This document shows positions 1-34,934 of a stretch of DNA of 34,934 bases, one piece after another. Below the pieces are notes generated by a model. That model saw nothing but the letters and a program-made list of their open reading frames with translations, made no database searches and was not told the origin of the DNA. A program made the position numbers and the translations under genes. Every line of letters begins with the position of its first letter. Within the stretch, counting starts at the first letter, position 1. Source of the stretch: Coriobacteriia bacterium (GTDB lineage: Bacteria > Actinomycetota > Coriobacteriia > Anaerosomatales > Anaerosomataceae); the NCBI GenBank assembly GCA_030655755.1, contig JAUSOQ010000055.1:1-34934 (forward strand). The letters are read 5' to 3'.

Positions 1-111
1 GAGTCTCGTGAGAGGGGCAGCGCGGTCCTCGTGTTCGGGCGGCGGGTCGACCACCTCACGCACTTCATCATCGCGCTCTTCACCTGCGGCATCTGGGTGC
101 CGGTCTGGATC
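1..111. repeat. Terminal direct repeat, left copy (circle overlap)
   Basis: The first 111 bases are identical to the last 111 bases (34824-34934). The junction-spanning reading frame continues without a break when the two copies are merged. This is what an assembly of a circular molecule leaves at its ends, so the repeat is probably one locus seen twice. Confidence 0.93.
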
Positions 112-186
112 ATCATCGCGGTGGCTGGCGGGGAGCGCCGGATGATGGTCTCGGTCGACGAGTCCGGTACGCCTATTTACACCTAG
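1..186 (+). CDS. C-terminal part of 156-residue membrane protein spanning the circle junction
   Basis: Frame 1 is open from base 1 to the TAG at 184-186. Joined to 34539-34823 it gives a 156-residue protein. The part seen here has a hydrophobic segment rich in Phe, Ile and Trp (about residues 114-133, including GIWVPVW), then a short basic and polar tail ending in SGTPIYT. Such a C-terminal segment after a soluble region is typical of a small tail-anchored actinobacterial membrane protein. I do not recognise a named family. It is the last gene of the operon that begins with parA. Its final 12 codons lie in the 68-bp repeat at 150-217, so its 3' end was probably replaced when the island integrated. 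Confidence 0.75.
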   Translation, partial: ESRERGSAVLVFGRRVDHLTHFIIALFTCGIWVPVWIIIAVAGGERRMMVSVDESGTPIYT

Positions 187-217
187 TTATCAGAGACAAT
201 CGGTGGCCATCGATATG
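150..217. repeat. 68-bp direct repeat, left end of the island (att-like)
   Basis: This stretch matches 7959-8026 at 66 of 68 positions, with mismatches at 170 and 208. It covers the last codons and stop of the junction gene plus about 30 bases downstream. The right copy again reads SVDESG-x-PIYT-stop and runs into plasmid backbone. That is the pattern left by an element that integrates in the 3' end of a gene and restores it. Confidence 0.75.
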
Positions 218-568
218 AAGTACTGACTCTGTAGTGCATCATGCTTCGTTGCAGGTCAGGGCGTTATGCATGATCGGCAGTCCTGAGGGCCTGCAGCTAG
301 ATGAGTTGCTGGTAGTGACGCATATTTGACACAAATCAGTATCGCGTAGGCACTGTTGGCCAGGAGAAGCCGCGTGCTCGTCCAAGTACGTCGGAAACGC
401 GTGGGTCATGTCGGCCGGTTGAGACTTCCTAGTCAGTGCGGACGAGATCTATATGGGCCGCTGCGCGCTTCGGGTGGCATCTGGGCCACTGGAGGTAGGG
501 CCTCCCGGTCGGACGGAAACCGTCACCTCATCCAGAGATGCTTCCGCGGCAGCACACCAGCGGCTCAG
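187..568. other. Non-coding stretch at the left end of the island
   Basis: No convincing gene is present. An open frame at 356-772 runs antisense through the end of the HNH gene and has no recognisable protein features. Small hairpins downstream of the minus-strand operon (GACGG/CCGTC at 512-524; GGAGG/CCTCC near 491-505) could help end its transcription, but no T-run follows. No attC-like site was found next to the end of the nuclease gene. Confidence 0.45.
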
Positions 569-1663
569 CTAGATGTTGCTCTTGAGACGATTGTCCTTGA
601 GGCACAGCATCTGACAGTTGGCGCTGACCGTCTTCCCGCCCTTAGACCACGGCGTGATGTGGTCAGCTTCCATCTCTTCCAGCTCGAAGTGCTCACCGCA
701 GCGGGGGCAGATGCCGCCCTGACGCTCATAGGCCGCCCGCCTATGGCTTGCGGTGAACGCCCGGATGCTTAGGTGCTTCTCGTCGCGAGTCAGGACGTAC
801 GGGTATATGCCCCTATTCTTGGTCACGTCGTCGTCGATCATCAGGGACTTGATCTCATCCTCAAGCTTGGCGGTGTCGTACAGACTGTCCTTGAACCGGT
901 CGTAGAGGGGGCCCCATTTCTGGCCCTTCATCTCTTTGCGGTAGGTGGTGAAGGTGGCCTGCACCCACGCGATGACAGCCTGGAAGTACGTCCACAGCTC
1001 GTTGGCGTTCGGGTCGTGCTGGTGGGCAGACATGTACTGCTCGATCTGCCCATCAGACCGCCAACTGATCGAGATCTCGAGCAACTCCTGCCGGATCGGA
1101 GACCCTGACACGTACTTGCTGGCCAGCAGATGGGCCGGGCAACCTGTCTTGCTGAAGATCGACTTGGCATGCGAAAGCCACGGCCCGGTGTAGACGGCGT
1201 TCCGCAATTCCTGGTCCGTGAGCTTCTCGCCAGCAATATTGACGATCTTAAACCAGTCGAGCTTCTCCTTGTCGTCACCCTCGCAGAAGTAAACCATTAA
1301 CGGGTAGTCAAGAATCCGGTCCTTCTCAACCTGGGTGAGGTTGTGGAACGCCATCGGGTTCCCGTCAATCGGCACAGAAAAATCACCGTTGACGTATTGG
1401 CAGAAGCTGATCGTCCGCTGCTGGCCGTCGAGCACCTCGTATTTGTCCTCACCGTTAACGACCCAGTATATGACGTTCAGCGGGAAGCCTTTGCGGACGG
1501 TGCCGATGACCGCGTTGCGCTTCTTCTCATTGTAGACGAACTCCCGCTGGTACTTGGGGCGGATATCCAGCCTGCCGCTGTACCCAACGACGCCCTCCTC
1601 GGCGCTGTCGGCGTAGCCGTCCACGACGTCGCGGATGGTGATCTCCTGAAGTTCGATCTTCAT
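569..1663 (-). CDS. DUF262 domain protein with C-terminal HNH endonuclease
   Basis: This 364-residue protein has an N-terminal DUF262 (ParB/sulfiredoxin-like fold) with the family signature IRPKYQREFVY (about residues 34-44) and DGQQR (79-83). It ends in an HNH domain (about 319-364) with CxxC at 319-322, DHITPWSKGG (334-343) and a closing CLKDN. DUF262 proteins with HNH-like nuclease domains include GmrSD-type modification-dependent restriction enzymes, in which the DGQQR region is linked to nucleotide use. Its start codon overlaps the stop of the methyltransferase gene (1660-1663), so the two are translationally coupled. I infer that it is the restriction or effector half of a two-gene system. 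Whether it cuts unmodified or modified DNA cannot be read from the sequence. Confidence 0.88.
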   Translation of the reverse strand: MKIELQEITIRDVVDGYADSAEEGVVGYSGRLDIRPKYQREFVYNEKKRNAVIGTVRKGFPLNVIYWVVNGEDKYEVLDGQQRTISFCQYVNGDFSVPIDGNPMAFHNLTQVEKDRILDYPLMVYFCEGDDKEKLDWFKIVNIAGEKLTDQELRNAVYTGPWLSHAKSIFSKTGCPAHLLASKYVSGSPIRQELLEISISWRSDGQIEQYMSAHQHDPNANELWTYFQAVIAWVQATFTTYRKEMKGQKWGPLYDRFKDSLYDTAKLEDEIKSLMIDDDVTKNRGIYPYVLTRDEKHLSIRAFTASHRRAAYERQGGICPRCGEHFELEEMEADHITPWSKGGKTVSANCQMLCLKDNRLKSNI

Positions 1664-2844
1664 ACGGATGCCTTCCCGAGGGCCCGGTTACGGACGATGA
1701 TACGCATGTAGGTCTGGACTAGGTAGCCGTCCGCGTTGTCGGCCACGTAGAAGGTGCACTTAGGGGGGCGATCGTTCACCAGCAGGGTGGGGCCGGTGTT
1801 CACCTTCCCGCCGTTCGACTCGGTCCCATCTGGATTGACCTGACGGGCGTTCACATACCGCTTCGTGGGCCGCACCTCAAACTCATCCCTGCCCCGCGTC
1901 CAGCCCAAGATTCCGAACTGCTCGGGGTTGTACTTGTCCAAGAAGGTGATGGGGACGCCCATGTTGCCCTCAAAGTCGTAGGGGGTGTCGGCGTACCTGG
2001 ACACCTCGATCGCGTCGTAGTTGTCGTAGTGGGGAAACTCCGACGGCGTATACCGCTTGTACAAGGTAATGCCCTCGTGCCGCTTGGTGGTGTCCAGATT
2101 GGTGAACCAGTTGATGTTACCCATGGAGAAGTACTTGATTCCGTCTTCCACCTTGATACGCGACTCGGTGGTGATGTTGTAGTCCTCGGGAACGCGAAAC
2201 CACTTCGTGCCGCCGTTGTCGTAACCGAGCCAGACACGGTCCTCCTTGATCAGCTTGAAAATCTCGCTGTAGGTGATCGCGTTCTGGTTGCCGAGAATGA
2301 GGAACAGCTTGTCGTGTTCGACGAGTTGGGCGACATACTCACGGAACAGCGAGAACGGTGGATTGGTGACCACGACGTCGGCCTCGCCAAGCAGTGCGAT
2401 GCACTCTGGAGAGCGAAAGTCGCCGTCGCCGTCAAGGAGGGTCAGGACGTTCGGCTCTTGTCGGATTAGGTGCTCGACGTCGGACAGGTCGAATGCTCCG
2501 TCGCCGTCCGCGTCAGGAACCTCCACTATCTCAACCTTGTATGCGGGCTGTGGAGGCGTGTCTTCAGGCAGCCATTCGATGCCGAGCGGGGACAGTTGTT
2601 CGCCCGCTATAGGTGATCCCGAGTAGCAGGTTGTGATCAGCTTCTTCAATCCGAGATGATTGAAATTCATGGCGAAGTACTTGAAGAAGTTGCTCTCATA
2701 CGGGTCGTCGCAGTTGCAGAAGACGACCTTGCCACGGAACTGGTCCTTGTAACGTCGCAGTTCCTTCTCGATGTCCACGAGCTGTGTGTAGAACTCGTCG
2801 TTCTTCGCCCTGTTCGCCCGGATCAAGGCTTCTTTACCCGCCAC
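1660..2844 (-). CDS. EcoRI-family adenine-specific DNA methyltransferase
   Basis: The 394 residues begin at a GTG. The N-terminal half matches the M.EcoRI-type family: NDEFYTQ (15-21), FCNCDDPYESNFFKYF (42-57), and the catalytic N6-adenine motif IV as TNPPFSLF (160-167). Such enzymes transfer a methyl group from S-adenosylmethionine to adenine in a short DNA target. The protein is longer than M.EcoRI because of its C-terminal half. No EcoRI-like endonuclease is present. The next gene, overlapping by 4 bases, is a DUF262-HNH nuclease. The start overlaps a small membrane-protein gene (2834-2995), making a three-gene overlapping operon. The family call is firm; the recognition sequence is unknown. 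Confidence 0.9.
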   Translation of the reverse strand: MAGKEALIRANRAKNDEFYTQLVDIEKELRRYKDQFRGKVVFCNCDDPYESNFFKYFAMNFNHLGLKKLITTCYSGSPIAGEQLSPLGIEWLPEDTPPQPAYKVEIVEVPDADGDGAFDLSDVEHLIRQEPNVLTLLDGDGDFRSPECIALLGEADVVVTNPPFSLFREYVAQLVEHDKLFLILGNQNAITYSEIFKLIKEDRVWLGYDNGGTKWFRVPEDYNITTESRIKVEDGIKYFSMGNINWFTNLDTTKRHEGITLYKRYTPSEFPHYDNYDAIEVSRYADTPYDFEGNMGVPITFLDKYNPEQFGILGWTRGRDEFEVRPTKRYVNARQVNPDGTESNGGKVNTGPTLLVNDRPPKCTFYVADNADGYLVQTYMRIIVRNRALGKASV

Positions 2845-2995
2845 TGTGCGAACCTTTGTCCTCTGGAGTTCTTGTGGGAGTGGGATGAGGCGCCTTGGAT
2901 CCCAGCACGAAAGCCCCGGTGACCATCGTCAACCCGACGACACCGACAATGACGAGTGGAACCTCGAGAAGCGGCAAAGAGAGTAACTCTGTCAC
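2834..2995 (-). CDS. Small single-pass membrane protein upstream of the methyltransferase
   Basis: An open frame from GTG (2995-2993) to TAA (2836-2834) gives 53 residues. It starts MTELLSLPLLEVPLVIVG, has one hydrophobic segment (about residues 4-32), and ends in a Pro/Thr/Ser-rich polar tail. A purine-rich GAGGGGG lies about 10 bases before the GTG. Its end overlaps the first codons of the methyltransferase in another frame, so it may be co-translated with it. No family is recognised. A membrane role (anchor, holin-like or sensor) is only inference. Against it, the gene is short and could be a chance open frame. Confidence 0.5.
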   Translation of the reverse strand: MTELLSLPLLEVPLVIVGVVGLTMVTGAFVLGSKAPHPTPTRTPEDKGSHSGG

Positions 2996-3020
2996 AGTCG
3001 GTGTGCCCCCTCAGTGCTGT

Positions 3021-3104
3021 GCCTAACGTGTTTGCGCATCAGCTGCGCGCCGATGCCCCCTCGTTCAGTCTAGCGCTTGCCGCGTCTGCTGTTGCTGGTT
3101 AGAC
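3021..3104 (-). other. attC-like integron recombination site 1
   Basis: Read on the minus strand, this 84-bp stretch starts GTCTAAC and ends GTTAGGC, matching the RYYYAAC and GTTRRRY core boxes of integron attC sites. Its inner arms are partly complementary. It shares the stretch CTAACGTGTTTGCGC with the second site at 3269-3353. It closes a small cassette of about 248 bp. The pairing is weaker than in site 2. Confidence 0.55.
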
Positions 3105-3116
3105 GCGACCGTCTGA

Positions 3117-3203
3117 CTAAACCGGAATCCGTGTGGGGACAATGCCGTACTTGGTGAGCACTCTCTCGAACTCGTCTAGCGCGACTGCCTCGCCGAAGTT
3201 CAT
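3117..3203 (-). CDS. Possible 28-residue ORF in a small gene cassette
   Basis: ATG at 3203 preceded by GAGGG gives a 28-residue peptide, starting MNFGEAVALDEF and ending in VPTRIPV. It fills the cassette-sized space between the two attC-like sites and stops just before attC site 1, as cassette genes usually do. The frame is open further upstream (to 3320) but that part runs through attC site 2. No family is recognised, and it may be non-coding. Confidence 0.3.
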   Translation of the reverse strand: MNFGEAVALDEFERVLTKYGIVPTRIPV

Positions 3204-3268
3204 AGAGCCCTCATCTTCGAGTGGCAGCGTGTGGTTGCGAGGATGGACAAGTGACCCCCAAGGTCTGC

Positions 3269-3353
3269 GTCTAACGTGTTTGCGCTTCACTCGCGCGCTT
3301 GCGCTCCCATTATGCGACATCTGGCACGCGTCGAGTGGAAGCGCGGGTTAGGC
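3269..3353 (-). other. attC-like integron recombination site 2
   Basis: Read on the minus strand, the 85 bp begin GCCTAAC and end GTTAGAC, the two attC core boxes. The inner arms pair well (GCGCTTCCACTCG against CGCGAGTGAAGCGC) with an unpaired extra base, as expected for the folded bottom strand recognised by integron integrases. The stop codon of the upstream TIR-like gene lies inside the first core box, a common arrangement in gene cassettes. Confidence 0.68.
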
Positions 3354-4175
3354 ACCTTCACCTGCAGGTTCGGGTTCTACTGCGGTTTCTGCTGCTGGTC
3401 GGTTCCACGCTGCAGTCGGCAGGGCAACACTGAGACTGGAGGCGACCACGTAGCCGAGTTTGGTCCATTTGTACACGGGCTGACCGTCATCTCCGATTGC
3501 GCACACCCAAATCAGCCGCTTGTCTAGAAGCCGCGGCAGCGCTGTCGTGGCTGTGAAGTTGACCCGCCCGCTATCGGAGAAGCCGAATCCTGCTCCAGCA
3601 TCGAACTTGGCGAAGTCCTCCAGAACCCGTATCTCCTCTGCGGTGAGCGTTGCTATGGCCAGCTTGACTCGAGCGTCTGCGACGAAGTCTCTGGCTTCGA
3701 GGCGGCTCTCGATTTCTGCCCGCAGCTGCTCCTGCGCTACTTCCGGATCAGTGAAGTCAATGTACATGTGTGGAATCGTGCTGACGTCGAAAAGGAACTT
3801 GTGCTTGTCATCCCTAATCAGCAGTACTTCAGTTGACTGGCGCGCCGCCACGGCAAGACCGACTTCATACATCACGTTCCCATTGCGATAGGGTTCGGCG
3901 GTCTTGGAGTCGTAGCCGACGCTCGATACGTCCGCGAGGAACATCTGGCAGTGTGCGATCCCGTCGATGATTTCAGTGAGTATCGAATCTCCAGTCTTGG
4001 AAAGATCCACGCGGAATGGTGATAGCGAGACGCCATCAACAGAGACGGCACGAATCGCGGGGTCAATAACATCAGTGAAACGGTTCTCGTATGTGTCCGA
4101 GAAACTCATGGCAACGAACACCTGCGGTCGAAAGTCCGGTCGCCAGAATGTCTCCAGGAAGAGATTCGGATACAC
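3348..4175 (-). CDS. TIR / nucleoside deoxyribosyltransferase-like protein with C-terminal winged-helix-like region
   Basis: The likely start is GTG at 4175, preceded by GGGGGG; a TTG at 4202 is possible but lies in the cassette core site. The 275-residue product has FVAMSF (20-25), then IDGIAHCQMFLADVSS and a YEVGLAVAA stretch. This is the layout of the nucleotide-binding, TIR-like family related to nucleoside 2-deoxyribosyltransferases. The last 90 residues (from about LTAEEIRVLEDF) look like a winged-helix domain. Relatives occur as immune effectors that act on nucleotides or NAD+, but no substrate can be assigned. It is carried as a cassette: bounded by GTTAGGC at 4194-4200 upstream, with attC site 2 at its stop codon. 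Confidence 0.7.
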   Translation of the reverse strand: MYPNLFLETFWRPDFRPQVFVAMSFSDTYENRFTDVIDPAIRAVSVDGVSLSPFRVDLSKTGDSILTEIIDGIAHCQMFLADVSSVGYDSKTAEPYRNGNVMYEVGLAVAARQSTEVLLIRDDKHKFLFDVSTIPHMYIDFTDPEVAQEQLRAEIESRLEARDFVADARVKLAIATLTAEEIRVLEDFAKFDAGAGFGFSDSGRVNFTATTALPRLLDKRLIWVCAIGDDGQPVYKWTKLGYVVASSLSVALPTAAWNRPAAETAVEPEPAGEGA

Positions 4176-4507
4176 GATGCCCCCCAACTGTGTGCCTAAC
4201 AATGATTCTGCTGTCAGGATACGCGCATATCACGGTAGCCTACTCAGGCAAAACCCACCAGCGAACACGCCATCGCGACCCCCTTGTGCTCTTGTGTTTC
4301 GGGTCGTGTCCGGAATCTTCTGTAAGTAGCGTGGCCGCCTGAGATGACGAGGGTGGCCACCGCCCTCCATGATGGTTGGTGTTCGAGGCCGAGTACCGAT
4401 GTAACGCAGATGGGCGACGTTGCCCGCTCGCTTCAGCGCAAGAGATACTGACCACGCGCCTCATGGTATCGTGGCGGTGTTGGGGGAGTCGATTCGAGGG
4501 GGTTGCT
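4176..4507. other. Intergenic stretch with a lone integron core site
   Basis: At 4194-4200 the minus strand reads GTTAGGC, the same cassette-boundary core as in the two attC-like sites. No paired core box follows within 150 bases, so it may be the fossil of an attI or a secondary insertion point. The rest shows no gene. The purine-rich GAGGGGG at 4496-4502 is the ribosome binding site of the next gene. Confidence 0.45.
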
Positions 4508-5416
4508 GTGACTGATTCCGTAGTTCCCGGGATGCCTGTGCCGGGCCCTGAGCCTATAGGCGCCGAGGCGAAGAGGGGCTGGTTCACCAGCCTGCCGCTG
4601 TGGGGGAAGATCCTCTTCGTTCTAGTGTGGCCGGTTTCCCTGACATACGCGGTCGTCGTGATGTGGAAGGATAAGCGATTCCCGATTGCCGCCAGGGTCG
4701 CCTTGACGGCCCTCGCCGTGATCGTCATCGCTGTCGGCTTTGCGGGCGGCGGCGACGAGTCCGCAACGACAGCGGGCACCACCAAGAAGGCTGACACCAG
4801 TGCGGCTACTGTCTCAGATTCGACCGTCGCGGATGTCGCAGAGCCCGAACCCAAGCCAGAACCCGAGCCAGAACCGGAGCCCGAGCCGACCATCCAGGAG
4901 CTTGCGGACAGCGCCTATGGCGTGTTCGACGTCATAGAGAAGACGGGTACGGGGGACGACGTCATACCGCTGCCTGCGGGCGTATCCTGCGTCATCGTCG
5001 CCACCCATTCCGGCTCCTCGAACTTCGTGCTCAGGTCTTTGGACTCCGGGAACCAGATGGTCGACCTGCTAGTGAACGAGATCGGTGCCTACTCTGGGTC
5101 CACGTTCTGCGCCGAAGGCGTGTCGCTTCAGGTGGAAGCCAGCGGAAGCTGGACGATCAGGATCGCGCCGATCTCCACGGTGCCGGTGATGGCTACTGAG
5201 CCGCTCTCTAGTAAGGGCGACGCCGTCATGCTGTACGACGGCGGAACGGCCATATGGGACATCACGCACACCGGCTCGAGCAACTTCGTCGTCAAGAACG
5301 GTGACGGACTGCTTGTCAACGAGATCGGGGACTACAGCGGCGCGGTGCCCGTATCCGGTGGGCCTTACATAGTGACCATCAGCGCTGACGGCGCATGGAC
5401 GATCACGATTCGGTAG
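4508..5416 (+). CDS. Two-pass membrane protein with Pro-Glu linker and duplicated extracellular beta-type domain
   Basis: The start is GTG 4508, six bases after GAGGGGG; the upstream extension to 4376 has no such signal. The 302-residue product has two hydrophobic segments (about residues 33-55 and 65-83) and a linker of alternating Pro and Glu/Lys (about 117-134). Two related domains follow. The first contains THSGSSNFVL and LLVNEIGAYSGS, the second THTGSSNFVV and LLVNEIGDYSGA, ending in DGAWTITI. This repeat is common in membrane-anchored actinobacterial proteins, but I know no function for it. The gene after it starts 21 bases downstream, also encodes a membrane protein, and probably shares its mRNA. 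Confidence 0.8.
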   Translation: MTDSVVPGMPVPGPEPIGAEAKRGWFTSLPLWGKILFVLVWPVSLTYAVVVMWKDKRFPIAARVALTALAVIVIAVGFAGGGDESATTAGTTKKADTSAATVSDSTVADVAEPEPKPEPEPEPEPEPTIQELADSAYGVFDVIEKTGTGDDVIPLPAGVSCVIVATHSGSSNFVLRSLDSGNQMVDLLVNEIGAYSGSTFCAEGVSLQVEASGSWTIRIAPISTVPVMATEPLSSKGDAVMLYDGGTAIWDITHTGSSNFVVKNGDGLLVNEIGDYSGAVPVSGGPYIVTISADGAWTITIR

Positions 5417-5437
5417 CCGCGAATTCGAGGGGGAGCC

Positions 5438-5776
5438 ATGGACCAGTCAGTCATCGCAGCGATCGTCATCATCTCGGCGGTCCTCGTCGGCATGGACGCG
5501 AATACGCTCGGCGCGGGCAAACACAACCTCGGCGGCATGGCGGATACCACGCCGGTGACGTGGGCGTTCGGGACGCTGCTGCTGTGGATCATCGTTCTGC
5601 CGCTCTACGTGATCATGCGGCCGAAGCTGGTCGCGGCCCACAAGGCGAACCCAGACGCATCCACCGCAGCACCGGGGATCTCGCAGCGCCGCTGCGCAGT
5701 CTGCGACCAGCTCTACGCTGCCGAGTACGACGCCTGCCCACACTGCGCGAAGGCGAACGCTGAGATAAGTAGGTAG
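5438..5776 (+). CDS. Small two-pass membrane protein with C-terminal zinc-ribbon motif
   Basis: The 112 residues start at an ATG with GAGGGGG eight bases upstream. Two hydrophobic segments (about 4-19 and 41-60) are followed by a soluble tail with CAVC and CPHC (about residues 86-103), a zinc-ribbon pattern with paired Cys-x-x-Cys. It sits 21 bases after the duplicated-domain membrane protein, and the shared layout suggests they act together. No named family is recognised. Confidence 0.72.
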   Translation: MDQSVIAAIVIISAVLVGMDANTLGAGKHNLGGMADTTPVTWAFGTLLLWIIVLPLYVIMRPKLVAAHKANPDASTAAPGISQRRCAVCDQLYAAEYDACPHCAKANAEISR

Positions 5777-5967
5777 CGGGTCAGTTTGAGTCTGCCCATC
5801 TGGGCTGACCGTCTTGACGAATGGGCAAGAAACGAGTAGACGCAACGGTCTTCTGCTACGATGAACGCGCGGGGCATACTTTCGGCGCTGGGTTGGCAGG
5901 CTTCGTGCTAACAGGGGCGCACATGGCACTTGTGCACCTTGCCGGGGGAAGACGGAGGGAGCGACCG

Positions 5968-6564
5968 ATGGCTAGCGGTGAGACGCGGGCGGACGTGGCC
6001 GCCTTCCTCTTGTTTCGCCAAGGTACGCTGTGCCAGACGAAGCTCATGAAGCTCGCCTACCTCGCGGACCTTGAGCACATGCGCCGTTACGGTCGGCCAC
6101 TAAGCGAGGCAAGCTACCGTTGCGACAAGTACGGCGTCGTGGACTACGCACTCTTGGGTGTGGCGGCAACGATGCCGGATGTGCGAGTCAAGCAAACCAT
6201 GACATTCTTCCGCACGAAGGGCCGGGACTTCTCTCGGACTGAGACGCTTGCCGATCCGGCAGATCACATGAGCATCCAGGCGAGATCTGTGCTTGAAGCA
6301 ACTTTAGAGGAATACGGTAGCTGGCGGGCTGGCGACCTAGGGGACTTCACAAAGACGACTCCTCCCTGGAATGACGCCAAAGCTCGACATAGCCCCCTTG
6401 TCCATCTCATGGTAATCGCTCCAAAGGACAAACTTGCGCACTTGCACGAGGTGCTCAAGCATGTTGATCGGAGCACACGCGGTTCTGCAGAGGATCTCGC
6501 GAAGCGGGACGCTTCTGTTGACCGGAGCATACGGAAGTATCGTCTGCGTGCGATGGGCGGATAG
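5968..6564 (+). CDS. Panacea (SocA-like, DUF4065) domain antitoxin
   Basis: ATG 5968 is chosen because GGAGGG lies eight bases upstream; the frame is open back to 5821 without such a signal. The 198-residue product has TLCQTKLMKLAYLADLEHMR (about 20-39), the typical Panacea start (a Leu-x-Lys-Leu-x-Tyr-Leu-Ala helix), followed by RYGRPLSEASY and KYGVVDYAL. Panacea proteins neutralise many unrelated toxins, usually from the neighbouring gene. Here the neighbour, seven bases downstream, is a PemK/MazF-like protein, so the two read as a toxin-antitoxin pair. Direct binding between them is inference. Confidence 0.82.
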   Translation: MASGETRADVAAFLLFRQGTLCQTKLMKLAYLADLEHMRRYGRPLSEASYRCDKYGVVDYALLGVAATMPDVRVKQTMTFFRTKGRDFSRTETLADPADHMSIQARSVLEATLEEYGSWRAGDLGDFTKTTPPWNDAKARHSPLVHLMVIAPKDKLAHLHEVLKHVDRSTRGSAEDLAKRDASVDRSIRKYRLRAMGG

Positions 6565-6570
6565 CCCCCC

Positions 6571-6990
6571 TTGCACTACGACTTCCATCCAGGTGGCGTC
6601 TACTCGATACCAGACGAGTATGCTGTCTTTCCTGACGCCCGCGAGGAACGAGCCGAAGGGAAGGGCGTGAAGAACACTCGCTACGTCGTCGTACTGCAAG
6701 ATGACGCGGCTGCTCGTGACGGTGGCTATTCGCGACTCCTCGTGGCCCCATTCACTACGCTGGAAGAGACAGAACTAGGAAAGGGCGTCAACGACATCCC
6801 CGTTGACCGTGGCGAAGGCGGACTGACGGACGATTGCTACTGCCTTCTCGGCCACATCTTTCCGATTCTCAAGGATGACATCAAGAACTATCACGGGCTG
6901 CTTCCTGCGACGCGGGTGGAGGGCCTTCAGTCGGTCATCGCAAGCATCTTCGGGTTGGTCAAGGATGACGCATACTACGGTCTTGAGTAG
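6571..6990 (+). CDS. PemK/MazF-like toxin partner of the Panacea protein
   Basis: The 139-residue frame starts at TTG; no ATG or GTG occurs early in frame. It opens with FHPGGVYSIPDEY, as MazF/PemK proteins open with a Gly-rich first strand. It continues with KNTRYVVVLQDDAA and YSRLLVAPFTT, matching the family's strand order in which a conserved Thr follows the hydrophobic strand. MazF and PemK cut mRNA, although some relatives bind other partners. The TTG start and lack of a strong ribosome binding site fit low translation coupled to the antitoxin gene. The fold is fairly clear. RNase activity is not proven, because the key residues are less certain. Confidence 0.68.
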   Translation: MHYDFHPGGVYSIPDEYAVFPDAREERAEGKGVKNTRYVVVLQDDAAARDGGYSRLLVAPFTTLEETELGKGVNDIPVDRGEGGLTDDCYCLLGHIFPILKDDIKNYHGLLPATRVEGLQSVIASIFGLVKDDAYYGLE

Positions 6991-7018
6991 CTGTAGGGCG
7001 TCGGGGCTTGCGCCGTGG

Positions 7019-7153
7019 TGCCCGCTCGAGAACCTGGGTCATACGTCGCTCGTCCGCGCGAACGAGAACGGCGTGTCATGGGAAGACGCGGCCTCGTGGG
7101 CCGGACACTCGTCGCCGAAGATGCTGCGGACACGGTACGTCAAGCGCCGGCTG
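7019..7153 (+). pseudogene. Remnant of a tyrosine recombinase C-terminus
   Basis: Frame 2 reads LENLGHTSL, then VSWEDAASWAGHSSPKMLR and TRYV. This matches the end of phage-type integrases: the box-II helix (normally LRHT, here LGHT), the W-x-GHSS segment, and the catalytic Tyr region. No N-terminal part or box-I Arg is present, and the box-II Arg is replaced by Gly, so it is inactive. It lies close to the right att-like repeat, where an integrase gene is expected, and abuts the IS110 remnant. Confidence 0.6.
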
Positions 7154-7679
7154 CTCCTCGATGCGCTTGCCCATGGCGGCGAGCTGCGCGTCTCGCACGA
7201 AGTAGGCGCCGACGAGCTGCTGAAACGCCTCTTGCGCGTATGGCTCGTCGAAGCGAAGCGCGCGCATCCTTAACCTCGAAGCGCGAACTCCACTTGTCAT
7301 TGGGCCCCGGATACCGCTTGCCGTAGCGCATGAGGAAGCTCCGGATGCGCTGGCGTGCGATCCGCCTGTCGGACTTGACCTCCTCGCGCACCCTGATGAG
7401 GTCGCGGACGGCCTCCTCGGCACTCGTGGGCACGCGGACGGGTGTGAGCTCGCCGGCGCGGTGCAATCGTGCGAGGTTGCGCGCGTCGATGCGGTCGGTC
7501 TTCACGCGCGAGCCGCTCCTGCGGGGGATGAGCGAGGGCTCGATCACGTCGCACGCTATGTCGAGTGAGGTGACGAGCCGATGGGTGTCATAGCCCGTGG
7601 GGCCCGCCTCGTAGCAGACCCGAAGCGAGGCGGGGTCGTCGTGCTGTGTAATACCACAACACTGCCCCAAGTAGTGCAT
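7150..7679 (-). pseudogene. IS110-family transposase remnant with frameshift
   Basis: The minus strand carries KTDRIDARNLARLHRAGEL and LIRVREEVKSDRRIARQRIR. These are diagnostic of the IS110 DEDD transposase N-terminal half, in which KTDRIDA carries one of the acidic residues. The first about 60 residues (DVSK region) are missing or scrambled. Near 7272 the frame shifts, and the family continues in another frame (FDEPYAQEAFQQLVGAYFV) until about 7150. The C-terminal domain with the catalytic Ser is absent. This is a dead, internally truncated copy that seems to have landed in or next to the integrase gene. Confidence 0.82.
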
Positions 7680-7958
7680 GGCGTCCAGAGGGAGTCGTCA
7701 GGCGCAGCTGGAGTCCGTGGCCCAGACGGCCGCCCACATGAGCGGCCGGAGGAGGGCTCTCCTGCCCGTGGTCAGGCGTTGAGAACCGCGCGGTTGTAAG
7801 CGGACGCGGAGGCACCTCTTGTAAGCGGCTTGTAAGCGGAATGACCCGAAACAGGCCGAAACAGGCGCTACGGACACGGATAGGCCCTCCGGCATTGGCG
7901 CTGCTCAGAGGGCCTATCCTGTGCTCAGCCGGGCGTAGCTGGAAATGCTTGGGACCCG
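7680..7958. other. Right end of the island: short repeats and a large inverted repeat
   Basis: There is no gene. Three copies of TTGTAAGCGG lie at 7794, 7819 and 7830, the last two almost touching. A perfect 12-bp inverted repeat, GGATAGGCCCTC (7878-7889) and GAGGGCCTATCC (7908-7919), lies just inside the right att-like repeat. It could be a terminator or, with the triplicated motif, part of the recombination site (arm-type binding sites). Confidence 0.5.
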
Positions 7959-8026
7959 CTCGGTCGACGAGTCCGGTATGCCTATTTACACCTAGTTATC
8001 AGAGACAATCGGTGGCGATCGATATG
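7959..8026. repeat. 68-bp direct repeat, right end of the island (att-like)
   Basis: Partner of 150-217, with two mismatches (7979 and 8017). It still encodes the last residues and stop of the junction gene, but no upstream part of that gene precedes it. It continues into plasmid backbone. The distance between copies (7809 bp) defines the island. Confidence 0.75.
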
Positions 8027-8206
8027 CAGAACTTATCCATGAGGCGGCGGCCTCCGGCCGCCGGCGGCCACCACATCTTGTGGTCTGGGGATCGTCTGGT
8101 CGGTATACATCCGTCGCCGGTCGGTAAACGCCCTTTTCGGGTTCCTGCCCCCACGACGACTTAACAGAAGGAACATTATCACTGCTCGTATCAAGAGGGG
8201 AACTCT

Positions 8207-8296
8207 ATGCAATTCGCGTCGCGGTCTCGCTCTCAAACGCCCGCTACCGGGCGCGCAGGCGGCGGAGCTCCGCAGGGAGTGGGTGTCAGAGAGTAG
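8207..8296 (+). CDS. Possible 29-residue leader peptide
   Basis: An ATG with AGAGGGG seven bases upstream opens a 29-residue frame rich in Arg, Gly and Ser. It stops inside the first operator-like palindrome. No family is recognised. The good ribosome binding site is the only support, so it could be chance. Confidence 0.25.
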   Translation: MQFASRSRSQTPATGRAGGGAPQGVGVRE

Positions 8297-8348
8297 TATA
8301 TTTGCTACATGCGCTCGGCGGTAGTATATTTGCTACACGTGGCCACGT
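8293..8348. promoter_or_regulatory. Tandem operator-like palindromes upstream of mntA-hepT
   Basis: GTAGTATATTTGCTAC occurs at 8293-8308 and again at 8321-8336, each an imperfect palindrome with GTAG/CTAC ends, 28 bp apart. Each contains TATATT, a good -10 candidate. A perfect 12-bp palindrome, ACGTGGCCACGT, follows at 8337-8348. The downstream gene encodes an HTH domain, so autoregulation of the toxin-antitoxin operon is the likely role. Confidence 0.6.
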
Positions 8349-8377
8349 AACAGCGTCGCTTTAAGGGGGTAGGTCTG

Positions 8378-8878
8378 ATGCCGATCGACAAAACGGTCTT
8401 CGCCGAGGAGATCACCCGCATCATGAAGGACCATGACATGACGCGGTCCGAGCTCGCGCGGATAATCGGCACCGACCGCGCTACGGTCGCTCGCGTTCTG
8501 GATCCGCGCGATCCTCACGTCAGCCTTGCCACACTCTCTCGCGTGGCCGCTGCCGTTGGACGAGAGCCAGCCGTCAGCCTTGTACCCGAGCGACCCTCCG
8601 TGCTTTTAAAGCGGCACCGCACAGAGCTCAGGCGAATCGCTGCCAGCCGTGGTCTTACGAACGTGCGGGTCTTTGGTTCCGTCGCACGGGGCGATGACAC
8701 GCCGTTGAGCGATCTGGACCTTGTCGCAGACATACCGGAGGACCTGGATCTGCTCGACGTTGCTGCTGTCGCCGAGGCGATGAGTGACGTCATCGGCCGG
8801 CGGGTAGATCTTGCGGAAGGCCGGGCGCTCAAGCCCGGCGTGACCGAGAGCGTGCAGAAGGAGTCGATGTTGCTGTGA
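8378..8878 (+). CDS. mntA: MntA-type nucleotidyltransferase antitoxin with N-terminal HTH
   Basis: This 166-residue protein has two parts. Residues about 8-66 form an XRE-like helix-turn-helix (SELARIIGTDRATVARVLD). Residues about 76-166 form a minimal nucleotidyltransferase with G100-S101, ten residues, then D112-x-D114 (GSVARGDDTPLSDLDLVAD), the GSX10DXD motif of MntA. MntA antitoxins inactivate the HEPN toxin by adding AMP units to a Tyr in its RX4HXY motif. The next gene, overlapping by four bases, has that motif. The fused HTH is an addition to the minimal MntA. The ATG is preceded by AAGGGGGTAGG. The palindromes upstream are the likely HTH targets. Confidence 0.87.
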   Translation: MPIDKTVFAEEITRIMKDHDMTRSELARIIGTDRATVARVLDPRDPHVSLATLSRVAAAVGREPAVSLVPERPSVLLKRHRTELRRIAASRGLTNVRVFGSVARGDDTPLSDLDLVADIPEDLDLLDVAAVAEAMSDVIGRRVDLAEGRALKPGVTESVQKESMLL

Positions 8879-9243
8879 TGGCCCAGGACCGCACGATCGA
8901 ACAGTTCTTGTCGGATATGCACGAGACCGCTCAAGGGATTGCGGCGGAGATCGCGAAAACGGATCGGGACACTTTTCTCAATACGGTGACCGGATCATGG
9001 GCGGTCGAGCGCGGGGTTATCCAGATGGGCGAGATCGCCGTCCAGATGCGCGAGAGACATCCCGACTTCGTGGTGGCGCACCCGGCTCTCGATCCCGAGG
9101 GTATGAGGGGTGCTCGCAACATTGTTGTGCATGGCTACGCGGTTATCTCCCGTGAACGCGTTTGGTCAATGGCCATAAACCGGGCCCCAGAGGTTGGAGA
9201 GCTGGCGGGCGCCCTCCTCCGGGCTTTGGCGGCCGAGCGCTGA
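8875..9243 (+). CDS. hepT: HepT-type HEPN RNase toxin
   Basis: The 122 residues begin at GTG 8875, or ATG 8878 one codon later. The protein is all-helical in character and carries R81-N-I-V-V-H86-G-Y88, the RX4HXY motif. Arg and His form the RNase site of HEPN toxins, and the Tyr is the target of MntA AMPylation. The phrase MRGARNIVVHGY is typical of the HepT/DUF86 family. The gene overlaps mntA by four bases, so both are made together. All key residues are intact. A probable terminator follows. Confidence 0.87.
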   Translation: MMAQDRTIEQFLSDMHETAQGIAAEIAKTDRDTFLNTVTGSWAVERGVIQMGEIAVQMRERHPDFVVAHPALDPEGMRGARNIVVHGYAVISRERVWSMAINRAPEVGELAGALLRALAAER

Positions 9244-9258
9244 CCCTTCTGCGCACTG

Positions 9259-9286
9259 AAAAGCCCCCAAATCCGTCCGGGGTTTT
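9259..9286 (+). terminator. Terminator after hepT
   Basis: AAAAGCCCC and GGGGTTTT flank an 11-base loop, giving a hairpin that ends in four T residues 40 bases after the hepT stop. Confidence 0.6.
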
Positions 9287-9310
9287 GTCATGTCCGGGGT
9301 CCCGATAAAC

Positions 9311-9326
9311 GGCCTCGTGAGAGGCC
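9311..9326 (-). terminator. Hairpin at the end of the transfer operon
   Basis: GGCCTC-GTGA-GAGGCC forms a perfect 6-bp stem with a tetraloop, 33 bases past the stop of the last minus-strand transfer gene (9359). The T-run is weak, so it may act as a terminator or as a 3' RNA stabiliser. Confidence 0.45.
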
Positions 9327-9358
9327 TTCTAAGGCTCTGGAATGGGAGCGTTAGGGTC

Positions 9359-9814
9359 CTAGGTTGGGTCTTTTGTGGCCACTACCGCGCGGCGGAGCGT
9401 CGCAATCGCGCGTACCCGCTCGCCGGTGCTCCCTGCATCAAAGGCCTGCAGGAGTGCGGAAGGGTCGTTCGTGGCGAGCCCGCCGGGACGGAGTTCGGCC
9501 GCGATCGCCGCGAACGTGTCGGTGGAGAGTGCCGGGAGGGTGGCTGCGATCTCTGCGCGCCACGTTGCCGCGCGCACGTCTTCTTCGGTTCCCATCATGA
9601 TCGTCTCGAGATCGATCCCAAGCGCTTCTGCCAGTTTCGCAACGGTGCGGATGAGCGGGGTCACGCGCATACACTCGAAATCATAGACGGTTTTTTGAGC
9701 GAGCTCGGATCGGCGGGCGAGCTCGTGGAGCCCCCATCCGCGAGCTTCGCGCCCTGCTTTGGCGTTGCGCGCCAGCCGCTCGGTGCTCAATGGCGTTTTG
9801 CGTTTTGTGGTCAT
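9359..9814 (-). CDS. XRE-family helix-turn-helix regulator at the end of the transfer operon
   Basis: The 151 residues contain a classic XRE HTH at about 14-70 (ARNAKAGREARGWGLHELAR, then AQKTVYDFECMRVTPLIRT and LAEALGIDLETI). The C-terminal 75 residues are rich in Ala and Leu and may mediate dimerisation. AGGAGA precedes the ATG. It starts 13 bases after the NlpC/P60 gene and is the last gene of the minus-strand operon. That position suggests feedback control of transfer genes, but no operator was identified. Confidence 0.8.
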   Translation of the reverse strand: MTTKRKTPLSTERLARNAKAGREARGWGLHELARRSELAQKTVYDFECMRVTPLIRTVAKLAEALGIDLETIMMGTEEDVRAATWRAEIAATLPALSTDTFAAIAAELRPGGLATNDPSALLQAFDAGSTGERVRAIATLRRAVVATKDPT

Positions 9815-9827
9815 CGCTGGTCTCCTG

Positions 9828-10946
9828 TCACGATCTCGGTTCGAGGATCGGTGTTGTGCGCGGGTTCAGCACTGGAGCGGTCCGTGGCTGCCAGTCCCAT
9901 CGGCGTGCAGCCGAGAAGTCCTTACGCCGTGCGAGCTCGGCGATTCGCACCACGTCGCCTGTGTGCGGTGCGTGCACGTAGTAGCCGCCTCCTATATACA
10001 TTCCCACATGATAGACAGGAGACCCGAAGAACACGAGGTCCCCAGGCTCGAGTTGGGAGGCTGGGATAGCAGCCCCCCACCGGGCCTGATCGCGTGAGAC
10101 CCGTGGTGGGGCAAGACCGTGCTGGCGGAACGTGTAGACCATCAAGCCCGAGCAGTCGAAGGTACGCGGTCCTACCGCTCCCCACACATACGGCGCGCCG
10201 AGGTATGAAAGCGCGGTCTCGACCGGGGAACCGGGCTCGATCACGACGTCTTGTTCGGCGAGCATGGCCGCGATCTCCGGTGTCATGCCGGTGCCTGCGG
10301 CGAGGGGGTCGTATCGACCCAGCTCGTTCACGCTCGATAAAGAGGTCAGATAGAGCTCTGCGGCCTCGTCCTCACGCCCCGCGAAGAGCGCTTCGCCAGG
10401 AAGCGGGAAGGTTTTGGCGACCTCGCCCACCGGTGCGTAGAGCGCAGTCACCACGACGGTCTCTGTCGGGGTGGTGGAGATGCGTGAGGTCGTGTAGCGC
10501 ACCCGGTCAAGGACCGCTCGCTCCACTGCGTCTATGTCCGCCTGATCGAACTCCTGATCGCACTCTACGGCCGCGATCGCCACGAGGTAGCGCCAGTCCG
10601 GTGCCGAGACGCGGGTCGCGGTCAGCGTGTCGGTAGTGGCTGCGCTCTCTGCTCTGCCCGCTGCGCCCGCTTCGACCATGCGTGCGATCCGCGCGGACAG
10701 GTCGAGATAGTCGTCGATCTCTGCTTCGAGCAACGTCGAATCCGCTCCACCGAAGACAATCGAGGGCACTGCGGCCGCGAGCGCGCCCAAGAGAAGCGCG
10801 CCGACTATCGCAATCCCCGCGATCGCCCCGCCGATCTGCAACACGCATCCGGCTGCCTTCTCCGGATCTCTGGCAGCCTGGATGCCGATCGAGGCGGCGG
10901 CGCGCTTCGCGGCCGCCACCGCCAGGGCCCCGAGGGATACGGACAT
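9828..10946 (-). CDS. Membrane-anchored NlpC/P60 peptidoglycan hydrolase of the T4SS
   Basis: The 372 residues have one hydrophobic segment (about 37-64), an external spacer (70-235), and a C-terminal NlpC/P60 domain (about 240-355). Catalytic Cys265 is in TFDCSGLMVY, His313 in VYHVGMYIGG, and a third polar site near His325 in YVHAPHTG. Enzymes of this type cut peptide stems of peptidoglycan. In Gram-positive conjugation systems they open the wall for the secretion channel (VirB1/CwlT role). The start ATG immediately follows the virB4 stop codon. The catalytic residues are intact. The central region (about 75-230) probably makes contacts to the channel. Confidence 0.88.
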   Translation of the reverse strand: MSVSLGALAVAAAKRAAASIGIQAARDPEKAAGCVLQIGGAIAGIAIVGALLLGALAAAVPSIVFGGADSTLLEAEIDDYLDLSARIARMVEAGAAGRAESAATTDTLTATRVSAPDWRYLVAIAAVECDQEFDQADIDAVERAVLDRVRYTTSRISTTPTETVVVTALYAPVGEVAKTFPLPGEALFAGREDEAAELYLTSLSSVNELGRYDPLAAGTGMTPEIAAMLAEQDVVIEPGSPVETALSYLGAPYVWGAVGPRTFDCSGLMVYTFRQHGLAPPRVSRDQARWGAAIPASQLEPGDLVFFGSPVYHVGMYIGGGYYVHAPHTGDVVRIAELARRKDFSAARRWDWQPRTAPVLNPRTTPILEPRS

Positions 10947-12776
10947 CTAGCGGCCTCCCCCTCCGCCGAAGACCGCGAGCTCTTCATCAGAGACCGTCAC
11001 TCGGACCTCGGTGGAACGGGAGCCGACCTTGAGCCACGCACGGGCACGCTGCTTGGCCGCCAGTAGATCGGCTTCTCCATCGGAGAGGTCGTAGAGATCG
11101 CGGATCTCTTTGAGGTTCTTGCCGTCGGCTCCGAAGATCATCTTGAAACAACTGTCATTCATGAGGGCCTGACCCGAGCGCTTGACCTCCGGATCGAGAA
11201 AGTCCCCGGCATTGTGCGAGATCACGATGAACCCTCCGCCGTATTTACGGATCCGCTTGGAGAAGTTGCGCATGGTCTCAAGGGCCTGCGGCACGTTCGG
11301 ATCGACGAGCAGGTACGCCTCATCGACCGCGAGCAGGATCCGGCCGCCGGCCGCCTCGTGGTCAGCGCGGTTGGCCTGCACCCGCTCCCATGCGGTCGTG
11401 AGTAGGTTGAAGTACTGAGCACGGCGGGTCGCGTCGTCGGCTTCCTGGAGTTCATGGGTGTCGAGGACGATGAAGTCACTGGAGAGCTCGACATTCGTCG
11501 TCCCGTTCCAGAGCACCGCGCCTGCGCCTTCAGCGGCCGAGCGCAGGAGCGCGCGGAGCTCGGTGAGGGTCGCACGGCGGCCGGGCTCGTGCTCGGATGC
11601 AGCGGCCGCGCCGACGATCTCATAGAGGTCGTGCATCGTCGGGTAGTCCTCCGGGCCCAAGTGCGCCGGATCCGTGTCCCAGGTGATCCCACGGGCCCGG
11701 TACGCGGTCTCTAGGGCGGCCTCGAGCTCGGCCATCGCCAGACTCGACAGGTCGCGGAGAGCGAGGGCGGCGAACGTCTTAAACATCTGGATCTGCCGGG
11801 CAAGGGCAGACGACTGACCTATGTCGTCCTCGTCGCCCGAGAGTGCGTCGGAGATCTGCAAAGGGTTTATTACCGTCGCCCCGCCGCCTGCGTTCACCCA
11901 CTGCCCTCCGATCGCGCGGCACATGTCGCGATACTCGCGCTCGGGGTCGATCACGATGATCTTGGTCCCCGTCGCCCATTCGTTGAGGAGGATCTTCTTG
12001 ACGGCGGTCGACTTCCCCATCCCCGGAGCGCCCAGTACGGTCCAGTTCGCGTTTGTGCGGTCTGCCCCTCGCTTCCAGATATCGAGGATCACCACCCCGC
12101 CCATGCCGTCTCGGCCGAGAGCCAGCCCCTCCGCGTCGTTGATGCCGGAGCTCACGAATGGCAGCCCGCCCGCGAGCGTGGAGGCAGGGAGCACCTTGGC
12201 GGCGAAGTCCTCGACGGCCGGGTCAGTGTAGCCGTAGGGGCCGGTGTGCAGGACCCCGCCCTCCTGTAAGAACGCGAGCGTCCGCGCGGTGAGCTGTTGT
12301 CCGGCAAGCGCGCCTATGACCTGGTTCGTGCGGTAGTCGAGACCACTGTCATCGATCGCGTAGACCAGAATCGTCAGTGTCGCGCGGAAGACGACCTCTT
12401 TCTCGGCGTCTAGCCGCACAAGAAGTGTTTGTGCCTCGTCGAGCGCCCGCCGGGCGCGCATGGCCGAAAGCGCGTCTTTGCGGTCGGTCTCGGCAGACAC
12501 CGACCACTGGACGATCGACTTGTTCAGGTTGTCGATGAGCTCGGCCGGATTGTATGGCGCCGCATGGAGGTTGACCACGACACCGTCGAGCGAGGCAAGA
12601 CGGGAGAGCCACCCTGCCATGACCTTCGGAGGATAGCCGGTCACGGCGAGCACCGTGGCGACATATTCGCCCCACTGTAGACGGGTACGGAAGAACTCCA
12701 CCCCGGAAGGCGCGATCGATTCGATCGCGCGGCTTTTGCGCGTGACCGCGACCTCCGGGGTCTTGGTCTTAGCCAT
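10947..12776 (-). CDS. virB4: VirB4/TraE-type T4SS ATPase, C-terminal domain protein
   Basis: ATG 12776 is preferred because GAGGAGG lies seven bases upstream; the frame also allows GTG 12782, overlapping the previous stop. Counting from that GTG, the 611 residues have a Walker A GAPGMGKST (251-259), a second strand IIVIDPEREYRD (275-286), Walker B ILLAVDEAYLL (482-492) and a VISHNAGDF segment. This is the energising ATPase of type IV secretion that drives pilus assembly and substrate transfer. Normal VirB4 proteins carry an additional N-terminal domain. Here that domain seems to be encoded by the preceding gene, so the protein is split. Confidence 0.9.
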   Translation of the reverse strand: MAKTKTPEVAVTRKSRAIESIAPSGVEFFRTRLQWGEYVATVLAVTGYPPKVMAGWLSRLASLDGVVVNLHAAPYNPAELIDNLNKSIVQWSVSAETDRKDALSAMRARRALDEAQTLLVRLDAEKEVVFRATLTILVYAIDDSGLDYRTNQVIGALAGQQLTARTLAFLQEGGVLHTGPYGYTDPAVEDFAAKVLPASTLAGGLPFVSSGINDAEGLALGRDGMGGVVILDIWKRGADRTNANWTVLGAPGMGKSTAVKKILLNEWATGTKIIVIDPEREYRDMCRAIGGQWVNAGGGATVINPLQISDALSGDEDDIGQSSALARQIQMFKTFAALALRDLSSLAMAELEAALETAYRARGITWDTDPAHLGPEDYPTMHDLYEIVGAAAASEHEPGRRATLTELRALLRSAAEGAGAVLWNGTTNVELSSDFIVLDTHELQEADDATRRAQYFNLLTTAWERVQANRADHEAAGGRILLAVDEAYLLVDPNVPQALETMRNFSKRIRKYGGGFIVISHNAGDFLDPEVKRSGQALMNDSCFKMIFGADGKNLKEIRDLYDLSDGEADLLAAKQRARAWLKVGSRSTEVRVTVSDEELAVFGGGGGR

Positions 12777-12778
12777 CT

Positions 12779-13393
12779 TCACGCCTCCTCAAGCATCGGG
12801 ACCAGGGAGAGTTCGAGCGCCGCCGGCAACATCGCGGCCTGCCGGGGCATCGCGTAGAGCATTAGCGCACGATGGATCTCATCGTAGGCGCACCGCTGCG
12901 CCTCGACGCCGCCGGCCGCCAGGCGGCCGACCAGCTGTGCCGAGCGCTCGCGTAGGCGGTCGAGCGCGTGACCGTCGTTGTTCGGTGGCTCGATCACGAC
13001 GAAATAGTATTGCCGCTCTACGCATGCGCCCTCCCGGACGAGACGTGCAGCTTCACTCATCGCGGCCTTGAGCACGAGCCTTTTATGCGGGTTCGCCTCA
13101 CCGGACAGGCGATTCTCAAGACGCATCATATAGCGCTCGAGATCCACGGTGCGTGGCATGATGACGAGGGCGAAAGAGCCCCTTTCCCCATTGTAGGCCT
13201 CCTGGTAGGCGGTGATGAGACGACGACGGTCCGATTCGCCCAACAGGGCCAGATCGGCGGGTGTGACCCGCAGGAGCGCTGTTAGTGTGCCATCTGTGAG
13301 TACCACATGGTCTTCACGGATGTCCTCGACCGGCAGCCAGTCGGTCACCGAGGGGGTGACAGTCGGCGCGGCCTTCGTGGTCTTGAGTCCCAT
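12779..13393 (-). CDS. Separate N-terminal domain of VirB4 (TraC-like)
   Basis: ATG 13393 overlaps the PrgI stop by one base; the frame extends upstream without use. The 204 residues carry DWLPVEDIREDHVVLTDGTL and then LLRVTPADLALLGESDRRR. This is the opening of VirB4/TraC proteins (a short beta-rich N-terminal domain with a WxPVxDI start), followed by a helical part (ANPHKRLVLKAAMSEAARL). There is no Walker motif. It lies directly before the ATPase-domain gene with a coupled start. I infer that the two halves rejoin as one machine part. A sequencing frameshift is unlikely because both genes have their own start signals. Confidence 0.72.
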   Translation of the reverse strand: MGLKTTKAAPTVTPSVTDWLPVEDIREDHVVLTDGTLTALLRVTPADLALLGESDRRRLITAYQEAYNGERGSFALVIMPRTVDLERYMMRLENRLSGEANPHKRLVLKAAMSEAARLVREGACVERQYYFVVIEPPNNDGHALDRLRERSAQLVGRLAAGGVEAQRCAYDEIHRALMLYAMPRQAAMLPAALELSLVPMLEEA

Positions 13394-13695
13394 CAGATCT
13401 CCCGACTCTTGTAGTGGTAACGCTTCGGGCGTGCCGAGAATGCGCGCATCCGGCGCGCGAACTCTAAGATCGACGTGCCGCTCTGCTTGGTCACGACGAT
13501 CCATACCGCGAAGAGTATGAAGGCCGCCGTGCCGAACGCCGCAGGGATCCCGGCGAGCGGCAACAGTATCGCGAGCGCGACAAAGGCGACGGCGGCGGCC
13601 ACATAGATGTAGGGGCGTTCGCGGATCCCGATGCCGGGCAGAAGCTCGCGGCCGGAGGCCTCACGACCAGGGATGATATAGGCGTCTTGTTCCAT
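13393..13695 (-). CDS. PrgI-family (VirB3-like) membrane protein
   Basis: The 100 residues have an ATG preceded by GGAGAG. A short N-terminal stretch ends in IRERPYIYV. Two hydrophobic segments (about 30-47 and 49-69) and a basic tail (RRMRAFSARPKRYHYKS) follow. This is the layout of PrgI/VirB3 channel components, which sit directly before VirB4 in Gram-positive conjugation operons, as here. Confidence 0.78.
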   Translation of the reverse strand: MEQDAYIIPGREASGRELLPGIGIRERPYIYVAAAVAFVALAILLPLAGIPAAFGTAAFILFAVWIVVTKQSGTSILEFARRMRAFSARPKRYHYKSREI

Positions 13696-13705
13696 AGCTT
13701 CTCTC

Positions 13706-13945
13706 CTACCAGATCGTCGTATAACCGTAGTAATGGGCGACAGCCATGACGAGGCCGCTTATCGCCGTCAGGACCGCGGCGGCCCCGAGAGTGCGCATGA
13801 GACGTCGTTTGAGCATCGGCGTGTCGGCCCCATCGGTATCAGCCAGCACCGCCGCCGCCGTGAAGAGCGCACGGAGGACGAGTGCGCCGATCGCGAGGCT
13901 TGAGACGGCTACCGCCATTGTGTTCAGGAGTCGCACGGCCTCCAT
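13706..13945 (-). CDS. Small two-pass membrane protein of the T4SS
   Basis: The 79 residues have two hydrophobic segments (about 8-35 and 52-72) around a short charged loop with DTDGADTPMLKRR. The gene lies one base after the VirB6-like stop and ten before PrgI, in the middle of the T4SS operon. Size and position fit a minor channel or pilin-like component, but no named family is recognised. Confidence 0.65.
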   Translation of the reverse strand: MEAVRLLNTMAVAVSSLAIGALVLRALFTAAAVLADTDGADTPMLKRRLMRTLGAAAVLTAISGLVMAVAHYYGYTTIW

Positions 13946-13946
13946 G

Positions 13947-14861
13947 TCAGCGGCCTCTCACAGCGCCGGAGACTGCGGTGGAAAGTACGTTGACGGTCGC
14001 AGACCCGGCTCCGGTCGCTTGGCCCTGGTGCATGATGCTTGTGAAGAACTTCGGCGCTTTGATCGTCACCGCGAGCATGGCGAGCTCGAGGATGATGAGA
14101 CCGATCGGCCGGAATGCGGTCGGCCATGAGGCCGGAGCCACCTCAAGGAAACCTTGGTTGAAGACGAACCATAAAGAGAGCCTGAGCATGAAGACCTGCA
14201 ACACCTGAGTGAAGGTCAGCAGTAGGACGTTTCGGACCCATGCGTTCCACATGCTCCGGTCAGGACTCGCGTAGTTCACGGCGAAGAGCGGGCCTGCGAT
14301 GCACATCAGAGCCAGCTCGATCGAGCGCTTCGCGATCTGAAAGACGACAACGCCCATCATGGTGATAATCACCAGCATGACCAACCCGCCCCACAGGCGC
14401 TGGTCTATAAGCGCAGTGGGGGCGCCACCGACGGCCGGTAATAGACCGGTGACGATGTAGTTTTGAGCATTGGTCACCGCAGCCGCGTCGATCGTGACGG
14501 TTAGGTCGATACCGAGTAGATCGCTGTTCATGGCGGTGCCTATCGCGATCGCTTGGCGCACCAGGATCGGCACGACCCATACCGCCGCCGCCGCACTCAC
14601 TCCACGCAGGGTGAACGTCGAGAGCGGTAGCTCTTCTTCGGTGCCAATCCCGTACATCATGACGCCCCGGTAGAGCAGGACCAATATGAGGGCGGCTGTC
14701 GCGAAGACCTGCACGTATGTCGTGGCACGGGTGATGGGTTCCCATGACAGCAAGCTCGTCGTGAAATCGGCGATCGCGGTGAGGATGGGCGTGAAGATCT
14801 CGACGTACTTGTTCGCAAGATCGGCGAGGAACGTGAGCGCCCATTCGGTGATGACGTTCAT
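13947..14861 (-). CDS. VirB6/TrbL-like polytopic channel protein
   Basis: The 304 residues have about six hydrophobic segments (near 30-45, 52-66, 88-106, 157-178, 186-200 and 243-263) and a Gly/Ala-rich C-terminus. Features include ANKYVEIFTPI at the start and SPDRSMWNAWVRNVLLL near residue 203. This is the pattern of TrbL/VirB6 inner channel proteins of Gram-positive T4SS. It lies between the pilin-like gene and PrgI in the expected gene order. Confidence 0.78.
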   Translation of the reverse strand: MNVITEWALTFLADLANKYVEIFTPILTAIADFTTSLLSWEPITRATTYVQVFATAALILVLLYRGVMMYGIGTEEELPLSTFTLRGVSAAAAVWVVPILVRQAIAIGTAMNSDLLGIDLTVTIDAAAVTNAQNYIVTGLLPAVGGAPTALIDQRLWGGLVMLVIITMMGVVVFQIAKRSIELALMCIAGPLFAVNYASPDRSMWNAWVRNVLLLTFTQVLQVFMLRLSLWFVFNQGFLEVAPASWPTAFRPIGLIILELAMLAVTIKAPKFFTSIMHQGQATGAGSATVNVLSTAVSGAVRGR

Positions 14862-14868
14862 CAGTCGC

Positions 14869-15189
14869 TCACTGGAAGTAGCTTGTGATCGCGGCGAGCA
14901 GACCCGAGACCGAGAGCGCGACTGCGAAGCCGATCGCCACGCCTCGCATCTTCCGGTTCGTGGCCGCCTTCTCGTGTTCGTCAGACGCGAAGAACGACTT
15001 GACGAACAGGACCAGGAGCACGAGCGCGGCTATCGCCGCCAGCAATCCCGTGATAATCACCGTCGCATCCGCGATGAGCTCTTTGGTGCCCGTGACGAGC
15101 GACGTGTCGGCGAGTCCTGCCGCGTAGGCAGATGCCGGCACCATCATCATCATGGCGGCCAGGGCCGCCGTTTTACCGATCCGCTTCAT
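14869..15189 (-). CDS. VirB2-like pilin candidate with signal peptide
   Basis: ATG 15189 is chosen because AAGGAAG lies just upstream; the longer frame to 15414 overlaps VirD4. The 106 residues begin with a signal peptide (MKRIGKTAALAAMMMMVPAS, cleavage after AYA or AG). Two hydrophobic segments (about 39-64 and 82-102) separated by a charged loop with DEHEKAATNRK follow. VirB2-type pilins have this small two-pass form. It lies between VirD4 and the VirB6-like gene. Confidence 0.72.
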   Translation of the reverse strand: MKRIGKTAALAAMMMMVPASAYAAGLADTSLVTGTKELIADATVIITGLLAAIAALVLLVLFVKSFFASDEHEKAATNRKMRGVAIGFAVALSVSGLLAAITSYFQ

Positions 15190-15209
15190 TCGTTCTTCCT
15201 TTCTTTCGC

Positions 15210-15224
15210 GCGCCCGGAGGGCGC
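15210..15224 (-). promoter_or_regulatory. Hairpin between virD4 and the pilin-like gene
   Basis: GCGCCC-GGA-GGGCGC forms a 6-bp stem in the 64-base gap, about 20 bases before the pilin-like start. It may mark an RNA processing or stabilising point that sets pilin level apart from VirD4, or a weak terminator. Confidence 0.35.
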
Positions 15225-15253
15225 TCATGCAGTTCTTTATCGGCTTCGCGCCC

Positions 15254-17188
15254 TCACGGCACCAGCCGTCCAGTCCTACTTGTTTCCTCTCGCTTCCTGC
15301 CCGGCAGCCACACCGGTGGCTGCTCGACCGGATAACGGCGAAGCCCATCCTCGCGTTCTTTGAGGATGAGGGCTGTGGTGGTGGGGTCGGACAACCCGTA
15401 TTCTCTATTGGCACCGAGACGTGAAAGGTCCGGGGCCGGGAAGACAGCCGGGAGCTGACGGGTGCGTATCACGATCGCGCCGTCAGAAGGATCCCACCGG
15501 CGGATCTCGTCGGCCATGAGCAGCGGCCGACCGGCCAGGGACTCATTGCGTGAGCTTTGCGCACCCCGGTTCGGGTCGAGGGGGCTGAACATATCCACGC
15601 GCTGTGAGATCCCGCCGGAGGTCGTTTTGATCGTGTAGCGCCCCAGCATCTTCTCCAGCATCTCCGCTGTGGGCGGATGCGACGTCGAGAGGTAGATCCA
15701 TGTGTGGCAGTTCCCGAGGATCGTGCCGGATCCTTTGTTATACAGGGCCTCGATCTGATCGATGCCCTGGATCGCGAGCACGAACCGGATCCCCCGGCCG
15801 CGCGCCACGGTGAGCATCTGAGCAAAACCGGGGATCGCCGGGATGTTGCCGAATTCGTCAAGGATGAAGGTCACCCGGCGGTCCAACCTTCCGCCTCGTT
15901 CATTGGCGACCTCGATGAGCGTCTGATAGAGCTGCCGGACATAGATCGAGGCGAGCACGTTGTAGACCTCGCGCTCGTCGGGGATCACAAGGAAGACCGC
16001 CGTCGGGCGTTCCGCGACGGTACGCATGTCGTGCTGGGGGCGGTCTTTGTCGCCGCTCGTTACCGACGCGATGTTGGGATCTGCGAAGATCTGCAAGGCG
16101 GCGAGCGCCGACGTGAAGATTGATGCTTGTGTGCGCTCGCTCGCGATGCCCGCTGTGAGCCATGCGGCAGCAGCGGGGTGCGTCACCGACAGGGTGTCCA
16201 TCAGATCCGTGAGCGGGATCCGCTCGCGGAGCGGATGAGCGGGATCGGGTACCGGACGGCCGAGACGACCGAGCATCGTGTAGACCCCGTACAGGTGCTT
16301 GTGTTCGAGGTCCGGGGCCTCCAGGGCCACATAGAGCGCGACGGCAGCGATCGCGCCGGCGGCGGTCGTCGTCCAGAATGAATCACTTGTCTTCGGTTGG
16401 CTCGCACTGACGAGTGCGGTGGCGATCTCTTGAGCGGTCAAAGAGGCGGCGGCGGTATCGTCTCGCCCCGCCGCTTCCACCACCTTGTGGAGTGGGTTCC
16501 AGCCGTGCGATTTTGCCGGGTCGCGGAAGTTCATCGCGACGACATCGTATCCGCGCGCCTCGAGGTACGGCTTGCAGGAGAGAAAGAGCTCGCCCTTCGG
16601 ATCGGCAAGCACCATCGAATCACCGCCTCGGGCCAGTGCGTAGATCGTCTGGAAGACCATGCGGCGAGTCTTTCCTGAGCCGGTCGTGCCCAACACGAGC
16701 GTGTGTGTCTCATCGGCATCCAGACAATAGCGCTCCTTCCCGCCGACGATCTCCACCCCTAGTGCGACACCTGCGGTGGTCGGGTCGACCCCCGCAGGGT
16801 CCCACAGCGTCACCGAATCCCGCCGCTCCTTGTCTGTCTGGAAGCGTGCCGACCCGTACTCGCTCGCACCGGCAGCCGGCGGCCCATATTTACCGGCCGT
16901 GGCGCGACCCTTCGCCATGAGCATCGGCGAGGACGCGAACCAGGCGACGATCGCGGCTATGAGCAGCATGACGAGCGTGATGAAACGCAGACGCTCGTCG
17001 GTGAACGCGATCGCCCACGCCTCGGCGAATGGTGCTTGCCACCAAGCGACGAACGGTGCGGCAAGGCCGGACGGTGGGACCGTCTTCAAGTAGTAGAGCA
17101 ACGCCACGACGCGCGGGACCACGGCGGTGGCCAGGGCAAGACCGAACCCGAGGAACGTGAGCCGGCGAGCAAGATGCGGCCCTCTCAT
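15254..17188 (-). CDS. virD4: VirD4/TraG-type T4SS coupling protein
   Basis: ATG 17188 overlaps the Fic gene's stop by four bases; the upstream extension to 17230 is in the Fic gene. The 644 residues have two N-terminal hydrophobic segments (about 10-34 and 68-87) and the conserved YGSARFQT (111-118). Walker A is GTTGSGKT (167-174), followed by SMVLADPKGELF; Walker B is VTFILDEFGNIP (about 430) and the following IQGIDQIEALY. Coupling proteins bring the relaxase-DNA complex to the channel. The C-terminus is short and basic. It clearly belongs to the conjugation operon. Confidence 0.93.
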   Translation of the reverse strand: MRGPHLARRLTFLGFGLALATAVVPRVVALLYYLKTVPPSGLAAPFVAWWQAPFAEAWAIAFTDERLRFITLVMLLIAAIVAWFASSPMLMAKGRATAGKYGPPAAGASEYGSARFQTDKERRDSVTLWDPAGVDPTTAGVALGVEIVGGKERYCLDADETHTLVLGTTGSGKTRRMVFQTIYALARGGDSMVLADPKGELFLSCKPYLEARGYDVVAMNFRDPAKSHGWNPLHKVVEAAGRDDTAAASLTAQEIATALVSASQPKTSDSFWTTTAAGAIAAVALYVALEAPDLEHKHLYGVYTMLGRLGRPVPDPAHPLRERIPLTDLMDTLSVTHPAAAAWLTAGIASERTQASIFTSALAALQIFADPNIASVTSGDKDRPQHDMRTVAERPTAVFLVIPDEREVYNVLASIYVRQLYQTLIEVANERGGRLDRRVTFILDEFGNIPAIPGFAQMLTVARGRGIRFVLAIQGIDQIEALYNKGSGTILGNCHTWIYLSTSHPPTAEMLEKMLGRYTIKTTSGGISQRVDMFSPLDPNRGAQSSRNESLAGRPLLMADEIRRWDPSDGAIVIRTRQLPAVFPAPDLSRLGANREYGLSDPTTTALILKEREDGLRRYPVEQPPVWLPGRKREETSRTGRLVP

Positions 17189-17874
17189 CGTTCGAACCCT
17201 CGTGCCCCGAGGTCGAGGCCTGCGACGCAACGGGCATAGAGAAAGCCCAGCAGCTCGGTCTCATCGCCCGTCGTATAGTAGGCCGACAGAGTACGGTTGA
17301 ATGTCTCGAGATCCGCCGGCGGGATCGAGAGCATCCCGGCCCCGGCAGCGAGCATCAGGTGATTAGCGGCGAGCATCGCCGTCCGCTTGTTGCCGTGCCA
17401 GAAGAGCTGGGCGCGCATCGCTGAGACGGCAAAGCCCAATGCACGCTCGGTCACGCTCTCTCCCCCAAGCTCGAAGACCCGCGCGACCGAGTTCTCGTCA
17501 GGTGCGGGCGGACGCCACTCGGCGCCGCCGATGCCCACCGAGCCCGTCCGCCACTCGCCTGGGTCGAGGCTCATACCGAACACGACGCGGGCGTTCAGAC
17601 CGCGCACGAGTTCGGGCCCGAAAGCGTCGTCTAAGGAGCTCAACAAGAAGCGCCAAGCCTCGCGCAGATTGAGGACCACGGTCACGTCGTCGGTGGACAG
17701 CCCCGCCGGCACCATGCCATCGATGATCGTCAGCGTGTCAGGGAAGGTCACGTTACATCCCTCGAGCCGTGCGCCGTGCCATATATGCTCTACGAGTGTG
17801 CGGCGAGCGAGAAAAACGCTCTCCTCGCGGCTGAGCGCGTAGCGATCGCTCATGTGTGGGTGGCGGCCGCTCAT
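17185..17874 (-). CDS. Fic-fold protein with altered active-site motif
   Basis: ATG 17874 overlaps the previous stop by four bases and gives 229 residues. Residues about 35-80 resemble the inhibitory helix region of Fic proteins (ARLEGCNVTF). The Fic loop reads QLFWHGNKRTAMLAAN (156-171), where active Fic enzymes have HPFxDGN(K/R)R. The catalytic His is Gln, and the acidic residue is His. The anion-binding GNKR is kept. Active Fic proteins transfer AMP or related groups from a nucleotide to a target protein. With this motif the usual AMPylation chemistry is doubtful. Its place right before VirD4 suggests a conserved role in transfer, perhaps regulatory or as an exported protein, but this is inference. 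Confidence 0.8.
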   Translation of the reverse strand: MSGRHPHMSDRYALSREESVFLARRTLVEHIWHGARLEGCNVTFPDTLTIIDGMVPAGLSTDDVTVVLNLREAWRFLLSSLDDAFGPELVRGLNARVVFGMSLDPGEWRTGSVGIGGAEWRPPAPDENSVARVFELGGESVTERALGFAVSAMRAQLFWHGNKRTAMLAANHLMLAAGAGMLSIPPADLETFNRTLSAYYTTGDETELLGFLYARCVAGLDLGARGFER

Positions 17875-18431
17875 CGCTGCAACGCCTGGGCTTCTGCGGG
17901 GATCCACCCGAGCTGCATGGCTCGTCCCACAGCATCCGAGGGCTTGTCGTAGATATCGACGGCGAACGTGCGGCCTTCGGGCGTCGCGATCGCCCACCGC
18001 CCGCCGATCCGCCCCACGGTGACGCTGCAGCCGTCAGAGTGGCCGAACACTTGTTGGCTGTCTGGTTTTTCGTCCCACTGCGGTTGTGCTGTCTTATATG
18101 TCTCCTGCGCTACGAACGGGCTCATCAAAGCGTCCCGCACCGTGAGCTCCCCGATGGGGAAATACTCATCGCGCTCGACCGGCAGGCCGAGGTGGCCCGT
18201 CGCGGTCTCGAGCTCGTCGATGGAGAAGTAGCCGAACTCACGCTCAAGGCCGACGGTGTACCCGAATGCGATGCGCTCTTTCGGATCCAGCTCGGTCATA
18301 TACCAGGTCCAGGAACTGTCGGGTGTGAAGAACTTGGCATATACGAGCGCGTCTTCACCCTTGCCGTCCTGCTCATAGAGCTCCGGCACTCTCTCGGTGA
18401 TCTCTTTTATGAGTAACCCCACCGACAACAC
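17871..18431 (-). CDS. DUF2958 domain protein
   Basis: The 186 residues (GTG start) contain FFTPDSSWTWYMTELDP (34-50), FGYTVGLEREFGYFSIDELE (55-74) and GLPVERDEYF. These mark the DUF2958 family, often found on conjugative elements. Function is unknown. About 70 residues follow the core domain. The GTG is preceded by a run of G. It appears to be the first gene of the minus-strand transfer operon, coupled by four bases to the Fic gene. Confidence 0.78.
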   Translation of the reverse strand: MLSVGLLIKEITERVPELYEQDGKGEDALVYAKFFTPDSSWTWYMTELDPKERIAFGYTVGLEREFGYFSIDELETATGHLGLPVERDEYFPIGELTVRDALMSPFVAQETYKTAQPQWDEKPDSQQVFGHSDGCSVTVGRIGGRWAIATPEGRTFAVDIYDKPSDAVGRAMQLGWIPAEAQALQR

Positions 18432-18502
18432 CCCCCTAGGCTGTTTGCGCCTTTTGCTATGCTATCATGTGTCAAATGATTCTGCTAGAAGGGGGTGTGG
18501 GG

Positions 18503-19837
18503 ATGTCAAGTGCATTCAACATCGTGGAGGCAGAGTACACGGAGGGTGTCGATCCGCGTTTTCCCGGCGAGCGTTTGTTCGCAGTCGAACGCTCCGCGAT
18601 CGCCCGTCTCGCGCCAAATTCCCCTGTCACCGACTACATGGCGGGGATCGACGCGGTGAACGCTGCCTACTTCGTCACCTTCCGTCCAGGCTCAGAGCCG
18701 GGCTCGTTCCTCCCCTCTCGTCTCGTTGTCTCCGGGATCTTCGTCGAAGACAAACAGGCCTTCGTCTATAGCCTCATCTCCGGATCCGGCACATTGACCA
18801 CACGCGACCAGCTCGAGCCCGGATTCGGCCTCGACGCGCGCACGGATCTAGGGCTTCTCACCGAACGAGAGGTCGAAGCGTTGCTCGGCACAGAGCCGGT
18901 CGCCGTGACCGGGCCACCTGAGCCGACCGACGAGTTCGATGTCAGGGCGGTCAAACGGGAGCTTTTTGAGGCGACCGGTGCGTTCGGCCCGCTCCTACGG
19001 GTCACCGATACCCGGTCTTTGGCCCTCATAGACCCCAGTGATGGAAGTCCTTCGGTGGCGGCCGCAGAAGTCGTGCCCGACCTGTGGGCGGTCGGCGGGG
19101 CCGAGGACGTCCCTCTGCTTGTTCCTGCGGCCACTGCGCGTGCGGCGATCGACGCGTACCGGGCCGAGGTCGAAGCGCGGCGATCGCCGTCCCGTGACCT
19201 CGTGCCGGCCCTGTCTGAGCGCGGCTATGGTTTCGAGGGTGTCGGGCGGATGGCGCTCGGAGTGGTAGAGGCCGACCAGATCCGGTCACACCACCGCGAG
19301 GTCGTTTACATCATCGGTCCCTACAAGGCCCCCGATGTCGCAGGAGTACGCGAGAACATCGAGACGGCCGAGCTTGCCGGTTGTGCGCTTATGCGAGAAG
19401 GCTACGACGTCGTGGTCCCTCATGCTCTCTCTAAGATCGACGGTCATGGAGAGTTCGACGATCCCCGCTGGGTCGATGCAACGATGAATCTCATGGAGCG
19501 CTGCGACCGTGTCGCCGTGCTTCCGGGGTGGGAACACTCGACGGGTTCGCTTGACGAAATCGCGCGAGCGGCCGAGCTCAGTAAGCCCGCAGCGGCGGTG
19601 GGAGAGTATCTGAGTGTGCCCGTGCCGGGCAGGCTCTACGTCTCGCAAACCTCCAAAGACGCCCTGCATGACCGCCTTGGCCGAGAGCTCTCACAAGATC
19701 GGTCCTGCCCTCTTTATGACCTCAAGAGTGGGGAACTCCAGCCTACCCGAGATCGTCAAGCCCGCGTGACCGGCGGCCTTAAAACTCCCGAGGACGCAGG
19801 AGCGGCCAGCCGTATCTCGCGCTCACATGAGCGCTAA
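18503..19837 (+). CDS. Two-part protein with C-terminal DUF4406 (nucleoside deoxyribosyltransferase-like) domain
   Basis: ATG 18503 is preceded by GAAGGGGG; the upstream frame to 18467 lacks a signal. Of 444 residues, the first about 260 match nothing I recognise. Residues about 268-375 form a DUF4406 domain: VYIIGPYKAP, then ALMREGYDVVVPHALS, DDPRWVDATMNLMERCDRVA and LPGWEHSTGSLDEIARA. DUF4406 belongs to the nucleoside 2-deoxyribosyltransferase superfamily and is usually a short stand-alone phage or plasmid protein. The long N-terminal extension is unusual. The gene is transcribed away from the transfer operon and lies next to the candidate origin. A nucleotide-related role is plausible but unproven. 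Confidence 0.75.
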   Translation: MSSAFNIVEAEYTEGVDPRFPGERLFAVERSAIARLAPNSPVTDYMAGIDAVNAAYFVTFRPGSEPGSFLPSRLVVSGIFVEDKQAFVYSLISGSGTLTTRDQLEPGFGLDARTDLGLLTEREVEALLGTEPVAVTGPPEPTDEFDVRAVKRELFEATGAFGPLLRVTDTRSLALIDPSDGSPSVAAAEVVPDLWAVGGAEDVPLLVPAATARAAIDAYRAEVEARRSPSRDLVPALSERGYGFEGVGRMALGVVEADQIRSHHREVVYIIGPYKAPDVAGVRENIETAELAGCALMREGYDVVVPHALSKIDGHGEFDDPRWVDATMNLMERCDRVAVLPGWEHSTGSLDEIARAAELSKPAAAVGEYLSVPVPGRLYVSQTSKDALHDRLGRELSQDRSCPLYDLKSGELQPTRDRQARVTGGLKTPEDAGAASRISRSHER

Positions 19838-20313
19838 AACTTAGTGCTATAGTGGGCGCAGCCCAGAGGAAGGATTTCTACTAACACCAAAAAGCAGGCG
19901 CCCGAAAGGGACGCTGAAAATAACGAAGACCCGGCGGGAACCGGGTCTACCAAACGATATTTACAGCCTCGAAACCTGTGGGTATCTTACTTTGGTACAC
20001 CCTCGGTGTCAACCCCCGCCACTCAGCTCGTCTCTTGTGCTGTCCTGTGGTCTTCGCGGCGGTCTGTGCGCAGGAGGTCCCGCCGACGGAACCAAAGACC
20101 CGCGGTGTCGGCGAGCCTATGCAGAGAATCGTCGCGGATCCGTACCAATCACTCTAGGGGTGCGGGTATACGTCAAGACGTGGTCGCATCGTCTATAAAT
20201 ATCGCGCGGAGGTCTCGGATATGGGGCCTGTGGACATGATGTCGAGGGGCCGAGACGACATCGAATATCACAGGCGAGTGAACGTTTTCCCCACCCTTTG
20301 GGGGGATCAATCT
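19838..20313. other. Non-coding stretch upstream of the candidate origin
   Basis: A -10-like TATAGT (19849) and GAGGAAGG (19866-19873) precede a frame, starting ISTNTKKQAPERDAENN, that has no ATG, GTG or TTG. It stays open to 20239 but turns Arg/Ser-rich after about 45 codons, so a real short gene with a lost start is possible. GACCCGG/CCGGGTC (19928-19947) forms a hairpin. Around 20212-20262 there are nested inverted repeats (GTCTCGG/CCGAGAC and GATGTCG/CGACATC). A TATAAAT sequence lies near 20194. Confidence 0.4.
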
Positions 20314-20413
20314 GTCCGATGACGGGTTGTGGGTAACGTTGCTCTCGTGGAGCCCGCAGGAATAGCTCAAACGAGAGCTGCGGACGTTATCCACATCCGT
20401 ATTGTCATCGGAC
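20314..20413. other. 100-bp imperfect palindrome with DnaA boxes, candidate replication origin
   Basis: Three nested arms pair: GTCCGATGAC with GTCATCGGAC (outer 10 bp, perfect), TGTGGGTAACGT with ACGTTATCCACA (12 bp, one mismatch), and GCTCTCGT with ACGAGAGC (8 bp, perfect). The right arm contains the consensus DnaA box TTATCCACA (20387-20395). The left arm contains the one-mismatch box TTACCCACA in opposite orientation. It lies in the 700-base gene-free gap before ssb. Confidence 0.6.
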
Positions 20414-20482
20414 TCTAACATTATTTCAACGATCAACCCGGCACGGAAGAAGGGCTAGTTCTGTGGAAGTTTATCTGTGTAC

Positions 20483-20511
20483 TTGCGGCTTATACTAGCG
20501 TTTGATATATT
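20483..20511 (+). promoter_or_regulatory. Promoter for the unknown gene and ssb
   Basis: TTGCGG (20483-20488) and TATATT (20506-20511) are spaced by 17 bases. They lie about 40 bases before the 164-residue gene in an AT-rich patch. Confidence 0.5.
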
Positions 20512-20551
20512 AAGAAGAGGATTTATTGGATTCAAAAGGAGGTGTTGGACT

Positions 20552-21046
20552 ATGACGCGGCTACGCGAACGAGCACTTGGGAATGGGTGGAAGCTCATCG
20601 CTGGAGAGTCTGGTTTACAGCCGACCCTCATGAGTCCAGAAGGGCGAGTTTACACGGCTAATGACTCAATCAAGAGCAAATATGTTGCGGTTGTGTTGGA
20701 CGTGTCACCATCCGAAATTAGGATGTTGCGCCAGGCTGGGAGACTAGAAAGTTTCCCGTCTGGTTATACCTTCGAAGTCTTGGTGGATTCTCTCCTTAAC
20801 TATCTGGAACACGGACGTCCACTCATCATGGTCCGAGAGGGGGAAGGGATGTATAGATCAAAAACGACCGAAGGATATCGCCTGGTGAAAGACACCGAAG
20901 GAAGGGTCTGGATTGGAACACCCTTCGGTCCGGTAACCGGGCATCTTGGCGAATCATTTTCGAGTGAGGAAGAGGCGCGAGGCGCGATCGTGCGCGCGAT
21001 CGCAGAAGGTCTTCCGGATCTCCCGATCGTTAAGGATAAGGAGTAA
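20552..21046 (+). CDS. Protein of unknown function next to the candidate origin
   Basis: ATG 20552 follows a strong AAAGGAGG at 20535-20542. The 164 residues are hydrophilic with no membrane segment and end in DLPIVKDKE. Visible stretches include LQPTLMSPEGRVYTANDSIK and EGYRLVKDTEGRVWIGTP, suggesting two small beta-rich repeats, each built round a GRV turn. I recognise no family. It is the first gene after the DnaA-box palindrome and is co-transcribed with ssb, so a part in plasmid replication is possible but unproven. Confidence 0.72.
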   Translation: MTRLRERALGNGWKLIAGESGLQPTLMSPEGRVYTANDSIKSKYVAVVLDVSPSEIRMLRQAGRLESFPSGYTFEVLVDSLLNYLEHGRPLIMVREGEGMYRSKTTEGYRLVKDTEGRVWIGTPFGPVTGHLGESFSSEEEARGAIVRAIAEGLPDLPIVKDKE

Positions 21047-21049
21047 AAC

Positions 21050-21430
21050 GTGAATCAGGTAGCGTTGATTGGAAACCTTACTCGGGATCCAGAACTCAAA
21101 TCTCTTCCTAGAGGGAAAGATTGTTCCGTGCTTGAATTCACACTCGCTTACGATGAGCGATATAAGGACCCGGAGACCGGCGAGTGGGGGGAGAGCCCCA
21201 ACTTCTTCGATGTTGACGTGTATGGTCCGTACGGTGAGCGAGTCGCACCATATCTGACGAAGGGTATGAGGGTGGGGGTCGAAGCCCGCCTCGTCCAGCG
21301 GAGCTGGGAGGCAGAAGACGGCTCAAAGAGATCGAAGGTCTCACTCGTCGCGTTCCATGTCGATTTTCTATCCTCGGCAGCCGACAATCCGGCGGAAACC
21401 GAAACCCCCGATCATGGGCCGGTGGGCTGA
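21050..21430 (+). CDS. ssb: Single-stranded DNA-binding protein
   Basis: The 126 residues start at GTG three bases after the previous stop, with AAGGAG before it. MNQVALIGNLTRDPELK, FTLAYDERYK, then FFDVDVYGPYGERVAPYL and KGMRVGVEARL follow the SSB OB-fold from start to end (about residues 1-108). The protein binds single-stranded DNA during replication and during conjugative strand entry. The tail is very short and lacks the acidic DDDIPF-type tip that recruits partners in housekeeping SSB, as in many plasmid-borne forms. Confidence 0.92.
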   Translation: MNQVALIGNLTRDPELKSLPRGKDCSVLEFTLAYDERYKDPETGEWGESPNFFDVDVYGPYGERVAPYLTKGMRVGVEARLVQRSWEAEDGSKRSKVSLVAFHVDFLSSAADNPAETETPDHGPVG

Positions 21431-21531
21431 ACTGGTTGTCGAGATAGATGACAAGGGCTTCCGCACCCCAGCGTCCTGGAGGTAGAATCTACGTTACTCC
21501 CACTGTTTCTGTGGTAAGGACTTTGGGAAAA

Positions 21532-21553
21532 GGGCCCCGCTTCGGCGGGGTCC
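21532..21553 (+). terminator. Terminator after ssb
   Basis: GGGCCCCGC and GCGGGGTCC flank a TTCG loop and are followed by a T-rich stretch, 100 bases past the ssb stop. Confidence 0.75.
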
Positions 21554-22035
21554 TTGCTTGTTCTGGACCAAAAAAACGCACATCGCGCGCGAGGGGCGAC
21601 CGCGGAAGCGTTTCGAACGGCGTAACCCCGAAGTCACTAGCGGCTGTCAGGCGGGGTCGACTGCAGCCACACCATCGTCCGAAACGTGTTCTGTCCACAC
21701 AGATGAGCTCCAATAGCGAAGCTGGTGGCGACCGGTGGGGTCGGGCAACCATCCTGCCGGCGTCGTTGGGGAGGCCGTCGGGCCCGCAGTGACTCTCTTC
21801 ACACCCAGCACGGCGACTCTTCTGGGAGCATGATCTGGATGCTTTGACCGCGTTTGCTCTCGCCGCAGAGTGAGGGGTGGCGGAACGGGCGGCATTTCCT
21901 GGCGACCAGCGCGTCAATCTGACGCGCCTCTCTTCCGTCTGTAGATGCGGGTATATATGCAGGTATCCGATTGCCGCTCACTGTTCGTGTGTCCCCCCCC
22001 TCGGCGCCGCCTGATTGTGTTTGAATGTACCCTAA
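21554..22035. other. Stretch without a recognised gene
   Basis: Open frames exist on the minus strand (21489-21917 and 21799-22044), but they are rich in Arg, Pro and Ser, have no ribosome binding site of note, and match nothing I know. A stretch near 21850-21960 (ARQIDALVARK on the minus strand) might be a worn gene fragment. Confidence 0.4.
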
Positions 22036-22191
22036 ACACCCCATCTTACCTGGGCAAACAAGTTCTTCGCCGACTCAGACGGCGAGGTCAACGGCGGTGA
22101 CCTGGTGGACACGATCGGCTCGATCCTGCGCATTGAGCGCGAAAAGCTGGCGTATGGTCTCGGTCTATCTTCCGACGCGATCCCCCAGTAG
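22036..22191 (+). pseudogene. Short gene remnant without a start codon
   Basis: After an in-frame TAA the frame reads TWANKFFADSDGEVNGGDLV and ends IEREKLAYGLGLSSDAIPQ at the TAG 22189-22191. The composition is unlike a chance frame, and it is followed by a strong terminator, as a gene would be. There is no ATG, and GTG occurs only far inside. It looks like the 3' end of a gene whose front was lost. The DSDGEVNGGD stretch recalls an EF-hand-type loop, but the piece is too short to name. Confidence 0.5.
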
Positions 22192-22212
22192 CTTCTCAGT
22201 GCCGGATCTTCC

Positions 22213-22239
22213 GACGCCCCGCCAATAAGGCGGGGCGTC
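22213..22239. terminator. Strong bidirectional-type terminator hairpin
   Basis: GACGCCCCGCC-AATAA-GGCGGGGCGTC, a perfect 11-bp stem, is followed by CCCTTTCC. It ends the remnant gene's transcript. It is the first of five hairpins in a row. Confidence 0.75.
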
Positions 22240-22251
22240 CCCTTTCCAGGT

Positions 22252-22386
22252 GGTCGGCGCAGCCGCGCCGACCGGTGACCGCTTCGCTCCTGGATCCCCG
22301 CGCTGTTCGCGCGGGCGGATTTACTCGATTGCGCTGCCGGGATCCGCCAAGCGGAACCCGGCTCGCCGGCGGCCGGCTGGCCGGCG
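22252..22386. other. Row of four further GC-rich hairpins
   Basis: GGTCGGCGC/GCGCCGACC (22252-22273), CCCGCGC/GCGCGGG (22297-22315), CGGG-at-CCGC/GCGG-aa-CCCG (about 22338-22360) and CGCCGGC/GCCGGCG (22364-22386) follow one another with short gaps. The stretch contains no convincing gene. A single-strand initiation site, a structured RNA or stacked terminators are possible. Confidence 0.5.
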
Positions 22387-22565
22387 GCGCTCGAGTTCTA
22401 AGGAAAGGCGACGGGCATCCGTCGCTCTCGCTCCGGGCAGACCCAAGCCCGGCTTTTAAGAAGCCGAGTATTGCCCCCGGTCTGACATCCTGCAACCGTC
22501 CCGAAACGTGGCGCTGTTGTTACTAAAAAAGATGCTTTCACCTGCGGGTTTATTGGTGTTTTCTC

Positions 22566-22594
22566 TTGTGTGTCCTTACGCTTTGTGCTATTCT
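22566..22594 (+). promoter_or_regulatory. Promoter for the radC-like gene
   Basis: TTGTGT (22566-22571) and TATTCT (22589-22594), 17 bases apart, lie 55 bases before the start codon in a T-rich patch. Confidence 0.5.
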
Positions 22595-22649
22595 TGAGGT
22601 ACCACAGAAACAGGGTACCGAAGGGTGCCGAGACCGAAGGGAGCACAAA

Positions 22650-23123
22650 ATGGGGAAGAGCCGAAAGCGTTATCCGAACGGTTTGGCCGTCCAGCACGTC
22701 AGTACCTACCTTGTTCGCGAGACAAGTGCAGCGACAAGCGAGTATGTGACCGACCCCGCCGACGCCGCTCGCGTCTTGCGTGAGGCATTCGACCTCGACC
22801 ACCGGGACCGCGAGATTTTCGCGGCTATTGCGCTCAACACCAAGAATCGCGTGCTGGGTGTCTATGAAGTCAGCGTTGGCAGCCTGAACGCATCTATCGT
22901 CCATCCTCGTGAACTCTTTAAGACCGCCGTCATGTTGTCGGCGTCGTCGGTCGTCGTCGGCCACAACCATCCGAGCGGTGACACCACGCCGAGTGGTGCA
23001 GATATCCAGCTCACCCGCCGGCTTGTAAAAGCGGGCGATGTGTTGGGAATCGAGGTTCTCGACCATGTAATCGTCTCCCATGACGGCACACAAGCCTCGC
23101 TCCGAGACGCAGGTCTGATGTAA
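22650..23123 (+). CDS. radC: RadC-family JAB/MPN domain protein
   Basis: The 157 residues start at an ATG after GAAGGGAG. The JAB metalloprotease-like signature is complete: IVHPRELFKTAVMLSAS, then VVGHNHPSGDTTPSGADI, in which H-x-H and the later Asp bind zinc, and the last strand IEVLDHVIV. The protein is shorter than chromosomal RadC because the N-terminal HhH part is missing, as usual for plasmid and phage RadC-like proteins. It is common on conjugative elements, and its function is not settled (entry or anti-restriction roles have been suggested). A perfect hairpin follows the stop. Confidence 0.88.
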   Translation: MGKSRKRYPNGLAVQHVSTYLVRETSAATSEYVTDPADAARVLREAFDLDHRDREIFAAIALNTKNRVLGVYEVSVGSLNASIVHPRELFKTAVMLSASSVVVGHNHPSGDTTPSGADIQLTRRLVKAGDVLGIEVLDHVIVSHDGTQASLRDAGLM

Positions 23124-23133
23124 GCAAACATGA

Positions 23134-23160
23134 GGCGGCGGGGGCAAAGCCCCCGCCGCC
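23134..23160 (+). terminator. Strong hairpin between the radC-like gene and the next gene
   Basis: GGCGGCGGGGGC-AAA-GCCCCCGCCGCC is a perfect 12-bp stem. No T-run follows, and the ribosome binding site GGAGAGG of the next gene starts at the next base. It may be an attenuator or an RNA stabiliser rather than a full terminator. Confidence 0.6.
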
Positions 23161-23176
23161 GGAGAGGGTGGAAGAT

Positions 23177-23467
23177 ATGCAGACCAAAACCATGAAAGAA
23201 AGAGCCACCGCAGCGGCGATCGCGTATGCCGGACGCGTAGGGATGGCGTTGTGTGAGCCCGTTCCTGGCGGTTTTCATGCGGTAGACGGAGAGCGAGACG
23301 TGTTTGTGGTGGTGACTGCGCGCAAGAGCACGGGCGAGGCGGCGGTGACCTTGACCGCCCGACGCCACGCACAGCGCGAAGAGCGGCGGCTAGACCACAT
23401 CATCGTCCGGGTACTGTCAGCTGACCGGGCGCTACTTCGCCACCACCGGGACGTACCGACCGAATAG
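23177..23467 (+). CDS. Small hypothetical protein, possibly a worn YraN-like nuclease fold
   Basis: ATG 23177 follows GGAGAGG; a GTG at 23168 is too close to it. The 96 residues include AAAIAYAGRVGMALC and then GERDVFVVVTARKSTGEAA, which loosely recalls the Glu-Ile-Asp and EVKxR core of YraN/PD-(D/E)XK proteins. The key acidic residues are not all present. A high Arg content follows. I treat it as unknown, co-transcribed with the radC-like gene. Confidence 0.55.
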   Translation: MQTKTMKERATAAAIAYAGRVGMALCEPVPGGFHAVDGERDVFVVVTARKSTGEAAVTLTARRHAQREERRLDHIIVRVLSADRALLRHHRDVPTE

Positions 23468-24014
23468 CCCCCTCGCCCCGGCGCGGCCTCCCCTCCGCCC
23501 CGGCGCCGCTCGCGGCCTCACGGCCGCGAGGATATGACCAGCCACCCCGCCGCCGGCGCGGTGGCTTCATTTTCCCAGCCCGCCCGACCGGTCGACCTGC
23601 CCACCGCATGGATCGCCGTGGACGGCTCGACCGGTCGGGCACACCCGTCCTCCTGCACACAGGCAACACACCTGTGCACAGTAGGATCGATCCGAGCTTA
23701 CCTATCGGGCTCGGATCTCGGCGCTCCCGACGTCGGTGGTCTCGGCGTTCAGGCAGTGCGGGTTCATACGCGGCCCCGCCCAAGTCGCCCAAGACCACGA
23801 CTTGGGGAGAGAAGAGAGAAGGCAGGATAAGACCTGATGCTCTTCGCGCATCAGGCAAGGGCTACGCATCCCCGGCGGTGCCGGTGAGCAGGAGCAATAG
23901 ACCCGTAAGAGGAACACAAAGTGAGCATCTGGACGGGTGCGCGCTGATGCTCTATGCTCCGAGCATGGGAACCAGGCCCCGACCGACGACCGAACATGCG
24001 ACAGGAGGCCACTC
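23468..24014. other. Inverted-repeat-rich region, candidate oriT
   Basis: There is no gene in 547 bases. Perfect inverted repeats follow one another: CTCGCGGCC/GGCCGCGAG (23509-23530), GCCCGACCGGTCGA/TCGACCGGTCGGGC (23582-23640), CACAGG/CCTGTG (23658-23676), GATCCGAGC/GCTCGGATC (23689-23717), CCCAAGTCG/CGACTTGGG (23779-23806) and CCTGATGC/GCATCAGG (23833-23855). They lie directly before the RHH accessory gene and relaxase, where oriT normally is. The nick site cannot be placed. Confidence 0.6.
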
Positions 24015-24398
24015 GTGAAGCGCTTTATGATCCGGTTGGACGAGGACACCCACGAGCTTCTGGCGAAGGTCGCGGCGGCCAAGGACGTGCCGCCTGCGGC
24101 CCTTGCCCGCGAGTACGTCGAGTTCTGTTTGACGAGCGACGCGTACGACTCACGCAAAGGAACGCTCGAGGAGATGATCCGGCTCGCCACGCGTGACGCA
24201 TCCAAGAGGACGGCCGACGCCATGCGGGCGATCGCGGCGAAGACGGCGATCGCGGCGGCGACCTCGACGTTCCTCTCCCTCGAGGTCTTGGCTCGCGAGC
24301 ACGACTACGCCCCGGCCGAGCTCCAGACGCTCTACGACGAGTGCCGTGGTAAGGGCGTGGCGTTCGTGCGCCAGACCGTAGCGGAGGTCGGCGAATAG
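24015..24398 (+). CDS. Ribbon-helix-helix relaxosome accessory protein (MobC-like)
   Basis: GTG 24015 follows AGGAGG; an upstream frame to 23937 lacks this. The 127 residues begin KRFMIRLDEDTHELLAKVAA, a ribbon-helix-helix start (strand, two helices), and continue with a long Ala-rich helical part (SKRTADAMRAIAAKTA). Small RHH proteins before a relaxase gene bind oriT and help nicking. The inverted-repeat-rich region just upstream supports this. The stop lies just before the 44-bp repeat at 24402. Confidence 0.75.
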   Translation: MKRFMIRLDEDTHELLAKVAAAKDVPPAALAREYVEFCLTSDAYDSRKGTLEEMIRLATRDASKRTADAMRAIAAKTAIAAATSTFLSLEVLAREHDYAPAELQTLYDECRGKGVAFVRQTVAEVGE

Positions 24399-24401
24399 CG
24401 A

Positions 24402-24445
24402 GCGCTTAACGCTCGTTCAGGAAAGGGGGCCACCGTGGCCCCCTT
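24402..24445. repeat. 44-bp direct repeat copy A, with 19-bp palindrome
   Basis: Identical to 25990-26033. It includes the palindrome GGGGGCCACCGTGGCCCCC (24425-24443). The first relaxase codons (GTG GCC CCC) are part of this copy, and the second copy spans the relaxase stop codon, so the two frame the gene. Confidence 0.9.
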
Positions 24446-25997
24446 GGAGATTACGGCGAGGGTGAGTCCAGAAGTGACCGTGAGCAGCAACATCGTCATG
24501 AAGCTCAGCTTCAAGCCGGCGGGGTCAGAAGCCCATGCGGGCAACGTCGCCCATCTGCGTTACATCGGTACTCGGCCTGGGGTCGATACGGAGGTCACAG
24601 ACGCCGCGCTTGAACGCGCGGAGCTCAGCGACCTCTCAGACGATGAGGACTATCTGCGTTACATCGGTGAGCGCCCTGGCGTAGTGCGTGAGACAGCCGA
24701 AGGACCGGTGCTCCACGGACTTTTCGGTGCGTCCGGTGTGGCCGATGTCTCCCGAGTGCGGCAAGAGATCGGTGGTCTTGAACTCTCCCCCGCATATCGC
24801 ATGATCCTCTCGGTGCGGGAAGAGACGGCAGCGGCCGTCGGTCTTACCGACAAGGCCGCCTGGGAGATCTTAGTCTGTGAGCAGGCACCGACGTTCGCGC
24901 GTGGGTTGGGGATCCCGCTCCAGCGTCTCGGGTGGGTGGCTGCTCTTCACCAGGCCGCCGGTCACCCACACGTGCACCTGATCGCGTGGGACCGTGCGGA
25001 TAAGCCAAGAGGGCGTGACGTGGTGGAGAAACAGGCGCTCGTGGCCATGCGTGAAGAGCTCACGCGCGAGCTATGGAGGCCGGTCACCACCGAACTTGGT
25101 GCAGAGAAGGGTGGGATCCGCGACGCGTTGGTGCGCGGAACGCGGACCGAGCTCGCCGTCCTCACTGACCTCATGGGCTGGGAGAGGGGCACCGGGGCGC
25201 CGCTCTTGGACCGTCCGGCGACGCTGCCGATGCGCTCGGCTGAGGACCTGACGGCGATCGCGGCGGGTCTTGAGGAAGTCGCCTCGACGCTGCCCGGACA
25301 CGGCCGGCTGGTCTTGGCTTATATGCCGACCGAGACTAAAGATGCGGTCTCCCGTGTCGTGGACCTTTTGCTCGACGACCCGGCGAGTAGGGAGGCCGCC
25401 GATCGTTTCACAGCGATCGCGGCGGAGCTCGCAGGTCACCAGGCGCCCGCGCCCGAGAAGGTAGAGGCGGCTGCGGATCGGGCTTCCGCAGACCTTGGCC
25501 GAAGGGTGGGGCAGAACGTACTCGTTGCGGCCGAAGGTCTCGTGCAGGACCGTCTGCATGAGCGGGCGTGTCGGGCTGCCCCGGTGTTGCTGTCTCGTGG
25601 CGCGGATCCCGCACTCTGTCTGAGCGATCGCATCCGGGCGGCACGTGCGTGCGGCACTCTCGGAGTCTCTGAGACATCGGTCGTTGACTCAGCCACGAAT
25701 CGGCACGCAGGACCGGACGGACGGACGGTGATCGCTGCGGCCTGGGGCGAGGGGGCGGCACGGGAGCGTCTGGACGCAGGTGACGTAGAAGCCCTGGAAC
25801 GAGCGACGGGAGGAGACCGGCCTGCGCCGGTCATGGCCGGTCTCGGGACGGCCGCGAGGCTGGCCAGGCAGGTCTACCGGGACCTCGATTGCGCTCACGC
25901 TGACAGCCGGTCTATTGTCCGCGCGAGGCGCGCGCGTGTACGTCCCCGCGATCGAGGGATCTGGCACGACGCTGAGCCTGGGCACGACCGCGCTTAA
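24435..25997 (+). CDS. MobL-family conjugative relaxase
   Basis: The listed GTG start follows GGAAAGG, but GTG 24462 is an alternative that better fits the family start. The longest form has 520 residues. IVMKLSFKPAG, then LRYIGTRPGV (41-50) and again YLRYIGERPGV (73-83), open the MobL domain. The three-His motif is HQAAGHPHVHLI (172-183), binding the metal for nicking. Arg/Glu-rich helices follow to about 250. The C-terminal half is less conserved, helical and rich in Ala, Arg and Glu. The relaxase nicks oriT, stays on the 5' end and is exported via VirD4. No helicase or primase domain was recognised. Confidence 0.87.
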   Translation: MAPLEITARVSPEVTVSSNIVMKLSFKPAGSEAHAGNVAHLRYIGTRPGVDTEVTDAALERAELSDLSDDEDYLRYIGERPGVVRETAEGPVLHGLFGASGVADVSRVRQEIGGLELSPAYRMILSVREETAAAVGLTDKAAWEILVCEQAPTFARGLGIPLQRLGWVAALHQAAGHPHVHLIAWDRADKPRGRDVVEKQALVAMREELTRELWRPVTTELGAEKGGIRDALVRGTRTELAVLTDLMGWERGTGAPLLDRPATLPMRSAEDLTAIAAGLEEVASTLPGHGRLVLAYMPTETKDAVSRVVDLLLDDPASREAADRFTAIAAELAGHQAPAPEKVEAAADRASADLGRRVGQNVLVAAEGLVQDRLHERACRAAPVLLSRGADPALCLSDRIRAARACGTLGVSETSVVDSATNRHAGPDGRTVIAAAWGEGAARERLDAGDVEALERATGGDRPAPVMAGLGTAARLARQVYRDLDCAHADSRSIVRARRARVRPRDRGIWHDAEPGHDRA

Positions 25998-26033
25998 CGC
26001 TCGTTCAGGAAAGGGGGCCACCGTGGCCCCCTT
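25990..26033. repeat. 44-bp direct repeat copy B, with 19-bp palindrome
   Basis: Same as 24402-24445. It contains the relaxase stop codon (25995-25997) and the palindrome at 26013-26031, which is flanked by AAA and TTT and so could also work as a terminator. It lies about 100 bases before parA. Confidence 0.9.
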
Positions 26034-26064
26034 TAAACTGCTTGCCTATTTCTATTTCTAGGTA

Positions 26065-26093
26065 TTGTAGAGTATTACGCGTTGTGCTAGCAT
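26065..26093 (+). promoter_or_regulatory. Promoter of the parA operon
   Basis: TTGTAG (26065-26070) and TAGCAT (26088-26093), 17 bases apart, lie in an AT-rich patch 40 bases before parA, which has a strong GGAGGAGG. Confidence 0.5.
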
Positions 26094-26132
26094 ATACACA
26101 AAAGGGGATGAAGCTTAGTGGAGGAGGATCCC

Positions 26133-26903
26133 ATGAGTGTACAAGTGGTCGCGTTCGTGAACCACAAAGGTGGCGTAGGCAAGACCACGTCTGTCGCCAA
26201 CATCGGAGCCGCGCTCGGGCGCGAAGGGAAGCGGGTCCTCTTGGTGGACCTGGACCCGCAGGCGTATCTCTCGAGCGCCGTGGGGATCCAGGTGGGCGAG
26301 GATGCCCCGAGCGTCTACGAGGTTCTGACGGGGGTGGTTGCGGCCGAGGGGGCCACCGTGGCCCCCTCGGAGTTCTACGACGTGTTGCCTTCGACACTCG
26401 CTCTCTCGCGACTCGAAGTCGAGTTCGGCGCGCACGCGGGGCGGGATCTCTTGCTCCGGCGCGCGCTCGAGCTCCCGCGAGAGGCCTACGATTGGATCCT
26501 GATCGATTGTCCGCCGTCGCTCGGGATGCTCATGTTGAACGCGCTCGCGGCGGCGACCGCCTACGTGGTGCCGGTCCAGACCGAGTACTTCGCACTCAGG
26601 GGCCTTGGGACACTCGAAGAGATCATCGAACAGGCGCACGACTACCTGAATTCAGCCCTTGTCCCGCTTGGGGTGCTTCCCACCCTCTACGATGGCCGGA
26701 AGAACCAACATTCAGATACGCTCGCCGAACTCAAGGAATCCTATGGCGAGCTCGTCTTGCCGAGTGTACGGATGAATGTCGCGCTTGCCGACGCGCAGAA
26801 GGCGGGCCGCGACATCTTCGCCTTCCGGGCGAACGCACACGGGGCCGAAGACTACGCGGCCGTGGCGCGCGAGCTCCTAGTGCGAGCCGAGGGGGGTGCG
26901 TGA
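26133..26903 (+). CDS. parA: ParA partition ATPase
   Basis: ATG 26133 follows GGAGGAGG. The 256 residues carry the deviant Walker A KGGVGKTT (11-18), the switch LVDLDPQAYLS and the Walker B strand ILIDCPPSLG. It belongs to the short type Ib/Soj-like class without an N-terminal HTH. ParA uses ATP to move plasmid copies bound by ParB. Residues about 73-79 (GATVAPS) are encoded by a copy of the 19-bp palindrome, which looks inserted between strands. The gene overlaps parB by one base (TGATG). Confidence 0.94.
   Translation: MSVQVVAFVNHKGGVGKTTSVANIGAALGREGKRVLLVDLDPQAYLSSAVGIQVGEDAPSVYEVLTGVVAAEGATVAPSEFYDVLPSTLALSRLEVEFGAHAGRDLLLRRALELPREAYDWILIDCPPSLGMLMLNALAAATAYVVPVQTEYFALRGLGTLEEIIEQAHDYLNSALVPLGVLPTLYDGRKNQHSDTLAELKESYGELVLPSVRMNVALADAQKAGRDIFAFRANAHGAEDYAAVARELLVRAEGGA
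26346..26368. repeat. Palindrome copy inside parA (candidate parS)
   Basis: GGGGGCCACCGTGGCCCCC with GA and TC outside it extends the arms to 11 bp. It is in frame and encodes GATVAPS. The same 19-bp core is at 24425, 26013 and 34062. Confidence 0.65.
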
Positions 26904-27865
26904 TGACGGCGGAGCTACCCAAGCGCACCCGGAAGGGCCTTGACGGTTTCGGTAAGAACGCGAGTCCGGAACAGCGTGAAGCGCGGCAGCGCGCGGCGCA
27001 TGAGGCCGTGATGCCGTTCCTCGTCCAAGGGAGGGACAACGTCGCGGCTGAGCTCCGGATCGACGAGATCGAGCCGAGTCCGAACAACTTCTTTGCGATG
27101 GAAGACATCGACGCGCTCGCGGCGGATATCGCCGAAGTCGGGCTCCTGCACCCGCTCGTGGTCAGGCCTCTCTCCGAGGATCCGTTGACCCATTACGAGC
27201 TTATTTCGGGAGAGCGCCGCTGGCGCGCCCTCCGCACGCTCGTTGACGCTGGTGACAAGCGCTTCGAGCGTGTCGGCGTGATGATTCGCCGGATCACCGA
27301 CGACCAGGCCGAGCATGCGCTGATCTCTGCGAACATGGAGGCGCGCGATCTTACTGTCGCCGTACGCATCGAAGCGATCGCGCGGATGCGGGTGATCGTT
27401 GGGCGAGAGAGGGCGGCGGGGACCGTCGAGGGGAAGACCGCCGATCTGCTCGCGACCCGGCTTGGGATGGCGCCGCGGCAAATCAAACGCTACGAGGCGA
27501 TCGCGAAGGCGGATGTCGGCATTATAGAGGCCGTGGACGCCGGGACGATCACCCTCCGTTCCGGTGTCGCTCTCGCAGGTAGGCCCGCCGATGTGCAGGC
27601 TCGCGCGCTCACTGAGCTCACGGCGGCAGAGAAGAAGCACACTGAGGACGAGGCGGCAGAGGTCATCGAGCGGGCAGCGCGTCCGCATGTCGAACGACAC
27701 CCGGCAGCAGGGCCCAGCGAGAAGGCCGTCAAGGCGCTCCGAGGTGCGGTCCGTGCTCTTGAGCGGATCCAACCATTCACGCTGGATGTGGAGTACCGTG
27801 ACGAGGCGCTGGCTCTGGCTGAGCGGGTCCTTGATCTCGTTCGGCCGATGGAGGATGGCCAATGA
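26903..27865 (+). CDS. parB: ParB-family centromere-binding protein
   Basis: The 320 residues have a ParB N-terminal domain (IDEIEPSPNNFF at about 52-63, then LHPLVVRPLS and the ELISGERRWRALR motif near 106), the nucleotide-binding part of this CTPase family. A central HTH region (TADLLATRLGMAPRQIKRYE) and a C-terminal helical part follow. ParB binds parS and spreads. It is coupled to parA by a one-base overlap and to the next gene by four bases. The C-terminus (about 270-315) may be the dimer domain. The repeated palindromes nearby are the best binding-site candidates. Confidence 0.92.
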   Translation: MTAELPKRTRKGLDGFGKNASPEQREARQRAAHEAVMPFLVQGRDNVAAELRIDEIEPSPNNFFAMEDIDALAADIAEVGLLHPLVVRPLSEDPLTHYELISGERRWRALRTLVDAGDKRFERVGVMIRRITDDQAEHALISANMEARDLTVAVRIEAIARMRVIVGRERAAGTVEGKTADLLATRLGMAPRQIKRYEAIAKADVGIIEAVDAGTITLRSGVALAGRPADVQARALTELTAAEKKHTEDEAAEVIERAARPHVERHPAAGPSEKAVKALRGAVRALERIQPFTLDVEYRDEALALAERVLDLVRPMEDGQ

Positions 27866-28950
27866 AGGCGTTCCTGCTCTGTGACCCGCTCTCATGCGGT
27901 GCCGTGTCTGCTGCGGTCGAGGGCGCAGCAGGTACCGTCCTCGCTGCCCGTGAGGGTGCAGACGCGGTTGCGTTGACCGCTGCACTCACAGAGGCCGCAG
28001 CGACCTCCTGTGACCTCGTCGTGATCGAGCCCGGTGCGTGGGACGCCGAGACCTACGAGATCGAAGACGCGGTACGGCGTCTGCGGACGTCGCGCGAGGC
28101 CGCGCGGATCATCGTCCTTCTTCCGGAAGGGACCGAGCCTGACGCCTTCACCACCGAGCTCGTAGGTATGGGCATCTATGATCTCGTGAGTGTTCCGCCG
28201 GCAGAGATCGGGTCCCGGCTGTCTGCGGTGATCGCCGGACCTGCCACCTATGCGGCTGCGTCGCGGTGGCAGGTCCGCAAGGCAGCGCCTGCGTCTCGGA
28301 GGCGTGATGCGCGCCCTTTTCGTCCTTCTGTGGCCGCAGCCACAGAGACGATCGTGGAGCGCATTGTGGGGTGTGCGGCGATCGCTGTCGCTGGTGTCGG
28401 TCCGCGCGTGGGTACGACACACCTGGTCGTCTCGGTAGCGCGGTTCCTTGCGCATGAGGGCCACGCGGTAGCCTGCGTGCTCATGAATGAGGCCCACTGG
28501 AGGGCGATTGCGGGCGGATACGAGGGCGTCGCGATCGACGAGACGCGTTCGCGCTTCGAGCTCGGGGGCGTCGCCTACTATCTCGGAGCCCCGAGCCACG
28601 TGGCCGACTATCACTATGTCGTCCTCGACTTCGGTGTCTATGAACCAACGCATGCGATCGAGTTCAAGCGATCTCCCGTGCGCTTGCTCGTGTCCGGGTC
28701 GGCCGAGTGGGATCTGGCAGAGACCACCGAGCTCTTGCGCGCGGATCCGGCGACGCTCGGGTATACGGTCTGCTTTGCACTGACGTCTCCAGACCTCTTC
28801 GCCTACATCGCCGAGAACATGGGCGGGGCACGTGCCGTCGCCATTCCCTACAACCCGGAGTGGGGGCAGGTAGAGGGGGTAGCGTCGGTCATGGCGGAGC
28901 TCGTCGGAGACGTGCTGCCCCGCGTCACCCGCAAGGGTGGGCGCTCATGA
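27862..28950 (+). CDS. CpaE/TadZ-like protein with degenerate ParA-type ATPase fold
   Basis: The 362 residues start at the ATG overlapping the parB stop. The first 125 residues have a receiver-like pattern (SCDLVVIEPGAW, then ARIIVLLPEG and GIYDLVSVPP). Residues about 172 onward follow a ParA/MinD fold: AIAVAGVGPRVGTTHLVVSV sits where Walker A (KGGVGKTT) belongs, then YHYVVLDFGVYE at the Walker B place. The Lys residues of Walker A are gone (PRVGTTH), so ATP hydrolysis is doubtful. CpaE/TadZ proteins position secretion or pilus machines at the cell pole. Here it may link partition to the surface proteins encoded downstream. Confidence 0.72.
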   Translation: MKAFLLCDPLSCGAVSAAVEGAAGTVLAAREGADAVALTAALTEAAATSCDLVVIEPGAWDAETYEIEDAVRRLRTSREAARIIVLLPEGTEPDAFTTELVGMGIYDLVSVPPAEIGSRLSAVIAGPATYAAASRWQVRKAAPASRRRDARPFRPSVAAATETIVERIVGCAAIAVAGVGPRVGTTHLVVSVARFLAHEGHAVACVLMNEAHWRAIAGGYEGVAIDETRSRFELGGVAYYLGAPSHVADYHYVVLDFGVYEPTHAIEFKRSPVRLLVSGSAEWDLAETTELLRADPATLGYTVCFALTSPDLFAYIAENMGGARAVAIPYNPEWGQVEGVASVMAELVGDVLPRVTRKGGRS

Positions 28951-29234
28951 CCAGGCGAGCCCCCACGCTGCTCCGCGCGATCGAGCTTGAGGAGACCGCG
29001 CGGGCGGCAGAGACCGCGCGGGCGGAGAGAGGGGCGGCGCGGAAGGCCGCCAAGAAACGGTTCAGGAAACATCCGGTCGTTCGCGCGGGAGGCGCGGTCG
29101 GGTGGTGGCTGGGGACGCTTGCAGCGACGCTCGTCGCGATCGTGGTGCTCAATCTCGTGTTCAACCCGGACAGCGAGTTCAGCCGGCAGGTGGTCGGGTT
29201 CTTCGAGAGTCTACGGAATGGAGGCTTGTGGTGA
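28947..29234 (+). CDS. Small single-pass membrane protein
   Basis: The 95 residues start at the ATG overlapping the previous stop by four bases. A basic, Ala/Arg/Glu-rich cytoplasmic helix (about 8-42) is followed by one hydrophobic segment (about 51-71, LGTLAATLVAIVVLNLVF) and a short outside tail ending in FFESLRNGGLW. It could connect the cytoplasmic CpaE-like protein to the surface proteins, but no family is recognised. Confidence 0.7.
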   Translation: MTRRAPTLLRAIELEETARAAETARAERGAARKAAKKRFRKHPVVRAGGAVGWWLGTLAATLVAIVVLNLVFNPDSEFSRQVVGFFESLRNGGLW

Positions 29235-30127
29235 GACGCAAATATGTGAGGGGGGCATTCACCGCTCTGCTTGCAGCCGCGCTTGTAGCGCCGGCAGCAG
29301 CGTATGCGGCGGCGGCTGTCACACGGAGCGTGGAGGGCGTGGTCCAGACCGATGACACCCTTTTCCCCGCAGAGGTCGAAGAAGAGGGGGTCACCTACAA
29401 GCTCGGCGAGATCGAGTGGGTCGAGCGGATCGTGACGGACCGAACGGTCCGTCATTCGGTGGCCTATGATTTCGGCGCACAAATCGGTGAAGTCGAGATC
29501 CCGGAGACGTGCGCCACCACCTACTACGATGCCGCCAGCAACACGACCGTGCGGGCGGTACTCACCTTCGCGCGGGTGCAGAAGGCCGCAGCGACCATTG
29601 AGGGCGAACGTGAACTGTTCACTCACGTCTCGTATGACCCCAAAGCCTACGAGCTTGTAGACGCCCTCTGGTTGCCCTACGGCGCTCCCGCACCGTTGTG
29701 CAGCGGCGTCGAAGTGGAAGCTCCCCTTTTGGATGCGCTCCACTACGACCCTACCGTCTACCACGTTACGTCGTCAGAGTGGATCAGCCAAGCGACGCTT
29801 AACGGGGACAGGACCGAGCGGGTAGCAGAATACACCGTCTCAAGGCGGGCGGTGCAGGAGGAGGTTGTCTACTCAGGAATGGTCGCGCTCCCCGATGTGC
29901 TGGTCTTCGACGGCACGGCGACCTACGCACCACTGTCGTTGCCCGAGCGCGCCGAGCGCGCTGTCAGAGCAGCCGCCACGGTCGCGACGTCAGACCCGTG
30001 GTCTATCCTCCCCTGGGCGGCGGCCGGTCTTGCGGCGGGCACCGCCCTGTTGGGCGCGATCGTGTTCTTCCGGCGTCGGAAGCGGCGCTCAGACGACGAG
30101 GACGAGGAGGACGAGCATGAAGACTAG
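29231..30127 (+). CDS. Secreted, membrane-anchored surface protein
   Basis: GTG 29231 (or 29228) overlaps the previous stop. The 298 residues have a signal peptide (about 1-27, ending AAAYAAA). A beta-rich extracellular part with many Tyr, Thr and Val residues follows (about 30-245, including SVEGVVQTDDTLFPAEVEE). Then come one hydrophobic segment (about 257-275) and a cytoplasmic tail of basic then acidic residues (RRRKRRSDDEDEEDE). No LPxTG site is present. I recognise no named family. Its last 11 bases overlap the CAP-domain gene. Confidence 0.72.
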   Translation: MRRKYVRGAFTALLAAALVAPAAAYAAAAVTRSVEGVVQTDDTLFPAEVEEEGVTYKLGEIEWVERIVTDRTVRHSVAYDFGAQIGEVEIPETCATTYYDAASNTTVRAVLTFARVQKAAATIEGERELFTHVSYDPKAYELVDALWLPYGAPAPLCSGVEVEAPLLDALHYDPTVYHVTSSEWISQATLNGDRTERVAEYTVSRRAVQEEVVYSGMVALPDVLVFDGTATYAPLSLPERAERAVRAAATVATSDPWSILPWAAAGLAAGTALLGAIVFFRRRKRRSDDEDEEDEHED

Positions 30128-30881
30128 GTTGCTCCTCACACGATTAGCGATAGTGGTCTTCGTGGTGGCCCCGGCACTCGCCTGTGCGGCGTATGCAGGA
30201 ACCGGGATAGTGCGAGCTGCGCATGAGACGCAGACCGCACAGGTCGAACTCGCCACGGCCCGAGCAGAAGGTGAGCTCGTGGCGACGCAGGCGATGGCCG
30301 CGCGTAAAGCAGAAGAAGAGATCGCGCGGCAGAAGGCCGCAAAGGAAAGGGCCGCCCGAGAAGCAGAGATCGAGGCTGCGGCCGTCAAGGCCGCAGAAGA
30401 AGAAGCTGCTCGCCTTGCTGCCGAAGAAGTGGCGCTCGTAGCAGACGCAGGGACGGCGGCCACGATCTCCGGGACGTCAGGGACCTCTACGGGAGGCGGC
30501 ACGTCGTCTCCCGCTCCGGCACCGGCCCCCGCTCCGGCACCCGAGAGTCCGGTCGTGGTCACCTCCTACAATGTGGCGATCGTGCGCGCGATCAACCCGA
30601 ATGCCACCTATGACAGTGCGCTTTCTGCCTCATGTGCTGCTCATGCGAAGAAGATGGCCCTTGCGGGGTCGATCTTTCACTCAGGAATTGATGGGCGTTT
30701 TGAGAGTGTTGGTCAGATGGGCGGGATCGGCTCCGGAGCCCTCCTTGGGTGGACCGCAGAAATCATCGGTGGGTTCCATGCCGGTCACGTGTCTCAGCTC
30801 AGAACCGAATGCACGCGTGTCGGTGTCGGAGTCGTGACATATAAAGGTGTTTTGTGGACAGTCGCACAGGGGGTCTTGTGA
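30117..30881 (+). CDS. Surface CAP (SCP/PR1-like) domain protein with coiled coil
   Basis: The 254 residues start inside the end of the previous gene. A signal or anchor segment (about 8-28) leads to a long Ala/Glu/Arg-rich coiled coil (about 36-107), a Ser/Gly and then Pro/Ala linker (about 115-143), and a CAP-like domain (about 150-254). That domain carries ASCAAHAKKMALAGSIFHSG, ESVGQMGG, GGFHAGHVSQL and the closing TYKGVLWTVAQGV. CAP domains occur in secreted proteins of diverse function. The domain is a short version. A role in adhesion or envelope interaction during mating is inference. It overlaps the next gene by one base. Confidence 0.75.
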   Translation: MKTRLLLTRLAIVVFVVAPALACAAYAGTGIVRAAHETQTAQVELATARAEGELVATQAMAARKAEEEIARQKAAKERAAREAEIEAAAVKAAEEEAARLAAEEVALVADAGTAATISGTSGTSTGGGTSSPAPAPAPAPAPESPVVVTSYNVAIVRAINPNATYDSALSASCAAHAKKMALAGSIFHSGIDGRFESVGQMGGIGSGALLGWTAEIIGGFHAGHVSQLRTECTRVGVGVVTYKGVLWTVAQGVL

Positions 30882-33800
30882 TGAGAGTCTTCCACTCGAA
30901 GCGCGCGGTTGCACTAGTGCTCGCGTTCGTCCTGGCGTTCGCAGGACCGGCGGCGGCGGTCGCCGAGACGATCACGACCGGGGCCGCCGGGACTTCCTAC
31001 TACGAGTACCACAACCTCTCAGGGGGCGTGTGGAGCGATCTCCTGACCCCACCACATTGGACCGGCAGCGGCAACGTCGCCTTCTGCCTGGAGCAGACGG
31101 CGGACTATCCGCTCGGCGAGACGTATGGCGTGTTCAATCCCTTGAGTGTGTTCAGTACCCGGACACGCAATGGTCTACAGGCGATTACTTTCTACGGCTA
31201 TCCCTATAGCACCGGCGGTTTCTCGGCGGTCCAAGCTCGCTATGCGACCGCGAATGCAATCCGAGCGTGGCTGAGCGAGTCGGCAGGGGTCGGGTACGCG
31301 TTCATGAATCTCTCGGGCTACGACCCCAACAACTCGGCGACTTGGACGAACGTCAGGCCGGTCTCATCGTCTTACAATGCACTCTTCCGGTGGACGCTCA
31401 GCCTCGTCGCATATGCCCGTGCGCAGCAATACCCGGCACACGCGGTCACGAGTTCGCCGAACCCGGTGACGCTCGTCGCCGATCCACCGTATGCCCACCT
31501 CGTGGGCAGCACGACCGTCGTTTTCAACAACCTGAACGGCTCTTATACGTACAGCGTGCCTGCCGGGGTCACAGTGACCGGTTATACCGGCAGCAACGGC
31601 GACGTTCTCACGCTCTCGGTACCGCTCACTCCGGAATGGCTCGGCCAGACCGTGACGCTCACTCTCACGGGCACAGACAGTCGCGTTCCCGCGAACCTCT
31701 ACTGGTACTCGCCTAGCTATAACAGCTCGCTCCAACGATTCCTCGTGCCCACCAGTCTCGCATTCGCTCCTGCTGCGGTAGGTCTGATAACCGTCGGTAC
31801 CGGTGAGGGGGCGATAGACCTCCGCAAGACCGATGAATTGGACGGCTCTGCCGTTGCCGGTGCGCTCTTCCAGCTCAACTGGGGGACCATAGAGGTCGCC
31901 CAAGGCACCACCGACGCGAGCGGGCAGCTGCTGTTCGACGAGATCGCGCCGGGCACCTACACCATCTTCGAACTCGCCGCGCCAGCCGGTTACCTTCTGG
32001 ATCCGACGGTACACACCGTCGTCGTCCCTGACGGCCCGGCGGTCCTGCTCCGGCTGACGAACGAACCGGCCATGAGACCGGTCGAGGTCATCAAGACCGG
32101 CGAGGCGGGCGAAGCACTCGCCGGGGCCGTCTTTGAGGTCCGCGATAGTGGTGGGGCCCTCATGGACACACTCACGACTGACGCCACAGGGCGCGCCCGA
32201 AGCATCCCGCTAGACTTTGGCAACTACACCCTCGTCGAGATCGTGGCCCCGGTAGGGCACGTGCTCGATCCGACGCCGCACCCCTTCACCACCGCGCGGA
32301 CGAGCCCGGCGGTGGTGGTAGTAGCTCTCGACAACGAGAGGATCACCGGCCGAGTCCGGATCATCAAGGACAGCGACGGTGTCGCCGGGGCCCTGCTCGA
32401 AGGTGCCACCTTCGAGGTCTTCGCCGATGACGGCTCGACCGTCCCCGTCTGTGAGCTCGTGACCGATGAGAACGGAGAGGCCACGAGCGACCTGCTCGAG
32501 TACGGCGGTTACTATGCCGTCGAGACTGTGGCACCTATCGGCCACGTCTTGGATCCGACGCCGCACCCCTTCGTGATCCACGAGCAGGACGAGCTCGTCA
32601 CGCTCGAGATCACCGACCCGATCATCAGGGGTCGGGTCCACATCATCAAGCGAAGCGCCGGGGTCGATAACCCAGGACTAGAGGGTGCCGTCTATCAGGT
32701 CTTCCGATCCGCAGACGCGTCCCCGGCGGCGTCTTTCGAGCCGACGGTGACACTCGGTCCCGTCTGTGAGCTCGTGACCGATGAGAACGGGGAGGCCACG
32801 AGCGACCTGCTCGAGTACGGTGTCTACTACGCCGTCGAAACGATCGCCCCGGTCGGCCACGGTCTCGATGAGAGCCATCGGTATTTCGAGGTCCGTGAGG
32901 ACGATGCCGAAATCCTTTTCGAGCTTGAGGATTCCTTGCTCAAGATCCACCACGGTGGCGTGCAAGTCCGTTACCGCAACGTATGGGACGGCACCGAGAT
33001 TGCCCATGCGTGGGGCTATAACGCGGAGGTGGGCAGTGCGTATCTGCCGTGGCTGGCGGTGCTCAACTCACCGGGGTACACGACCAGAGACCCCTACCTG
33101 CCGTGGACCGCGCCGGGAGCCACCGCCGCTCAGGCGGCAGGAAGGCCCATCGACGGTTTCATCTACGTTTCTGCCGACTATCCGGCGGAAACCGAGCTGA
33201 TCGACGGCAAACTCACCGTCACCTACTGGTACAAGCGCACCATTGATGGTAGCTGGTCGCTGGTAGGCACCGGCGATGATGGACTGTCCACACTCACCCC
33301 GCAGGTCCGAGAGACGTTCGGGCTACTCTCCGATTCCGAGCTCTACGCGCGGTTGCAGGATGCTAAGACCGTCAATCCCGACGTCGTGGGCTACCTATCG
33401 GTGCCCGGCACCGATCTGCACGAGCCTGTGGTGCAGACCACCGACAACCTCACCTACCTCAGCACCGGCGCACTGGGCGCGCCGGACCCGCGCGGGGCGA
33501 TCATGATGGACTACCGTTCTGATCGTTATGTCGGCTCGCAGAGCCGGATGACGGTCCTTCACGGTCACAACATGCGCGATGATTCGATGTTCGGTCTCCT
33601 GGCCTCCTATGGCGACCCGGACTTCTGGTCCGCGCATCCGTTCATCCAGTACATCGACGCGGCAGGGCGTGGCGGGACGTGGCGAGTGTACTCCGCTCGC
33701 CTGTCCGACGGCGCAGACGATGTCTTCACCTTCCCGACCAGCGTCTCCTACGCCGAACGCGCGCAGGCGTACGCGCACTCCTCCGTCCTCGATCCGGGTT

Positions 33801-33898
33801 TCTTGCCGGATCCGGACGGTCGCACGCTCACACTCTCGACGTGTGCCTATCACGTCGAAGACGGTAAGTTCCTCGTTCACGCGCAGCTCGTCGAATGA
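30881..33898 (+). CDS. Large surface protein: thioester-like domain, four CnaB repeats and C-terminal class B sortase
   Basis: ATG 30881 overlaps the previous stop; the total is 1005 residues. A signal peptide (1-29) leads to a thioester-like domain (about 30-300). Cys69 is in VAFCLEQ, but the usual TQxA is YATANAIRAW, so the Gln is Ala. Four CnaB (SpaA-type) repeats follow at about 309-395, 398-480, 487-580 and 583-690. Repeats 3 and 4 share near-identical DNA (from CELVTDENGEATSDLLEYG), a recent duplication. After a linker (690-800) comes a sortase-B domain (about 810-1005) with His896 in LHGHNM and Cys988 in TLSTCAYH. The expected Arg is Lys996. There is no LPxTG motif and no C-terminal membrane segment. 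Adhesin and sortase in one chain is unusual. Confidence 0.87.
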   Translation: MRVFHSKRAVALVLAFVLAFAGPAAAVAETITTGAAGTSYYEYHNLSGGVWSDLLTPPHWTGSGNVAFCLEQTADYPLGETYGVFNPLSVFSTRTRNGLQAITFYGYPYSTGGFSAVQARYATANAIRAWLSESAGVGYAFMNLSGYDPNNSATWTNVRPVSSSYNALFRWTLSLVAYARAQQYPAHAVTSSPNPVTLVADPPYAHLVGSTTVVFNNLNGSYTYSVPAGVTVTGYTGSNGDVLTLSVPLTPEWLGQTVTLTLTGTDSRVPANLYWYSPSYNSSLQRFLVPTSLAFAPAAVGLITVGTGEGAIDLRKTDELDGSAVAGALFQLNWGTIEVAQGTTDASGQLLFDEIAPGTYTIFELAAPAGYLLDPTVHTVVVPDGPAVLLRLTNEPAMRPVEVIKTGEAGEALAGAVFEVRDSGGALMDTLTTDATGRARSIPLDFGNYTLVEIVAPVGHVLDPTPHPFTTARTSPAVVVVALDNERITGRVRIIKDSDGVAGALLEGATFEVFADDGSTVPVCELVTDENGEATSDLLEYGGYYAVETVAPIGHVLDPTPHPFVIHEQDELVTLEITDPIIRGRVHIIKRSAGVDNPGLEGAVYQVFRSADASPAASFEPTVTLGPVCELVTDENGEATSDLLEYGVYYAVETIAPVGHGLDESHRYFEVREDDAEILFELEDSLLKIHHGGVQVRYRNVWDGTEIAHAWGYNAEVGSAYLPWLAVLNSPGYTTRDPYLPWTAPGATAAQAAGRPIDGFIYVSADYPAETELIDGKLTVTYWYKRTIDGSWSLVGTGDDGLSTLTPQVRETFGLLSDSELYARLQDAKTVNPDVVGYLSVPGTDLHEPVVQTTDNLTYLSTGALGAPDPRGAIMMDYRSDRYVGSQSRMTVLHGHNMRDDSMFGLLASYGDPDFWSAHPFIQYIDAAGRGGTWRVYSARLSDGADDVFTFPTSVSYAERAQAYAHSSVLDPGFLPDPDGRTLTLSTCAYHVEDGKFLVHAQLVE

Positions 33899-34542
33899 GA
33901 CCACAGACGGGTCGGGTGAAGGGCCCTAAGACAGCCCGTAGCGTCGCGGCTCGCCCACAGGGAGAAAGCCTGTGGGCGGGCGCGCGGCTCGCCTGCGCAT
34001 CCGTCCTTGCTCTCGTGCTTGTGCTCTCGTGCGGGTGCGCATGCCACCCGCAGAGCTCGCCGGGGGCCACCGTGGCCCCCTCTGCACCGATGGTGGGCGA
34101 GCTCACGGCGGCCGAGGTCGTTCGCGTCGTGGATGGGGACACCGCTATCGTCGTACTGGGCGATGGGACCGAAGAGCGTGTCCGGTTCATCGGGATCGAC
34201 ACGCCCGAGGACACGAGCGAGGTAGAGGAGGGCGGGCCAGAGGCTACCGCGTATACAACAGCAGCGGTCGAGGGTGTGACGGTGTTCCTCGAGCTTGATG
34301 TCGAAGAACGCGACAAATATGGTCGTCTGCTCGCCTACGTGTGGCTCGAAGAGCCGGCGGATGCAAGCGAGGCTGAGGCTCGCGCGAAGATGCTCAATGC
34401 GCGGATCCTGCTCGATGGGTACGCGCACCTTATGACCATCCCGCCGAACGTCGCCTACGTGGATTACTTGAGAACGTACGAGCGCGAAGCCCGCGAGGCC
34501 TCGGCGGGGTTGTGGGCGCGGAATGGGGACGATGCTTCATGA
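33895..34542 (+). CDS. Secreted or lipid-anchored thermonuclease (SNase family)
   Basis: ATG 33895 overlaps the previous stop by four bases. The 215 residues begin with a basic stretch and a hydrophobic signal (about 26-48) with a possible lipobox around Cys46. Residues about 70-210 form a staphylococcal-nuclease domain: VVRVVDGDTA, RFIGIDTPE with Arg97 and Glu105, and DKYGRLLAYVW with Arg144. This matches the catalytic Arg-Glu-Arg set. It would cut DNA or RNA outside the cell. GATVAPS (about 57-63) is encoded by a copy of the 19-bp palindrome. It follows the large surface protein in the same operon. Confidence 0.88.
   Translation: MRPQTGRVKGPKTARSVAARPQGESLWAGARLACASVLALVLVLSCGCACHPQSSPGATVAPSAPMVGELTAAEVVRVVDGDTAIVVLGDGTEERVRFIGIDTPEDTSEVEEGGPEATAYTTAAVEGVTVFLELDVEERDKYGRLLAYVWLEEPADASEAEARAKMLNARILLDGYAHLMTIPPNVAYVDYLRTYEREAREASAGLWARNGDDAS
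34062..34080. repeat. Palindrome copy inside the nuclease gene (candidate parS)
   Basis: The 19-bp core GGGGGCCACCGTGGCCCCC again, in frame and encoding GATVAP in the spacer between signal segment and catalytic domain. It is about 7.7 kb from the parA copy. Confidence 0.65.
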
Positions 34543-34934
34543 TCTTAGGGACCGTTGACGGCACCGAGCTCGAGTACGGCGAGGGCGACTTCACACTCAG
34601 TACCGGCGAGGCGATGAGCACCGCTGAGATCGTGGCGCTCGATGGTGAGGGTGGGGTCGATTGGCTCGAAGAGAGTTATCGCCGATGGTTCTACGACAAC
34701 CAGGATGGGATCGTAGCGTCCGGGGCCGCCCTTACCCCTTACGTAGCGCTGGCGGATCCAGAATGGCGGGCGCAGCGCCTTTCGGACGCGATTCAGTGGC
34801 AGGTGCTCCGTGGTGCGCGAGTGGAGTCTCGTGAGAGGGGCAGCGCGGTCCTCGTGTTCGGGCGGCGGGTCGACCACCTCACGCACTTCATCATCGCGCT
34901 CTTCACCTGCGGCATCTGGGTGCCGGTCTGGATC
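34539..34934 (+). CDS. N-terminal part of the 156-residue junction-spanning membrane protein
   Basis: ATG 34539 overlaps the nuclease stop by four bases. The frame is open to the window end and continues at base 112 in the left copy. The N-terminal 110 residues are soluble, acidic at first (GTELEYGEGDF), with a Trp- and Tyr-rich middle (WLEESYRRWFYDNQDG), and lead into the membrane segment described at 1-186. No named family. It closes the operon. Confidence 0.75.
   Translation, partial: MILGTVDGTELEYGEGDFTLSTGEAMSTAEIVALDGEGGVDWLEESYRRWFYDNQDGIVASGAALTPYVALADPEWRAQRLSDAIQWQVLRGARVESRERGSAVLVFGRRVDHLTHFIIALFTCGIWVPVWI
34824..34934. repeat. Terminal direct repeat, right copy (circle overlap)
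   Basis: Identical to bases 1-111; see there. Removing one copy gives a 34,823-bp circle. Confidence 0.93.

Follow-up and report, generated by a model that had tools for sequence, protein, structure and literature searches.

Why should a single 19-bp palindrome occur four times, twice within genes, on a mobile element that encodes its own ParA and ParB proteins? The window, namely the whole stretch of DNA that was analysed, is a contig of 34,934 nt from a Coriobacteriia bacterium (JAUSOQ010000055.1, assembly GCA_030655755.1), the ends of which share a 111-bp terminal repeat, so that it closes into a circle of 34,823 bp. A preliminary description of this DNA had placed the palindrome, GGGGGCCACCGTGGCCCCC, at positions 24425, 26013, 26348 and 34062 and had read it as candidate parS. 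On the evidence discussed below, it is reasonably probable that the four palindromes are multi-copy parS-type centromere sites for the element's own ParB, and they are treated here as candidates for this role.

The palindrome and its four copies

A motif search returned GGGGGCCACCGTGGCCCCC at exactly these four places on the circle and at no others, in agreement with the earlier coordinates and count; all four copies are on the + strand, where the central base is always C. The sequence had been called an exact palindrome, which holds for the perfect arms, but its form is odd, with 9-bp arms around an unpaired C, 19 bp in all.

Copy 1 (24423-24445, core 24425-24443) lies between a small gene (23937-24398, + strand), probably a mobilisation accessory gene as judged by position only, and the gene of a MobP3 family relaxase (24480-25997, + strand; NF041499, 174.5 bits, above the cut-off of 150), 37 bp before the GTG start codon of the latter at 24480. 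Copy 2 (26010-26034, core 26013-26031) is upstream of parA (26133-26903, + strand), as previously stated, with the distance to the ATG at 26133 measured as 101 bp instead of 100. Copy 3 (26344-26370, core 26348-26366) lies within parA, where it covers codons 72-78 and encodes E-GATVAP-S, and copy 4 (34062-34080) lies within the gene of a staphylococcal-nuclease-type protein (33895-34542, + strand; PF00565, with an N-terminal hydrophobic segment), where it encodes GATVAP in the linker N-terminal to the SNase domain. The first three copies extend symmetrically, to 23 bp from 24423 with outer letters AA/TT, to 25 bp from 26010 with AAA/TTT, and to a 27-bp perfect odd palindrome from 26344 with CCGA/TCGG; copy 4 is exactly 19 bp, with no symmetrical extension. 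Because the outer letters differ between the extended copies, the 19 bp represent the common core. On either side of copy 4 are the arms of another inverted repeat of 9 bp, GAGCTCGCC / GGCGAGCTC, in the region 34053-34104, and a stretch of 61 nt around it folds with a z of -4.6.

Dinucleotide shuffles gave 0.04 expected matches to GGGGGCCACCGTGGCCCCC at up to three mismatches, versus the four exact copies observed. The circle has seven palindromes with arms of at least 9 bp; four of these, including the three longest, are copies of GGGGGCCACCGTGGCCCCC, and among the 32 palindromes with arms of at least 6 bp the sole core that occurs more than once is GGCCACNGTGGCC. With up to three mismatches allowed, no copy was found outside the circle in the whole 2.13-Mb host assembly, and the palindrome is therefore specific to the circular element. 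It was likewise absent from all 40 of the relatives searched. Two matches of the 19-mer on viral contigs (L005 and L006) have no parAB in the stretches read, and look like chance.

The partition proteins, the host and the relatives

The genes beside copies 2 and 3 have the composition of a type Ia ParABS system, namely a Walker-type ParA encoded next to a ParB that has a ParB_N/CTPase domain and a helix-turn-helix, and a replicon-specific repeated palindrome near both, here in four copies of which two are at parA. The ParA/MinD-type ATPase carries the KGGVGKTT motif and matches AAA_31 (8.9e-47) and CbiA, and the stop codon of its gene overlaps the start codon of parB (26903-27865, + strand), whose product matches ParB_N (PF02195, 1.3e-13) and has the CTP motif GERRWRA as well as the helix-turn-helix. 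A third gene of the operon (27862-28950, + strand), which has no Pfam match, follows parB in the relatives also. Sequence matches of ParB include Noc (7ol9) and Caulobacter ParB (6t1f), and the best structural matches of its AlphaFold2 model (mean pLDDT 77) are Noc, ParB-parS and KorB at Z 14-16 (7nfu, 6t1f, 8qa9). As modelled, the protein is thus a genuine member of the ParB family, with the canonical fold and of the CTPase type. The ENxQR motif usual in ParB CTPases lacks its Glu here, at about residues 140-150, where the element has Ala (SANMEARDL) and the relatives have Thr (TTNVRQRDL); this replacement may change the hydrolysis of CTP.

On the host chromosome there is a separate parAB, and two exact copies of GTTTCACGTGAAAC lie about 0.9 kb from that parA, on contig C9. 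This canonical chromosomal parS has no match on the element within two mismatches. Chromosomal ParB/parS and Noc/NBS therefore resemble the system of the element in the fold of the protein and in the palindromic nature of the site, whereas the host site itself, GTTTCACGTGAAAC, is not shared. A ParB needs a site and GGGGGCCACCGTGGCCCCC is the sole repeated candidate on the circle, so that parS is reached by elimination; as far as the sequence can tell, the palindrome appears to be the only centromere candidate on the element.

Related elements with consecutive parA, parB and third gene occur in six genomes of the same order. A MobP3-type relaxase precedes the par genes in five of them, those matched on that side, and a SpaA/sortase gene is also present in the one relative with a full gene list. 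The preliminary description had held that parAB-bearing relatives without the palindrome would speak against parS, and to the letter this is the case, as six of six lack it; however, their ParB is only 27-29% identical to that of the element. The recognition helix differs as well (APRQIKRYE in the element, APRTVAYYR in the relatives), so that, if specificity has diverged, another site is to be expected in them, and their lack of the palindrome is a weak result that decides neither for nor against parS. The earlier parS reading is partly supported, with the confinement of the palindrome to the element, its clustering at parA, the CTPase-type ParB, the lack of a canonical parS on the element and the lack of GATVAP conservation in homologues in its favour, and the relatives on the other side of the balance.

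The six syntenic relatives have no repeated palindromes of their own, save a 13-bp core present twice in one of them (L042). Two sequences were considered as their parS and rejected: CACCTGCTCGAGCAGGTG, which decays in three of the six, and TCACCGGCTWAGCCGGTGA, which is single-copy, lies 5' of the relaxase gene and fits an oriT arm. The latter is found at L037:13263-13281, L038:6532-6550, L039:6759-6777 and L041:6812-6830, with a diverged counterpart at 23869-23887 of the window, and it is likely to be an inverted repeat of the oriT used by the MobP3 relaxase. No close relative of ParB was found in the plasmid, viral and genome collections, where tblastn against plasmids gave 27-38% identity at best, and relaxase scans for closer relatives likewise returned none. 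With no close ParB relative, there were no orthologues in which to footprint the palindrome.

Other explanations and the copies inside genes

Among the points against parS, the palindrome has 19 bp versus the usual 14-16 bp of parS, one copy (that at 34062) is about 7.7 kb away from parA, and other DNA-binding proteins of the element could own the site. The palindrome might be the operator of another element-encoded regulator, such as the HTH protein of 9362-9814 or the product of 23937-24398, which would control the relaxase and par operons and for which the intragenic copies would be extra sites. The presence of one copy upstream of the relaxase gene and of one upstream of parA suits such an operator, as do the HTH_3 and HTH_26 proteins encoded on the element. 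Nevertheless, the HTH genes, at which an autoregulator would be expected to act, have no copy nearby, and the copies cluster at parAB: three are within about 1.95 kb and two of these at parA, and the chance that three of four random points fall within 1.94 kb is about 4% for a circle of this size by our own estimate. This alternative would moreover leave ParB without a visible site, as the palindrome is the only repeated one, and we consider it unlikely.

The two coding copies were already described as being in the same frame and as both adding GATVAP to their proteins, and this was borne out, the peptide being (E/P)GATVAPS. Conservation of GATVAPS in orthologues had been named as a point that would count against parS, and it was not observed in either protein. 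In the six syntenic elements ParA is 41-42% identical and reads EAIVPGPE or similarly opposite GATVAPSE, with no indel, and GATVAP is present in none of the nuclease homologues (same order, 45-57% identical) that were aligned across the hypervariable linker. A conserved GATVAP protein motif was thus ruled out as the cause. Given the peptide and the codon usage of the element, the probability of the exact codons is about 9e-4 in parA and about 7e-5 in the nuclease gene, which indicates that the codons shared by the two genes are not a by-product of the shared peptide. Since the peptide is not conserved in the homologues, the constraint appears to act on the DNA and not on the protein, and on this comparison the coding copies look DNA-constrained.

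These copies also bear on the idea that the palindrome is a short repeat multiplied by duplication or recombination (as a REP/RPE-like sequence or through gene conversion), with no bound protein. A 44-bp direct repeat brackets the relaxase gene (24402-24445 and 25990-26033, both on the + strand and 100% identical) and holds copies 1 and 2, which are therefore not independent, so that the number of independent copies is nearer three than four. Copies 1 and 3 are alike beyond the palindrome too, over 33 bp at 91%. Part of the repetition may thus be due to copying, and the like orientation of the central base in all four copies agrees with this. Against spreading, however, are the arms, which are perfect in every copy and extended by different letters in each, and the lack of further copies, intact or decayed, in the host. 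In addition, ParA has no insertion at the site relative to its homologues, so that the palindrome in parA arose by substitution. A REP/RPE insertion element was rejected on the last two grounds, and the broader idea of a spread repeat seems improbable, slightly more so than the operator of another regulator.

That the palindromes are RNA hairpins, acting as transcription terminators or mRNA structures, is very improbable: every copy forms a strong stem-loop (z -2.1 to -4.6) and stop codons shortly precede copies 1 and 2, but the GC stem followed by a T tract that defines an intrinsic terminator occurs nowhere in 23800-27000 (0 terminator-like sites), no T tract is 3' of copy 4, Rfam gave no match, two copies are mid-gene in open genes, and a terminator does not need identical stem and loop.

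Proposed mechanism and known systems

Read as parS, the palindromes would be the centromere of a type Ia partition system on a conjugative circular element. ParB binding, loading, segregation and repression, as we infer them, would involve a ParB dimer that binds the palindrome symmetrically through its helix-turn-helix domain, and that, once bound, loads CTP, closes into a clamp and slides onto the adjoining DNA, after which ParA would move the plasmid covered by ParB. ParB may in addition use the upstream copies to repress the par and relaxase operons, in the KorB-like manner of RK2. A further-reaching proposal, possible yet doubtful at present, is that the palindrome is a shared centromere and silencer, with a single ParB that segregates the element and, by sliding from the copies next to the relaxase gene and within parA, represses its conjugation and par genes. 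The site would then represent a 19-bp odd-centred specificity class undescribed in Coriobacteriia, in parallel with the invariant 25-bp palindrome in parB of other mobile elements of Coriobacteriia. As for a silencer of the KorB/OB type, two copies are upstream of operons, and no consensus promoter was found.

The OB site of KorB is odd-centred, TTTAGCSGCTAAA. The likeness to RK2 consists of a ParB-family clamp protein and of dispersed operator copies 5' of target promoters, whereas the OB sequence is unrelated to GGGGGCCACCGTGGCCCCC and no KorA partner was identified on the element. On RK2, the OB sites are both close to and distant from promoters (PMC11790492). SCP2 of Streptomyces coelicolor is likewise an actinobacterial plasmid with an inverted repeat of similar length within a partition gene: its ParATS system has parS, an inverted repeat of 18 bp, inside parT (PMC12260392). 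ParT, however, is without a CTPase domain, unlike the ParB of the element with its GERRWRA motif, and the SCP2 site is in the gene of the centromere-binding protein, whereas that of the element is in parA, with four copies in total. In the repABC replicons of Alphaproteobacteria some parS copies are within coding sequences (PMC9040568), and the palindromes are repeated in and around the par genes, as on the element, but the consensus, GTTNNNNGCNNNNAAC, has 16 bp with an even centre and is bound by a RepB-type protein, and no repC was seen on the element. Intragenic parS is therefore already known (SCP2 parT, repABC), and the palindrome, taken as parS, is a further example of a known centromere type.

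If ParB binds the palindrome, an actinobacterial conjugative element would have a defined and unusual centromere that is partly inside coding sequence, and the DNA-recognition code of ParB/Noc would gain an extra specificity point. It would also provide a recipe for parS in mobile elements without the chromosomal consensus, namely to look for a replicon-only repeated palindrome beside parAB.

Five of 119 genomes, in another family of the class, have an odd palindrome of 25-31 bp, ACTTGTGCGCAASTTGCGCACAAGT, inside the parB of a mobile element, in one copy each (L043:10096-10126, L044:10243-10267, L045:10153-10177 and L046:10156-10180). Only its centre base varies (C or G, for Leu or Val), in parB genes that are 67-78% identical, near-identical pairs aside; in L048 only its outer arms remain. 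ACTTGTGCGCAASTTGCGCACAAGT is a candidate intragenic parS and, independently of GGGGGCCACCGTGGCCCCC, shows an odd-centred palindrome kept inside a par gene.

Other features of the element and host may be mentioned. A 42-bp perfect inverted repeat joins 24537-24578 to 4386-4427, where part of the sequence that codes for the relaxase N-terminus is present, reversed and 20 kb off. At 572-2844, an EcoRI-type adenine methylase (PF13651) adjoins a GmrSD_N + HNH protein, the two forming a possible restriction-modification pair. A 4.6-kb host contig (L104, G000:C42) with a transposase-like ORF holds, at 2406-3446 and 4011-4205, diverged copies of the window ORF 4376-5416 and of the nuclease C-terminus (86% identical, residues 151-215); judged by these similarities, it is a second, partial relative of the element in the same host.

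Follow-up and report, generated by a model that had tools for sequence, protein, structure and literature searches.

The window, that is, the whole stretch of 34,934 nucleotides analysed here, contains nine plus-strand genes running from parA to gene 9 (Table 1). With the starts that we chose each gene overlaps the next by 1-11 nt, the eight junctions being in order 1, 4, 4, 4, 11, 1, 4 and 4 nt, while the longest open reading frames begin earlier for several genes and would give larger overlaps. An earlier note on this DNA had described a chain of nine overlapping or nearly touching genes lacking a terminator, and this description is borne out, as all eight junctions overlap and the four terminator-like sites found in 23800-34934 each lie within a gene and are at the level of shuffled sequence (4.2). 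Internal promoters, which the same note had regarded as evidence against its reading, are likewise not apparent, since a scan of this region, blind to promoters of other types, returned a single promoter-like site, on the minus strand, where shuffles average 1.2. Promoter- and terminator-like sites are not commoner in the operon region than in shuffles, and a search of the window for an RNA switch gave no Rfam match.

Table 1. Features of the window, with the evidence on which each assignment rests
Feature	Position	Strand	Description and evidence
T4SS arm	9828..17230	-	Pfam; also present in relatives
Relaxase	24435..25997	+	MobP3 family, directly upstream of operon; NCBIfam NF041499, 174 bits (cut-off 150)
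Palindrome GGGGCCACCGTGGCCCC	26014..26030	.	upstream of parA; putative site
parA	26133..26903	+	canonical KGGVGKTT ATPase; Pfam AAA_31 E 2.7e-48, PHROG ParA E 3.7e-53
parB	26903..27865	+	Pfam ParB_N E 1.3e-13, PHROG ParB-like E 1.4e-37
CpaE-like gene	27862..28950	+	receiver-like N-terminal domain (from a poor model), lysine-less P-loop domain; no family match; alignments
Gene 4	28947..29234	+	small single-span membrane protein, charged N-terminal part; relatives
Gene 5	29231..30127	+	ectodomain protein; signal-like start, C-terminal span, basic-acidic tail
Gene 6	30117..30881	+	secreted CAP-like protein; CAP resemblance by eye, no Pfam match; relatives
Gene 7	30881..33898	+	surface protein; thioester-like N-terminus, four SpaA domains, class B sortase domain
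Gene 8	33895..34542	+	SNase-type nuclease; Pfam SNase E 8.2e-17; outside conserved core
Gene 9	34539..34934, then over contig junction to base 186	+	unnamed protein

Transfer, partition and surface genes

A relaxase, a coupling protein and a VirB4-type ATPase occur together on the element, as expected of a conjugative element, and the T4SS arm furthermore encodes NlpC/P60, VirB3-like, TrbL and VirB2-type pilin proteins. The label of plasmid given in the earlier note is tentative: the contig carries no tyrosine integrase and its two ends can be joined, but this closure is ambiguous, with insertion between contigs C42 and C57 as the alternative, and four relatives of the element adjoin an integrase and tRNA-Glu and are therefore integrative elements residing in chromosomes.

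A Walker-type ParA and a ParB_N-type ParB lie within one operon, the arrangement of a ParAB partition system. Further copies of the palindrome are found at 24426, 26349 and 34063, and the four exact copies in the 2.13 Mb assembly are all confined to the contig of the window. A conserved parS was considered for this palindrome and rejected, as it is absent from the stretches of the relatives.

The protein of gene 4 has one hydrophobic segment (residues 54-72) and that of gene 5 has two (6-24 and 262-280). The latter is 46-48% identical to its six relatives, with none found on plasmids and no match in viral contigs, and its structure model is poor (pLDDT 47.3). Gene 7 matches Pfam SpaA (E 1.1e-61), Pfam Sortase (E 1.9e-9) and the SrtB model (E 1.2e-27, below that model's cut-off). 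The catalytic residues of class B sortases are His, Cys and Arg, and the sortase domain of gene 7 departs from this set, His and Cys being kept while Lys replaces Arg in all seven aligned sequences. At its N-terminus the Cys is present in 7/7, Asn stands, as judged by eye, where the Gln of a Cys-Gln thioester pair is expected, and no Pfam thioester-domain match was obtained. Gene 9 would encode 157 residues if read across the 111-base overlap of the contig ends, and has weak PHROG matches of unknown function in PHROG.

The CpaE-like protein and its homologs

The placement of a CpaE/TadZ-like gene with a degenerate Walker A between parB and the membrane and surface genes, as proposed earlier, is confirmed as to position and motif, but its resemblance to CpaE is, as far as sequence can tell, remote. 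The Walker A reads GVGPRVGTTH, and the P-loop lysine is missing in all 18 aligned CpaE-like proteins; chromosomal CpaE of the order has KGGVGK in 5/5. The protein thus lacks the lysine-bearing deviant Walker A in a ParA/MinD-type domain by which TadZ/CpaE proteins are recognised. It has no match in Pfam, NCBIfam or PHROG at E 0.01, hence none to the CpaE profiles of NCBIfam, and none in PADLOC at E 0.001. Chromosomal CpaE matches TIGR03815 at 3.3e-16, which is below the model's cut-off, and hhalign comparison of the two profiles is weak (16% and 9% probability). The structure model is poor (pLDDT 48.7) and its receiver-like part alone was used; this N-terminus resembles many receiver domains with Foldseek probabilities of 0.97-1.00 in a region where pLDDT is only about 60-70, and gives a weak profile match to the CheB receiver (E 0.027). 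Lactate dehydrogenases, the top Foldseek rows, were discarded at an rmsd of about 20, and RecA and SRP matches from a PDB search with A12 were set aside for their tiny domain score. A phage or viral origin was likewise dismissed, the protein having no match in phages or viral contigs.

Homologs adjoin SpaA adhesins in other Coriobacteriia (G513, G730 and G743) and on Enterocloster plasmids. No canonical ParA motif occurs in the stretches fetched around the three former, and in Enterocloster a ParA lies about 16 kb away; in Enterocloster and G513 the CpaE-like gene and the adhesin stand directly next to genes for conjugation. Because homologs elsewhere adjoin adhesins in this manner without a nearby ParA, we can conclude that, judged by its gene neighbourhoods, the CpaE-like protein goes with the surface genes and not with parAB. 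A membrane-spanning protein comes next in 14 of 15 class loci (E < 1e-9), spans having been computed for ten of these proteins and the others judged from sequence similarity; this count omits six of the 21 matched class genomes, whose matches are weak and short (E 8.5e-5 to 6.8e-4). The exception is G513, where ssb directly follows the CpaE-like gene. The recurrent pair of CpaE-like and membrane protein is an uncharacterised family, unnamed in the profile libraries searched. In one family (f92) the CpaE-like protein is found in a chromosomal cluster, and four of its five loci, one at a contig end, have no visible neighbouring surface protein; that its two-span protein might be genes 4 and 5 fused was not upheld, as profile comparison aligned 32 columns only, comprising the last span and the basic tail. 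On Bacillota plasmids, the genes of more distant homologs shortly precede those of TadA-type ATPases; in four of the five stretches read, SAF-domain genes intervene.

Linkage of partition and surface genes

The relatives show that parAB stands, in conserved order, after the relaxase gene and before the five genes of the surface module. Five further genomes from the same taxonomic order as the window carry the complete series relaxase, parA, parB, CpaE-like, small membrane protein, ectodomain protein, CAP-like, SpaA/sortase, with the relaxase in the same place in all five, and a sixth contig begins at parA, so that the survey for the same order in other elements suggested by the earlier note has a positive outcome. 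Since this order recurs at 28-57% protein identity, and at 28-31% for the CpaE-like proteins, it is more than chance. Searches with the CpaE-like and gene 5 proteins match the same genomes (7/69 of the order). Genes 4 and 5, overlapping in the window, are separated by about 77-109 nt in six relatives, and phmmer found nothing similar to genes 8 and 9 after gene 7 in the relatives' fetched stretches; the operon core is seven genes, and the nuclease and gene 9 are local additions. One 4-kb contig (G001) carries surface genes without par genes. The two gene sets, whose separation in relatives was to count against the earlier idea, are indeed unlinked outside the order but remain linked at all seven loci within it.

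We tentatively read the operon, with a little less than even confidence, as a module for the mating surface, organised by a TadZ-like protein and co-expressed with a partition pair positioning the element for transfer. It would then be the transfer-side operon of a family of conjugative or integrative elements of uncultured Coriobacteriia, whose surface module would comprise the CpaE-like protein, the single-span membrane protein, the ectodomain protein, the CAP-like protein and the SpaA/sortase adhesin. Gene 7 may be a mating or attachment adhesin, and the CpaE-like protein may be, like TadZ, a ParA-fold protein, in degenerate form, that acts beneath the membrane together with the small membrane protein, the two perhaps organising the site where the adhesin, and possibly the T4SS, is assembled. 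ParA and ParB would position the element or its relaxosome, and co-expression would couple the two processes; co-localisation of DNA positioning and surface is what we infer from this. Since related integrated elements keep the same order, the element may coordinate the placement of its DNA and its mating surface. Furthermore, these relatives are chromosomally integrated, so that normal segregation does not require their par genes, which fits a function in transfer or in maintenance of the circle after excision. The earlier suggestion that plasmid position may be tied to a surface or mating structure is partly supported: it is favoured by the conserved linkage, the location after the relaxase gene and the presence of T4SS genes, but is opposed by the CpaE-like homologs that pair with surface genes without adjacent parA.

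This latter observation, made in G513, G730, G743 and Enterocloster, renders the module independent of the pair, and operon economy is accordingly a serious competitor, although we lean against it: parAB would stabilise the circular form, the surface genes would serve attachment, the CpaE-like protein would serve them alone, and a shared promoter would reflect need in the same phase. Such economy sits poorly with adjacency being retained in seven loci despite the drift of the CpaE-like protein. That the linkage merely aids the stability of a simple plasmid, with the surface proteins as host cargo for, e.g., mineral or cell attachment, agrees with a contig that can be closed and is devoid of tyrosine integrase, but is made improbable by the relatives, which have the same operon and a T4SS arm and are inserted next to tRNA-Glu, and by a gene order common to conjugation genes elsewhere. 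It is very improbable that the CpaE-like protein merely survives, with little function now, from a Tad pilus locus of a plasmid that has lost its motor genes, since the gene is open and keeps its neighbours in seven genomes and none of the seven contigs with the element has a PF00437 (T2SSE) match to a linked CpaF/TadA motor ATPase, even though the distant Bacillota homologs precede TadA-type ATPase genes and a Propionibacterium acnes element is described as carrying TadZABC plus a ParA (PMC3316620).

Broadening the preferred reading of a mating-surface module, a hitherto unnamed lysine-less ParA-fold family with a dedicated membrane partner might mark the sites of assembly of SpaA-type adhesins and conjugation machines in Coriobacteriia and some Bacillota, and in the present integrative elements also hold ParAB-bound DNA; we consider this unlikely, but if true, DNA, channel and adhesin would meet at one cell site in these integrative elements. 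To our knowledge little is established on how Gram-positive donors unite these three, and partition genes, a TadZ-like protein and an adhesin in a conserved operon offer a seven-gene test set for it.

No published description of this gene combination was found, judging from titles and abstract openings. R388, the gonococcal genetic island and pLS20 offer precedents for the preferred reading. Within the parts available of the sources cited here, R388 stbABC is similar in that an operon next to the transfer origin encodes both a DNA-binding protein and a ParA-type ATPase, StbA and StbB placing the plasmid for transfer and the operon governing placement for maintenance and conjugation alike, but it lacks surface genes and a receiver-type protein, and StbA is not ParB-like in sequence (PMC3098194). 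ParA and ParB of the integrated gonococcal genetic island likewise work with a relaxase in a T4SS, whereas no CpaE-like protein or adhesin operon is described there (PMC8716806). TadZ/CpaE of Tad pili shares placement with a surface appendage (PMC13170226); the window protein differs in lacking the P-loop lysine, a CpaF/TadA partner on the element and a CpaE model match. In the adhesin within the pLS20 conjugation operon, putative Cna domains come after a thioester-type domain at the N-terminus, and its coupling is reported not to involve a sortase (PMC8092201); gene 7, by contrast, has its own C-terminal sortase domain and, as judged by eye, no Gln at the expected position. An Enterocloster bolteae plasmid module differs in that its CpaE-like protein has no receiver domain, its sortase is a separate gene and the ParA is distant, but it stands before conjugation genes and has CAP, a SpaA giant, a CpaE-like P-loop protein, a single-span protein and a class B sortase in a row.

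Layout and conservation of the operon

The linkage of partition genes to surface protein genes is real and conserved. All nine genes of the operon lie on the plus strand, and from parA to gene 9 each overlaps the next, by 1, 4, 4, 4, 11, 1, 4 and 4 nt respectively, although these lengths depend on the gene starts chosen in the analysis. A sigma-70 scan of 23800-34934 gave a single promoter-like site, on the minus strand, against 1.2 in shuffled sequences, and four terminator-like sites were found against 4.2 in shuffles. Since both counts are at shuffle level, nothing above chance divides the operon within this region, in agreement with the earlier note, which had described nine overlapping or nearly touching genes without a terminator.

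Searches with the CpaE-like protein matched 5 of 27 genomes of the family and 7 of 69 of the order (the genome of the window counted in both), while in 396 genomes sampled across the phylum a profile of the protein found only the window's own. Gene 5, encoding an ectodomain protein, was found in the same seven order genomes and in one more (G001), whose 4-kb contig carries a gene 5 fragment, gene 6 and part of gene 7, and no par genes. The survey for the same arrangement in other elements, proposed in the earlier note, showed the order relaxase, parA, parB, CpaE-like, genes 4, 5, 6 and 7 to be complete in five of the six relatives; in the sixth (G040) the contig begins at parA, and gene 4 is present in translation though missed by phmmer. 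For five of the relatives the records are metagenome-assembled genomes that carry the label Actinobacteria or Coriobacteriia. Identity to the window is 28-31% for the CpaE-like protein, 40-41% for parA (four aligned relatives), 31-44% for gene 4 (five), 46-48% for gene 5 (six) and 54-57% for gene 7 (six). The spacing in the six relatives is 2 nt between parA and parB, 4 nt between parB and the CpaE-like gene and 3-4 nt between genes 6 and 7; genes 5 and 6 overlap by 8 nt, genes 4 and 5 are about 77-109 nt apart, and searches of these loci for genes 8 and 9 gave no homologs.

Positions of features in the window and, in the last line, in the stretch from Coriobacteriia genome G513
Feature	Position	Strand	Description
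Operon	26133 (parA start); 34539 (gene 9 start)	+	nine genes, continuing to base 186 across the contig junction
Gene 7	30881-33898	+	four SpaA domains and class B sortase domain
GGGGCCACCGTGGCCCC	24426		over relaxase start
GGGGCCACCGTGGCCCC	26014		upstream of parA
GGGGCCACCGTGGCCCC	26349		within parA
GGGGCCACCGTGGCCCC	34063		within SNase gene
AT-rich stretch	26031-26132		between palindrome and parA; likely promoter region, uncalled by sigma-70 scan
Type II restriction-modification pair	569-2844	-	EcoRI-like methylase, GmrSD/HNH restriction protein
HTH-nucleotidyltransferase gene	8378-9243		overlaps second small gene; MNT/HEPN toxin-antitoxin-like by eye
Contig ends	1-111; 34824-34934		identical, 111 bases
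G513 conjugation genes	3392-17001	-	coupling protein, TrbL, VirB3/VirB4, CpaE-like, ssb, SpaA consecutive on one strand

The CpaE-like protein and its partners

The CpaE-like protein has no match in Pfam, NCBIfam, PHROGs (E 0.01) or PADLOC (E 0.001). Its structure model is poor, with an N-terminal part that matches receiver domains, and a six-sequence profile of the family gives weak matches to the CheB receiver, FleN and Soj. The degenerate Walker A noticed earlier is borne out, since the P-loop reads G-x5-G-[TAVSC]-T and is devoid of lysine in all 18 proteins aligned. The TadZ of Eubacterium rectale is described as having a receiver domain of atypical form and a deviant Walker A, whose binding of ATP serves dimerisation (PMC13170226). 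The CpaE-like protein may work like TadZ but is not filed in the TadZ family here. The chromosomal CpaE of five order genomes, among them that of the window, carries KGGVGK and adjoins a CpaF-type gene, and hhalign of the CpaE-like group against it gave probabilities of 16% and 9%.

In the five Bacillota plasmid stretches read, distant homologs lie just upstream of genes for TadA-type ATPases, from which SAF genes separate them in four. In the two Enterocloster plasmids read, out of three, the CpaE-like gene precedes genes for a single-span protein, a class B sortase and then conjugation, and in the Enterocloster bolteae plasmid (L053) it directly follows CAP and SpaA genes. A profile search of 396 genomes of the class gave 21 matches, of which 15 had E < 1e-9: the seven order loci, five of family f92, and G513, G730 and G743. 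In the latter two the genes that follow encode a single-span and a SpaA protein, whereas in G513 the gene, frame-shifted as assembled with the break between its two domains, comes directly after same-strand VirB4-type genes and is followed by ssb and by a gene for a SpaA protein. The f92 gene lies between dprA and trmFO in what we take, by eye, to be a housekeeping cluster; this chromosomal cluster also appears to contain comM, and a mobile element is not evident. The protein encoded next has a span near residues 52-93, and a second in three of five by the threshold used (one of the five is cut by a contig end); at one f92 locus (G470) the gene after it is for a large protein of surface type. 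No KGG-x-GKT-type motif turned up in the stretches fetched for f92, G513, G730 and G743. The par-surface linkage of the earlier note holds for the relatives within the order, and in the stretches fetched for G513, G730 and G743 it was not found. Judged by these neighbourhoods, the stable partner of the CpaE-like protein is a membrane protein, in most cases along with surface genes, and parAB is an addition in the elements of this order.

Surface proteins and a repeated palindrome

ParA is of the canonical type, and ParB carries a ParB_N domain. The gene 4 product is a single-span membrane protein, that of gene 5 begins like a signal peptide and continues with an ectodomain and a C-terminal span, and that of gene 6 resembles, by eye only, a secreted CAP-type protein. 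In gene 7 a hydrophobic span near the C-terminus was looked for and none found. Its N-terminus resembles by eye a thioester domain, with Asn where Gln is expected, and its sortase part retains His and Cys and has Lys at the sortase B Arg position in all seven sequences. With a C-terminal sortase domain of its own in which Lys replaces the catalytic Arg, the protein is possibly a self-acting or altered sortase. Gene 8 encodes an SNase, and the unnamed gene 9 weakly matches PHROG families whose function is unknown.

The 17-base palindrome GGGGCCACCGTGGCCCC occurs only on the window contig within the 2.13 Mb draft assembly. Its odd length and its distribution over the element are reminiscent of the KorB operators of RK2. 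The palindrome, one copy of which also covers the relaxase start, may be bound by ParB or by a repressor. As no repeat of this type was found in the relatives, however, tying it to ParB is a guess.

Setting of the element and proposed role

The relatives' elements are integrated in the chromosome. In four of them, all those whose upstream regions were fetched (G014, G017, G026, G066), a tyrosine integrase adjoins tRNA-Glu in one shared layout, at some 10-14 kb from parA, and G021 has an integrase at a similar distance. The conjugation (T4SS) arm lies downstream on the opposite strand in G014, G017 and G026, and partially in G066. Since an element in the chromosome is inherited in the ordinary way without ParAB, we infer that the pair serves its excised or transferring state.

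Published work implicates partition proteins in R388 conjugation (PMC3098194) and, in the gonococcus, in the secretion of DNA through a T4SS (PMC8716806), and states that a thioester adhesin in the pLS20 conjugation operon is needed for efficient transfer, in liquid above all (PMC8092201). Following these precedents, the operon would co-express a DNA-positioning pair (ParA/ParB) with a mating-surface module, which the CpaE-like protein would organise together with its membrane partner. Gene order, conservation and setting are the demonstrated part of this mechanism. The shared cell site for DNA and surface structure that the earlier note suggested is a hypothesis, as is contact between the pair and the module. 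The parts of the operon are of known kinds, and what is new is their combination with a lysine-less TadZ-like protein.

On the window a MobP3 relaxase gene lies directly upstream of the operon, the T4SS arm is on the minus strand, and no tyrosine integrase was found on the contig. Besides its own identical ends, the window shares 141 bases at its end with the end of contig C42, which holds a second copy of gene 9 and the nuclease end, and 141 bases at its start with the start of contig C57 when reversed. The contig can therefore either close into a circle of 34,823 bases or be placed between C42 and C57, as the terminal overlaps are compatible with both. The window also carries a restriction-modification pair, a putative toxin-antitoxin-like pair and, named by eye, ssb- and radC-like genes, and radC homologs are found at the same place in the relatives.
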